Below are positions 1 through 64,000 of a stretch of 64,000 bases of DNA, piece after piece (position 1 is the stretch's first letter; every line of letters starts with the position of its first letter). The DNA is from Beroe forskalii (Eukaryota; Ctenophora; Nuda; Beroida; Beroidae), in contig WFMF01000105.1 in NCBI GenBank assembly GCA_011033025.1, positions 62,001 to 126,000 on the forward strand. Direction: 5' to 3'. A program made the position numbers and the translations under genes. The notes below the pieces were generated by a model that was not told the origin of the DNA, did not search any database, and saw only the letters and a program-made list of their open reading frames with translations.

Positions 1-1244
1 CAGGTACTGATTCATACCAGCCTGACTTACATAGCGGAATAATACTGGATCCCTGAACAAGTGGAAATACTCGGCTTGCGAGTTTGCCAGTTCTGGGCCC
101 TTGTCACTTCTTAAGGACCCAGAACTGCCCCTCCCCTTTCATTGGCGAGTTCATCATAACGTTTGAAAACCGGAATGGTAAACTCAGTTTAGTCATACTC
201 TTTGGCAGACTTAAGTTTTACAGGGGTACCCCCACTTTTGTCATTTTGTGATACAAATAGGTCGTTTTGAGAGGAACAACCTGTTTATGGATCACTGGTG
301 ACCTTTTAAGGTTAATTTGGAAAGTTCTGACATCCCACACAGGATTTATCCGATGGGGAATACAGAACAAATGGGTTTGGCCGGAGCGTTGGTCCCTGTC
401 TGCTCTCTGAGTTTGCAGCGCTCCAGGTAGCAACTGACATTAGACTCCCGTGTCTAGTTGCAGTTCTATGTTATAGGTAAGTATGATTATTGTTATATAC
501 AGGGAGTCCTTGGGGTCGAGCTAGCAGGAGTTTGCCTCTGGGGACCCGGCGACAGAGACACAGCACTGTTGCTGTGACTAGAAACCGGTGACCGCAAAAG
601 AAGAAGAAGCAATGTATTAATTCGCTGTAACATACAAGAGTAGAGTTATCACCATACAAGTTCTAAATGTGCAGTTGCTAGAAGTTACAAAGCGCGAATT
701 TAACCTTCCCGCCAGAATAGAAGCCTCTAACATGACATTTCATAATTACATGATACACTCGCTACATTGCGTACGGAAGAGTGAAGACACCAACATTCTT
801 AATTCTTGTTCAGCCAGATTCAGCTGTGACCAATGTTTAACTAATAACTCCTTTCCCGGGGAGAAAATTTAAAAACAACTGTACATTAATTCCAAAGTGT
901 AAAATACAGTATTTAAACTTTTAAAGGTGTTAATTTTCAAATTCAATTCAAATGCACAGAAATTGCCGGAATATTAATATTATCCAGTTGAAGTGTTTTA
1001 ACAGGAATTCGACATGCACAATGAAATGTACAATGTACTACTTATACATTGATCGCGGTAGATGTGCAATGTGTATTTTACATCAGACGGAATTCTACTT
1101 AAAATTGCGAATCATTGAGTCATACACTTTGTGCTACACAATCACCCTTGCCCAACTGATGACCCATGTTAGCCCTAGAGCACTAACCTTCACTTTCAGG
1201 CCTTAAATTATTATTAAAAATCATATAATCCTTTTAAGCATGAT
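1..1244. other. No gene recognised; probable lamin intron
   Basis: I see no convincing coding exon on either strand. The lamin gene must continue leftwards on the minus strand, because coil 2 is unfinished at the last exon seen, so this stretch is most simply lamin intron. No lamin tail-domain exon was recognised here. Confidence 0.4.
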
Positions 1245-1460
1245 TTATTGGAATGATATTACATAAATACATATGAAATGACCTTGCATAGTAACGTTGC
1301 ACATACAATAGTTCATATTATGTTGCCTTTCTAACCCTGAGATATGCACGGTCCAAACTACAGCAATTCTGCACTGTAGTTTGTAGATTAAAATACACAA
1401 GACAGGGACACTGGACAGATCATCTATGTTCATTTTTATTTCGCAGAACACCATTTCGGT

Positions 1461-1710
1461 ATCCCTCCAAACCCCACGATTCCCTCCAAACCCCATGATT
1501 CCCTCCAAACCCCATGATTCCCTCCAAACCCCATGTTTCCCACCGAACCCCATGATTCCCTCCAAACCCCATGATTCCCACCAAACCCCATGATTCCCTC
1601 CAAACCCCATGATTCCCTCTAAACCCCCTGATTCCCACCAAACCCCATGATTCCCTCCGAACCCCATGATTCCCTCCAAACCCCATGATTCCCTCCAAAC
1701 CCCATGATTT
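1461..1710. repeat. 19-bp minisatellite
   Basis: About 13 tandem copies of a 19-bp unit (ATGATTCCCTCCAAACCCC, with point variants) end just beside the donor of the last lamin exon seen. The array has no stops in two minus-strand frames, so it makes long spurious reading frames of a Gly/Trp-rich repeat. It is intronic. Confidence 0.9.
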
Positions 1711-1718
1711 CCCCTCAC

Positions 1719-3338
1719 CTTGACGGTCCTGGGCATGGCTTTGGCAGCTTCCAGCTCCTTCTTGTGGACCTCTACCAGCTGCTCCCTGAGGGCCTGCTTC
1801 TCCTCGTCAAAGTGCTCCCGGGCCTTAGCCAGGGCCTCACTGAGCTGCTGAGAGAACTCCTCCTGGGCCTCCTTCCGCCGGCTCTTAATCCGGGTAGTGG
1901 AGGTCTCCCGCCGCAACTCAGACAACTCCTGCAAAATGAAATGGAATATTTTCTGAAAGCTTTTAATAATTTTGATAAATTTTGATAAATTTTGATAAAT
2001 TTTGATAAATATATAGACATAATCAACATTACTTTTTCATGCTCCCTTCATTCATAAGATCAGCAATAAAATATCAAAAGCTTCACAACTATTTTCAAAT
2101 TGGGGACGGCTCTTTAAATTCACATGTTAGTCATGTTAGGGATAACAATTTAAATGATCATCTACAGCTATTAATGTGTGAGAAATTGAAATTATCTTCA
2201 ATTAAGTGAACTGCTAAGGGTAGTTAAAATCCTAAATGTCAGGGCAGCTTTCCTTTTATGAAAATTGCAACCTTCTGTCCCTGTCCTATTACCTTCTGCT
2301 TGAGAGTGTCCCTGAACTCCATTTCCTCCCTCATGGTCTGTGACTTGTTCTCGATATCGATTCTCCGGAGCGTTTCGTTGTCCAGCTCCAACTTCAGCTC
2401 ATCGAGACTCTTCCGCAGGTTCTTCAGTTCCGCCTTCATGTTCTTCTCCTTCTCTCCGTAGTCCTTGAGCTGCTGCTTGAACTTAGAGATGTCTCCCTCG
2501 TGGTGGACGATAACTCGCTCCAAACGGATTATCTCCTTCTCCGACGTTTTCCTGCAGCGAATTCGGAGTTAAGCATTTAAATAAACATTTCAATAAGCAT
2601 TTTAAATAAGCATCTAAGTAAGCATTAAAGTTAGCATTGAAGCATTGCCACAGGAAACATCACCCCACCTGTTGTTCTGCTCCTCCGCTAGTTGCTTCTT
2701 CAAGTCCTCCCCATCCTTGAGGATCCTCTTGTTCTCCGACTTGAGCTCCTTGATGTCCCCCAGCGAGTTAGCCAGCTTCTTCTCCAGCTCGTCTATCACT
2801 CCCTGGAGTCGCGACATCTCGCTGTCCTTCTCCTCGAGGTCTGCCCGGAGTTGTCCGATGGTGTCGAGGTGTCGGGCAGACTCCAGTTCCAGCGAGGCCT
2901 TGGCGTTGGAGGTCTCGTCCAGGAGTCGGCGGGCCTCGTCTATCTCAGTGCTGAAGAGCTCCCGGAGGCTGCCGTGGATCCTCTCCAGCTCTGTGTCTAC
3001 CTGCGGGGTTGACAGAGCTGAGCGAGGGAGTACTCTACCTTGTTCATCAAAAGTTCTAAATTCTCAGAGTTTCAAACTAATTCAATATAACGGATTAAAC
3101 TCCAGACATAGTAAGAATAACCCTCCTCCCCACCCACCTGCACGGTCTCCTCTATCTCGTCTATCTCCTTCATTGACCGCATGTGGTTCACATACACGAG
3201 GAGCCGCTCGTTGAGGTCCCGCAGTTCCTCTTTCTCCCGAGATCGGGTGTTTAGGCTCTTAAAGTGCTCCGGCGACTTGGGCCGGTACGGCATGTTAGGG
3301 GTCTGTTGTTGCTGTTGTTGGGTGGCCATCGTCAAATC
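1719..3338 (-). CDS. Nuclear lamin (type V intermediate filament), 5' part
   Basis: Structural protein of the nuclear lamina. Four minus-strand exons join in phase: 3138-3338 (ATG at 3327-3329), 2669-3000, 2293-2551 and 1719-1928, giving about 331 aa. The short head is Gln-rich (MATQQQQQQTP) and is followed by the coil 1A start REKEELRDLNERLLVYV, typical of lamins. Exon 2 is heptad-rich coil 1B. Exon 3 holds TLRRIDIENKSQTMREEMEF, matching the lamin rod segment best known as LRR(V/I)D.EN..QTM(K/R)EE. Exon 4 continues into coil 2. All junctions are GT-AG. The end of coil 2, the Ig-like tail and any CaaX box lie off the window's left edge. An upstream TTG is in frame, but the ATG is preferred. 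Lamin identity is strong; the subtype cannot be told. Confidence 0.92.
1966..2009. repeat. 10-bp tandem repeat, about 4 copies
   Basis: Four perfect copies of a 10-bp unit (ATTTTGATAA) lie in the intron just upstream, in gene sense, of lamin exon 4. Confidence 0.85.
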
Positions 3339-4079
3339 CTGAGGGAGGGAGTCTGATCAATGGATAATTTGTATTGCAGAAGGGAGGGAAATTAATGGGA
3401 CTACATGACCCCCGCTAAGGAGAGGGGGTGCGTCAGAGTTGGGGAGAAGTGCAGGATGCTCTTGGACAATACAGATTGAAATGGAAATAATGACGCGATG
3501 CAGTACGTCAATTGAATCAATTGATTAAAAAACTGTTTTGATAAATTTCTATGAAATTATCACTATTTATTGAGGAGTTCAACCAAGGACTACTAAGCAG
3601 GAGCGTAGGAACACGAAAGCAATAACAAAAGGAGGAATAAATACAAATAATAAGGTGAAGTCGAGTAACTGGGTGTTTAGTCGCTGCTACTTACACACTC
3701 ATACCTACACAGCAATATATAAGGTATTCCACACAACAAATGAATCTTCCTACTTAGCGACCACACGTGCGTAGGTCCTTCCTACTTAATAAACATTTTG
3801 CGATTACCTACTTAGAAAGCCGTTCTCACTGTCTCATGAAACATTCACAATATTAATACGTCATGAAGTTCGCTATTCACCGGAAAGTAATGGGTAAAAT
3901 AAGCTTGTAGAGCATTGGCCATTTTAGTTTGAAGCGTCAACAAACAGTATCACCAACGACAGACCAACTTGAAACACGAAAAAGCGACGATATCCAAGAC
4001 GGACCAAGATGAAATGTTTACATTAGATTTAAGGATTTAAGTCAAAAAGACGTTGAATGAGACTGAGAGAAAACTTACT
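3339..4079 (-). promoter_or_regulatory. Probable 5'UTR intron of the lamin gene
   Basis: Read on the minus strand, a pyrimidine-rich tract ending in CAG lies ten bases before the lamin ATG (acceptor at 3339-3341). A good donor, GTAAGT, is at 4073-4078. These suggest a non-coding first exon beginning upstream of 4079 and a 5'UTR intron of about 740 bp. No TATA box or other promoter element is claimed. Transcript data would settle it. Confidence 0.4.
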
Positions 4080-4682
4080 GTGTGATTGGTGGTATCTGAT
4101 AGATAAGGTATCTGAGCGAGATATCTGAACTTCTCTGAGTCACGTCAGGATCGACACCTCCTAAGCTCAGGTGAGAAGGAGAAGAGTTAGAACTTAATTA
4201 TTTGAACAAATCACTATCAAGTTTCTATTGGTGAAAACAATATTTTTTGATCATTAAGGTGGATTTTACGGATATAATTTTGAATTCAACTCCATAATGT
4301 AGCCATAGTTTATATTCAAAATAATGAAGATTGGAAGCAGTCATAGATCAGTTTGAGTAACAAACAAAAATTTAACAGGCAAATCTGTCTTTAATCTATA
4401 ATTCTTTCTTGAAAATGAAAACAAGCATTCATGTGATTTAGTAACGCATCAATAAATTAAAGGATGGGGCCACAGGCAAAAAAGGTCACGGTTTGAATTT
4501 GCCTTGTAAGTAATCAAAGTTTAATAAGATGCTATAATTATTAATACTTCATGTATTTCCTATATTTGGTCACTGAAACCCATTCAAAGTTTTATTTACA
4601 TCATTCATCATTTATTTACAGCACTGTTATTACCTAACATCATTATTATGGAAATGATTGAAATGATGAAGATTCCAAACAG

Positions 4683-4688
4683 TTTATT
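4683..4688 (-). terminator. Candidate polyadenylation signal of NDUFV1
   Basis: AATAAA on the minus strand, about 115 bases beyond the NDUFV1 stop codon. The spacing is ordinary for a short 3'UTR. Confidence 0.45.
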
Positions 4689-4801
4689 TTTTGAATTAAA
4701 ACACTTTTGAGTTTCTTTACTTTGAGACACTACAGTTCTTGCGTAGTGCACACTACTGCTTTAAGTCCAACTCGAAAGTCCCCAGTACCTCTGCAAGCAA
4801 C

Positions 4802-6205
4802 TCAAGATTCCGCCCTCCTGGGCTCCAACTTCTCCTGATACTTCTTGATGCGGTCCTCTATCTCGCCCCTGAAGTGCCTGATGAGACCCTGGGCAGGCCA
4901 GGCTGCCCCGTCTCCCAGAGCGCAGATGGTGTGTCCCTCCACCTGGTAGGATATCTCCAGCAACATGTCGATCTCTTCCGGCTTAGCGTTCCCCTCAGCC
5001 ATACGGTAGAGAATGCGAGCCATCCACCCTGTTCCCTCCCTGCAGGGGGTGCACTGCCCACAACTCTCGTGCTGGTAGAAGGTCATCAGCCGAGCTATGG
5101 CCAGGATGATGTCTGTCTGCTTGTTCATCACGATCACAGCAGCAGTTCCCAGAGCTGTCTTGGCTTCGACCAGGGAGTCGAAGTCAGTGAGGACGGTGTC
5201 GCAGACACTCTGGGGAATGCACGGAGTGGAGCTACCCCCGGGGATGACAGCCAGGAGGTTGTCCCATCCCCCCGTCACTCCCCCAGCGTGCTTCTCAATC
5301 AGGTGTCGCAGGGGGATGCTCATCTCCTCCTCCACAGTCGTGGGGCAGTTCACGTGCCCAGAGATGTTGAAGAGCTTAGTTCCGGAGTTCCGCTGTCTTC
5401 CGAATGAAGCGAACCAGTCAGCGCCCCTGCGGCATATAGTGGGAGCAACAGCTATAGTCTCCACGTTGTTGACAGTGGTGGGGCATCCAAACACCCCAAC
5501 GTCAGCAGGGAAGGGAGGCTTAAGTCGGGGCTTTCCCGCTTTTCCCTCCAGCGATTCAATGAGCGATGTCTCCTCGCCACAAACGTAGGCTCCTGCACCC
5601 CGGTGAATGTAAACATCGAAATCATAGCCAGACCCACAAGCGTTGTGACCGAGGTATCCCTTCTCGTACGCCTCGTTGATGGCTCTCATCAGGTTGGATG
5701 TCTCGTGGTAGAACTCTCCCCTGATGTAGATGTAGGCAGCTCTAGCCCCCATGGCAGACCCCGCCACCAGACACCCTTCCACCAGTTTGTGAGGGTCGTG
5801 TCGCATGATCTCCCGGTCCTTGCATGTTCCTGGCTCGCCCTCGTCAGCATTCACCACAAGGTACTTCGGTCGACCGTCGTCAGGCTTTATCATGAAGCTC
5901 CACTTGAGACCGGAGGGGAATCCGGCCCCTCCTCGGCCCCGAAGACCTGATTTCTTGACTTCGTCAATGATCCACGCTGGACCTTTCTGGATTATTTCCT
6001 TGGTTTTGTACCAGTCACCCCGGGCTTCGGCTCCTTGGATTCGCCAGTCGTGTCTCCCGTACAAGTTGGTGAAAATACGATCTTCATCTTTCAGGTCTCC
6101 GTAAAATTCTTTGTTGTTTAGTACAGGGTTTGTGGTGGAAATCTGTCGTAGACCTACCAGAGAACCGCCATTTTTCAGGAATGAAGTAACTCGAGTGCCA
6201 ATCAT
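4802..6205 (-). CDS. NDUFV1: NADH dehydrogenase (ubiquinone) flavoprotein 1, mitochondrial complex I 51-kDa subunit
   Basis: Accepts electrons from NADH through FMN and passes them to the first iron-sulfur cluster of the complex I matrix arm. One uninterrupted 467-aa frame, close to the 464 aa of the human protein. Residues 1-30 are basic and hydroxylated with no acid, as in a mitochondrial presequence. The FMN/NADH glycine-rich loop [10 protein letters not shown] is at 90-99, and [11 protein letters not shown] at 203-213. The N3 4Fe-4S ligands are C382, C385, C388 ([11 protein letters not shown]) and C428 (TICALGD). The ATG at 6203-6205 is the first in frame. No intron interrupts the 1.4-kb frame, in contrast to its intron-rich neighbours; it has no poly(A) tract or frame damage, so it looks like a working gene rather than a dead retrocopy. 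It lies head-to-head with the Enhancer of polycomb gene across 2.1 kb. Confidence 0.97.
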
Positions 6206-8296
6206 ACTAGCCAGTGTCTTCCCATTAGCCTCAGTTAGTTAATTTAATATGTGTACAGTATTAAATTCATCTGACAAACGTATTAAGCGGAAATGGTCAA
6301 CATTTTTAAGTTCTATGTAATGAAATAATTACATATTAGAAGACTAGAGATTGCACAATTTCCTGGGATAAAAGTTAAATACAGGTACTTGTAATCGATT
6401 GTATGGAATATTTACCATACATTTTATTCATCATGTATAATCACGATGTCAATCAGTGCATACCTAACGATAATAGTCAGAGTCCAAGCTTCAAATCGAT
6501 GTGATAACTGATGTATTTCACTACTTTAATATCGGTGCTCACTGCTTATATATCGATTTAGGAATTTAGATGTGTTTCTGTCTGTGTTTGTTTATTCAAA
6601 CACCACTTTGTACCAAATCACTTCTAAGCCAATAACTTAATCAATGACACGGGATAAAAAATGTAGTGGACTGACCAGAGATTGAAATAAACAGATCTTT
6701 TCGTTCAAAAACAGAGTCCATGCCCACGATGATTTGGTAAGCCATAAACGGGCTTTCCAAGGTAATTTACTAATAAGAAATGACGAGAAATGACAACTAT
6801 TATAAGCTTGATATCAGTGAAATGCTACTGGGGAAAATAGGAATGCCAGTTCTAACATTGGACCACTATTCACTAAAAAAGTTTAATGTTAACAAAATGC
6901 ACCATCCCCGACAAAACAAAGAAATGTTTCCGTCAGCATAAGGGCGGAATACCATACAGCAAACCATTGGTAACAACAAAGCAGAAAACATAATAATCAG
7001 CCAAAACATTAAAATTTTACTACAAGGAACTAACACTACTGAGCAACATGCGCAGCTTTACCTTCTTTTCCCAGCTTTAAGCACATTGGGACAATTGGCA
7101 ATTTGCCATTAAACAAGATACAGCAAGAATTGCGGTACAAAAACCTATGGCATTATAAAAGCATTTTCGATCCACTGCTCCAATATTTCTATCATATTAC
7201 AAATAAGTAGCATAACATCAAAAAAAATTTTCAAGTTCGCGGCTGCTGTAATAAGAGATGAATAGTGAAAAGTAAGCATGTAAGCAACCGTACATCACAG
7301 TCGACACAAATTTTCTTTTCAGATTGACCAAACGTAAGAGAATTTTAAAAGCGCTCGATTCTTGAGTCATTATAGAAAACCAAGTGATGCGCGGCTCCAA
7401 AGCACCAACCACGGGACTTAGCATTATCATATCAACAAAATTCATTTATCAACTTCAATCATCTGTAAATAAATGAAAATTTAAAATGCCCAAAACTCAT
7501 TAGAAGTGAACAGTGAACACTGAGCATTTTGCAGTCTATACGATTCAGTGAAAAGTTCTCATTGTCGATCAGGAATTAAACGCCGCGCACATGACAATGG
7601 TATTGAACTTTGTATTTGCAAATGATAAATTCTTAATGAATAATGAATATGGAGTATGCGTCCAAAATCACATGACAAAAGATCTAAACATGGCTGCCTG
7701 CAAAAGAGGAAATATAAAATACGGATATCTATTTTAATACAATATGTGATTCAGTTATTGTATTACGCATTCTATTTTGTCAACCGCAATTCATCGCGAA
7801 AATTTTTCTCGATTTTCAATTCTGATAACTTATGAATCAAATTTTGCATATATAAAAGAATAAATTGACTATATCCAGCAATCTTTTATTTGTGGTAATA
7901 AAAATTAAGATGAAAAGATCAAAGTTTGTACAGAATAGCGCCGCGCACAATGATTCTTTCAAGGACGAACTTATCCTCCGCAAGCATAAAATTTGATAAA
8001 GGAGCAAATTTAGTCGATGCGTGTATCATGGGTCGATAGCCTCTGTAATATATATGCGCGCGCACCATTTCTTTGTGAGATACCAGGCTTTACTGCCCGC
8101 CATATTGAAAGATTTATATTGCGAGCTTTTTAACGTCTGTTTCTCGTTGCATTTTCTGGACGTTTATGATTATTTTTTTCATTTTACCCGACTTTCTTAC
8201 ACTTACTTCCCTGAGTGATGCTAGATGTGAAGTTTTCGGAGGCAGATCGACGATCGGATCTCCGTATTGTCACCTTGAACGACCAGTTGTCTTGTT
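6206..8296. promoter_or_regulatory. Intergenic region between divergent NDUFV1 and EPC genes
   Basis: NDUFV1 is transcribed leftwards and the polycomb gene rightwards from this 2.1-kb stretch, so it should hold both promoters. It is AT-rich, with no coding exon I can support. Individual promoter elements could not be identified with confidence. Confidence 0.5.
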
Positions 8297-11200
8297 ATGA
8301 GTAAAGTTTCCTTTCGTGCCCGAGCTCTAGATGCTACTAAGCCCCTCCCTATCTACCGAAGCGATGATATTCCCGATCTCTACGACTACAATGTCATCAA
8401 CAGGGCTGTGCCTCAGATGCCCACGGGGATGGAAAAGGAGGAAGAATCGGTAAGTAGTTGGGTGATGCGCGCGTCATATCCAGCCGCGCGCGCATAGATT
8501 GATCACACTTTTGTGCTTTTGCGCGTGACCTGTCACGTGATCTAAGTAACGCGTGGTACACAGAGCACTGGATGTACTGCTATTTTGAGACGTGTGAGAT
8601 GTTTGGTTCATGTTGCCGTTAATTAATAGAAATTCCACATTTTTCGATGCCTTTTTCTGTGTAACAGAGGATTTTTCACCATGGATCACCATCCTGGAGA
8701 GCTTCTCTATCTTAATTTCAAGTTTCAACGGCTTTTTCACCAAGTTTCGTGACGAAAACCATAGATGGAGTTGGTCCTGTGTTTGATCACTTCGATCCCG
8801 GAAGTTATAGGTAACGTTTTTAAGGGATTTGCTTGATATAGTTCTGCATTGAATTCGTTTGGTCCTGAATTTCTCGCTTACTAGAAAATGTCCATTTGTG
8901 AACTCTAACAAGGCATTGAAGTAGGGTGGTAATTAATCAATGAATTGGTGTTCAGTTTAATAAGAAGACTGTTAAGCCCACAATCTCCTGGGAATGCAGG
9001 TTACAGTGATCATTCTAGGTAACATAGCGGAGGATCATTCTCACTCGAATTGCAGATTCGTAGGTTTTACAGTGAAGAGCTTTTACAGTGGATTCAAGCG
9101 TGCACCAATATTCAATATTAAGTAGTCAGTACATATGATTATACCAGGCCATGTTCCTTGTTTGAGACGCAGTCGGGTGAGGTGAATGGGAGTTCGATTA
9201 GCGGGTGTGATGAGATCCACTAATCGGACGTGATAGGAATGTGATGAACGGACCTGAGTGGGACCAGTCAATGAGCTTGATTGGGACCCAGTCAACGAGC
9301 TTCATTGGTACCAGTCAACGAGCTTGGTTGGTACCAGGCAACGAGCTTGATTGGTACCAGTCAACGAGCTTCATTGGTACCAGTAAAAAAGTAAACGAGG
9401 TTCATTGGTACCAGTCAACAAGCTTTATTGGTACCAGTCAACGAGATTCATTGGTACCAGTCAACGAGCTTCATTGGTACCAGGCAACAAGATTGATTGG
9501 TACCAGGCCACAAGATTGATTGGTACCAGGCAACAAGCTTGATTGGTACCAGGCCACAAGCTTGATTGGTACCAGGCCACAAGCTTGATTGGAACCAGGC
9601 AACAAGATTGATTGGTACCAGGCAACAAGATTGATTGGTACCAGTCAACAAGCTTCATTGGTACCAGTCAACGAGCTTCATTGGTACCAGTCAACGAGCT
9701 TTATTGGTACCAGTCAACGAGATTCATTGGTACCAGTAAACGAGCTTCATTGGTACCAGTCAACGAGCTTCATTGGTACCAGTAAAAAAACCCCATTGGG
9801 ACCCAGTCAACGAGCTTGATTGGGACCAGTCAAAAAACCCCATTGGGACCCAGTCAACGAGCTTGATTGGGACCCAGTCAAAGAGCTTGATTGGGACCAA
9901 GTCAACGGCCTTGACTGGGACCAGTCAACGAGATTGATTGGGACCAGTCAACGAGATTGATTGAGACCAGTCAATGATTTTGATTGGAATCAATTCAACA
10001 TGACTGGCCTATTCAACTTGATTGGCCTATCCTTTTGTGAAATGGAAATAAATACAACTGCGAGTAGTTGATTCTTTCTTGTGCTGCGATAATTAAAGTC
10101 TAGTTTTGCCTGAGATCCAGACCGCCTGGATTGTGCAGTGAGTTCAACATGCCTCTGAAATGCTGAGCTGCCTTGTGCTCACTTCGTTGAGGGGTGTGCC
10201 GTTTGGTGGTGCCTATTTGAAACATCGTCTCTAAAGGAATATTTGGACCTGTTTCAATATGATTAACTTGGACCCAGATTTTTCTACCAAATTGTCCTCA
10301 TTTTATTTTCTTCATTGAAATTGGATTTTGATGGATTCACAATATCATTACAATGTTCATTACTACGAGGTTTGAGACTATGACTGCATATTGCAACGAG
10401 TGCACTATTGTTTGCTTGATAATCCAAGGCTCCGAATCAATTTTTGCAAATGCTTTTTATTGCCGATTGTTAAACACTTAATATTGCTATCTGACTTGAC
10501 TCAAATTTGATTTGAAGCCATTTATCTTTGGAAGCAATCCAAACTACCAAGTCGTTGCAACTTCAGTCCGTCACTTTTTCTTTCAAATCTTTCTACTTGG
10601 CTTCTTTGAAAGCAGGGTGCGTATCTCTAACTAACAAAGTAACTAAGACGCCTGTTATTTTCCTCTTGACCCAGAGACCTTCGTGTGAGATTGATCTTAA
10701 ACAACTGAATATGATACAAGCATTCGGAGGGGGTAATTTACTTTTTTCTGGCAAAAAACAGCCCCACCCGAAGTAAATTTTCTAAAAAAAAATTTTTTCG
10801 TTTTTAAAAAGGAGACCCTTTTGCCCCAACCCCCTTACAAAAAACCCAATTTTGGGCCCCGCCCTTTTTCTGGCCCCCCATTAAACCCCTTTTTGGGCCC
10901 CACAATATTGGGCCCCACTTTGCCTTAAAAAGGGCCCCACTGCCCCAATTTGGCCCCCTTTTTGGCCCCCCACTGTTTCCCCTTTTTGGGCCCCTTTTTC
11001 CCCTTTTTGGCCCCCACTGGGTTTTTCCCCCCCCTTTGGCCCTTATTTCCCTCACTGGCACCCCCGGGCCCTCCTTTGGCCCCTTTTTGGGCCCCACTTT
11101 CCTTGGGCCCCCCCTGGCCCTTATTGGCCCCCATGGCCCCCTTTTTGCCCCCTTTTTGGGCCCCACTGGCCCTTTGGCCCCATTTGGCCCCCTTTTGGCC

Positions 11201-14200
11201 CCTTTGGGCCCCTTTTGGCCCCCACTGGCCCTTATTGGCTCTCCCCCTTGGGCCCTTTTTGGCCCCCCCATGTTATTTCCTCATGGGCCCCTTTTGGCCC
11301 CTTAAAGGCCCCCACTGGCCCCTTATTTGGGCCCCATGGGCCCCTTATTTGGCCCCCCACTGGCCCTTGGGGGCCCCCCACTGGCCCCCTTTATGGCCCC
11401 CCACTTTTGGCCCCCACTAGCCCCATTGGCCCCTTTATGGCCCCCCACTGGCCCCTAAAAAGGCCCCGGCCCCCCATGGCCCCCCATGCATTCAGGTCAT
11501 GGTGCCCCGTTCTCCCTGGGGATGTCACGTCGAAAACAAAAAAATATAAATGAAATTTTTGGTTTCTCCCGTGCAGATTTTTCAGTTTTGATTATATTTC
11601 CAGTCTTTTGGAAGAAAAATTACCAAAATTAAACGATTAATCCCTTTAAAAATTGTAACAATTTTTCTTCAAGTTTATTTGTTTCCCCGGTTTACTGGTT
11701 TGGGGCTAGTCTAGCCCCTAACTCCCGTGACCAGGGGCATCTGAAACTTCAGTACGAGCCTCAGTATCTTATCTATCCAATGGCGTCCTCTAGCGCTTTT
11801 GGGGTTGGATTAGGGGTCGGGATTTACAAATACAATGTTTTTGATGGTTTCTCCCATCCTAGCTTACTCTGAAGTTTGGGTTTGGTCTACCATATAAGCA
11901 GGAGGCCGCATTATCTATGACAATGACGTCCTCAGAAAATATAGTACGCGCACCTATCCTTTGGGACTAGGGTTAGGGTCAGGATTTGTTAAGTTGAGTG
12001 TTAGGATTAGGGTTTTGGTTAGGGCTATGGTTGGCTTTAGGTTGGGATACAGAAAAAATTGACGTTTAAATCTGTGACGTCACTCAGAGCCATTTATAGG
12101 TATATCAGAGTTTGGAGGTCGTGTTGCAAACGATATTGTGCGCGGCGAACATCCATCAACAATAATTTAATTGAGACAGGTTTGTTTTTGCTTGGGATTC
12201 ACATTGGGTGAGGATACAAAAACTTGACCTTTAGATCTGTGAGGTCACTCAGCCCTGTTTACATGCAGAGACATACGCTGTTGGGGAAGCCAGAACGTGT
12301 GCATACACCTTTCCTAAGCCCTTATACTTAGGAAGGTTTGCATTCTGCATTAAAGGTTAGGGTTTGGTTGAGAGCTATGGTTAGGTTTAGAAGCAATGCT
12401 AGCGGTGTGTGGGTGACTTCCTAATCCCCGCCCTGGCGTTGCCAGGCCTCCGCCTCGCACACAGACTCAAAAGTCTGTCAGATGATGACTGATCCCTTTC
12501 ACCTTTGCTTTTGGCGGGCCAGCGGGGCGTGCGTCTGACAATATAAAGTTAGTATCAATGTGGTATTTTTCTGCTTCAAGGATCAAAGTGGAAGAGCCGC
12601 GCACAATTTTACTTATTAGTATTTATTTACGATTCAACAGAGCATCGGATAAAATCGGCACTGGATATAATCAGCACTGGATATAATCTGCACTGGAAGA
12701 ACTAGAGTTCACGTGATATTTCTTGTGGTCTACCACGTGAAATGTCACGTGACATATCACGTAGTAACTGCACTATGATCTGAATGCATGAGGGGGCAGG
12801 TGAGGGGCTAATAAGGGGGCTAGTGAGGGCTAATAAGGGGCTCGTGAAGGCTAATAAGGGGCTAGTAGGGCTAATAAGGGGCTGAGTGAGGCTAGTGAGG
12901 GGCTAGTGAGGGGCTAATAAAGGGGGCTAATAAGGGGCTGGTGAGGGGCTAATAAAAGGGGCTAATAAAGGGGCTAGTGAGGGGCTAATAAGGGCTAGTG
13001 AGGGGCTAATAAAGGGCTAATAAAGGGGCTAGTGAGGGGGCCAATAAAGGGGCTGAGTGAGGGCTAATAAGGGGCTAGTGAGGGGGCTAATAAGGGGCTG
13101 AGTGGGGGGGCTAATAAAAGGGGCTAGTGAGGGGCTAGTGAGGGCTAATAAGGGGGGGTGAGGGGCTAATAAAGGGGCTGGTGAGGGGCTAATAAAGGGG
13201 CTAGTGAGGGGGCTAATAAGGGGCTAATAAGGGGGCTAGTGAGGGGCTAATAAAGGGGCTAGTGAGGGCTAATAAGGGGCTAGTGAGGGGCTAATAAGGG
13301 GGCTAATAGGGGGCTAATAATAAGGGGCTAGTGAGGGGCTAATAAAAAGGGGGGCTAGTGAGGAGGTAATAAAAGGGGCTAATGAGGGCTAGTAAGGGGC
13401 AGGGACCTGGTTGGTATTTTGTAACGGTGTTGGCTAGTGGTCTTGCAAATTTTAATACGATTTGAAAATTTGCATTTTAGCACAAATTTACTTCTGGTGG
13501 GGCCTGGGGGCTAGCTGATTTTGCCAGAAACCAGCCAAATTAGCCCCATATATGAGCCCCTCATAATAGCCCCTCATATAGGCATAATAGCCCCATGGAA
13601 ATTCACAAACTTAAAAATCCCGTGGGGGCTAATGGGGGCTAATTGGGGGGCTAATAGGGGCTAATAAGGGGCTAACCTTCATTTTAGCCCCACCAGAACG
13701 TGAGGGGCTAGTGAGGGCTGGTGAGGGGCTAATGGGGCTAAATAGCCCCTCACCGTGGCCAATTGGCCCCTCACTATTTTAGCGCCCACGGGGCTAGTTA
13801 AAATTAGCCCCTCACTAGCCCTATTAGCCCCATAGCCCCTATTGATTGGGGCTAAATTCATCCATGTTCCTGTACTACCATTTTACCGAAGTCTGCCAAG
13901 GGCCGTTTGATTGTGCTATTTTGACTTTTAAGGATTTGAATGAGCTAAATAGTCCTAGAATTTTTTCCAAGATTTGTAACTTCAACATCATCCAAACCCG
14001 GAATCAACGCTATTCAATCTGTATTCATCAGTTATACTTTTACCTTTGATCTTCTTAAGCCGGGATCACATCTGGACGACGTCAACGTGCGAGTCTCCCA
14101 TCCTTGTAAAGCTGAGCTCCTCTGAAGACTCCACTGAACAAGGCTGTTGTTGTTTACAGCAGAATATCCACAACTAAGGGGCGTGTCGGGAAAACTGCCC

Positions 14201-17200
14201 AGGATCGCTCCGAGACTTTCCTTGAATGTTGCCAGGGTGTCTTTCTCATTCACAGTCTTTGGCAGGCGGCAGCAGATTCCAGAGGCGGGCAGCTTCAACT
14301 CCGAAGGAGTTGTAGTAGAGTGTGGACACCGGTGGACACTGATGCTTGGGCTCTGGTGTTTGAGACCTAGGCGGGCGTTTGTTTTGAACATCATGTCAAT
14401 GTCATTTGGTGCTAGTCCATGAACAATTTTCCATGTATGGATTATGGTTTAACGCTCTCTACGACGTTGGAGTGACATGAGTAGTCCCAGTAGTCTTTGC
14501 AGTTGCTGATGCGCCGGGTGAAGTTGCGCTGAATGGCCTTATTGCTCGAATGTCTTCGATTTTTGCTTGATCCCAGACTGGGCAACAATATTCCAACTTA
14601 CTTCTTACCATGGACTTGTAGATGGTGAGCATCAGATCCGGTGAGCGGGTGCGGAATACACTGAAAACCCATCGAAGTAAAAACTCTTGCCTGTAATGAT
14701 CAAGACTTGATCATTACATACAGGAGTTTTTACCTCGTAAGTTCTGGAACTAACTGCGGTTTTTACCTCGATAATTGATGAATACAGATCGAATTATAAT
14801 TGAATTAAGATTGAATTAAGATACTCTTTCGACCGGTTTCAGCGCTAAATTCAAAGCCAATCACATCGGAAAAAGCCTAAATGGCCCTAGAAAACCACAC
14901 CTAAAATAGCGTTGCGAAGATGAAATATTGCTGGAGTTTGAACTTTGAAAGCAAGCTTGTGTCGGAGTCACAAAATAACTGAAATTTCAAATGCGTATCA
15001 ACTAGTGGTAGTTACTTTTTTTAAAGAATCACTGTTGGGGCTGATGTCATAGCTATTTCTGGTGAGAGGGTTAACTGGTACAGGTGTTTGAGTTTGTGCC
15101 GGAGTCTAGTCTATTGTCCTTAGAAGCTGGCCCTAAACTAGCCCTAAATTTGAACATATCTTCTGAGGAGGACTATATCGTTGTTTTGTCAAGACTCTCA
15201 GGTAGTCTGTAGCATAGGAAAGATGATCCATTCTCTCCTGTGTTACGTCAAAGTGGAGTCGGGTTGAACTAGTGTTAGATTTAGCCTGTTGAATCCATCG
15301 TATAAGAAACTTATGTCGTAATAATAGGCTGGGTAAACTGTATATCCTTGCTGTACGACTAATCAAACTTTGAATCGAGGGGTTTCTTGCAGACTATTTG
15401 CGGCATAGTATGTGATTATATTGAAGATTACGATATTATTCCTGTTGTAATTCTCGACTACTCTTCCAGGAAAAGCATCTGCAGCAAGCTATCTCGGTAG
15501 ACGCTCTCCAGAAAGACAAGCCCATCATCCCCACCCCGGAGAGCTGTGTGGATGTCCCCTACTACGATGAGATATACGCCCAGAACGCAAAGCTCCCTCG
15601 CAATCTCATCAAACTCTCGGGTAAGTCCTGTGTACCTTTGTCATGGCTTTGGTGCGTGCATCTCATGATACGTCTTGATTCAATACACGCCGCGGAGTGC
15701 TGCATGTGAATGTCTCAAATTCTCCCTGAATTCGTGTAATCCTGGCAGCATTCGATGCACTGGGGCTCGATGCCGAGTACGCAGACTATGACATGGATTC
15801 TGATGACGAAGAATTCCTGAAAACTTGTAACGAGGTAACGATTAATTTTTATGTCTACTTCTTAAGGGGGCTTTACTGTTCTTGTAGTTATCGTCAATGG
15901 TGAATAACACAGGACACGGGTAGATTATTTGAACTTTTGAAACAGAAAATTGCTCATAATAATTGGAACAAATCACTGTACAGTTAGTTGTTACAAGTCT
16001 AAATAATTTGCGCTATCTCCTTCTCTCTTGACTTTGCATGTAATTAGGAAATGATAAATAGATAATTTACCCGGCAATCAGCGTTTGTGACTACTCTGTG
16101 CTTAGAATTGACCTGAGTAAAGATAAGTTTAAAATAAACGGCGAGTTTAACTGCGACAATATCAGGGGTTTACTAGGAAATATTCCTATTAAATTTTATG
16201 AAACTCATACATTTGCTTGGATGCATATGCCGTATACTAATGATTTATGCCGAAAATCAGTTACTTGACCCTCCAAATATTTGGAATGCCACGTCGAAGC
16301 AAACAGACCCTGTTTTGAATTCCATGTAGCTCTATTTAACTTAGTTTTTCATGATCGAACTCTCATATTATACAAATACGTATTCAGGAGGTTGCACCGC
16401 AAACCTTCGAACGGATGTTCGAAATGATGGAGAAGTCGAGTGAGAACGGTGTGATCAGCCTGCTGGATGCCAAGCAGCTCCTTACGGACACCGTGACTCT
16501 CAACCACGAGACACTAGCCCAGATATACGACTACTGGCTCAGCAAACGAAATCTGGTACGTGGCAGTTATAGGTGCAGCTGGGGCGGGGCCAAGTCCAAT
16601 TTTGTCCAATTATGTCCAAGGTTAACCTGATTTTTAGGAATTGGACAAAAAATCGTTGGACAAAATTGGACAAAATTAGACAAAATTGGACATCTTCACT
16701 TTGAAAAATTCCGGAAACTAAATTTCACTCACTTTCGGTGTTTTGAATTTCACAAAGTCCACAAATGAAATTTTACTCTAGTTCAATATCACAATGAAGG
16801 CTGGACTGGACTCTTGTCAGATTTTAGGGACAGAACGGAAACGTATTTGGGCACACTGGAGGAACGCCAACTGGCAAAAACTAGAATAATGGAAAGATGG
16901 AATTATGGAAATGGAAATGATTGCTGATGCTGGATTACATTAAATTGCAACATGGTGAGTGATGTATCAAAGTAGCAAGGACACCGGAGTATCACCGACA
17001 CCGCCCTGATGTATCGCTGACACCAGTCCGAAGTATCACTGACACCGGTCTGATGTATCGCTGACACCAGTCCGGAGTATCACTGACACCGGTCTGATGT
17101 ATCGCTGACACCAGTCCGGAGTATCACTGACACCAGTCTGATGTATCGCTGACACCAGTCCGGAGTATAACTGAAACCGGTCTGATGTATCGCTGACACC

Positions 17201-20200
17201 AGTCCGAAGTATCACTGACACCGGTCTGATGTATCGCTGACACCAGTCCGGAGTATCACTGACACCGGTCTGATGTATCACTGACACCAGTCCGGAAAGT
17301 CACTGACACCGGTCTGATGTATCGCTGACACCAGTCTGGAGTATCACTGACACCGGTCTGATGTAACGCTGACACCAGTCCGGAGTATCACTGACACCGG
17401 TCTGATGTATCGCTGACACCAGTCCGGAATATCACTGACACCGGTCTGATGTATCGCTGACACCAGTCCGGAGTATCACTGACACCGGTCAGATGTATCG
17501 CTGACACCAGTCCGGAGTATCACTGACACCGGTCTGATGTATCGCTGACACCAGTTCGGAGTATCACTGACACCGGTCTGATGTTTCGCTGACACCAATC
17601 CGGAGTATCACTGACACCGGTCTGATGTATCGCTGACACCAGTCCGGAGTATCACTGACACCGGTCAGATGTATCGCTGACACCAGTCCGGAGTATCACT
17701 GACACCGGTCTGATGTATCGCTGACACCAGTCCGGAGTATCACTGACACGGTCTGATGAATCGCTGACACCAGCCCGGAGTATCACTGACACCGGTCTGA
17801 TGTATCACTGACACCAGTCCGGAGTATCACTGACACCGGTCTGATGTATCGCTGACACCAGTCCGGAGTATCACTGACACCGGTATGATGTATCGCTGAC
17901 ACCAGTCCGGAGTATCACTGACACCGGTCTGATGTATCGCTGACATCAGCCCGAAGTATCACTGACATCGGGCTGATGTATCGCTGACACCAGTCCGGAG
18001 TATCACCGACACCGGTCTGATGTATCGCTGACACCAGTCCGGAATATCACTGACACCGGTCTGATGTATCGCTGACACCAGTCCGGAGTATCACTGACAC
18101 GGTCTGATGTATCGCTGACACCAGTCCGGAGTATCACTGACACGGTCTGATGTATCGCTGACACCAGCCCGGAGTATCACTGACACCGGTCTGATGTATC
18201 ACTGACACCAGTCCGGAGTATCACTGACACCGGTCTGATGTATCGCTGACACCAAGTCGGAGTATCACTGACACCGGTCTGATGTATCGCTGACACCAGT
18301 CCGGAGTATCACTGACACCGGTCTGATGTATCGCTGACACCAGTCCGAAGTATCACTGACACCGGTCTGATGTATCGCTGACACCAGTCCGGAGTATCAC
18401 TGACACCGGTCTGATGTATCACTGACACCAGTCCGGAGTATCACTGACACCGGTCTGATGTATCGCTGACACCAGTCCGGAGTATCCCTGACACCGGTCT
18501 GATGTATCGCTGACACCAGTTCGGAGTATCACTGACACCGGTCTGATGTTTCGCTGACACCAATCCGGAGTATCACTGACACCGGTCTGATGTATCGCTG
18601 ACACCAGTCCGGAGTATCACTGACACCGGTCTGATGTATCGCTGACACCAGTCCGGAGTATCAATGACACCGGTCTGATGTTTCGCTGACACCAGTCCGG
18701 AAAATCACTGACACCAGTCTGCGTATCACTGACACCAGTCTAACGCATCATTGACACCAGTCTGACATACCACTGATTCCAGTCAGACGTATCATCGACA
18801 CTAGTCTAAGTTAGACGTATCACTGAAACCAGTCTGAAGTAAGACGTGTCAATGCTTTAATGATACCAGTCTGAAGTTAGACGTATCACTGAAACCAGTC
18901 TGAAATAAGACCTTTCAATGATACCAGTCTGAAAATCTGAAGTTAGACGTATCACCGACACCAATTTGACGTATCACTGATCCCAGTCTGTTGTATCACT
19001 GACACCAATTTGACGTGCCACCGACACCAGTCTGACTTATAACTAACACCAGTCTGACGTATCGCTGTCTCCAGTATGACATATTGCTGACACCAGTCTG
19101 AGGTATCACCGACACCAGTCTGACGTTAGACGTATCACTGACTAGGAAACTGCTGGTTGAACTGGTTAACCAAACCGTAACCGAAATACTGGTTGACTGG
19201 ATTTTTTGCCAACCGTAACCGAATGTTTTTAATCAACTGATTAGGGAAAACGGAAGGTTAACCGAACCGTAACCGAAAAATGGTTTAACTGGCCCTTTTT
19301 GTCCAACCCTAACCGTCTAACCGTCACCGGATTTATTGAAAAAAGGTAACCGGTCATTTGCTATCAATGACACAATTCTGAAGTTAGACGTATCAGTGTC
19401 CAGTGATACCAATTACCAGTTTGAACTTGACGTATCACTGAAGCCAGGTTGAAATTTCACTGATGTGTCGTTGTCGGTGATTCATATGATTCTGTCGTTG
19501 AGCTGTTGAGCCTACAAACAGGAACTGGTCGAGTCAAGCCGAATCAAGCCGAAACGAGCGGAACAAACCACCCCGAACCAACCCAAAAACTTCCCCAAAT
19601 GTAGCCGAAATAATCCGAAACGAGCCAAAACAAGCGAATCAACCCGAGATAACATGCAAATCGGGTTGATTTGCATGTTATGGTTTGTTTCGGCCACGGG
19701 GAGGTTTTTGGATTGGTTACGGGTGGTTTCTGATTGTTACGGCTTGATTTGGATGGTTCCTACATGTAGTAATTCAACGATTATTCTCTGTAGATGCCCT
19801 AGAGAGGTCATGGTCCTCTGTGATGGAAAGATTAAGAAAGAGTATTGGTTCAGAATGCCGTGCTAATCACTTATAATAAAGCCCATCCAACGGAAGAACG
19901 CAGTAATGAGCTCTGTACTAACAGACAGTAACCAAGCAATCACGGAATCAAGCATTATTTTGTTTCCACTTTCATTTTTACTTCCATTTCCACTTTTTGC
20001 CTGTCGATGTTCTTCCACTATACAAGTATATAGTCCAATGTCTTATCTATAGAGGTGTATGGGTAAACTACAAACATAACAAAATACTGCATATCGATTT
20101 TCTAATTCAAGGATTGACATGAGAGGCGGAAGAGACTAAACTGAATCATCAGCGGTTACCCTACAGTTGTAAGGTCTCCCTGCCATCTGCGATGTAGGTG

Positions 20201-23200
20201 TACCATCAGCAGGTGACAAAAAGGGAAACGGAGGGTTTCGTTTCACGTATCCCTCACAGCTTACAACTACAAGGCTGGGTCACCCAGGACTCCGGATTCC
20301 TGAGCAACACAGTTTAGAGGAAGGGGTATCAGAAAAAAGAAAGAGTTCAGTAGAGGTGAAAGATCAATGATTGCTATAATCGTGTGGAATATCTTAATAT
20401 AAAGCTATTAAAACCTGAATTTGAACGTTGAAATAAAAGGGAGGTTGCAGGCATCTGCCTGTCCAGCCCCACATTCAGTCCTAGGCTAATCATACAGCAA
20501 GTTATTTGAGGTCAGCAACAAGCTGCATAACTAACCAGTACAGAATGTGAAGAACCTCGCGTGCCAATACCTAAACAAATTGATCTAAAATTGTACTGTT
20601 ATCTAAAATTGCATATTTTGAAAAACTAAGCTATTCTTATTAAGGCAACGTTTAATAATGTCTACAAGATTGGAGTTATTATATCCTCTTTCAATCAGTT
20701 TTTGGAAAACTTTTTTAAGATTGAAAAGGAAAGTTTCAAATTCATGAGGAGTTAATTTCCGAAGGAGAATAGGCTACAGTAAGATACCATGGCTATAGTC
20801 ATATATGATATTGACACTCAATAGAGGGATTGTTGGATTGCATATTTAACTATATGATATTGACACTCAATAGAGGGATTGTTGGATTGCATATTTAACT
20901 ATGGAATTATAATTGATGAACTCATCCAAAGCTATACAACAGTTGGAAGCAAAAAATAATATTTTGTCCAATTTTGTCCAAAGTTAACCTCATTTTTGAG
21001 AATTGGACAAAAAACCATTGGACAAAATTGGACATAATTGGACAAAATTGGACTTGGCCCCGCCCCTGCAGCTGTTTTATGTTTTTACATTCCGGAAAAT
21101 AGATGAATCAAAATAGTGTCATACCTATAATCTGTTGATAGTTAAGTGGTGAGTGTGCGACTTCCCCCCCCCTCTGGCTTTTCATCCCCCGCCCTATTAC
21201 CTCCTTAAGGTCCAAGTACGACTCTGCCCCCGCTCTTTTATAGCCATTGTTAAAGAAGGGGGACCTCGAAAAACCTCGCGAGTTGATATGAAATTTGGAA
21301 AATGGGGGTAACATTTTTCGTAGTTTGTGGTATCATTTTTGTTGAGCAATTTTGAGAAATTTCTTAAATCATTTTTGCTGGGCAATTTTCGGTCTTTGCC
21401 GAAATGGTACCAATTTTGTTTAGAAACTTTGGGCCTTTTCTAAAATTAATTTGGTACTCACAGATTTTAACCCCGTTATTACCCCTAAGCGGATATGAAA
21501 AAAGTCAAAACGAGGTGTATTAATTTCTCTCGTTTTATTGGGGTTTTCGGATTGGCTCCCTAAATAAATTAAAAAGAGTTTGTAAATTTCGACCATTAAT
21601 TAATTTACTGCTATATAATGTTCCTCTCTGGATTTCGTGGATTGCGACTGCTGTGTGTGTCTGCTGCTTCTTCAAAGTCCAAGGACTGCAGGAGATTCCA
21701 CATTCTACATTGAGGGATGCTAGCAGCTGATGTGGCTGTGAAAGGAGTGGTGCAAGGCTTTGAAAGCGTTGACTGTCCTGGGGAATCCTTGAGTCTGTAT
21801 GCCGTAGACATTTCACATCACGAGAGGGAAAATGGGAGCCATCTTCTATCCAGCAACTAAGAGTCCGATTTGGTAAACCAGTATCGTGTACGGTGTACCC
21901 CTTTGTTCCGAAGGGAAGCGCGTGTGAGCACACCAACCTATTCGGATAACAGGCTTTGGTAAGGTTTTCATTCCTGGATCCACTTGTTGCTGGCATCGTG
22001 AAACGATTTTTCCCTGGACTCTGAACTTGTTTGTCTTTTATTTCGAAATCCGAGGAGTTTTTGGAAAAGAGGGGGTATGGGCAGTGAAATTTTTGGCCTG
22101 CAATTTCCAAAATTGGCCTGTGATGTCCCAAGTGGACCTGTGATGTCTCAAACAGGTCTGTGAGTAACATTATGGGCATGCATTATCGCAAATCGGCCTG
22201 TGATGTCTGAAATGGACCTGTGTTCGTGATCAAGTTATCTGCCAAAAAGTGGGCTTGTGGTTGAAAAAGTGGGATTGAACAACGAAAAAATCAACATCCT
22301 AGGGTGGGCCTGTGGCTACCTGGAAAGAGTAACCTTAGGCTTTTGAAGATTCCGATCCAAGTAGATTGAAAGTAGTGGAGAATGGGCAGCTCATCAGGGA
22401 GGAAGGAGGTAGAGAGACACCAACATCATATCTTATTGAGTGACAACGGCCAAGGCAGCAAGCGTCGTCACCCGCACCTTGAAGTCCAGGTCAGAGGTGT
22501 ACTTAGAAAAGAGTCCATTCTGCTTGATGTGGTAGTGCAATCAATCACATAGGCATGTAAAAGAAACACCCTTCCTCCCCAGACCCCAATCCTTGGAAAC
22601 AAGGCAAAATATAAGGAACCGTAAACCCATTCTTCTGTCTGTGAACTGTGTAGTGTTGGTCAAAAGCTTTGAAGGTCCCCTCTCCACACAGTCTCTCATG
22701 CAAGCAGAGAAAATCAGGGTTGTCAAATCAAGGAGTACCTGCTACGAAGTGTGATCCACGGAGGGTAAAGGTCGCAGTCTTACTTTTAACTACGAATTTT
22801 TATCTCCCTGCTTGATACAGAACTCATTTTCGATAAGGGGGGGGGGGGTAAAAAATTGCAGTTTAAGGGGGCAGGGGGTCTTCAGGTTGTCAATGGAGAA
22901 AATGGAGTTTTTGGCTAGAAATGGTAGAGGAGCATCATAGCTACCAGATAGCATCATAGCTACCAGAATGAAAAAATCTTCTTCCTAGGCTGAGTTATGC
23001 GATTTCGAAAATCAGAATTTGCCTGTAATTACAGTACGCGTGCAAATTTCTATCGCGATTTGCCAAAAATGATCTTAAAAATCTATCTCGAATACTTTTT
23101 TTGGAGAATCGTCCTGAAACTTTCCAGGTATGTTCTAAGGACTAAAATAAAGAGATTTGTTTAGTAGATTTCTGATTTAGACCGCGATTTGGGTTTTTGA

Positions 23201-26200
23201 TGCAATGTTAGATTAATTTGATTTAGCGGTAATTTTAGAGCATAAAATCCTTGCTCTCACAACCGATAGAGGAATTTTTGTCCAAAGAGCTGGTTAAAAC
23301 GGTTCAAAAATGGTTCCATTTTTGTCCATTGGGCGGTAAATAAAAAGGCCGGCTAGATAAAGGCCAATAAGTACCTTGAATCACCAGTACTGAGCATCTT
23401 TGGCGCGAAGACTCCATTTGCCTATTCCTGAATTACTAACTGGGTAACTTGAAGCATGTCTGGTATTTGTATGGCATTTACCGCACCCGCGCACCATTCT
23501 TGGTCCACTAAGTCAGGCATACACACAGAGCAGGCTGATAGTGTTCGCATTAGAGAATGTGTGGGCTCACTGTTTTCTCGGACTGATTGGCTATTTTAGA
23601 TGCACTAGTTATCGTATAATGGCCGCAAGAGCAAGCTGCCTTAGTGGTTTGAAGCATCTTTAACATCTTACTGCAATTGTTGGCATACTCCAATACTCCT
23701 GAGATGTATTGTCTACCTATAGGGGCATACTCAAGGGATCGACTTGTGGGATAAGATTAGAGCTGCTTCTCTTCGAGTCTTATCATAAACAGTGCAATGC
23801 ATCAGACACATTGCTACACTTCTAAATTTTCAAAAATATTGTGAATTGGGAATACTACCAGACAGAAATTAAGAAATTTAAAAAAAAAATCCTGTGACCT
23901 GGTACAATGCGAAAGTTTTCAATAAATTGGCTATTTGGAGTTGCAAATTTATTTCAAATTTTGGAAACTTAAATGAGGAATCTCCTCATGTTTTTGTTTG
24001 AATTCGAGTCGGTAAGAGTTGTTGACTTGTATGCAATTTATGTTAACAGAAACAATGTTAACAGAAATAATGACAGGCAAGAGTTTGCGTTTCCACTTTT
24101 TCACTGCGCCCGGCTATGACAAATTGTTGATTTGCAGCTTTTTGGATACGCCATCTCTCTCTCCCCTGGACTCAGGGGGCATGTCTGGAAATGTGGGTTA
24201 ATCTTTTCTTTGCCTTTACGAATGTGTAATCAAATACGGTATCCCAGCCTGGAGGTAAGGTTTTTCAGGTAGCCACAGGCCCACCCTAGGATTCTGGGTT
24301 TTTTCACCGTTCAGGCCCACTTTTTTCCACCATCTAAGGCCCACTTTGAAGCAGAAACTTGATCACAAAAACAGGCCCATTTGAGACATCACAGGCCAAT
24401 TTGAGATAATACAAGCTCATTTGAGACAGCACTGGCCAAGACAGCACTGGCCAAGACAGCACTGACAATTTATTCCCATTAATAAATCCATCACAGGTCA
24501 ATTTGAGACATAAAAAGGCCCAAATGAGACCACACAGACCCGATTGAGACAAAACAGGTCCATTTGCAACATCACAGGCCAATCTTGGACATTGCAGGCC
24601 CAAAATTTCACCACCCCTACCCCCTTCTTTTTCCAAAAACTCCTTTGATTTCGAAATCCAGAAAAAAGCTCGTTCTAGGATACCAGCCACCAGCGCATCC
24701 GGGAGAGGTAAACCTTACCTGGAGAGAATCGAATGCCTTTCGCAAAACTGCATGGTGTATCCCTTCCCTCTTCAACATGTTTTACAACATTGTACACCAT
24801 CCCGTGTCATGTGATCTAGCTCACATGATGTATTTTGTATAACTGAGACTAAGGAGACCTCATAGAATGCCATCTTTCTCGACAGCTAGAATAGGAAGGT
24901 CACAGTACGTATATAGATGGAGTTTGACAAACGAACTGGGTTGCGTTACATAAAACCAGTGTTGAATATATTCGTATTATATGTTAGTGTCAAGTGTGTC
25001 ACTTTCTGTACTTTCTCTGTAACCATGGCTTCTCATGGCAGATAATGCTAAATAGAAATAATAAGCTCAGCAAGTGCCATGAGAAAAGAGTCTTGACATT
25101 GTGTTGCGAGCTGGGAAGTTTACGCCGTGACAGTATGTATTTCATATTATGTCTTCAATCCTTCAACGCACCATCGAGAGATAAGAAACAAATGTCAGAT
25201 GTCAGCTTTAAAAGGTAACTTGAACCTCCTATACATTGGTACTCATTGTATAAGTGTGTCATGTTACATCGTCAAATACATGAGCTGTATACAGGTCCTG
25301 TACACTTGTATAGTTTAATATGGCAGCATTCAGGACATCTTTTTAAACGTTAATTATGCGTCTACTACTCCTGTTTTGGCAGTGTAATGAGGAACCCTTT
25401 CCGCACTGCAGAGCCATTAATATTCATTTATTATGAACTAAGGAAGTAGGTATAAAAGTTCGAATAATGCGCCATTATTCACTGTAAACAGTAGTACTAA
25501 AGAAATGTATTCATATCAAATGTGTGTTGCTAGCTGAGATAAGAGATCATAATACCAATATATTGGATACTCAATACTCAAATCCATGGATAATCCTCGC
25601 GTCGACTGTTACCAGCTTTTACCGCCCTTGAATTGGGTACAGGTACGACATTTTAACCTCCCCACCGTGTTATCCTCCCCGCAGGTTTTAACATGGAAAT
25701 GTGTGTGATGATAAATCAGTGCGAATAAGAGAAGAATAACTTGATAGTTAAGAACTGGAAAAAGGCTGCACTCCCTATCACCTTGGTCTGTACTCTGTAC
25801 TCTGTTGTACAGATTAGTTAGAACAAAGTCCCAGGACCCAGTACACGATGTGATGATTGGATTGTGTATTGTATGTATTCGTTGTGTACCGTGCAGTGTA
25901 CCCTGCACATGGAACATACACACAGTGGGATATCAATAAGTCTTCTTAAATTACATGTGAAGGGGGCTAAGAAAACTTCTCTTTCAAATGGCTACCTTGT
26001 ACAAGGTGCTAAGCCTTGTTGTGTATGAAGTATTATGTGAGTTCAACAGCTTTAGGCTAGGATGGGTCGTGTTAAGGTGTATGTTGGTATAAAGCCTATA
26101 GTCCGGGTTCCATTTGGTTCAAATTCGTGTAAGCTCGAGGTCGGATAAGAAAGGAGAGAAGACCCGCGTCTTATGTGATGTCTTAATAATAATAATAATA

Positions 26201-29200
26201 ATTGCAATTTAAGTACACCGCTATTAAGAAAAAACTTATACTCAGTAGTGTAAAACCCAATATAAGCCAAAATTATTCTACTGAAAGATTTTATTAACTT
26301 AAAAAGTGCATTCACATGAAAGCTAAGCATAGTTTAGAATACCAAAAAACTTCAAAATTGATACTTAAGTTAGTGGACCATGAAACTTCATGGGATATTC
26401 AGCAAAGCACCAAACAAATGTTTCAACAAAAAAAATTCTCACTTAGTCAGTTTTATAGTATCCGAAATAGTCAGATTAAATAGGTATATTTTCAAATGTT
26501 TTTGAATGACTCTGTGCTTTCAGCTGAAGTGATGTGTGTAGGAAGGCTATTGAAAATCTTGGGACCAATATATGAAAGGCTTCTTTGTCCATGTGAAGTG
26601 TTCATTGCTGGAGTCATTAATTTTGGTCTATAGCCTTGATATGAGTAACAAAGCATGTCCTGGATATAAAATGGAGCTTGGCTATTGAGCTATTCCCTTA
26701 TCACCGTTACCTTAACGCTAACCATCATACTAACCACTTACATGGGTAGTTCCCACCACCATTACCCTATCCCTTGCCCCCACCAGCAGTCTTTCATATT
26801 GTGAAGGTTTTACCTCTGTTCTGACAGGAATCGAAGAAGGTATTTAAACTTGTGATGGTTCAGGAAGTGCAAACCATATTTTACTCGCTCAACTCTCAAG
26901 ACTGAGCTGCAATGGGCAGCCCTCATTTAACTCACTGCACAGTTTCCTGTACACTCGGCTGGGTGATCCATGGTCCATGTGGTTGCTTAGATTTACGATA
27001 ACTTTCTCTCCCTTAGTGCTTAGCATTTTGGGAATGACACGGGAATCGAACCCGGGTCCTTCGATCTAGAGCCAGATGTAGACCCCTTAGCCTTACCATT
27101 GCACTGACCGTGACCAAGACCCAAGTTTGATGAAGCAGCTTTGCCTGCTGCCATCTGCTGTATCTCGTTGAAGCTCGTTTAATCACGATACAGTAGTGGA
27201 CTGTAGAATGAGTCCATTCTCCCGAGGCCAAACCTCGTATTTCCCAGCCTTTTTGGGGACATTGCCTTAGCATACCAGGGAATTCCCTTGGTCATGTTCG
27301 GATTGCCATCTCATGGTCGCACCTTCCATTCACGGTTGCCTAAGGGATTAACAAAAGGAGTTGGGGGGCTTTTGTCCGCTCACCGCCCTTCCATTATTTG
27401 TAGTATAATGTGGATATACAAAAACTCAACTTCTTATCGCAGGTGTGATGAAGTATAGTATGGGATAAAAATAAATAAAAAGTCGGATTTGAGCGTGATT
27501 ATTCGGTATGTTTTGTTTGGTGGGATTCATTGCTGGGTATTCATACCGCCAGCCTTCGTATACCAGCAACATAATAACATTATGTGTGTGTACACGGATA
27601 ATTCTTTGAGCGAAATATAGCGTGATCGGAGACACGTCAGTACATTGCAGTAACGCGCGGAGCAACTTGCTTCGTACAGACAAAATTTTGTAAACATTTT
27701 CGGTGCGCGTTTTGCGCGTCTCTGCTTTGTTACGCTGAGTGTAAGTCATGTGATGTGTCATGCAGTAGTTTCCAATGTACACCGGCTTAACAAGGTCCCG
27801 CACAATTCATCAAGCATTGCATTCACAATAAATTATACACATCAAAATACTGCGCACGATTATCAGCAAGTTTCTAGTAGGATTTTACCCTACCCTCCGC
27901 CGCGCGCCATTTTTCTCCGCGGGGAACACGACCCTCCAAATTTCCGAGTGTTGCGCGCTAGGGATGGGTGAAATCCATCTAGCAAGTTTCATATTAATAG
28001 CAATTTGGTGGCGAGCCAATTAAATCCACCGCGGTTTACGGTGTCAACCGATAGGAAATACCTTGGAACAGATTGTTATGTGCAATATCACTAGTCTAGT
28101 TGCTCGTAACTCGAATACGTCATAAGATATGCTCAGTCACACTGTTGCCTGTACTGCTCAGGAAGCTTGCCACATTGCAACAGCCCTGTCCAGTGGACCA
28201 TTTGGGGTTAATGGTGTGTGGACAAAACCCCAATCTTTAATCGGGTAAAACCCTATTTCCTCCTTGCTGCAATTGTGCCTCTGGTACGGTTCAGCCGTGA
28301 ACGAGGTGCCTCAGGAAACTGTCCAAAACAAAAGACTGGGAATAAAAATGATAGGGAACAAAAATTAACATTGAACGAAGTTTCATTGGATAAGATGGAC
28401 TTATAATACGTGAGACTAATAAAGACGCCGAATTTTTACGGCAGTAAGATGTGTCACTGTCTTGAGAGGTGGTTTTGCTGTGGTAGGCTTTTACCTCGGG
28501 TGGGTTTAAGTCCGAGCACCTGAATTCCAGATCTCGTGAGCGCAATGTTCCCATTGTCTTATGAATACGAAGTGGAACAATCACGAGAGTAACCGTACTT
28601 TAACCGTGTATCACAAGTTGTCCTGTATCACATTGTTCATTTCAGTCGATACCGCTGCTGCCAGAAATCAAAACCGGTTCGAAAGACTTGCTCCCCACTG
28701 ATCCGTATGCAGCGTTCCGGAAGCGCCAAGAGAAGATGCTTACTCGAAAGGTATGATCTAACTCATAATGAGGAGGCCCTCAGACTCTGTTCTGGTTTCT
28801 AGAAGTTAATAATGATTTAAATGCTCTTCCATTTTTGATTTGAGTTTTTAAACTTTAATTTAACTTCACCAATGTCGTGTTTCAGAATCGCAAGAACGAT
28901 GAAGCATCATACTCAAAGATGTTCAAGCTTAAGCAAGAAATAACTAGAGCTGTGTAAGTTTTGCTTCAAGTTTTATAATTTCAAGGTTCAATTTTGTTAG
29001 CTAAGAATGGTTAAAGGAGCTGTGAAGTATACTGATCGTTTGGAATCAATGTATGAAAGTAATTTAAATACAATTTTTCTCCTCACCAGCGGCATTATAA
29101 TTGGTGCTTCGAATGTCTTTTTTCTACCATGAAATTCTTTCAGGCATCTATTGGATCTCGTCAAGAACCGAGAAAAGACGAAGAGGGATCTTTTGAAAAT

Positions 29201-30067
29201 TACTGTCGATATTTTCAAGAAAAGGTGTGCTGAATTTTACTTTGTTCATTTTAAACTTTATTAGGTATGTTAAGGTCTTGGTACGTGTCACACAGAACAT
29301 CACTGTACTTTGCTTGCTTTGAAAACGCAGCATTCCGATACTTTGCCACAACAGTTGTTGCTCCCCGTAGGTGTGAAGTGGGTGATTTCGACGGCACTCA
29401 CTCGCGGGAGTTCAGCGACAACGCGGTGGTGGCCAACCTGCGCTCCGGCGTCGAGGAGAAGCGGCGCCACATCGAGGACGAGGCGGCGCAGCTCTACGAG
29501 AAGCTGAACCAGTACAGCGCCGAGGAGGAGTCCCAGTGCGCCTTCCCCTTCAAGCGCAAGCGCCACGTGTACTTCAACAAGCCGCGCCTGCCCCCGGCTG
29601 AGCCGTGGCAGTACGCAGAGGACGTCCACAAGTACAAGTACTCATGCAGGAAACTGTCGAACTGCCTCGGACTCACCAGACGTCGTGTCGGCAGAGGTGG
29701 CAGGTATGTGGGAGGAGAGGTTTACTTTGGAAATGGAATCGAGCTGATATTTGGGCCATTTTTTATAACTTCTGTATACACTGTTTTTTCAATATAAATT
29801 CCGTAAAATTAGATAAGCAATGATTTTCATACGTATTTCAGGGTGTGGATTGATCGGCTTCACGAGAAAGATCACCACTTGAACTGTTCCCACCCACCTA
29901 AGAGAAAACCCTCCTCAGAAACTGAATCCAAACAAGAAATCAATGACTTGTTCGATAATCTTTTACGAAACTTTTCCCCCTCCTATAGTCAGACAAACCG
30001 AGCTAACACCATAATCAAACAAACTGTTAACTCACATAATAATATAGTTAAGATCCCCGATAGGTGA
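8297..30067 (+). CDS. EPC1: Enhancer of polycomb protein (NuA4/TIP60 complex subunit)
   Basis: EPC proteins scaffold the NuA4/TIP60 histone acetyltransferase module in the nucleus; the symbol marks the EPC1/EPC2 family, not a proven orthologue. Nine exons join in phase with GT-AG borders: 8297-8449, 15470-15620, 15749-15834, 16388-16555, 28646-28750, 28886-28953, 29144-29224, 29371-29703 and 29842-30067, giving 456 aa and a stop. The start MSKVSFRARALDATKPLP and the segment AVPQMPTGMEKEEES are near-identical to vertebrate EPC1. The EPcA domain continues through the other exons (YDMDSDDEEF; DPYAAFRKRQEKMLTRK; NRKNDEASYSKM) and ends in LTRRRVGRGGR. The last 74 residues are polar and unlike anything I know, and the long Gln/Ser-rich C-terminal half of vertebrate EPC1 is absent. 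Exon 8 is far more GC-rich than its surroundings. Introns 1 (7.0 kb) and 4 (12.1 kb) are packed with repeats. Confidence 0.95.
9240..9985. repeat. 23-bp minisatellite in EPC intron 1
   Basis: About 32 tandem copies of a roughly 23-bp unit (ACCAGTCAACGAGCTTCATT plus GGT). Variants cluster: copies with AGGCAACAAGATTGAT occupy the middle and copies with GGGACC the ends. Reading frames through the array on both strands are repeat artefacts. Confidence 0.92.
10800..11480. repeat. GGCCCC/TTTTT low-complexity tract in EPC intron 1
   Basis: Almost purely C and T runs joined by GG, as degenerate GGCCCC and CCTTTTTGG blocks over about 680 bp on the plus strand, G- and A-rich on the minus strand. There is no regular period. 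Long Pro/Gly/Trp frames on both strands are by-products. The minus (template) strand carries many GGGG runs. Confidence 0.88.
11481..12789. other. EPC intron 1, no gene
   Basis: Non-coding. It holds scattered TTAGGG-like words near 11970-12050 and 12354-12395, a 110-bp GC-rich patch near 12425-12535, and at 12709-12763 a cluster of CACGTG/ACGTGA words that are palindromic to each other. Confidence 0.5.
12790..13420. repeat. GGGGCTAATAA/GGGGCTAGTGA minisatellite
   Basis: Two related 11-bp words (GGGGCTAATAA and GGGGCTAGTGA) alternate loosely for about 630 bp, so the array is an unevenly mixed 11/22-bp satellite within EPC intron 1. Confidence 0.9.
13500..13855. repeat. Inverted continuation of the GGGGCTA satellite
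   Basis: The same word is present in both orientations (AGCCCCTCA and GGGGCTAAT/GGGGCTAGT), so this stretch could fold back on the 12.8-13.4 kb array and on itself. Confidence 0.75.
14050..14650 (-). mobile_element. Degraded LINE reverse-transcriptase C-terminus
   Basis: On the minus strand the region near 14640-14540 reads YKSMVRSKLEYCCPVWDQAK, the typical thumb/C-terminal motif of jockey/CR1-like reverse transcriptases. A frame change later, near 14330-14200, it reads LPKTVNEKDTLATFKESLG, matching the common LWN.LP......SL..FK tail. Stops and frameshifts separate the parts, so this is a 5'-truncated, dead copy inside EPC intron 1. Its family differs from the two large LINEs at 32-45 kb. 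Confidence 0.7.
14672..14737. repeat. Near-perfect 33-bp palindrome
   Basis: Two arms of about 33 bases (one centred on TGTAATGATCAAG, the other its complement) meet with almost no loop. A third partial copy of the outer end (GTTTTTACCTCG) follows at about 14750. A small fold-back element is most likely. Confidence 0.75.
16575..16695. repeat. Fold-back element, copy A
   Basis: Begins GCAGCTGGGGCGGGGCC and consists of TGTCCAATT words followed by their complements (AATTGGACA), so it is self-complementary. A near-identical copy lies inverted at 20967-21074. The pair flanks a 4.3-kb stretch with the 44-bp satellite. It starts about 20 bp inside EPC intron 4. Confidence 0.8.
16975..19140. repeat. 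44-bp satellite (two alternating 22-mers) in EPC intron 4
   Basis: GTATCGCTGACACCAGTCCGG and GTATCACTGACACCGGTCTG alternate as 22-mers, so the true unit is 44 bp. Roughly 1.75 kb is well ordered; from about 18,710 the copies decay and other short words (GACGTATCAC) come in. Confidence 0.95.
19148..19355. repeat. Degenerate AACCGTAACCGAA-type repeat
   Basis: Irregular repeats of GGTTAACC/AACCGTAACCGAA directly after the 44-bp satellite. The words contain their own complements, so the tract can fold back. Confidence 0.6.
19535..19755. repeat. Imperfect palindrome with perfect 14-bp core
   Basis: ATAACATGCAAATC and its exact complement are separated by five bases (19649-19681). The homology extends outwards about 90 bases per arm with mismatches (CCGAAAC..., CCAAAAAC.TCCCC). 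It looks like an old fold-back transposable element. Confidence 0.7.
20802..20899. repeat. Two-copy 49-bp tandem duplication
   Basis: Two essentially identical adjacent copies of a 49-bp sequence beginning TATATGATATTGACACTCAA. Confidence 0.9.
20967..21074. repeat. Fold-back element, copy B (inverted to copy A)
   Basis: Ends GGCCCCGCCCCTGCAGCTG. It is the reverse-complement counterpart of the element at 16575-16695, with the same TGTCCAATT/AATTGGACA inner structure. Confidence 0.8.
21990..22340 (+). repeat. Dispersed GGCCTGTGATGTC repeat, left copy
   Basis: Contains repeated GGCCTGTGATGTCTCAAATG-type words, the landmark TTTCGAAATCC and the end CCTAGGGTGGGCCTGTGGCTA. A copy lies inverted at 24250-24680 and a partial one in this orientation at 38205-38640. 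This is an interspersed element of unknown type. Confidence 0.7.
22341..24249. other. EPC intron 4 between inverted repeats, no gene
   Basis: Non-coding. There is a G homopolymer near 22840-22850 and a short duplicated phrase (ATAGCATCATAGCTACCAGA) near 22940. No reading frame resembles a known protein. It lies between the inverted copies of the GGCCTGTGATGTC repeat and may be the internal part of one element. Confidence 0.45.
24250..24680 (-). repeat. Dispersed GGCCTGTGATGTC repeat, right (inverted) copy
   Basis: Reverse complement of the 21990-22340 copy: it begins with TAGCCACAGGCCCACCCTAGG, runs through many CAGGCCCATTTGAGAC words and reaches GATTTCGAAATCC. It contains a small three-fold repeat (ACTGGCCAAGACAGC). 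Confidence 0.7.
24681..26183. other. EPC intron 4, no gene
   Basis: No coding exon, RNA gene or clear repeat was recognised on either strand. Confidence 0.4.
26184..26650 (-). mobile_element. 5'-truncated LINE fragment
   Basis: On the minus strand, near 26620-26500, it reads GQRSLSYIGPKIFNSLPTHI followed by SAESTESFKN, the usual reverse-transcriptase C-terminal tail. The fragment then runs to an ATT microsatellite (AAT on the plus strand, 26184-26202), the same kind of 3' tail seen on the other LINE copies here. It is frame-broken. Confidence 0.65.
27030..27115 (-). mobile_element. tRNA-derived SINE-like head
   Basis: The minus strand holds GGTTCGATTCC (complement of 27042-27052), a perfect RNA polymerase III B box, and about 45 bases before it TGGTAAGGCTAAGG, an A-box-like word. 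The cloverleaf stems do not all close and there is no clear anticodon arm, so a SINE or tRNA pseudogene is likelier than a tRNA gene. Flanking sequence to about 26930 and 27300 may belong to it. Confidence 0.5.
27300..28640. other. End of EPC intron 4, no gene
   Basis: No exon was recognised before EPC exon 5 at 28646. A short CpG-rich patch is at about 27890-27965. Confidence 0.4.
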
Positions 30068-30444
30068 CTGCCTTGGATTAGCATTATTTTTATCTAGTTT
30101 TATCCTTTAACCTTTTTCATTGATTGTTTATATATAAACCTATCCGCATTGCAAGTTAACATGTGACCAGCTGATCTGTGTTTGAATATATTTTAAAGTT
30201 TGATTGTTATATAAAAGTTTAGTATGTCACTTAAACTAAATACTAAAATGTGAGAGCAATTGGAAGTTCAGATTATTATTGAATTGTAGTTTTCTTTTAT
30301 CACTGTAATACGATCGTCGGTTACATCTACAAGTAAGTTTTTGGTTTCTGATCTCCCAAAAACATTAAGTTTGCGCATGTGTGCAGAATTCTCGATAAGG
30401 AGTCCTTTATAACTGTGCTTTATTTTAGTATGTAAAATTTCCCA

Positions 30445-30617
30445 AAAAGAGTGCTCCATAATTTTTAGCACGCAACTCATCAGAGCAGTCATGTAGGCTT
30501 GCTCGCGCAGTTGTAAGCATCTAATTTAAATGCTAACTGCGCGCGCAAGTCTACATGACAGTATCAGTAAGTTACTGTTGTGCTGAGTTTCGTGCCTAAA
30601 AAATATGGAGCACTCCT
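30445..30617. repeat. About 170-bp imperfect inverted repeat downstream of EPC
   Basis: GAGTGCTCCAT near 30450 and ATGGAGCACTC near 30608 are the outer ends. The homology continues inwards with indels to GTCATGTAGGCTTGC/GCAAGTCTACATGAC and an AT-rich centre near 30524. A fold-back or MITE-like element is likely. Confidence 0.75.
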
Positions 30618-31010
30618 TTGGATTGCCCTAACCAGGACCATGGTAAAGTGCGGCAAGTTGCCCTAACCAGGGCCCTGGTTACGCGCACGGAGTGCGCGGC
30701 AAGCGTTAATCGCGATGCCCCTGGTTTCCTAAGCCCGCATAGGTGTGTGTACCCGCCGCGCGCTTCCCTACGTGACACACCTGTTCTGAAGCAAGAAGGG
30801 CGCAACGCAAACAGGGCCAGGGTTCACCTAACCAGGTGCTAACGCCGATCGGCGATGGTTCACTCCTATTTTTTCCGGGCAATATTCACTGACTTGCCCT
30901 AACCAGGACCCTGGTTACGCGCACGGAGTGCGCGGCGCGGCAAGCGCTAAACCCCTGGTTAGGGGAATTCACTGACCACCCCCTCCCCTTGCGGGGGGGG
31001 GGGGATGATG
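30618..31010. repeat. GC-rich repeat with two copies of a 45-70 bp segment
   Basis: TTGCCCTAACCAGG followed by GGTTACGCGCACGGAGTGCG occurs at 30657 and again at 30893, each with internal dyads (CCAGG.CCTGG, GCGCACGGAGTGCGC). The region ends in a run of about 12 Gs. Open frames here are by-products of GC richness. Confidence 0.7.
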
Positions 31011-32497
31011 GCTGCAGCTCTCCACAACGGAGAGCTCGACAGAAACCCACCTGGCTGCACTCAAGCCCCTTACCGGGCACCAGGTGATGATACCCTGACG
31101 GGTACCAATTGAGCGGGACGCCCCTCCGAAGATTGACTACCTTGATCCCTTGGTAAGTGTGGCTGAAAAGCCTGTCCCTCTAACTCTGGGTGCGCTAAAT
31201 CACCAGGTTAGGTCGTGCAGGAACTATCTGTGATACTATTTATTGAATGTTTTGTATTCCTTGTTATAATAGTGGGATTATAGCAGTTTTCGGGAAATAA
31301 TTTGATTCGTGATTTATTTTTATATTTGTGATAGTATTGGTGAGCCGTTATCAGTGGTTACTGGTTCCACTAGCTGCATATCATCTAGTATCTGTGTAAG
31401 TGAGTATATATGATTGGTTACTTTTGGCAGTGAAAGTTATTTATCTTCGGGGATAAGAGATCATTGAGCAAGTATTGTTGCGATACTCTGGAAACAATGC
31501 ACACAACTAGGTAGAAGACTGCAACAGTGCTTTCTACTCCAGAGATTGTAATGTTTGCCCTGTAGGTTGGTAAGAACAAAAAGATATAACCCCATGAGGA
31601 GGCCATAATGACATGAGGATGAATTAATTAATTAATTAATCTAACTTAGCGGTATAACCTAATCCTTTTTGTGAGCCCAATGAACAATTCCCAAAACATG
31701 AGGATGATTAAATATAACAAATATTTTAATACAAATATAATATATTTGCTAACATTCACACCTGAAATCCTGAAATTCTGAAACTGTCTGTAGATTTGCA
31801 TGGTTGTGTGAAGTTGTAAGATTCATTATACCCCTCCCGAGCTTGTTTTAGCGACCGTGTAAGTTTGGTTATACGGTCTTTACTGAATTACAGTGCAAAA
31901 GAGGTTAAAATGAAATTTGACTTTATAAAGGAGCACTCAAATATCTACTTAAGCGTTGAATCCAGACGAGGGTCGTCAGACCCGAGTCGGAAGAAATACT
32001 GTTGTTTGGCCGTAGAATAGTCGGTCCCAGCTGTTTCCGGTCGGGGTATAATCCGGTTCCATGATCTCAGCTGTGACCGTATACCTTCGATAAAGAACTC
32101 GGCACGCCTCGTCCATTATCCAACTTACACAGTCTCGGCTGTCGCCTCGACCATGTAAGTTGCGGTATACGGTCACCACTTCGACATGTAACCGCTTATT
32201 CAACATTGAGTTTTATTCACAAAGTATATCACAAAGTATACACCTCAACCCATCCACTTGTCCTCTACTTTAAACTTTAAACTTTAAACTTAACAACACT
32301 ACTAATTACAATCAAATTTGAGCAGGTAGATGGAGCACAAGAACGCCCCCTAAGGGGAGTCATGGAATGTAGATGATATTGCAGACATAGTAAATATCCC
32401 TCCATCAAAGACCTCATCCTCTTCATACCTAATCTCAGCTCCTCACTGTGGTTAAGTTGTTTTTATTTTAAGTTGTGGTATTTTGTTTGGTCAACTC
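31011..32497. other. Intergenic and possible LINE 5' leader
   Basis: No gene recognised. ATTA repeats lie at about 31625-31640 and a TTTAAAC repeat at about 32270-32290. The 5' end of the plus-strand LINE is probably within the last few hundred bases, but it has no sequence landmark. Confidence 0.4.
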
Positions 32498-34060
32498 ATG
32501 GATGCTCAACCTTGTACCAACTGTGAATCTCTAAAAGAGAAATGCAGGCTACTGGAAGACAAAGTTGTTTCACTGACTGAAAAAGTAGACAATCTCATAC
32601 AACTGATGTTCAAGAAACATTGTGACAAATCTACACAAACTGACTGCAGCATAATGACTAGTTCACCATCACAGACTGAACCACACCCTTTAACATGTTC
32701 ATCCCAGATAGACTCTCACCTGTCAGTTTCAAACTTGATAACTTATGAGCATGTCCCCTTATCTCCAACCTCTTCTGATGTGTTATTTGACATTTATTGT
32801 AATGCTGAAAATGCATCAGCAGTCAAAGATCATACTGTAGATGAGAAACCATATGAACTCTATCCTGGCCAACCATTTTTAGACTTTGATTATGCTGCAT
32901 TGGACCATGAGACAACATTCACTAGGTCACATGGAAACAGAGCAACATGCTACTTCGGCCAGTACCAATATGGATATGGTAGTACAACCCACAAGCCATG
33001 TCCCCTCCCTCCACCTACAAGCTATCTTAGGAAAATACTAGCCCATCTTGATCATATCCTCCCTAACTACCAGTACAACAGTGTTCTGTTAACCAAGTAC
33101 ACAAATGCATCAGATAGCTTAGGCTTTCACAGTGATGATGAGCCTGAGATTGTAATTCATTCTCAGATAGTGACAATTTCTATTGGGGGATCTCGCACAG
33201 CTCAATTTAGGAGGAAATATAACCCTGATAGCATGGTACAAATGGAACTGAAACATGGTGAGGTGTATTCAATGACCAAAGCTTCACAGGACATTTTTGA
33301 GCATTCTATTCTTCCATCTGATTATGAACCACCTCGTATCAGTATCACCCTCAGGCTGATATCACCACCCGCACCCCAAACAGCTCCACCCACCAATTCC
33401 TCATCTAGTAGCCCAGCACCAATTGAGCCCCCCAACACCAACACCAATGAGCACACTATCTATATCAGCTCTAGTATGTTCAGAGGCATTAATGAGGACA
33501 AAATGTCATCAGAGCACCAAAAAGCCAAAGTTTTTTTCTACCCAGGTGCTACTGCTAAGACCATACTTAATAATCTGAGGCAAGATGCAAAGTTCCTATC
33601 ATTAAATCCAAGCTCTGTCAGGAAAGTATTCATATTATGTGGTACTAACAATGTTGACCAAATTTTAGGAGTTCATAGGGGTAACCATTTTAACTTTATC
33701 ACAAATCATATTGTTTCAGAAAAACTCCTAGATGAAGCCAAATTTGACATTGAAAGTCTTCTTGAGTACCTCCATCAATGGGCACAGCATGCCTCAATCA
33801 ATGTGATCAATATCTTGCCTCGAGTGAGCTCTTGTAGGAACTTTGTCATTAACCAACTTAACCATACCATTAAGTTACTCACTGACAGAAAGCCATACCT
33901 TGGAATGGTCAAAACTGAATCAGATAGGAACTTGTTTTGCTATAAGGATGGCAATCATAAAGATAACTTTTTCAGCAGCAAAGGGTCTGATAATGTACAC
34001 CTAACACGTGAGGGAGTCATCAGGTTAGCAAGATACCTTAAGTACACTGCTCACCATTGA
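32498..34060 (+). CDS. LINE ORF1: coiled coil + AlkB-like dioxygenase + SGNH hydrolase
   Basis: A 520-aa frame; the ATG at 32498 is the first in frame. Residues 10-40 form a short Leu/Val heptad segment after a CTNC motif, likely for oligomerisation. Residues about 175-290 match the AlkB family: H211-x-D213 (GFHSDDE), the SIGGSR strand, H269 (IFEHS), R280 and R286 (PRISITLRL), which are the Fe(II) and 2-oxoglutarate ligands in the right order and spacing. A Pro/Ser/Asn linker follows. Residues about 322-520 resemble an SGNH hydrolase: ISSSM in place of the usual GDS block, CGTNN at about 381-385, and DNVHLTREG with D498 and H501 near the end. AlkB enzymes remove alkyl groups from bases; SGNH esterase domains are known in CR1-type ORF1 proteins. 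Substrate and activity here are inference. Confidence 0.88.
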   Translation: MDAQPCTNCESLKEKCRLLEDKVVSLTEKVDNLIQLMFKKHCDKSTQTDCSIMTSSPSQTEPHPLTCSSQIDSHLSVSNLITYEHVPLSPTSSDVLFDIYCNAENASAVKDHTVDEKPYELYPGQPFLDFDYAALDHETTFTRSHGNRATCYFGQYQYGYGSTTHKPCPLPPPTSYLRKILAHLDHILPNYQYNSVLLTKYTNASDSLGFHSDDEPEIVIHSQIVTISIGGSRTAQFRRKYNPDSMVQMELKHGEVYSMTKASQDIFEHSILPSDYEPPRISITLRLISPPAPQTAPPTNSSSSSPAPIEPPNTNTNEHTIYISSSMFRGINEDKMSSEHQKAKVFFYPGATAKTILNNLRQDAKFLSLNPSSVRKVFILCGTNNVDQILGVHRGNHFNFITNHIVSEKLLDEAKFDIESLLEYLHQWAQHASINVINILPRVSSCRNFVINQLNHTIKLLTDRKPYLGMVKTESDRNLFCYKDGNHKDNFFSSKGSDNVHLTREGVIRLARYLKYTAHH

Positions 34061-34234
34061 GCATTTACCTTGATCACCAATGAGTATTGGCCTTTAATCT
34101 TCAATTATAATAATTTATTACCTAATGTGTTTAGCTAATTTTGACAACTTGTTTTTAGATATTTATTCATGCTTAGATTTTTTCAAATTAGGTGTCTGCA
34201 ATGATCAATCATTCCATTTTTATGTCTCATAAGA

Positions 34235-37175
34235 ATGACCAACTCTAATTTATTACACAATCTTACTGTGGGTCATTGCAACATCCAGGGAGGCCTTATT
34301 GGAATTTCCAAGTCAACACAGATTTGTCAAATGATTAAGAAATATAACATGGATATTATGTCTTTGAATGAAACTAACCTTAACGAAAGTATCTCATCCA
34401 ATACTTTAAATATACCTGCCAATTTTGAGTTCAAAAGAGCTGATAGAGGTTCAGGTACTAGAGGAGGTTGTGGACTGATAATAAGCAATAAAGTTGCCGT
34501 TGATGAAGTCAAAATCAGTACAAATATTTCAACAATAGAAGCCAAATGGATCAAAATCAAAAGTAGCAACATATATCTTTGTGGGTTTTACCGTTCTGGA
34601 GGGTATTGTAAACTTAATGAATTTCTGGATTATTTTACAGAATGTATGATCAAACTCAAGGGAAAGAAGGTGATTTGGGTAGGAGACATCAATATAGACC
34701 AAAATAAGATAAATTCAGCTGATTATAAGAAACTAGATTCTACTCTTAGGTCTTTTAATATGGTGCAGACAATACAAAATTATACTAGAGTAGCAAAGAA
34801 AGGAAATAAATTTACTTACAGCACCATTGATGTTATTATTACAAACTGCTACTCTGACTTTGAAAATTCCTCAGTACTAAATGAATGCCCTGGTGACCAT
34901 TTTGCACTGAAATTTGAATTAAGCTTCAAGGTGGAACTACCTCCAAAATTTGAAAAAGTAGTTATTAATAATTATTGTAACAACAATATCAAGGCATTTC
35001 AAACCTACTTAGCTAACTCTGATTTTACCTCTATCTATTCAAGCACAAATGTGGAACAAGCAATGTCCTTACTAGATAGTTTCTTGAATGATAATCATAG
35101 TCATTTCTTTCCTCAAAAGATCATTAAAAGGCATGAAAAGTTTATTTATCAACCATCCCAGGACAGTTTGAATGCTATTAAGACTAAGAAGAAGCTCCAC
35201 AGAAAATTCAAATCTAAGCTAAGAAAAGTTAATGAATCCAATTGCAATAATTGTAATGTTTGCAATAAGTGCATCAATGCCCACTTAGCTTGGGACTTGT
35301 ATAGAAAGCAGCGTAATGTTACCAACAAAATAACCAAGGCCAATAAGAGGGAAAACTTACTAAATGATCTAAAGAAAAAAAGTGATAAGAACGACTTGAA
35401 AGGTATATGGAAATCTATTAAGGTAGCTACAAATATGCCATCTAAATGTAATACTCAGCCCAGTGTAGATCCTGAAATTATCAATGCAGAAAATTTGAAT
35501 AATCACTTCAGTGAGATTGGGAATACAATTAACAAAACAATTCCCAACTATGACAATATATCATATAAGGACTTCTTGATGAATAATAACATTCAGTGTT
35601 CACTCTGCTCATTTGAAGAAGTATCAAGTGAGTCCATTAAGGCATATATAATGTCAATACCATCTGATAAGTCAACCAATGATAAGCTACCACTGAAAGT
35701 TATTAAATCTGTGTTACCTATTATCATTCACTGCATCAGCCATATTGTTAACCTTAGTCTTTCAACTGGCCAGTTCCCAAACTCTTGTAAGTTAGCGTCA
35801 GTAACACCAATCTTCAAAGGTGGAGATGCAAATGATCCTAATGATTACAGACCAATATCTATTTTGCCCCTAGTTTCGAAATGCATTGAACATTGTGTTA
35901 ATGAGCAGCTAACGAAATACTTTGATGAAAATAAGCTCTTGACTAACCATCAATATGGTTTTAGAAAGAATTATTCGACAACTTATCTCACACTAGACAT
36001 GTTTGATATGTTATTTGATAATAAGTGTAAAGGCAACATCCCAGCAATAATTTTTCTGGACATAAAGAAAGCATTTGATACTGTGGATCACAGCATCCTA
36101 ATAGATAAGCTCAAATTCTATGGGGTTGATGGTACTGTTATTCTGTGGATCAAAAACTATCTTATGAACTGTAAACAATCAACAAAAATCTCAGGGATCA
36201 AAAGTATATATTTAAGCATAAAGTTTGGTGTACCACAAGGTAGTCTTCTTGGTCCTCTGCTGTTTAGTATATATATCAATGATATTGTCAATGCATGTAA
36301 TCTGTCCACACCTTATTTATTTGCAGATGATGGTGCACTGTTATTTGAAAACATATGTAGGAATAGTTATCTCAACATAAGAATAGAAATGATGACCATC
36401 ATTAAATGGCTATGTGTCAATAAACTTGCTTTAAATGTAGATAAAACCAAGATTATTATCTTTGATAATATCCAATTTGGGGTTAAAATCAATATTTTCG
36501 GTAATTACTCAGTTAAAGAATGCAAATCATATAAATATCTAGGGTTAATTGTTGATAATCTACTTAAATTTGACTTGCATGTAGATTACATCAAGAAAAA
36601 AATACAGAAACGTATTGGAGCTATGTACAGAGGGAGCACTTTGCTACCATTGAAAAATAGGAAAATGTTTGCTAATTCACTCATCTTACCTCATTTTGAC
36701 TATTTAGATACTATTTATGGTAGGGCATCAAAAACTAAACTTCTTGAGCTTGATATCTTATACAAAAGGTTGCTAAGATTGCATTAGGCGTTGAAAAGAC
36801 AGAAAGTAGCATCAATGTTTATAGAGACATGAAGTGGTTGCCCCTTCATCTCAGGCGACAAGTACATTTATCTTGCTACATGTTTAGAATCATAAACAAT
36901 CTCAGTCCTTCCAACTTTATGAATAAGTTCAGGTTCATCTCTGGAGGTAGTAGAGATGGTGCAAACTGTAACCTTTACACACCCAAATCTGCTAATCTAA
37001 AAAATTTTATTATCTAGGAGCAAAAAGCTTGGAATATCCTCCCACTTGACCTCAGGAATAAAAGTGATGTTAAAATCTTTGGGAAGCTGTATAAGGCACA
37101 ATTGTTAGATGCAATAATCACTGATCCAAATTACAGGGTAAACAATGCATTTGATCACTTGTATAAGCCAAGGTG
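34235..37175 (+). CDS. LINE ORF2: endonuclease-reverse transcriptase (frameshifted near its end)
   Basis: Nicks target DNA and copies the element RNA. The ATG at 34235 opens 850 codons. The APE-like endonuclease occupies residues 1-230: GHCNIQGG, SLNETNL (catalytic Glu), VGDINID, YSTIDVIITN and PGDHFALKFE. A linker holds a cysteine cluster (NCNNCNVCNKC) at about 35238-35275. The reverse transcriptase spans about residues 510-750: NDYRPISILPLVSK, IFLDIKKAFDTVDH, GVPQGSLLGPLLFSIYIND and the catalytic FADDG (usual FADDT). The frame stops at 36785-36787, but the neighbouring frame from 36765 reads straight on (KIALGVEKTESSINVY), so one A was probably lost from an A run. The C-terminal motif LGAKAWNILPLDLR is clean only in the second copy of the 265-bp duplication. 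The spacer after ORF1 is 174 bp. Confidence 0.9.
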
Positions 37176-37497
37176 AGTCGCCTCAAATAAGTCTTCCTTG
37201 TAGTTTTGGCATGGCAAATAACAAGGTGTAATGTAACCTTTACACACCCAAATCTGCTAATCTAAAAAACTTTTATTATCTAGGAGCAAAAGCTTGGAAT
37301 ATCCTCCCACTTGACCTCAGGAATAAAAGTGATGTTAAAATCTTTGGGAAGCTGTATAAGGCACAATTGTTAGATGCAATAATCACTGATCCAAATTACA
37401 GGGTAAACAATGCATTTGATCACTTGTATAAGCCAAGGTGAGTCGCCTCAAATAAGTCTTCCTTGTAGTTTTGGCATGGCAAATAACAAGGTGTAAT
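36968..37497 (+). repeat. 265-bp direct tandem duplication in LINE 3' end
   Basis: 36968-37232 and 37233-37497 are near identical, differing by two small indels in A/T runs. The unit covers the last ORF2 codons and the start of the 3'UTR. Confidence 0.95.
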
Positions 37498-38204
37498 GTG
37501 TTATTATAACACAAGATGCTTGATTTTCTGTTGATTTCTCCCAAATAATATTCTTGAAACCATTGGCCATCCCTGGATGCTGTAAATTTCACCTACATAG
37601 ATTGTGCTGACTTTTTAAGATAACAGTACATTATGTTGACAGCAGTGTTTTGTTTTTAAATGTTCATTTTCTAACTGTTATTAATAAACATTTTAAATTT
37701 ATTCAATTTATTTTACTTGGGCAAGTTATGCAGCCTGACCTCGGCAAGTCATAAATCTGCAACCTTATTTTTGTAGATATGTTTTTATTTAACTTTTTCA
37801 TGCATTTTATTTATAATGGTATGTACTAGTTTTAAAGAGTACACTTTTAGTTTATTTTCATTATTTTCAATATGATTAACCATATAACTATTATTAGTCC
37901 TTAGTGGGTGACTCTTTTAACAGTTTTCATAATTGACTTGATGTCTGCCCTCAGCACATGGAATTTGCCTCTTTTTATACGGGAAGAAAGGATATTTTTA
38001 GAATGAGTGCTGTAAAAAATTGATATTATTATTATTATTATACTTCTCTACTTCTCTTCACTGAGTGTGTTTCTTACTTTCTTGGTGCTTGGAGACTGGA
38101 GTAAAGACAATTATCAATTACCAAAGTCACCAAAGAGCAGTTTCATTCAGGCAGGTGGTCACTGCAATTGATGGTGCTATGTCCTATTACCTTGGGTGAC
38201 TGCT

Positions 38205-38640
38205 GGGGGACTTATGTCTCAAATGGGCCTGTGATGTATCAATCAATGGGCATGCATTGTCACAAATTGGCTAGTGCTGTCTCTAATGGGCTTGTTTTAC
38301 CTCAAATGGGCCTGTGATGCCTAAAATGGGCCTGCTTTTGTGATCAAGTTTCTGCTAAAAATGGGCTGATTAATGATGATTATAGTCTCTGCGACAAAAT
38401 GAAAGAAGCTGATTTTTAATAAATAAATCTGATTTTAATAAACTGACATCGGGAATATTTTCGGAAGAGGCACGATAGTATTATATTCAAGTATTTACTA
38501 TTGCCAGATTTAATAATAATAATAATACTCCGTCATCAACCTCAAATTTGATTGTATAAAGTGGGCCTGTGGTGGGAAAAGTGGACCTGGAAGAAAAACC
38601 TTATGTAAGAGGGGTGGTGACTGTTGAGTCTTAGCAGAAT
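38205..38640 (+). repeat. Third GGCCTGTGATGTC repeat copy, split by an insertion
   Basis: The repeat of 21990-22340 recurs (CAAATGGGCCTGTGATG...CTGCTAAAAATGGG), is interrupted at about 38367, and resumes at about 38571 (TGGGCCTGTGGTGGG). The interrupting piece has its own second copy at 50826-50967. Confidence 0.75.
38367..38570. mobile_element. Small mobile element of unknown class
   Basis: Begins CTGATTAATGATGATTATAG and ends GATTGTATAAAG; flanked by TGGG on both sides within the interrupted repeat. Its homologue at 50826-50967 lacks an internal block of about 60 bp that ends in AATAATAATAATA, which looks like a further insertion. No coding capacity and no clear terminal inverted repeat. 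Confidence 0.6.
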
Positions 38641-39509
38641 ATTATTAGTACAATTTACTAAAATACATCAAAAGCTCTCAGCACACAAGGGTACAGTCTC
38701 TGTACAGATGTTGAAGAGGGGAGGGAGATGCCTGCTGGTCAAGGTCAAAAAGTGGATGTAATTTTTGAATAAAAACAAAAATTGAATAAAACAAAAATTG
38801 AAATTTCATGCCATTTAACAAAAACATTGAATAATTCAATATCAGAGCGAATATGGGATGGAATAATTAATTAATTGTTGCCTTAAGGTGGTTAATATGG
38901 TTTTTCTGGGCAAGGTTTATAGACTATTATGTATAATGGTCAACAATTATCCCATAGTGTAATCTTACATGTAGCCAATTATTACAAAGTCTGGGGGGCA
39001 TAGGAATCACACTTGCTGGGGCTATTGTGTGAACCGAAACAGAGAATGTAAGACTAAGTCAAGCCAATAGTTATATGTTAAGCAAGGCAGGAGTTGATTC
39101 TAAGTGGCTACTGTGTAAGATTCACTAGGATGGACAGTTTTGAGGTGTTGGATAGGGTAGATAAAGTAAATTTTAACTAGAGACTTAAGTGAAAATATTT
39201 ATAAGAACTTTATTGAATCATAATTCACACGCATATTTACTTTCAAGCATTTAATTATATATAAACATACGAAATTATACTATATACCTTTCAAACTTAC
39301 ACAACAATACCTTTAGTACCAAAACTATCACCTGGACAAGGACACCACCTGGACCTGAATTTGGGATAATGTGGTCGTCATTAGTATCTAGACGAAGTGG
39401 TTACTAGGGGTAGTTGCATGTGAATTCTGCAATAATTGTATAAGGTTTAGAAATAAGGTTTCGAAATAAGGTTTAAAATCTTATGCTCATTAGCATAAAC
39501 GACTCAGCC
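38641..39509. other. Between the two LINEs, no gene
   Basis: Nothing supported on either strand. Part may be 3'UTR of the minus-strand LINE. Confidence 0.4.
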
Positions 39510-42500
39510 TCAATCAGGGTGCTTTGAGGTTTTTGATGTTGAAGAGTTGAAGTCATGTGATGGGAGCCATTCAACATCATCATGAGCATGCTGGTTTTCA
39601 AAAAGTGCATTCTTAAGCCTGCCTTTAGGATCACTTAGACTTTTAGAGGGGTCAGGACAGAATTTTTGATGAAGTGTATTCCAGAGGATTGCCGATTGGT
39701 ACACAAAGTGTCTGGAGGGACTGGGGGTTATTAAAGCACTTGAGGTGGCCCTTTTAGAAAATTTAAAGAGTGAATGTATTGAAATGGGGCTTTGGAATTT
39801 AATAATTTTAAATATATCCATAAAACTTGTTCCTCCATAGAATCTTTCAAATCAACTCTTAAAACTTATTTATTCAAAATAGCATTTGATATTTAACTTA
39901 TATTACTTAACTTATTGCAATTCATTTTTGTATAAATTATGCTTTGTGTTTTCTGACAGTGCTTTAATCTCAGCATGACTCCAGCTTTTTAGTTAACTTT
40001 AAATTATTTGTATATTAAGTTATTTGAAGCACTGTCATTGCTTTTATTGTTGAATCTGTTCTCGTGGCACAGCTGTGCATTAATTTAAGTTGATGTGCCA
40101 CTATAATATAAAAGTTTAAATTATTATTATTATTATTATGTATATAGGTTTTTGACAGTAAGGATTTTGTACTTTTTGAAGAGAGGTTTAGTATGTTCTT
40201 TCCTATAGAATTCTTCTCCAAGGATTTGATCATGAATTGGTCGGGTACGGCAACAGGTTTTAAATTTATTGACATAAGCATTATAGTCACCAAAGAGGAC
40301 CCTTATGCATTTTTTCTGTATAATAAATAGCTCTGAAATTTTTGCATCTGATATACCGCCCACACAGATATGCAAAGTGCAAGATGGGATTCGAAGAGAG
40401 TATGGTAAAGGCTAGGGTGGAGTCCTCCGGAATACACTTCTTTATTCTAGAAAGAGTGGCAATGGGCGTAATTAAGTTTTCGTTTGCATTCGAGGATGTG
40501 CTTATCCCAGTTTAGATCTTGGTCAATAAACACTCAAGGAATTTTGTTTCAGCAACCTTCTTGATTTCTTGTGAATTGATGAACAATTTAAAATCACGGA
40601 TATTTTCAGAATTGTTTTTGTCTTAGGTTTGAAGTGTATAATAACATTTTGATTGATTAATGTGCAATTTATTCAGGATCATATACTGATGTACTGATTT
40701 AAGTAGTAAGTTTGCTTTAGAATATGCATCTTTGCAGTCTTTTCCAGTTATAAAAATGTTAGTATCATCAGCAAAGAGGACAAATTCACCAAGTTTGGAG
40801 CAATTTGAAAGGTCATTTATGTAGATTAGGAAGAGAAAGTATCCAAGGACAGATCCCTGTGGCACCCCAAATTGAATAGCAAGTTTTGTGGATTGGTGGT
40901 TCAGTACATCAGTATATTGACTCCTGTTAGTTAGGTATGATTTGATAAGTGAATGTGATGCTCCCCGTATTCCATAATGGTACAGCTTATCCAGCAGTGT
41001 TCCATGATCAATGGTGTCGAAAGCTTTACTCAGGTCAATAAATATACCAAGGACATGTTGTTTCTTGTTTATGGCTGATTCAATGTGTGCAATTGAATAG
41101 TTCAGTGCATGACTGGTTGAGTGAGACTTCTAAACCATATTGATTTTGGTGGAGTATGTTTTGGGAAGTGAAGAAATTATAAAGTCGGGAATAGATAAGT
41201 TTTTCAAAGATTTTTTCCAAATATAGGAAGTGTTGAGATTGGCCTATAATTTTCTATTGAGTCAGGGCTTCCTTTTTGTACACTGGTGTGATTTTTGCCA
41301 ACTTTCAGTTCCTCAGAAATGGTTTCAGGGACATGAGGTCGTTAAATATTTTGAGAGTGGCTTTTGCAATTATATGAAGATTTTTAATGACTTTGACAGG
41401 GATATCACTTGCTTTGCCATTTTGAAAGTCCGAAATGATTTCATTAATTTCAAGTTCAGTGCAATCTTCAAGAAATATTGAGTTGATGTTTGCTGGCATT
41501 AAGAATTCAGTAAACGATTGGAAGTGGGACCTGTTAACACTTATTCCATCTAAGTCAGAGTTCAGGTCAGAGGCAATTGAGATAAAATACTTGTTGAAAG
41601 CATTAGAAATAGTTCTTTTGTTAACGAATGGAGGTTTTATTTGTTTTTTATTAGAGCCCCTGAGCTCATTTATTAGTTTCCAAGTTTTCTTGGGATCCTC
41701 CCTGCATTCCTGGAATTGAGAGCATTTGTATGATTGCTTGGCCTGCTTTATAATATGTTTCAATTTTTACGATAAGTACTGAAATTTTCGTGAAGTTTGC
41801 TGTTGCCTTCTGGATTGTTTTTGGTAATGGTGTTAGTCCATTCGGCTCAACTCATACTTTCGGTTTATCGATTCAATTATACCTTCAGATATCCATGGAT
41901 TATTGAGGATAGTTTTTTCGTGGTTTTAGGAACTGTAAGTTTACAACTACTGTCAAGACAGGAGTTATAAGTCTTGAAAATTCACTGAAACTTTGGAGGA
42001 GTTTCACTAAACTTATTAGTAAGTTCATCAATAAAATTAAGGTTTTATTACTGTAGTCAAAAATATTGTGTTTGTTTCTCAGTCTTACATTGGCTTTCAG
42101 AACTGAGGTCTGAGAACTGGAATGCAGGGAGGTGGACCCATTTTATCACCCATTGTCCCTGAGGTAATGATATATTGTAGACAAGCCGTTTGTGAAAATA
42201 TTATCAATGGTGATGGTTTTGTGCCAGGCCGTTCATGAGTGTATGTGGAAATGAGGGTATAACCTGCAGCCATGAAGGTATCTTCATATTTACTTAGCAC
42301 ATTTTTACTGAGTAGGTTTAGGTTGAAGTCACCCATTATGTACACATTATTGCTAGGCAGGTATTTCAAAGATTTTTCCAGTTTAGCACAGAATTTATCT
42401 TTTTACAGCCATCATTGGGGGTGGTATACTACTCCAAATGATGGAAGTACTGTATTAGTTGATTGAAGAAAAGGCACTTATGTCTTCACAACATTCAGAA

Positions 42501-43105
42501 ATATTTTCTAGGATTGCATATTGATCGAATCATGGATAGAGTGCAACACCAGTGCCTGATTTTGTTTTCATTTATATCTTGGTAGTACCCACTGTAATTA
42601 GCAATTGGTAGTGCAACCCACATTTGAGCAGTATTTGTTTCAGCCAAACCAATTGCAGTGAATTTGTGATTTATGCACTTTTTAATTCAGCACTAAGAGA
42701 GTCAAAATTCGTGAAGTTACCATCAACATTAAGAAAATATGTCGACAGTAAGCTTGTCACAGTTTCGTAAACCAGGCTTTAAACCCACCTTCCTGTAAGA
42801 GTTGATTCAGTTCCTGATACTATAGGATTTACATCCATCCAGGACATTGCATATTTTATTTGGCATATTGATCAACATATTCATCATAATGTTTTTCATC
42901 TGAATCCTGCCAGTGGGAAAAAAGGGGGTTATAACGTGGTTCCAAATTTGGTTCACAGCCTGACAAACCCATTTGTTAGCAACAAATGCAAAGTTTGATT
43001 TATTAAAACACTTGCTATGGATAATGATACCACAAGCTTCACACTCAGTAATAGGTTTGCCAAGGTTAATGTTCTTATTGCAGCAGTCACATTTTTCTCT
43101 AGCTA
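39510..43105 (-). pseudogene. Minus-strand LINE ORF2 remains (PHD-like, endonuclease, reverse transcriptase)
   Basis: Near 43100-42955 a Cys/His pattern (CDCCNKNI, ECEACGIIIHSKC, KWVC) looks like a PHD finger whose final Cys is lost. The endonuclease is visible at 42369-42240 (NNVYIMGDFNLNLLS). The reverse transcriptase shows LINELRGSNKK (41670), GIFIDLSKAFDTIDHGTLLD (41060), GVPQGSVLG and EFVLFADDTNIFITG (40870-40745), then a C-terminal domain from 40375. The frame passes across the nested insertion to FKIIKFQSPISIHSLFKFS (39810) and SAILWNTLHQKF. Frameshifts are frequent; no product is expected. Confidence 0.85.
39822..40139 (+). mobile_element. Nested 5'-truncated LINE 3' fragment
   Basis: Opposite in orientation to its host LINE. 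It starts with a short tail ESFKSTLKTYLFKIAF and ends in an ATT microsatellite (40119-40139). The host protein reads through if this piece is left out: VKNLYT before it and MDIFKIIKF after it. This defines the insertion to within a few bases. Confidence 0.8.
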
Positions 43106-43207
43106 AAACGCGATTGAAATCTAATTATCAAAAATCCCTAAGGTGGCCTAGCATGGCCCCTACTCTGTGCCCTGTGGTGTCCCTGACCTGACCGAAAGAT
43201 TGCCTCC

Positions 43208-44648
43208 TTAATCACACACGACAAACATAGCAATTCCCTTACTACCTAAGTGTATGGTGTCTCCTTCTGAGAGGTTTAGAGCTAACAGTCTTTTCTTATC
43301 TAAGAAGCTGTACAGTGGAGGCATTGTTATTTCAAGACGATGTTTTGAACTCACTAGCAAATACCATAGTATTGAATTTACAAATGTATTCATTCATCTT
43401 GGGAATTCTACTAGGTAGCACAGGCATAACAACAATATTTGCAGAGGGATTAAGAGTTTTCATGTCCTCAACCTTGACTTTCAGTAAACCAACTAGTCGC
43501 TCAATATACCCATCAGGGTTTGTCTGGTCAACAGAGTCAGTGCGAAGGTCATTAGTCCCACAGGCTATAACAACATTAGCATACTCACAGCAGTCAGCAG
43601 GGGTTGATGTTCTTGATCTTTGCAGCTTTAACTCTCCGCTTACCAGGGTAGCTTTCCCTACTTTGCCTTTACCATTCCCAAATACAATAGGCTTAGTATT
43701 GGAGTCTCCCACTAGAATAACACTCCTGGAACATTTTGAGTTGATTGTCCGTAGGGTGACTGAGAAGCGTTCACCACACGTTTCGACATCCATAATTCTG
43801 TGGTCAAACCAAGCCTGACTAGCTCTTGACATTGAATAGAGGGGAATTGTGTGATGTCACGTGGGTCTCAGTTTCTTCTGAGTGCTTTCCAGAGAAAATA
43901 ATAGCTCTTGAGTCTCCAATGCTGTACGTGAATATGGAGGATCCAGGTTGTAGCTCCAATTCATCATCTGAGTGTTTGGGAGGGGAACTGGGAGGATCCC
44001 TGGCACTAGTCTTTGCGGGGTAGTGATTTACAAGGATACTGTTGGGTGTCAGGGCATCAGGTAATTCGTAGTCTGTTTTGATTTTCTGGATAATTTTTTG
44101 AAAGCAGGGTGGAATAGAAGGGGGTACAGAGAGCGCTACAGAGAGGAGCAAACTTTGTTCTGTTCAGGGAAGGTTTTTGCAATTTGTATGACTGCATGCT
44201 CTGTCAGGTATAGATGTCTAGGGGAAAGATAGAAGTTTTGTTCCATCCAATGGAATGTCTTGTCTCCTGTGGTCTGGGAGTGATGAGCTACTGCTGATTT
44301 GTTGGAGAATTTGTCAGATGGCCTGTCTTGTTGTCAGTAGTCTAGTCTCATTCATGTTCTGTAATGTGTTTGTGGATGGGTCTGAAGGTCTGTCTATTGT
44401 AAGAGGCAGAACAATTGTCACAGGTGATTTAACTGATTTATGTTGGGGGTGAGGTGTGGGGGAGGGGCGGTCTTTTTTGTTGAGAAGTTACGTAGGTTGG
44501 AGCAGCTGGAATGTTTGGTTTCACTGTGGTATGAAGAAAGCATGGTGAGGGGGGGGTGTAAGGGAGAGTAGTTGAGATTGAAGAGGCTGTTCTGCTGATC
44601 TGTCTGTTGAACTGTTGGGCTGCCATTCTGTTGGGATTCTGTTATCAT
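43208..44648 (-). pseudogene. Minus-strand LINE ORF1 remains: AlkB-like + SGNH hydrolase
   Basis: Three overlapping frames make up one broken protein. 44648-44418 is a polar, proline-rich N-terminus. 44151-43819 carries the first AlkB half: SILVNHY, HSDDELEL (His codon at 43972-43974) and SIFTYSIGDSR. A frame change near 43830 leads into MSRASQAWFDHRI, which aligns with the plus-strand LINE's SMTKASQDIFEHSI and supplies the second His, and then RFSVTLR with both arginines six residues apart as in the other LINE. The SGNH domain follows after only about ten residues, with an intact block I (VILVGDSN), ACGTNDLR and, after another frame change at about 43330, GDTIHLGSKG. The order of domains is the same as in the other LINE. 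Confidence 0.82.
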
Positions 44649-44934
44649 TCACTAAATATTATGAAGGAACACATGAAAGAACTTGTTTTTGATAGGTTAA
44701 ATTATTTGATCTTTATTTTTGGTTAATTCACTTTGGTTTGATAACATTGCTGAGTGTTAGCATGCCTTAAAAGCAGTGATCCTAAATTTCAATTATTTAT
44801 TATTACCATTCATTGCTGTCCAACAAAATTAACATTTATGAATATTCATACTATCAATATCTTTCAATATCTTTAAATTAACTAACTGAGTGTCAAAATG
44901 GTCAAAATAGTGTCATTAATTTATTGAAAAGATC
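44649..44934. promoter_or_regulatory. Upstream of RGS22-like gene
   Basis: Short AT-rich stretch between the minus-strand LINE and the first proposed exon of the RGS22-like gene. No element identified. Confidence 0.3.
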
Positions 44935-47900
44935 ATGATCCCAGACAGCAACATTCCTGCTCTTGAAAAACGTTTGCGTTTTTAATTCTTTTAAAGTCTA
45001 AAATTTTAAAGTTGAAAGTCTTATCACTTTTTCTGCATTTTTGGGGCTCCTGTACCTTCCTGACTGATTTATTAATTGCGTTCGCTGAACACACCATGCA
45101 GTTAATATCCATAATTATAAGTCAGATGATTTACAAGCAAATTCTCCATATTGAAGTACTTTTTAAACCATATACTAACTGTACTTACCTACTTTTACAG
45201 GTCCACAATACAGTGCTTCTTACTTAAAATATTTGTTGCAAGACTTGACATTTACAAGCTATCTTAATGTGTTCTTGAATCTTCCAGTGAGTGCATAGGT
45301 AGTGACAATAGGAAAGCAGCTAGATTATTTTAGAACTATCATTGGATAGGTATAAACAAAAGTTTCCTTTTGAAATGTTGAATAGTTGAATTGGTACAAG
45401 GTTTGATTTATATACTCATGAGTTTTCAGTTTTGACCTGAAACCTAATAATAAGACCTCATATGGAAACATAATTTTCAGATATTTCCGAGAAGAATAAG
45501 CTATGTATCAACCAAAAAGTCATTTAGTATTGAACCCATCTTGACGAGAAAGTATTTGGTGAGTCATGCATGTAGACTGTAGGTACCTATGTGCTGGATA
45601 TTTTGTAATATTTAGGTTATGTTGAATGATACTATTATTGCAAATTTGAGTTGATAAGTACTTGATTCTTGAATAACAAATATTTTCAGCATATCCATCA
45701 TTCAAAGCTATGTTGCTGGTTAGCAGGAACAAGGTTGCCAATGTTCATAAGATCAGATCTCTATTATCACTACCTTCTATGTAAAACATTATGCCAGGAT
45801 AATGCGATTTTAAAATCTTTTATGACACTTGAATCTAGATGTAAGTACCTATTTGAATCTTAAATCTATGAAAAACTTTTATCACATCATCTGATGGTTT
45901 CAAGTAGTTGGTTTCATGAGTTCATAGTATTTGTTGATGCCATTAGTATTTAAGTCCTCAATTCATATCGTCCCTGTTTAACTTTCAGATCCAGAAGTAC
46001 CACCAATAAGAGATATATCTGGGTTTTACAACTTCCATCATTACGTGATAACCTGTGGACAGGGCCATCAAGTTGTTACCTGCTGGCTCGATATTGAGAA
46101 GATACACTCAGCAAAAGGAAGAGAAAAAGCTGATAAACTTGAGAAATTCTTTGATTCATATTTGGTTAGATTTAAGTTTATTGTTAAAGTTCATATTCAT
46201 ATTCACCCCAGGTGTGCCCCAGGTGTGCCCAGGTTGTGCCCCAGGTGTGCATCGGCAGATTACCGAGTTACCTATTCACTTATATCAGCTATGCTAAGCC
46301 CAGTGATTCCAACTAATTGAGTGAATGTTCATAAAAAGCCTGGTATAATTGATAATTGTAACTCACAGATTTTTAGATTTTATAATTGTTGTATTTCAGT
46401 GAAACTAAGTTTAATCTGATAATACTGTACAGTGTACCTTAAAGAACATGTTCCCCTTATAGGTACATAACCGCATTTTTCAGTTTTTAGATTCACCTCA
46501 AATTATTCAACAACTGTATCGTGATATTGCTTATGATGAAGTCAGTGCTGTTTGCTGTGGAGTGAGATTTGTTCAAGGATACTTGAGGGGTGATGCTGTA
46601 TATCTGCAGGTTATTTATGATCATAGGTACCTACAAGCGTGAAAAAATTTCTGTTCATCCTGACTTCTTTGCAACTATCATGGTGGCTAAATTCGGAATA
46701 TTATAATCTTAATCAAATTATTATCATCCAAATAGATATCATATTTTGCATTCCTTGGGCTTTCTGTGCTCTGGAAAATGATACTTCCATACCTGTATTA
46801 AATTTTTAGTGTTGGTCCTATAAAATATAGAGTGCTACTTTAACACTTCATTACATTATTATCATCACCAATCTTTGTAATTTGTATTTTATTCAACTTT
46901 CAGCAAATTAAAGACAAACTTCTTCGTGAGAAGCGACTGTTCAGAAAGCTACAAGATAAAATCACACAGGATCTGAAAGTTTATTGGCTCCCTCGATACT
47001 ATGCTCATCTTTCCAGAAGTAATATTTTCTTAAATATTATCATAATTTATTCGATAAGATCTGTTGACAAAACAAAGTAAGAAATTTTGTTTATGTATTC
47101 TTCATTTTGTTGGGTTTCCCAATTTACAACAGTACAAAACCATAAACCAACCAGGAGTGAACCCAAAAGACGTCATTGCACCGACACAAAGTGCATCTAG
47201 TTTTCACAGCCTTATCAGCGAAGTTACTCCTTCCTCTGGCTTTGAGACCGAGTGTAAGTTGAAATTTCAATTTCAACCTCCATTTTTAAATAACACTGCA
47301 AAGAATTACTCCATCTCATATAAAATTCCTTCTGTGGAGCAGTATAATTCATTATAATAGTTACCGACCGTGGGGAGGTTACAATTAATTTTAATGCGCC
47401 AACAAACGTAAGTGTCTTCGAACGAGCCAGGGTTGTTTGCCTAATTTACTTGACTATTTGACTTGATTATGTACCTAGTTGATAACCGTACCTTTTGCCT
47501 CATGATTTTGCAGACAGAAATATGCCAGACCACTTTCCCTGCTGTCAGCTTCCCCCACTCACTCTCCTCACACCACTCCCCTCACACCTCTCCCCTCACA
47601 CCACTCCCCTCACACCACTCCCCTCACACCACTCCCCTCACACCTCTCCCCTCACACCACTCCCCTCACACCACTCCCCTCACACCACTCCTCTTACACC
47701 ACTCCCCTCACAACACTCCCCTCACACCACTCCCCTCACACCACTCGCCTCACACCACTCCCCTAACACCACTCCCCTCACACCACTCCCCTCACACCAC
47801 TCCTCTTACACCACTCCCCTCACACGAGTCACCACTCTCCTCACACCACTCCCCTTACACCACTCCCCTCACACCACTCCCCTCACACCACTCCCCTCAC

Positions 47901-49761
47901 ACCACTCCCCTCACACCACTCTCCTTATACCACTCCCCTCACACCACTCCCCCTACACCACTCCCCTTACACCACTCCCCTCACACCACTCCCCTCACAC
48001 CACTCCCCTTACACCACTCCCCTCACACCACTCCCCTCACACCACTCCCCTCACACCACTCCCCCACACCACTCCCCTCACACCACTCCCCTCACACCAC
48101 TCCCCTCACACCACTCCCCTCACACCACTCCCCTTACACCACTCCCCTCACACCACTCCCCTCTCACCACTCCCTTCACACCACTACCCTTAAACCACTC
48201 CCCTCACACCACTCCTCTCACACCATTCTCCTCACACCACTCCTCTCACACCACTCCCCTCACACCACTCCCCTCACACCACTCCCCTCACACAACTCCC
48301 CTCACACCACTCCCCTTACACCACTCCCCTCACACCACTCCCCTCTCACCACTCCCTTCACACCACTACCCTTAAACCACTCCCCTCACACCACTCCCCT
48401 TACACCACTCCCCTCACACCACTCCCCTTACACCACTCCTCACACCACTCTACTTACACCACTCCCCTCACACCACTCTACTTACATCACTCCCCTCACA
48501 CCACTCCCCTCACACCACTCCCCTTACCCACTCCTCACACCACTACCCCTTAAACCACTCCCCTCCTCACACCACTCCTCTCACCCACTCCCCTCACCCT
48601 CCCCACACCATTCTCCTCACACCACTCCCCTCACACCACTCCCCTCACTCCCCTCACACCACTCCCCTCACACCACTCCACTCACACCACTCCTCTCACA
48701 CCCCTCCACCACTCCCTCACACCACTCCCCTCACACCACCCCTCACACCCCCCCACACCACTCCCCTCACACCACTCCCCTCACACCACTCCCCCTACAC
48801 CACTCCCCTCACACCACTCCCCTCACACCACTCCCCTCACACCACTCCCTCACACCACTCCCTCACACCACTCCCCCACCACTCCCTTACACCACTCCCA
48901 CCCCCCCCCACACCACTCCCCTCACACCACTCCCCTCACACCACTCCCCTCACACCACTCCCCTCACACCACTCCCCCACACCACTCCCCTCACACCCAC
49001 TCCCCTCACACCACTCCCTCACACCACTCCCCTCACCAACCCCTCCCCACACCACCCCTCACACCACTCCCCTCTCACCACTCCCTTCACACCACTACCC
49101 TTAAACCACTCCCCTCACACCACTCCCCTTACACCACTCCCCTCACACCACTCCCCTTACACCACTCTCCTTACACCACTCCCCTCACACCACTCCCCTC
49201 ACACCATTCTCCTCACACCACTCCCCTCACACCACTCCCCTCACACCACTCCCCTCACACCACTCCCCTTACACCACTCCTCACACCACTCCCCTCACAC
49301 CTCTCTTGCTCCCTTAGTGCTGTCTGACACTGAATGTTTACCTCCGTTGATGAAGAGTAAGCTGTGTTCTACTGACGGTCTGCGCCGAACATCTCAAGTT
49401 GTCTTCTCTCATGACATGGGCATGGACATTTCCATGGGTAGGGTGCATGTGCAGTTTTATTTCGTTATATTACCTCACGTCATGAAAGTGATCTTTCAGC
49501 GCAATTTATTGCTTTGCCATTGTATTTAATCTACGAACTACAGTTCAGAAGTGCTGTATTCCGATCAGTCCTTATCTTTTTGTAACAAAAGGCAAGCAAA
49601 ATTCGAACCAAATTTTTTAATTCAGTTTTTATTGCTATTTTGCTTCAGACGAAATCGAAGTGTCGAATGACACAGAAAGTCGGATCGAGAGGAATTTGAA
49701 GAACTTCGTCGAAAGAATTCACAGTGAACGAGTTGAAAGTAGAAAGCGTGCTTCTTCTGTA
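44935..49761 (+). CDS. RGS22-like protein (regulator of G-protein signalling family)
   Basis: Proposed exons: 44935-44971 (weak first exon, ATG at 44935), 45201-45286, 45481-45558, 45690-45840, 45989-46164, 46484-46609, 46904-47018, 47133-47253, 49318-49437 and 49649-49761. All have GT-AG borders and compatible phases except the 46904-47018/47133 junction, which is off by one and unresolved. Evidence for RGS22: an N-terminal segment with FTSYLNVFLNLP, then CWLAGTRLPMFIRSDLYYHY, recalling the W...RLP.F..SD.Y motif I associate with RGS22. An RGS-like helical segment follows (TCWLDIEKIH...LEKFFDSYL), then VYWLPRYYAH. RGS domains speed GTP hydrolysis on G-alpha; RGS22 itself is a testis/cilium-linked family member. 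The product (about 370 aa so far) is much shorter than vertebrate RGS22. It ends in phase 0 without a stop, so more exons follow, perhaps those at 61.3 kb. Confidence 0.6.
47560..49310. repeat. 14-bp satellite (CACACCACTCCCCT)n
   Basis: About 125 copies of the 14-bp unit with few variants (TTACACC, CTCTCACC), interrupted by length changes. It sits in the intron between the RGS22-like exons at 47133-47253 and 49318-49437 and reaches to within a few bases of the downstream acceptor. The strand is almost G-free. Confidence 0.96.
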
Positions 49762-49827
49762 GTAAGTCAGCCTTTGTGACTTAATTGTTATACAATTTCT
49801 AAAATGTTTTTCATCAGGGGGTCGGGC

Positions 49828-49995
49828 CAGCCACGTAGCTAGGATTTTTGACCAGGGGATGCATGCAGAAAACTAGGGGATGCTGAGCAAACCATTTTGA
49901 CCAATTATCACAAAGGATGCAAATTTTTCAGGGGATGCAAGCCAACTTTCCAGGGATGCAGAGCATCCCCTGCATCCCCTCTGGCTACGTGGCTG
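49828..49995. mobile_element. hAT-like MITE with perfect 8-bp target-site duplication
   Basis: 168 bp with terminal inverted repeats CAGCCACGTAGC/GCTACGTGGCTG, flanked on both sides by GGTCGGGC (49820-49827 and 49996-50003). CAG-type ends and an 8-bp duplication are hAT hallmarks. The inside repeats GGGGATGCA words and has no coding capacity. Confidence 0.85.
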
Positions 49996-50003
49996 GGTCG
50001 GGC

Positions 50004-53000
50004 GCCCAAAATGTACGGTTTCTTGAGTAGCAACCTAACTTATTAGTAAAGGGCTTATGCAAAATTCCCGGCCAAGAATTTTTGAGGCCTAATTCAAGAA
50101 GTGAATCCTTATATTGATTTTTTAGATTGGAAGTTGGTGATTGTAGTACATAAGTACCTAGAACTACCTAATACCTACTTCCTACCGACGTAGTTATTTA
50201 CTTGACTGTTTAAAAGGGCATTAGGTAGGTTAATAACATTATCTTGACATAACTAAAAACTGCCTCTTATTGCGTATAGAACGGTTAACATTATTCCGAC
50301 GTATTTTTTGATTTTTCTGGTCTAAGCTGACGCAGATTGCAATTTTTGATAGTTTCGATTTGAGTTTGTTGGTAGGTAGGTACCCATATCGTGATCATTT
50401 TATACAAATTTACACAAGCTATGCACACCCATGTACTCATGTATCGACATTTGCTTTGTACACACTGTGTACTACACAGTGTAGGTACATGCTGCGCTTA
50501 TGATATACAGATCAACGTCATCAATTCAATACCTAATGCTCCACGATGACGTGACAAACCTGGTCTACTATATAATATGTTTATTATGATAAGCACTATC
50601 ATTCCGTTTCAATTCAATTACCTTTCCACATTACGGATGATGGGTCTTGCATACTTGATTCTTGCATTCTGTTGTCTGCAGTGTAACAATATCGTGGGCC
50701 GTGCATTTGTGTTTTTGATCCCTCGTCTCAACTCTTACTTCGAAATTGTTTTTACACTATGCAATTACCATATTTGTTTTTTAACTGAATGATCGGATCA
50801 CTGTTTATTAGTCGCATACTGATACTGATTAATGATGATTATAGTCTCTGCGACAAAATGAAAGAAGCTGATTTTTAATAAATAAATCTGATTTTAATAA
50901 ACTGACATCGGGAATATTTTCGGAATTCTACTCCGTCATCGACCTCAAATTTGATTGTATAAAGTAGTGTTGTAAAGTTTATGTATATTGAACAGTTTGA
51001 TATTTTCATCACTCAAATTTGATCGCAATATAATGCAATTGATCAAATGAAAACTGTGCCAACCGATTGTTGTTTCTTTGAAGAAGAGGTGTGCCGAATT
51101 ACAACCCGATACTGCATATCCCATACTCGAGAGACTGTGAGATATACTGAAGGGAAAAGGAAGTAGTTCTGCGTCATTAGATCAGTAATGAGCTAATGAT
51201 CGTAAGGACCTTCCAAAGCACAAGGAAATATTTCCTGTGTGCTGGCGGTATATATGCAACTTATGTCCATGGAGGAGTGGGGAGAAGCTACGTGCCTTGC
51301 CTGGCTTAATACGGTGGATGTCCTTGCTGTACGGCTTGTTAAACAAGGAACTGAAACCGTAGGGCTCCGTACAGGCTTCGCTCTGCACCTTCTGGTGTTG
51401 CGATATACACGCCTCTTGTTGTAATATGTTACATGTTAGGTATTGCCAATAAGGTCCCATAACATTTAAATTATTGAATGAAAGCCAATGAGACCGGCGC
51501 TGGCAGTCTCGACTTTCTTGATATTCCAGTATGGGTCACGCGTACTTAAACAAAAATTCAATTCCATGTCAGTAACTCAATATCTAAGCACTTTAGGGCT
51601 TATGTTTATTAACTAAGTAACTATTCGCATGTCAACATGGCCATTGTGAACATTTTAACTTGAAAACCAAGTCTGTACCACCTTCCTGTGCCGAGATAGA
51701 TTTTGTGCATTTTAGTACATTTCTACATAATAATATGTACAAATGTATTGTAGTAGTTGTTACAAGTACAATCCTCCACCTAAGGTATAATGGCTTCGGA
51801 CTGCATAGGTCACTTGCATTTGCTGGTCAAAAGACTGCTCGCATCATTAGCAAATGGAATTTAGCATGATTACTTAATTAGATGGTTGCAGGACTTGGTT
51901 GCAGGACTTGCTTATCAAGATGCAGGCTTTCTATATGGGCATATTGAATAAAGCATGCGCATGTTGTGCAGCCTTTGTACAGTTGAAGCAGTCTTTTTAC
52001 TAATGGCTATATTCTTACATGTAAAGCCAGCACAGGCCTTTCGTTAAATGGAGTAGTAGTCACGTGACTATGCTAACTCCACTCCCATGTATAATGTAGG
52101 GGGAATATCACATGCAAGCCTTTTCTTACTATACTGTATTCGCAGGCATTAATTGTCGTATGCAAGCTTTCTGTGTAACGTTGACCTCCTCCTGCGACCT
52201 CAAACAATAGATGCAGTATTTTCCTTATGGAGAAGCCTGTACCTACTTGGTTAATAACGCCATATCCCGCCTATTGGTTCCGAGTGTACACAGTACCCAC
52301 AGATGCGCTGCTATTATACCTAGCAGCGCATCATAAACGTTGTTCCAAAGATGCAAGATGCCCGTTGCACTTTCATAACTGAATTTGCGGAGAAGTTCTT
52401 GCTCATTCTTTTTTTCAGGATCAGCATCGCATTGCAATGGTACTTCCTTACTTTAAATACTTTCATTACGAATTGTTAAATTCGTTCGAATTGCAGTGTT
52501 TTACGTTGCATACGAGGTGCTGCTTGTAACTTTCTAAGATTGGATTGTTCCTATCACAGAAATTGAAGAGTTGATTATCGGTGGTCGTCCCTGACTGTTA
52601 TTATTGCTTTATTACATTATCCCAACCACGTTGTTACACGCTTGCTATATCCATGCAGTATACATTTTCTTGCTAATATTAGAATATTCCTGTGTATAGT
52701 GTATATACACTGTACTGTATGTAATCTTAATCCTTCATTGTATTACATCAGGAGGCGTGTATAACATCAAGAGGCGGTGTAATAGTGTAACGCGATACTG
52801 TGCTATATTTTCTAAATTACATTCACTGAATTATTCGAGTACAAATGCGTGATACTTGCTAACGCTGTGCCCGCAATTCTAAGCCTTGTAGCCTACAATA
52901 CGAGTGTCGCTGCTGATCTTTGCCATTTGCTACGATTCTTCATGTTTCAGTATCTATTTTCACAATATTTTAGTATTTTCTATACCTATAGTTACACTGT

Positions 53001-53492
53001 ATCACTTTACATTGCTTACTCACTATTATGTACAACATAAGTAGTAGAAACATGGTGCAGTTTCCTTTCTGGTTTCAGTTCCCCCTTTCTAAATCTTGGA
53101 GTCCTTGTATTCTTCCATTCTTTTTAAAATTACCCCAAGCATCCATGCGAGCCATTAGCCATTAGCCAACAACCTGCTTTTTTAATCTGGACACTTGGTT
53201 ATTATCACATACACCTTTATAGTAAGACATTGAATATAATATTGTTGAATTGATTATTGAATTGAATTGAATATCCAATGTTTTCATTCCATATTTTTTC
53301 ATTGAAGCATTGAACATTTATTCAAAAATTCGCAATTGCTTTGCCTCATTTTGCATCATGTTATTTCTCATATTACTGAATGATACCACGCACCAATGTC
53401 TTCCAAACCCGTGCAAGAGTTTGAAAAACATTGGAATGGATATTAACATAATATTCAGAACCCTTTAATAATGCCCATTCAACGAAAGGGCA
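50004..53492. other. Non-coding stretch; contains one dispersed element copy
   Basis: No coding exon I can support in 3.5 kb. 50826-50967 is a second copy of the small element at 38367-38570. Words such as GTAGGTACCTAC recur near 50150-50380. If the exons at 61.3 kb belong to the RGS22-like gene, this is intron; otherwise it is intergenic. Confidence 0.45.
50826..50967. mobile_element. Second copy of the small dispersed element
   Basis: The first about 100 bp (TGATTAATGATGATTATAGT to CATCGGGAATATTTTCGGAA) are nearly identical to 38367-38465, followed by CTCCGTCATCGACCTC to TTGTATAAAG. It lacks the extra internal block of the 38-kb copy. Confidence 0.7.
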
Positions 53493-55129
53493 ATGAGTCG
53501 CAAAGGTTCCAAGTTTATCGTGACGCACAAGGCCTTCCACTACGAAGTGAGTGAGCGACGATGGGAGGATTTGCCAGGATTGTTTAACATCAGATCTAAA
53601 TACTCGACCTGTGAATTGAGGATAACGAGAAGTTACTGGGACTCAAGAAATGATAGATTCATCGATGTTGAAGCTGTTAATGCAGAAACATTCGAGGCAA
53701 TAAAACTTATTCCTGATCACCACTGGAAAGGATCCGTTGCAGTGGCACATGTGAAGTTCAAGCGAAGTGCCAGGAGAAAAAGTAAGTTGTGAATCAAATT
53801 TTATACAAAAATGTTTTTAAATAACTCCAGATCAATTGTCAACAATTATTCGCTATTAGTAATAAACTCTGCCAAAATTCATTTAATTAAAAGTCTGAAA
53901 TATATCAATATTTTGCAGAGGATGTTGAAGTTTCCGATTGCAATGATTCTGAAGTTGTGGTTGTTGACGAGTCACCTCAGATGGAAGCTAACTTGTCAAG
54001 AGATTCAGATGACTTTGCCAACAATGAACAGATAAAAATCATGAATACTGACACTGCTGTTCCGCTGGCACTGACTTATTGTGAAGAAAAGGTTGCAGAA
54101 TTCAGTCGTCAGATGAAGTTGCTCAATGATTGGGTGTGTGACAGCGATGAAGAACATTCTGTAACTTCCGACCAGAAATCAGGGATTTCAAATCATAACG
54201 AGGACGTTTTGATCAGTTCAGACCAGCAAAGTGATAAGTTGGTTCATTCAGAGGCTCAAACAGAAGATTTGGAAATTCCAGATCATGTAGAATTGGTTAA
54301 TGAAGGAACACAAAGCAAACTTTCTGAAGCTCAGCCTGAAAATGAAGCACATGAACTTGAACACTCAGAAAAACAACTCGATGACCTCGGAAACACTGAT
54401 GGGAAACATGAGTATTCGTCTATTGAACAGGCATCACAATCTTCAAAACCTCCCTCGGATTCGTTACAGCAGCTTGTTGGTTCAGTTGATCAACTGGTTG
54501 ATGTTGTAAAACTACTTGTTCGCTCTGGCTCTGAACCAAGCAGCCTTAAAGATTCCATGATTTTAAGCAACACAACAGGCTATTCTTATTCGTTTGACAG
54601 ATCATCTCGTCAATCAACCGCTTGCAGGAAAAGAAAACTGCCTGATAATGATACGGGTCCCACGAGTCAAAAACTTGCCGAGAAACCAGATGGAAATATA
54701 GAAGCATCAACTCTTTATGAGGATGAATTCACTGAAAATCCTTCTCAAACAAGTTTTAGTACTGCACACCATGTCCAAGAAACCCAATCTTCAATTAAAG
54801 TCTCTAAAAATGGGTCATCCTCAAGTAAATCAGGGGAAAGAAGGGATCTGAAAACATCAGAACTGAACATAGGAGATTATGTCATAGTCGATCACGAGTC
54901 AAAACACTGCCCTGGGAAAATAATCAGAATTCCCGATGATATCCATGTAACAGTGAGGTGTTTGAATAGGGTGGGAGATGTGGGATCAATATGGGTGTGG
55001 GGCAGACCACCCAGCATAGCTGATTATCCCATTTCTGATGTAGTTTCCAGAATAGAAACTCCCCATGCCCTCCCAGCCGGTGATGGGCAAACTGCTGAGT
55101 TTTATGTCCCAGAGCTAGACAATAGCTAG
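53493..55129 (+). CDS. Orphan nuclear-type protein with C-terminal Tudor/chromo-like domain
   Basis: Two exons, 53493-53781 and 53919-55129, joined in phase 1, give 499 aa from an ATG to a TAG. Not a family I recognise. Residues 1-97 are compact and basic (MSRKGSKFIVTHKAFHYEVS...KFKRSARRKSK), with aromatic residues spaced like a folded domain. The middle (about 100-400) is rich in Ser, Glu, Asp and Gln and looks disordered, apart from a hydrophobic heptad stretch LQQLVGSVDQLVDVVKLLV and a basic patch CRKRKLP that could be a nuclear localisation signal. The last 90 residues (LNIGDYVIVDHES, CPGKIIRI, IWVWGRPPSIADYP, FYVPELD) resemble small SH3/Tudor-like barrels found at the C-terminus of many invertebrate and transposon-derived proteins. 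The first exon begins after AT-rich non-coding sequence. Expression is untested; frame conservation through both exons argues for a real gene. Confidence 0.75.
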
Positions 55130-55253
55130 TCAAATTGGTAGAATTCTACTTAATTTATTGCTCTTGTTTCAAATTCCTTGATAGTCTAAGTAATTTATAA
55201 GATAGTCTTACCAATTCATAAATTTCTGAATTACTTTCAAGCGTTTATACCGG

Positions 55254-55670
55254 GCAGATAGGCTTACCAAACTTTAAAAAATGGTTCAAAATGACTATAA
55301 AATAGTGACTAGCTATCCCAGCTGATTTTTTTGATGATTTTTTTTCAATGTTGCCATACTGGACGTAAGAAGTTCGACATGTTCCCGGTCACCTAGGGCC
55401 CTGAAATTTTAGGTTGGATGAACTCTGACATCTAATTAACACTGTGTAAAAATTTCAGAAAGATCCAATAAGTCGTTTTGATTTTATGACCAATTATGTA
55501 AACAGCATAAACACGCCGTACCCCTACTGCAGCACAAGTCACAACAAAACATAAACAACAAGGCCCTAGGTGAACGGGGACAAAATCATCAAAAAAATTC
55601 AGCTGGGATTGCTAGTCACTATTTTATAGCCATTTTGAACCATTTTTCAAAGTTTGGTAAGCCTATCTGC
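55254..55670. mobile_element. Fold-back MITE, 417 bp
   Basis: Terminal inverted repeats of about 90 bp (GCAGATAGGCTTACCAAACT outward ends) differ at only a few positions. A further inner pair (GTTCCCGGTCACCTAGGGCC and its near-complement) extends the dyad after an offset. The middle is unique. No clear target-site duplication was seen, and it codes for nothing. Confidence 0.85.
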
Positions 55671-56194
55671 TTTGGTTCTCCCACAATCGTCGCTCAAAGT
55701 TAGGAACAACTGCCGTGAACACCCGGTATTCTGCTGGAGTTATAAGACGATAATACAATATCTATATCAGCATGTCATCTGATTATTCTCAAGATCCCTG
55801 TAGGATCTTATCGTGTCAACGTTCATTTTAACGCTAAAAGTCGTCAAAATTTATACCTGTGACTTAGTACAATGACTCAATTTTATATATCAACTACTCA
55901 CTTTTTACTTTTTTATTGCTATGCTGACTTAGTCGGAATATTGAATTTTTAAATTATTTTCCATTAAACTTTGATATTCGTTACATGTGGGCTTGTTATT
56001 AATAAGTGTTAACTGTTGGGCGGAATCAGAATGATGATGTGCGCAGAATGATAATTTGCGCACTGCGCAGGCGTTCCTTAAAAACAATGGAATGAAAATA
56101 GATTTGCTTCATGGCACTTTAACTGGGAAACTTCTGACTAAATTAATCCCATAGCTTTTCAGGGATGTAATGTAAGAACCAAGAATTGAGCAGC

Positions 56195-59100
56195 ATGTCC
56201 ACTTGTGAGAGTGCCCCACCAACGGAAGCTAATGAGGAGCAGTTTGAAGCTGCTGGTTCCAGCGCATCACCTGGCTTCCCTGTACAACAGCTAGATATCA
56301 CCTCATCCTCAGGAAGCACCTTCACACCGGCACACCCTCTGTTCCCACCTTTCGTTACCGCCGATGAGAGTGCTACGGATCATTCTCCCGAAATGATAAC
56401 GTCAACCTATCCGACTGACAACGATATAATGACGTCACTGAATATCAAGAGTGACGTAGTACCAGGTAACTGAAAATAAGAAGTAGCTTGTTATCTTGAA
56501 AGATGGGGTGATAGGTAGGACTGAGGGGACCGAGTCTGGGAAAAGGCAAGGGTGGGTAATTTAGACCTTCTTTACTGAATAATGGGCCACAGAGAAGGGA
56601 GAACCGCTCTGTGAGTATCAATGAATATGGATTTACATTGATTGTACGATCACCAGTCGTCCAGTCAAGTCCATCATCTGCAAGTCTTTGTATCCTTTTC
56701 AGAGTTGGTGGTAGGTTCTTTCCCCGACTTTCCCACTGAAGACATTGTTTCCTACGCGGAGCCCAATCCAGGGGAATACAAGGCATTTGTTATCGGTTTC
56801 AAAGGTCAGATCAGGCTATTATATACAATATACAATATACATCGCACAGTGTCTCACGTAGCTGCTTTTTTGAAGAAGTTAATATAGTCGATCCTATAGA
56901 TAAAACATAAACTGTATAAAAGCATAAACATCTCGTTATTTTTCAGGAAAGTTCAAGGCGCTTCGATTCAAAGGTCCACATGAGTTTAAAGAAAACATCA
57001 TGAGAGCTTTCATGCTCACTGTTCATAAGACATACTCTTTTACTGGTTAGTTTCCCTGCAGATTGCGGACGTAGAATTCGAACTATCTAACTATGAATAT
57101 TGAATTCACTGTCCCGTCTCCACTTCAAGAAACTTCGTTGAATCCCCGGGTTTTAATTTTTCACACCACTCCATGACTTTTACGCCCTATTCAATTTACT
57201 ATCTAGTCCAGATCACTGTATCTCACCGCACTTTGTACCCCTCTAACTCACTGCCCCTGTCCTCACGTTGTAGTATCACTGTGCAGTTTGCAATAGCTCA
57301 CTGTAATTCACCGCATCAAATCACACTGCCTGTGGTCGACGTACCACTGCACACTGATGACTGAACAGTGCACTTCACACTTCCTCTAACTCACTGCACT
57401 CCACACCTCCACTAACTCACTGCACTTCACACCTCCTCTAACTCACTGCACTCCACACCTTCTCTAACTCACTGCACTTCACACCTTCTCTAACTCACTG
57501 CACTTCACACCTCCACTAACTCACTGCACTTCACACCTCCTCTAACTCACTGCACTCCACACCTCCTCTAACTCACTGCACTTCACACCTTCTCTAACTC
57601 ACTGCACTTCACACCTTCTCTAACTCACTGCACTTCCACACCTCCTCTAACTCACTGCACTTCACACCTTCTCTAACTCACTGCACTTCACACCTTCTCT
57701 AACTCACTGCACTTCACACCTTCTCTAACTCACTGCACTTCACACCTTCTCTAACTCACTGCACTTCACACCTCCTCTAACTCACTGCACTTCACACCTC
57801 CTCTAACTCACTGCACTTCACACCTTCTCTAACTCACTGCACTTCACACCTTCTCTAACTCACTGCACTTCACACCTTCTCTAACTCACTGCACTTCACA
57901 CCTTCTCTAACTCACTGCACTTCACACCTCCTCTAACTCACTGCACTTCACACCTTCTCTAACTCACTGCACTTCACACCTTCTCTCACTCTAACTCACT
58001 GCACTTCACACCTTCTCTAACTCACTGCACTTCACACCTTCTCTAACTCACTGCACTTCACCTTCTCTAACTCTCTACACTCACTTCACACCTTCTCTAA
58101 CTCACTGCACTTCACACCTTCTCTAACTCACTGCACTTCACACCTCCTCTAACTCACTGCACTTCACACCTTCTCTAACTCACTGCACTTCACACCTTCT
58201 CTAACTCACTGCACTTCACACCTTCTCTAACTCACTGCACTTCACACCTTCTCTAACTCACTGCACTTCACACCTCTCACCTAACTCACTGCACTTCACA
58301 CCTTCTCTAACTCACTGCACTTCAACTCACTGCTTACACCTTCTCTAACTCACTGCACTTCACACCTCCTCTAACTCACTGCACTCCACACCTCCTCTAA
58401 CTCACTGCACTTCACACCTTCTCTAACTCACTACACTTCACACCTTCTCTAACTCACTGCACTTCACACCTTCTCTAACTCACTGCACTTCACACCTCCT
58501 CTAACTCACTGCACTTCACACATCCTCTACCTCACTGCACTCCACACCTTCTCTAACTCACTGCACTTCACACCTTCTCTAACTCACTACACTTCACACC
58601 TCTAACTCACTGCACTTCACACCTTCTCTAACTCACTGCACTTCCCACCTTCGGAAGCATAGCTTCATCCCCCCTGAATCAAGGGGGGGGATGAAGATTT
58701 TGGGTCAGATAAGGTATGTGGGGGGTTGCCCTAATTTCAATGATTCTGGGGGGACTTGGACAGAAGGGGGAGTAAAAAAATTAAGGGGGGGGATTGGGAT
58801 CTGACGGAAGAATTTCAAAATTTGAGATGAAAATCCTATATCCGTGAGAAATATTTCTTCTCAGACCCTCTGGCTTCTGGGGGCTGCGCCCCCAGACCCC
58901 CGCACTCTTTTTGTAGGTAAGCGGAATCACTACCATACTTCGATTCCCTGCCATTTTCAAGTGATATCAACTTAACAAATGTGTTTTTATGTTTTTATAT
59001 TGTGTTGACAATATCCCTGAGGCTTGGTTTTATGCCCTTCTTCCATTACAAGCGTCAATTTATAGCTTTATATATTCAAGGATTAATTGACATCAAAATT

Positions 59101-60766
59101 GAACTTCATTGCCATTTCATTCATAATAGAAATATCTAAGTTAAAACTCAAAATTGAATAAATTTCTTGTCTGACCTGCGATGTCAGCCACATTCCATAG
59201 TTTACATACTTTCATCTTGTCATTAAGTTTCTAGTTTCGGTTGACTCTTTTGTAAACAATTCAACGGACATATCTTAGAAAAATTTTCTCAGTTTTTGGT
59301 GGGGGTTGGTCGAATTTTTGAAATTCAGGGGTCGGGTGCCCAAAAGGGGGGATTGAGGATTTTGAAAATTCAGGGGGGAGGTTTTGGCAAGGGGGGAGTT
59401 GAAAAATTCAGGGGGGGGGATTGGACCCAGGATGAAGCTATGACCTTCGCTAACTCACTGCACTTCACACCTCCTCTAACTCACTGCACTTCACACCTCC
59501 TCTAACTCACTGCACTTCACACCTTCTCTAACTCACTGCACTTCACACCTCCACTAACTCACTGCACTTCACACCTCCTCTAACTCACTGCACTTCACAC
59601 CTCCACTAACTCACTGCACTTCACACCTCCTCTAACTCACTGCACTTCACACCTCCACTAACTCACTGCACTTCACACCTCCTCTAACTCACTGTACTTC
59701 ACACCTTCTCTAACTCACTGCACTTCACACCTTCTCTAACTCGCTGCACTTCAAACCTTCTCTAACTAACTGCACTTCACACCTCCTCTAACTCACTGCA
59801 CTTCACACCTCCTCTAACTCACTGCACTACACACCTCCTCTAACTCACTGCACTTCACACCTTCTCTTACTCACTGCACTTCACACCTTCTCTAACTCAC
59901 TGCACTTCACACCTTCTCTAACTCACTGCACTTCACACCTCCACTAACTCACTGCACTTCACACCTCCTCTAACTCACTGCACTTCACACCTTCTCTAAC
60001 TCACTGCACTTCACACCTTCTCTAACTCACTGCACTTCACACCTCCTCTAACTCACTGCACTTCACACCTCCTCTAACTCACTGCACTTCCCACCTTCTC
60101 TAACTGACTGCACTTCGCACCTCCTCTAACTCACTGCACTTTACACCTTCTCTAACTCACTGCACTTCACACCTCCTCTAACTCACTGCACTTCACACCT
60201 CCTCTAACTCACTGCACTTCGCACCTCCTCTAACTCACTGCACTTCAGGACACACTGCTGATGGTAGGATTATAAACGTGGTTGCTGAGGAGGGTAACTC
60301 TGACAGTCTACAAGCTCTTTACCGGGAAACCCCTCACGGTGATATCATCGACGTGCAGTCAGTCCGGACCGGGGGCCGGGAGGCCCGGCCTCAGGAGATT
60401 ATCATGCAGAAGCTGAAGAGCGGGCAGAAGGTGGCGCTGAACCCCCTGCTCCAGAAGAACCTGGACTTCAGCAGGACGGTTATGAGCCATCTGGTACCGG
60501 GCGGGGGTGCTAGGATCGTTAACGACATGAGTGTGCTGTGTCCGTGCTGTGAAAAGCTCATAGTGCTCGGGTGTAACGGCAGGCTGAACTACCTGCGGGT
60601 GCACCTGCAGCGGGCTATTGCCAAGCGACCCTCGGAGCAGCGGGAGACACTGTTGAAGAGGCTGATCGAACTCTCTGAGGCGATACCTGGGGTCAGAGCA
60701 GGAAGATCGGGGCTACGGGAGCGAAATCTTCTGAATGATGTGTCAAGAGGAAGCAAGCCGTATTGA
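56195..60766 (+). CDS. Orphan 329-aa protein with Cys-rich C-terminal module
   Basis: Four exons in phase: 56195-56465, 56703-56804, 56947-57045 and 60249-60766, ending in TGA. I do not recognise the family. Residues 1-90 are Ser/Thr/Pro/Glu-rich and probably disordered, like an activation domain. Residues 91-160 (GSFPDFPTEDIVSYAEP, FKALRFKGPHEFKENIMRAF) look folded. The last exon is GC-rich and basic. It includes MQKLKSGQKVALNPLLQKN and a Cys/His set C255, C257, C258, C266, H276 (LCPCCEKLIVLGCNGRL...RVHL) that could bind zinc and recalls BED/C2H2 fingers without matching them. The tail is basic. A DNA-binding regulator is a guess only. Intron 3 (3.2 kb) is nearly all 26-bp satellite, with a transposon-like insert. 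Confidence 0.75.
57375..58646. repeat. 26-bp satellite, left block
   Basis: About 48 copies of a 26-bp unit (CTAACTCACTGCACTTCACA plus CCTTCT), with CTCCTCT and CCACT variants. Intron 3 of the 329-aa gene. Confidence 0.95.
58654..59442. mobile_element. 789-bp insertion splitting the 26-bp satellite
   Basis: Ends are inverted (CATAGCTTCATCC on the left, GGATGAAGCTATG on the right). ACCTTCG stands on both sides (58647-58653 and 59443-59449) and may be a 7-bp target duplication or, in part, a terminal repeat. The inside has G-runs near both ends and a self-complementary GGGGGCTGCGCCCCC at about 58879. No protein-coding potential. Confidence 0.75.
59450..60246. repeat. 26-bp satellite, right block
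   Basis: Resumes the same 26-bp unit in register after the insertion and runs to the last acceptor: the CAG of CACTTCAG at 60241-60248 comes from a satellite unit. Confidence 0.95.
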
Positions 60767-60848
60767 TGTATTGTTACGTGGGACGCATTGTTATGGCTTG
60801 GAGATCACTTCGATGTTACGATGTTTTTTATGGATTTTTCTTTATTAT

Positions 60849-60854
60849 ATTAAA
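60849..60854 (+). terminator. Candidate polyadenylation signal
   Basis: ATTAAA about 85 bases after the stop of the 329-aa gene, followed by TTTTGATTTG, a T-rich tract. Confidence 0.4.
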
Positions 60855-61279
60855 GGTTTTGATTTGAAAGTCGAAGAATTGGTTTGTAATATTATATATC
60901 ATTGTATCTTTTAAATTTTCAACTATTTTCAATATTGCAGAACATAGATGATAGCTACTCCATGTTTTCATTTCATAGAATTAACTAAAGAACTACCCAA
61001 CCAACTGTAATTGTTCATACTTTGAATGATTCAGATGAATTATGATTCTATGCCTACCAGAAGTTCTGTTAGATTTACTAAAATTGTAATTTTTAAGTTT
61101 GAAAATGCTTGTTTTATTTTTGCATCTAAAAAGTGGAAACTCTAAGGAGAAGGAGTGTAAGGTTTAATCGCACTGTCACAATATTGCTATCTGCATCGAA
61201 GTGTCCTAGGTGCTATTTACCAAATATTTATTCATCTCCTTCATCTTATAACCTTATGACCCCTCATTCTTCTCTACAG

Positions 61280-61806
61280 ATAATAACCACGGATAATAAG
61301 CCCTTGGAGGGTAGTCGGGCTCGGAAGTCCTTCCTGAAGTGCCCCAAGACAGCGCCGGGAGGGGTTGTTGCTGAGAGTTTAGATGTACCAGTGAGGGCCT
61401 CTCAAGTCAGGAGATTCAGCTCCATTTCACATCTCAGTAAAGGTGAGCAGTACACCATAATACTTACTTTTGAAATGATTAGTTTGCATTTATTGAAGAA
61501 AAGCTCTGTATGATTTATTAATGCTTTTTGCCGAGTTTTAATTTTACGCTTTTCAGGTAAAAGCACGCCACCTCCCGATATTTGGATCAACCCATTCGAC
61601 AATTCTAAATATAGGTCAGTAACTAAGTAACTACCAATGTACTCAGTATCAGTCTGCCTGTCGGGTCAAATCAGATATCGAGATACCTTATTTCTTGTTT
61701 CAGTGGAAAAATCAATAACACAGCAAAACAAGGTGCTTTTGGGAAGTTGACGCCTTTAGAAGTCACAACAAGTTTTCAGGAAATTGAAATCTTTAGAATT
61801 CATTAG
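61280..61806 (+). CDS. Three terminal exons of a plus-strand gene (possibly RGS22-like C-terminus)
   Basis: Exons 61280-61442, 61557-61614 and 61704-61806 join in phase (0, 1, 2) with GT-AG borders and end in TAG. The 107-aa piece is polar and basic (GSRARKSFLKCPKTAPGG, ASQVRRFSSISHLSKG) and then PPPDIWINPFDNSKYSG. The first exon starts in phase 0, as the open RGS22-like exon at 49761 requires, and no closer upstream exon or start is evident. If linked, the two genes at 53.5-60.8 kb would be nested in one 11.5-kb intron on the same strand. A separate gene with an unseen first exon is the alternative. Confidence 0.6.
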
Positions 61807-62449
61807 GAATTTCTTTAAAGCATTTGATTTGTTAACTTGCGTATCATTATATCATCGTGCGTGTACACACTCATATGTAAAATATGTTATGAAAAATGGA
61901 AATCTGAATTATATGCAAAAATTGAATCTTACATTGCAGAAATAATCATCAGTTTTTAGAATTTTAGAATTTATTACATTCACAACTAGAACCAACGAAA
62001 GTGACATCTAATAAGGTCGATTTGAGGCTAGAGTAGGACTGAAAGAGTTGGAGCAAATATCAAATTCATAACGACCAGTCTCCACCAGTCTTAAAATGTG
62101 CCAGAAAAAATGCTATATTCCGTTCAGCAATTGAACGCCTTTCTGAGTGTAACTCGTGATATCTCCGTGGGTTGGTCCGACGTGACTCCTCTGCCATTGA
62201 GCGGGTCCTTGGAGGACAGGAAAACACACGTTTCTACGTTGTTATTCTCCTCACTCGGTGGGGCGCAGATTTCCCACTCTCCACAAAGGGCCTGGGAGGG
62301 GAATATTGTATGAAGTACATATCATTCGTTGATACATTCATGTTAATCTTATCTGAATTTCATTAATAATTGTGCGTTAGGATAGGATTTTTCACACCCT
62401 CATGTCACTTTTATTTTGTTGAATTGCCCATCTTTTGGTCGGAATGTAT
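61807..62449. other. Intergenic, no gene
   Basis: AT-rich, no supported feature. The opposing genes converge here. Confidence 0.4.
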
Positions 62450-62659
62450 CTAATTAGTTCTACAAACCCTCATGTAGACAGCGTTTTTCGCGGGGCGATG
62501 GAAGATCCCAGTTAGTGTGACGGTCTTGTCATCTGCTCCTTGGATGAGTAATCTAGCGTTCCTAACTCTCTTCTTGTACTTGTGAACCCTGTTCTGGGGG
62601 AAACGTCGAACTTTCATATCATTCAAAAAATAGTGATGATATGGACACCATGTTTTCAT
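62450..62659 (-). CDS. Small basic ORF or exon, unknown
   Basis: A 69-aa minus-strand frame; a TGA directly precedes the first ATG. From the second Met (MKVRRFPQNRVHKYKKRVRN...) the composition is strongly basic and coding-like, with few AT-rich codons against an AT-rich background. No family recognised. It may be a last exon or a short gene. Confidence 0.35.
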   Translation of the reverse strand: MKTWCPYHHYFLNDMKVRRFPQNRVHKYKKRVRNARLLIQGADDKTVTLTGIFHRPAKNAVYMRVCRTN

Positions 62660-62832
62660 TCAATTTGATGAATAAAAATTTAAAGAGATCTCCCGGGTTA
62701 GCGATTTATTCATTGGAGGGACATACGAATTCATGTTATTTTGGTCAATGCGACATTGTGACAGTTGACAAGTCTGCTCATGCCTCATGAATGAACTAAA
62801 GTTTATGCATTAAACATATCGAAGGCAATTAA

Positions 62833-63047
62833 CTATTCGACTTTATCGCCAATGATACTGATCAAGGCATTAACTTGGACGATAAAGCCGTTATTTCTCA
62901 CCACTTCGTCGGGGATAACGTCCGTCACAACCTCCTCCGCATCCCTCTCCACAATTCTTGTCTCCTCCTCCTCTGCATTCCTCTCCACAATTCGTTGCTG
63001 CTCCTTACCTGGTGGACGTACAGTTATAGGAGTTCTCTACATGCCGT
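62833..63047 (-). CDS. Last exon of an unknown minus-strand gene
   Basis: Minus-strand frame from about 63047 (after a TAG that also offers an acceptor) to TAG at 62833-62835. It reads TPITVRPPGKEQQRIVER, a repeated acidic phrase (NAEEEETRIVERDAEEVV) and FIVQVNALISIIGDKVE. The exon is duplicated at about 63867-63977. The charge pattern suggests a coiled or disordered tail. Function unknown; the gene would enter from the right edge. Confidence 0.4.
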
Positions 63048-63420
63048 TACACACTTTTTCGAACAAGTGGCGGCCTAGGCCCCTCAAAAAAGATTTTTTC
63101 TGGGGGGGGGGGGGGCTTTTGAAAACTAAGGAGGGCCAAAATTTACATGAGCAAATTTTCATTTTTCATGACCTAATTTTTACTATTGTGCACAAATATA
63201 CTACTAAAATGATATTTTATTGATTGATTTTACTTAAAAAAGGTGAATTTCAAGAATAATTTCTGTCTAGCTAAACTTAATTTTAACTTTCTTTTGACGT
63301 TAAAATTTTTGAGGAAATTCCAGTTAGGGCCTAGCCCGCCCCCCTAAGGTTTTTCTAGAGGGGCCATTCGAAAACTGGGGGGGGGGGTGGGTGTAATCCC
63401 ATGGTTCTTTAGCTAGTGTC

Positions 63421-63680
63421 TCAAAATTGGCGGCAAAAATCCCAAGTTAACGATGTTTTTATCTACAAGAAACGTCTGGCTTGCTGGGAGCTACCGCCTC
63501 AGATCCCTGCTCATAACTGTTGGACTAACATTCATATCAGGGGTTCTCTTGCTAGTTGTCTCAATATTGGCAGCGAAAAGCCTAAGAAAACGATGGTTCT
63601 ACCGACATGAAACTTCTGGCTTACTGGGTGCTGCCGCTTCAGACCCCTGCTCATGACTGTTCGGCTTATCTTTGTATCAG
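63421..63680. repeat. About 140-bp tandem duplication
   Basis: Two diverged copies beginning TGTCTCAAAATTGGCGGC and TGTCTCAATATTGGCAGCG, each with a CTTGCTGGGAGCTACCGCC-like phrase and CCCTGCTCATAACTGTT. Confidence 0.8.
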
Positions 63681-63866
63681 AGCGTCAGGAGTTTCCATCT
63701 TTCCATGCTCGCCTCAAGACTCATTCCGATTTTGAATATGATGGAAAATATTTGCCCTCAATGGACAAGCGGAGCGGGAAGGCCACAAAAAGCATGAAAA
63801 TATGATTTGGTGGGAAAAATGTGGAAGAAGTACCGGGAATTGGAAGAAAAGGTAATCTCTGCTCTT

Positions 63867-64000
63867 CCTCTACAGCCGTATACACAATTCGTGTCTCCTC
63901 CTGTGCATTCCTCTCCACAATTCGTTGTTGCTCCTTACCTGTTGGACATACAGTTATAGGAGTTCTCTACATCCCATTACACACTTTTTCGAACAAGTGG
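63867..64000 (-). repeat. Second copy of the 62.93-63.07 kb segment
   Basis: About 135 bp repeats the segment ending at 63070 (both end in TTTTTCGAACAAGTGG), 930 bases apart. It includes the duplicated minus-strand exon (KEQQRIVERNAQEETRIV). The copy runs off the window edge. Confidence 0.8.

Follow-up and report, generated by a model that had tools for sequence, protein, structure and literature searches.

A LINE ORF1 joining an AlkB-like dioxygenase to an SGNH hydrolase in the ctenophore Beroe forskalii, with a related module in a Helitron

INTRODUCTION

A single reading frame in Beroe forskalii, located directly in front of the endonuclease-reverse transcriptase (EN-RT) gene of a LINE, appears to specify both an AlkB-like dioxygenase and an SGNH hydrolase, which raises the question of whether the two domains are genuine components of a mobile element and, if so, what such a module may do for its carrier. 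According to the available sections of the work of Schneider et al., SGNH-bearing ORF1 proteins are unique among ORF1 proteins in possessing an enzymatic function (PMC3905857), while a 2014 survey of the Jockey superfamily distinguished ORF1s of the RRM, CCHC, PHD, Tnp22, and esterase types, the word AlkB being absent from its available text (PMC4120745). Throughout this report, the window denotes the whole 64-kb stretch of DNA that was analyzed.

RESULTS AND DISCUSSION

The window frame is the ORF1 of a LINE

A sequence-only reading of this locus had described an unbroken 520-codon frame ahead of a LINE EN-RT gene, with H211, D213, H269, R280, and R286 arranged as in AlkB enzymes and followed by a CGTNN motif, D498, and H501 of an SGNH hydrolase. 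Translation of positions 32498 to 34060 (+) yielded an uninterrupted product of 520 residues ending at a stop codon, each of these residues was located at the claimed position (CGTNN at residues 381 to 385), and the downstream frame was identified by Pfam as encoding an endonuclease and a reverse transcriptase (Table 1). The probability of 520 open codons arising by chance at this base composition is approximately 2e-14, by which a chance open frame is ruled out as the explanation of ORF1. The N terminus contains CTNC at residues 6 to 9, and comparable starts are present in further ORF1s of the genome.

ORF2, which follows ORF1 after a spacing of 174 bp, matches Exo_endo_phos (E value, 9e-7) and RVT_1 (E value, 1e-30); an APE-type EN together with an RT after ORF1, the arrangement by which a LINE is recognized here, is thus present in the window element and also in L113 and L148. 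The ORF2 frame is broken near its 3′ end, and the window copy of the element is consequently not fully intact. No convincing target-site duplications were detected, the longest shared word being 11 bp for an element whose ends are not fixed. Rfam and tRNA scans of the 64-kb window returned no matches, and a search of a viral collection with the whole ORF1, ORF2, and the RTs returned no relatives; when searched with the AlkB part, this collection yielded two AlkBs on viral contigs (L001 and L002).

The window frame is, therefore, the ORF1 of a LINE, belonging to a group in which an AlkB-fold dioxygenase is joined to an SGNH hydrolase. It combines an SGNH esterase with a coiled coil or zinc finger/leucine zipper, as do ORF1s of Type IV (esterase), and placement of the element in the CR1/L2 clade is proposed on the basis of architecture.

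TABLE 1 Features of the two AlkB-bearing elements of the window and domain organization of transposon classes A to D
Feature	Location	Strand	Description
ORF1	32498..34060	+	520 codons: zinc-finger-like/coiled coil - linker - AlkB - linker - SGNH hydrolase
CxxC...C zinc-finger-like/leucine-zipper segment, N-terminal	32513..32629	+	By reading; residues 7-44 predicted as helix
AlkB 2OG-Fe(II) dioxygenase domain, residues 130-290	32885..33367	+	Fe ligands H211, D213, H269; 2OG arginines R280, R286
SGNH hydrolase domain, residues 317-520	33446..34057	+	S326, G350, N384, D498, H501; from motifs, weak Pfam match, and relatives
ORF2, APE-type endonuclease and reverse transcriptase	34235..36787	+	850 codons to first stop
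Rest of ORF2 C terminus, other frame, in-frame stop	36788..37175	+	Decay of window copy, by reading
265-bp tandem duplication, 3′ part of element	36967..37499	+	99% alike
Second element (decayed, class B), RT fragment	40623..41129	-	RVT_1 E 2e-21; 60% alike to class B RT of L113
Second element, C1/PHD-like zinc finger	42807..43124	-	C1_1 E 1.3e-6; as at start of class B ORF2 (cf. L113)
Second element, C-terminal AlkB (H, R, R kept) and SGNH (GDSN, CGTND)	43332..43856	-	Lipase_GDSL_2 weak, E 0.008
Second element, N-terminal AlkB part, HSDDE kept	43819..44163	-	PF13532 E 2.4e-7, 31.6 bits (cut-off 31.2)
Class A (window element)			Zinc-finger-like/coiled coil - AlkB - SGNH, then EN-RT
Class B			ORF1: PHD-like finger, AlkB, SGNH; ORF2: zinc finger, EN, RT
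Class C (L115, L126, L145)			Distinct N terminus, AlkB, SGNH
Class D Helitron (L132/L153, L151, L150)	G000:C847:365676-375220		Replicase ORF of 2026 open codons, then PIF1 helicase frame

The AlkB domain is nearest to ALKBH2 and ALKBH3

The profile search and the fold comparison that had been suggested as checks of the AlkB assignment both returned AlkB. Residues 147 to 286 of ORF1 match the Pfam model PF13532 (2OG-FeII_Oxy_2, AlkB) with an E value of 5.4e-20, the score of 72.9 bits being well above the cut-off of 31.2, and an AlkB-type fold was found for the structure model by Foldseek; the HxD...H iron triad and the R...R pair of 2-oxoglutarate (2OG)-binding arginines are both present. The full-length ORF1 model (mean pLDDT, 62.7) is weak except in the AlkB domain and the coiled coil, and its SGNH part is alpha/beta, some of it of low confidence. 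Scores against two NCBIfam AlkB models were far below the cut-offs (17.4 of 231 bits and 16.4 of 267 bits), which is expected because these are equivalog models.

Among PDB sequences, ORF1 matched human ALKBH3 (E value, 6e-14), ALKBH2 (2e-8), and E. coli AlkB (4e-4). Both fold and sequence are closest to ALKBH2/ALKBH3 among solved AlkB proteins, with FTO and ALKBH5 behind; ALKBH5 occurs in the Foldseek list and, in a further list, is not among the 50 entries listed. Enzymes of the ALKBH2/ALKBH3 type are known for m1A and m3C in DNA and RNA. As the ORF1 domain is nearest to these enzymes and not to ALKBH5 or FTO, m6A would be its less likely substrate, judging from fold and motif.

AlkB-bearing LINEs are widespread and fall into several classes

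The assembly that was surveyed comprises 216 Mb in 1134 contigs and contains 88 matches to ORF1, 13 of which, including the window copy, cover at least 430 of the 520 residues without an in-frame stop. The Pfam AlkB model returned at least 150 matches, all above the cut-off, of which 10 contain an in-frame stop and some are partial; this number represents a lower bound because 150 of 189 candidates were scored. A typical animal possesses about nine ALKBH genes. Among 30 ORF1 loci listed, that of the window included, AlkB was present in 26, EN in 26, and both in 22 (with flanks of up to 1.5 kb). EN and/or RT adjoin at least 31 AlkB places in the contexts of part of the 150 matches, namely, the 22 of the ORF1 survey (including the window element), L113, L114, L128, L136, L137, L143, and L146, as well as L126 and L145. 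Within the contexts read, an RT is also located beside the second element of the window, and a Helitron replicase is located beside one AlkB place.

Class B includes L113 and L114 (with EN and RT), L136, L137, L143, and L146 (with an EN match), and the second element of the window; its PHD-like finger was matched weakly by Pfam in L137 only and was recognized elsewhere by reading. L116 encodes a class B ORF1, with EN absent from the stretch examined. In class C, L145 is followed by an ORF2 of 1223 open codons (L148) in which Pfam identified a zinc finger, EN, and RT, whereas reading revealed a decayed ORF2 with RT downstream of L126 (L147) and only the start of ORF2 downstream of L115. The RTs of classes A, B, and C are 31 to 46% alike.

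The second element of the window spans approximately positions 39500 to 44200 (-), a few kilobases from the first, and tblastn within the window placed its AlkB at 44103 to 43689 (-), upstream of RT pieces at 41703 to 40647. Although its frame is broken, the five ligand residues (H, D, H, R, and R) are retained. The AlkB domains of the two window copies agree at 41, 54, and 31% of codon positions 1, 2, and 3, respectively (141 codons), which is, in a comparison of codons, the pattern of protein-level constraint.

Further features of the window were recorded. Positions 47454 to 49529 (+), situated in a region of extreme GC skew, are minisatellite-like, with 691 open codons and a Pro/Thr/His/Ser-rich repeat unit. 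Positions 4802 to 6238 (-) and 1245 to 3063 (-) comprise the complex I 51-kDa subunit, in a single long uninterrupted frame, and adjacent intermediate-filament-like frames, one of which contains a repeat read as WGLEGIMGFGG; the complex I gene and a weak intermediate-filament match agree with an animal genome. Positions 38366 to 38466 and 50825 to 50925 represent 101 identical base pairs, 12 kb apart.

A Helitron carries the two domains in reverse order

On contig C847, class D encodes a Helitron_like_N (Rep) domain (E value, 3e-24) and a PIF1-type helicase (E value, 2.6e-25), the combination that identifies a Helitron. The frame proceeds from SGNH (33.9 bits) through AlkB, a proline-rich repeat, and a lysine-rich stretch to the Helitron replicase, and the order of the domains is thus SGNH-AlkB, versus AlkB-SGNH in the LINEs. 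A second long class D copy (G000:C225; L123 and L152) is 60% alike over SGNH-AlkB and 67% alike in AlkB, and its replicase part was not found in the stretch read; four more class D matches (C208, C281, and two on C297) are 52 to 78% alike.

Helitrons have no RNA-templated copying step, their copying proceeding via single-stranded DNA. Since a Helitron lacking such a step possesses the module, RNA is no likelier a target than single-stranded DNA, and the Helitron may be regarded as the best hint of DNA as the AlkB substrate. The sharing could instead reflect an mRNA target.

The SGNH domain is recognized by its motifs and relatives

The claim of an SGNH hydrolase held with regard to its motifs (S326, G350, N384, and D498-H501), but not with regard to the Pfam score of the window copy, as Lipase_GDSL_2 matched ORF1 residues 348 to 506 weakly (E value, 0.046) and with 14.7 bits, under the cut-off of 32.9. 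The class D relative L132 exceeded this cut-off, and L113, L115, L137, and L145 fell under it. The S, G, and N residues are aligned in all 20 ORF1s compared, and D and H are aligned in 14, the exceptions being L095, L106, L107, and L111 (gaps at both), L090 (a gap at D), and L089 (other letters). The SGNH region had no meaningful match among PDB sequences, and the likeness between the SGNH parts of the two window copies, taken alone, was not significant (44 of 500 shuffles scored equally high).

Profile comparisons connect the classes unevenly. The class B SGNH profile reached classes C, A, and D (E values of 2e-7 to 4e-4 for the nine best listed; best shuffle, 38) and that of class D reached one class B row (1e-4). 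The class C profile found class B, and neither A nor D, while the class A profile found class B weakly (best E value, 0.02), and neither C nor D, including the Helitron SGNH. In nine class A pairs, SGNH dN/dS values of 0.09 to 0.14 denote a constraint similar to that on AlkB.

Transposon AlkB domains form a lineage of their own

The 38 distinct AlkB domains of the genome comprise 34 of transposon class (assigned by architecture or ORF1 similarity) and four stand-alone, ALKBH2/3-like frames (L117 to L120); rows with fewer than 110 profile positions, such as the stand-alone frame L133 and other partial pieces, were left out. L118 and L133 resemble near copies (contig C592), and L119 starts with QTTLDSFF, which we take to be a PCNA-box-like motif. 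These 38 rows and 22 of 82 bacterial or viral-contig rows were placed in an unrooted tree of 146 columns (rooted for drawing only), in which the 34 transposon rows form one side of a branch with support of 99/92, with the stand-alone frames and bacterial rows opposite. The two Helitron rows are located on a long branch (2.16). Because the transposon AlkBs do not group with the four stand-alone frames of the genome, the ORF1 domain, while resembling ALKBH2/3, is filed as a separate lineage.

H211, D213, E215, H269, R280, and R286 are conserved in 34 of 34 transposon rows. Threonine at position 226 and serine at position 282 are likewise present in all 34, Helitron rows included, whereas each of the 26 other rows has S and N, and the second element of the window also possesses both T226 and S282. 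Position 199, which like position 282 is asparagine throughout the 26 non-transposon rows included in the tree, is T in 30 transposon rows and S in two; the two Helitron rows retain N199, as does the second element of the window. S222 and I218 each occur in 32 of the 34 rows, the Helitron rows being without these and keeping L218. D214, adjacent to the substrate-side E215, is replaced by N in 19 of the 34. Neither S226 nor N199 varies across a wider set of 81 bacterial/viral rows, two of which have S282. In the PDB sequence alignment, N199 and N282 align with asparagines of ALKBH3, and the two positions presumably correspond to N120 and N206 of E. coli AlkB, which line the 2OG pocket. As these pocket asparagines are replaced, catalysis could be weakened or altered, be it in kinetics, in substrate, or through loss of turnover.

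Selection on the class A AlkB domain was assessed in 21 pairs with an AlkB dS of 0.02 to 1.3. The dN/dS ratio of the window copy is 0.13 versus L086 (126 codons) and 0.12 versus L084 (163 codons), and values of 0.13 and 0.12 were obtained for L098-L101 and L092-L097, respectively; it ranges from 0.10 to 0.18 in the nine class A pairs with a dS of >0.4 and at least 120 codons, and scatters from 0 to 0.73 in short overlaps (34 to 47 codons) and young pairs. In class B, dN/dS is 0.05 to 0.08 at a near-saturated dS of 1.9 to 2.5, and 0.15 for L137-L143, whereas dS is saturated in class C and D pairs. These sequence comparisons show the AlkB domain to be a transposon-specific lineage, under purifying selection, in which the Fe(II) ligands and 2OG arginines are kept. 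The original proposal that a LINE ORF1 includes an SGNH domain and the whole of an AlkB domain is supported, and this ORF1 exists in many copies maintained by purifying selection.

Possible functions of the module

The explanation that we consider best, and to which we would give an even chance of being correct, is that the AlkB lineage of these LINE ORF1s performs demethylation of the m1A/m3C class on template RNA and/or single-stranded cDNA, the SGNH domain serving in membrane association or assembly. In such a scheme, the ORF1 protein would oligomerize through its coiled coil on the element RNA, as in other LINEs, and AlkB, using Fe(II), O2, and 2-oxoglutarate, would oxidatively strip methyl groups from the base-pairing face in the manner of ALKBH2/ALKBH3. 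Its targets would be the template RNA and/or single-stranded cDNA, in which such lesions or marks would block reverse transcription or second-strand synthesis. For a Helitron with the same pair of domains, single-stranded DNA would be the common substrate. The SGNH domain may help to direct the protein to membranes or to assemble the RNP, in line with what the available sections of PMC3905857 propose for esterase-type ORF1 proteins.

An alternative that appears improbable, albeit worth retaining, is that AlkB erases host silencing or decay marks, m6A in RNA or 6mA in DNA, as proposed for an orchid Ty3/Gypsy element. The changes in the pocket of the transposon lineage could accompany a changed substrate, but the proximity in sequence and fold to ALKBH2/3, ahead of FTO and ALKBH5, argues against this function. 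So does E215, which we take to be E136 of E. coli AlkB and which is present in every transposon row, as the structure with m6A-DNA (PDB 4nig) is that of a D135I/E136H mutant. The available sections of PMC9289625 report that the orchid AlkB demethylates m6A in single-stranded RNA in vitro, an H448A mutant being inactive, a precedent that is weakened here in that its authors term that enzyme ALKBH5-like.

We likewise assign a low probability to an AlkB domain with little or no turnover that acts as the nucleic-acid-binding part of the ORF1 protein in place of RRM or CCHC. Such a role would accord with N282S, accompanied by N199T/S in the LINE rows, with the slow activity likewise described for a retrotransposon SGNH esterase (available sections of PMC3905857), and with the Pfam result for seven AlkB frames, covered completely or partly (the window ORF1, L113, L115, L137, L132, L092, and L145), in which neither RRM nor CCHC was detected. 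A domain that merely binds would, however, be expected to have lost some of its Fe ligands and 2OG arginines, and these are retained in 34 of 34 rows despite dS near or beyond saturation.

It is very unlikely, in our judgment, that AlkB and SGNH jointly remove a base or backbone modification bearing both alkyl and acyl groups, and we know of no modification of this sort in animals. This would explain the co-occurrence of the two domains in LINEs and in a Helitron, and the reach of the class B SGNH profile into classes A, C, and D agrees with it; conversely, the class A and C profiles miss the Helitron SGNH, and other LINEs possess SGNH without AlkB (available sections of PMC4120745). Finally, chance insertion of a host ALKBH gene into a single LINE copy, which the sequence-only reading had itself named as a possible refutation, has nothing in its favor and is ruled out by the genome survey, as the ORF1 and AlkB matches are numerous and collinear with EN/RT and the transposon AlkBs lie across the branch from the four stand-alone ALKBH frames.

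Beyond demethylation by the LINE ORF1, a broader scenario may be put forward tentatively, with a probability well short of even. The accessory AlkB-SGNH module would derive from one ancient capture, would be borne by both LINEs and Helitrons and exchanged between them, and would keep single-stranded DNA, their sole shared copying intermediate, free of base methylation made by the host or by damage, thus representing a nucleic-acid-demethylating arm of animal transposons.

Significance and relationship to known systems

An ORF1 type of LINEs with AlkB is filed here as new, the sharing between LINEs and a Helitron being its most surprising part. No earlier account of AlkB in a LINE or Helitron was present among the matches listed from the CC-licensed PMC literature, to which Repbase and domain databases may have entries to add; in their available parts, the Ridgeia and Solea papers mention host ALKBH genes only (PMC7915175 and PMC9921365), and PMC2714080 concerns a grapevine virus-derived sequence. 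A second enzyme-like domain thereby joins the LINE ORF1 types, and the module is common to RNA- and DNA-copying transposons. Should the enzymes prove active, we would know of no earlier LINE or Helitron that possesses a base demethylase of its own; the elements would then offer, in animals and apart from the plant Gypsy elements, a case in which the repair or un-marking by a mobile element of its own nucleic acid can be tested directly. The existence of an AlkB-carrying LINE family suggests that such parasites may use the enzyme to keep their nucleic acid clean or protected. Caution is also warranted where "AlkB gene family expansions" are annotated in animal genomes, as these may be transposons.

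The window AlkB has the fold, the HxD...H and R...R signatures, and the HSDDE motif in common with cellular ALKBH2/ALKBH3 and bacterial AlkB, and the transposon lineage differs from the cellular enzymes by T226 and S282 throughout and, for the most part, by T199 and S222. In plant RNA viruses, AlkB is likewise carried by a selfish RNA-copying element, there as part of the replicase polyprotein. The closest architectural counterpart is the Type IV (esterase) ORF1 of CR1/L2 LINEs, such as ZfL2-1 of Danio rerio, in which, as here, a coiled coil (sometimes a zinc finger/leucine zipper) and SGNH precede EN-RT (available sections of PMC3905857 and PMC4120745); neither "alkb" nor "dioxygenase" appears in the main text of either paper, whereas in the present ORF1 AlkB is situated between the coiled coil and SGNH. 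GDSL esterase ORFs have been described in bdelloid LTR retrotransposons and Penelope-like elements (available sections of PMC5408684, in whose main text "alkb" occurs 0 times), and enzymatic accessory ORFs are thus found across unrelated retroelements. The Ty3/Gypsy element of the orchid Phalaenopsis is also an AlkB-bearing retrotransposon, with m6A demethylase activity in vitro; it is a plant LTR element with a separate, ALKBH5-like ORF2 (available sections of PMC9289625), whereas the elements described here are animal LINEs of at least three classes and a Helitron, in which an AlkB nearest to ALKBH2/3 is fused to SGNH.
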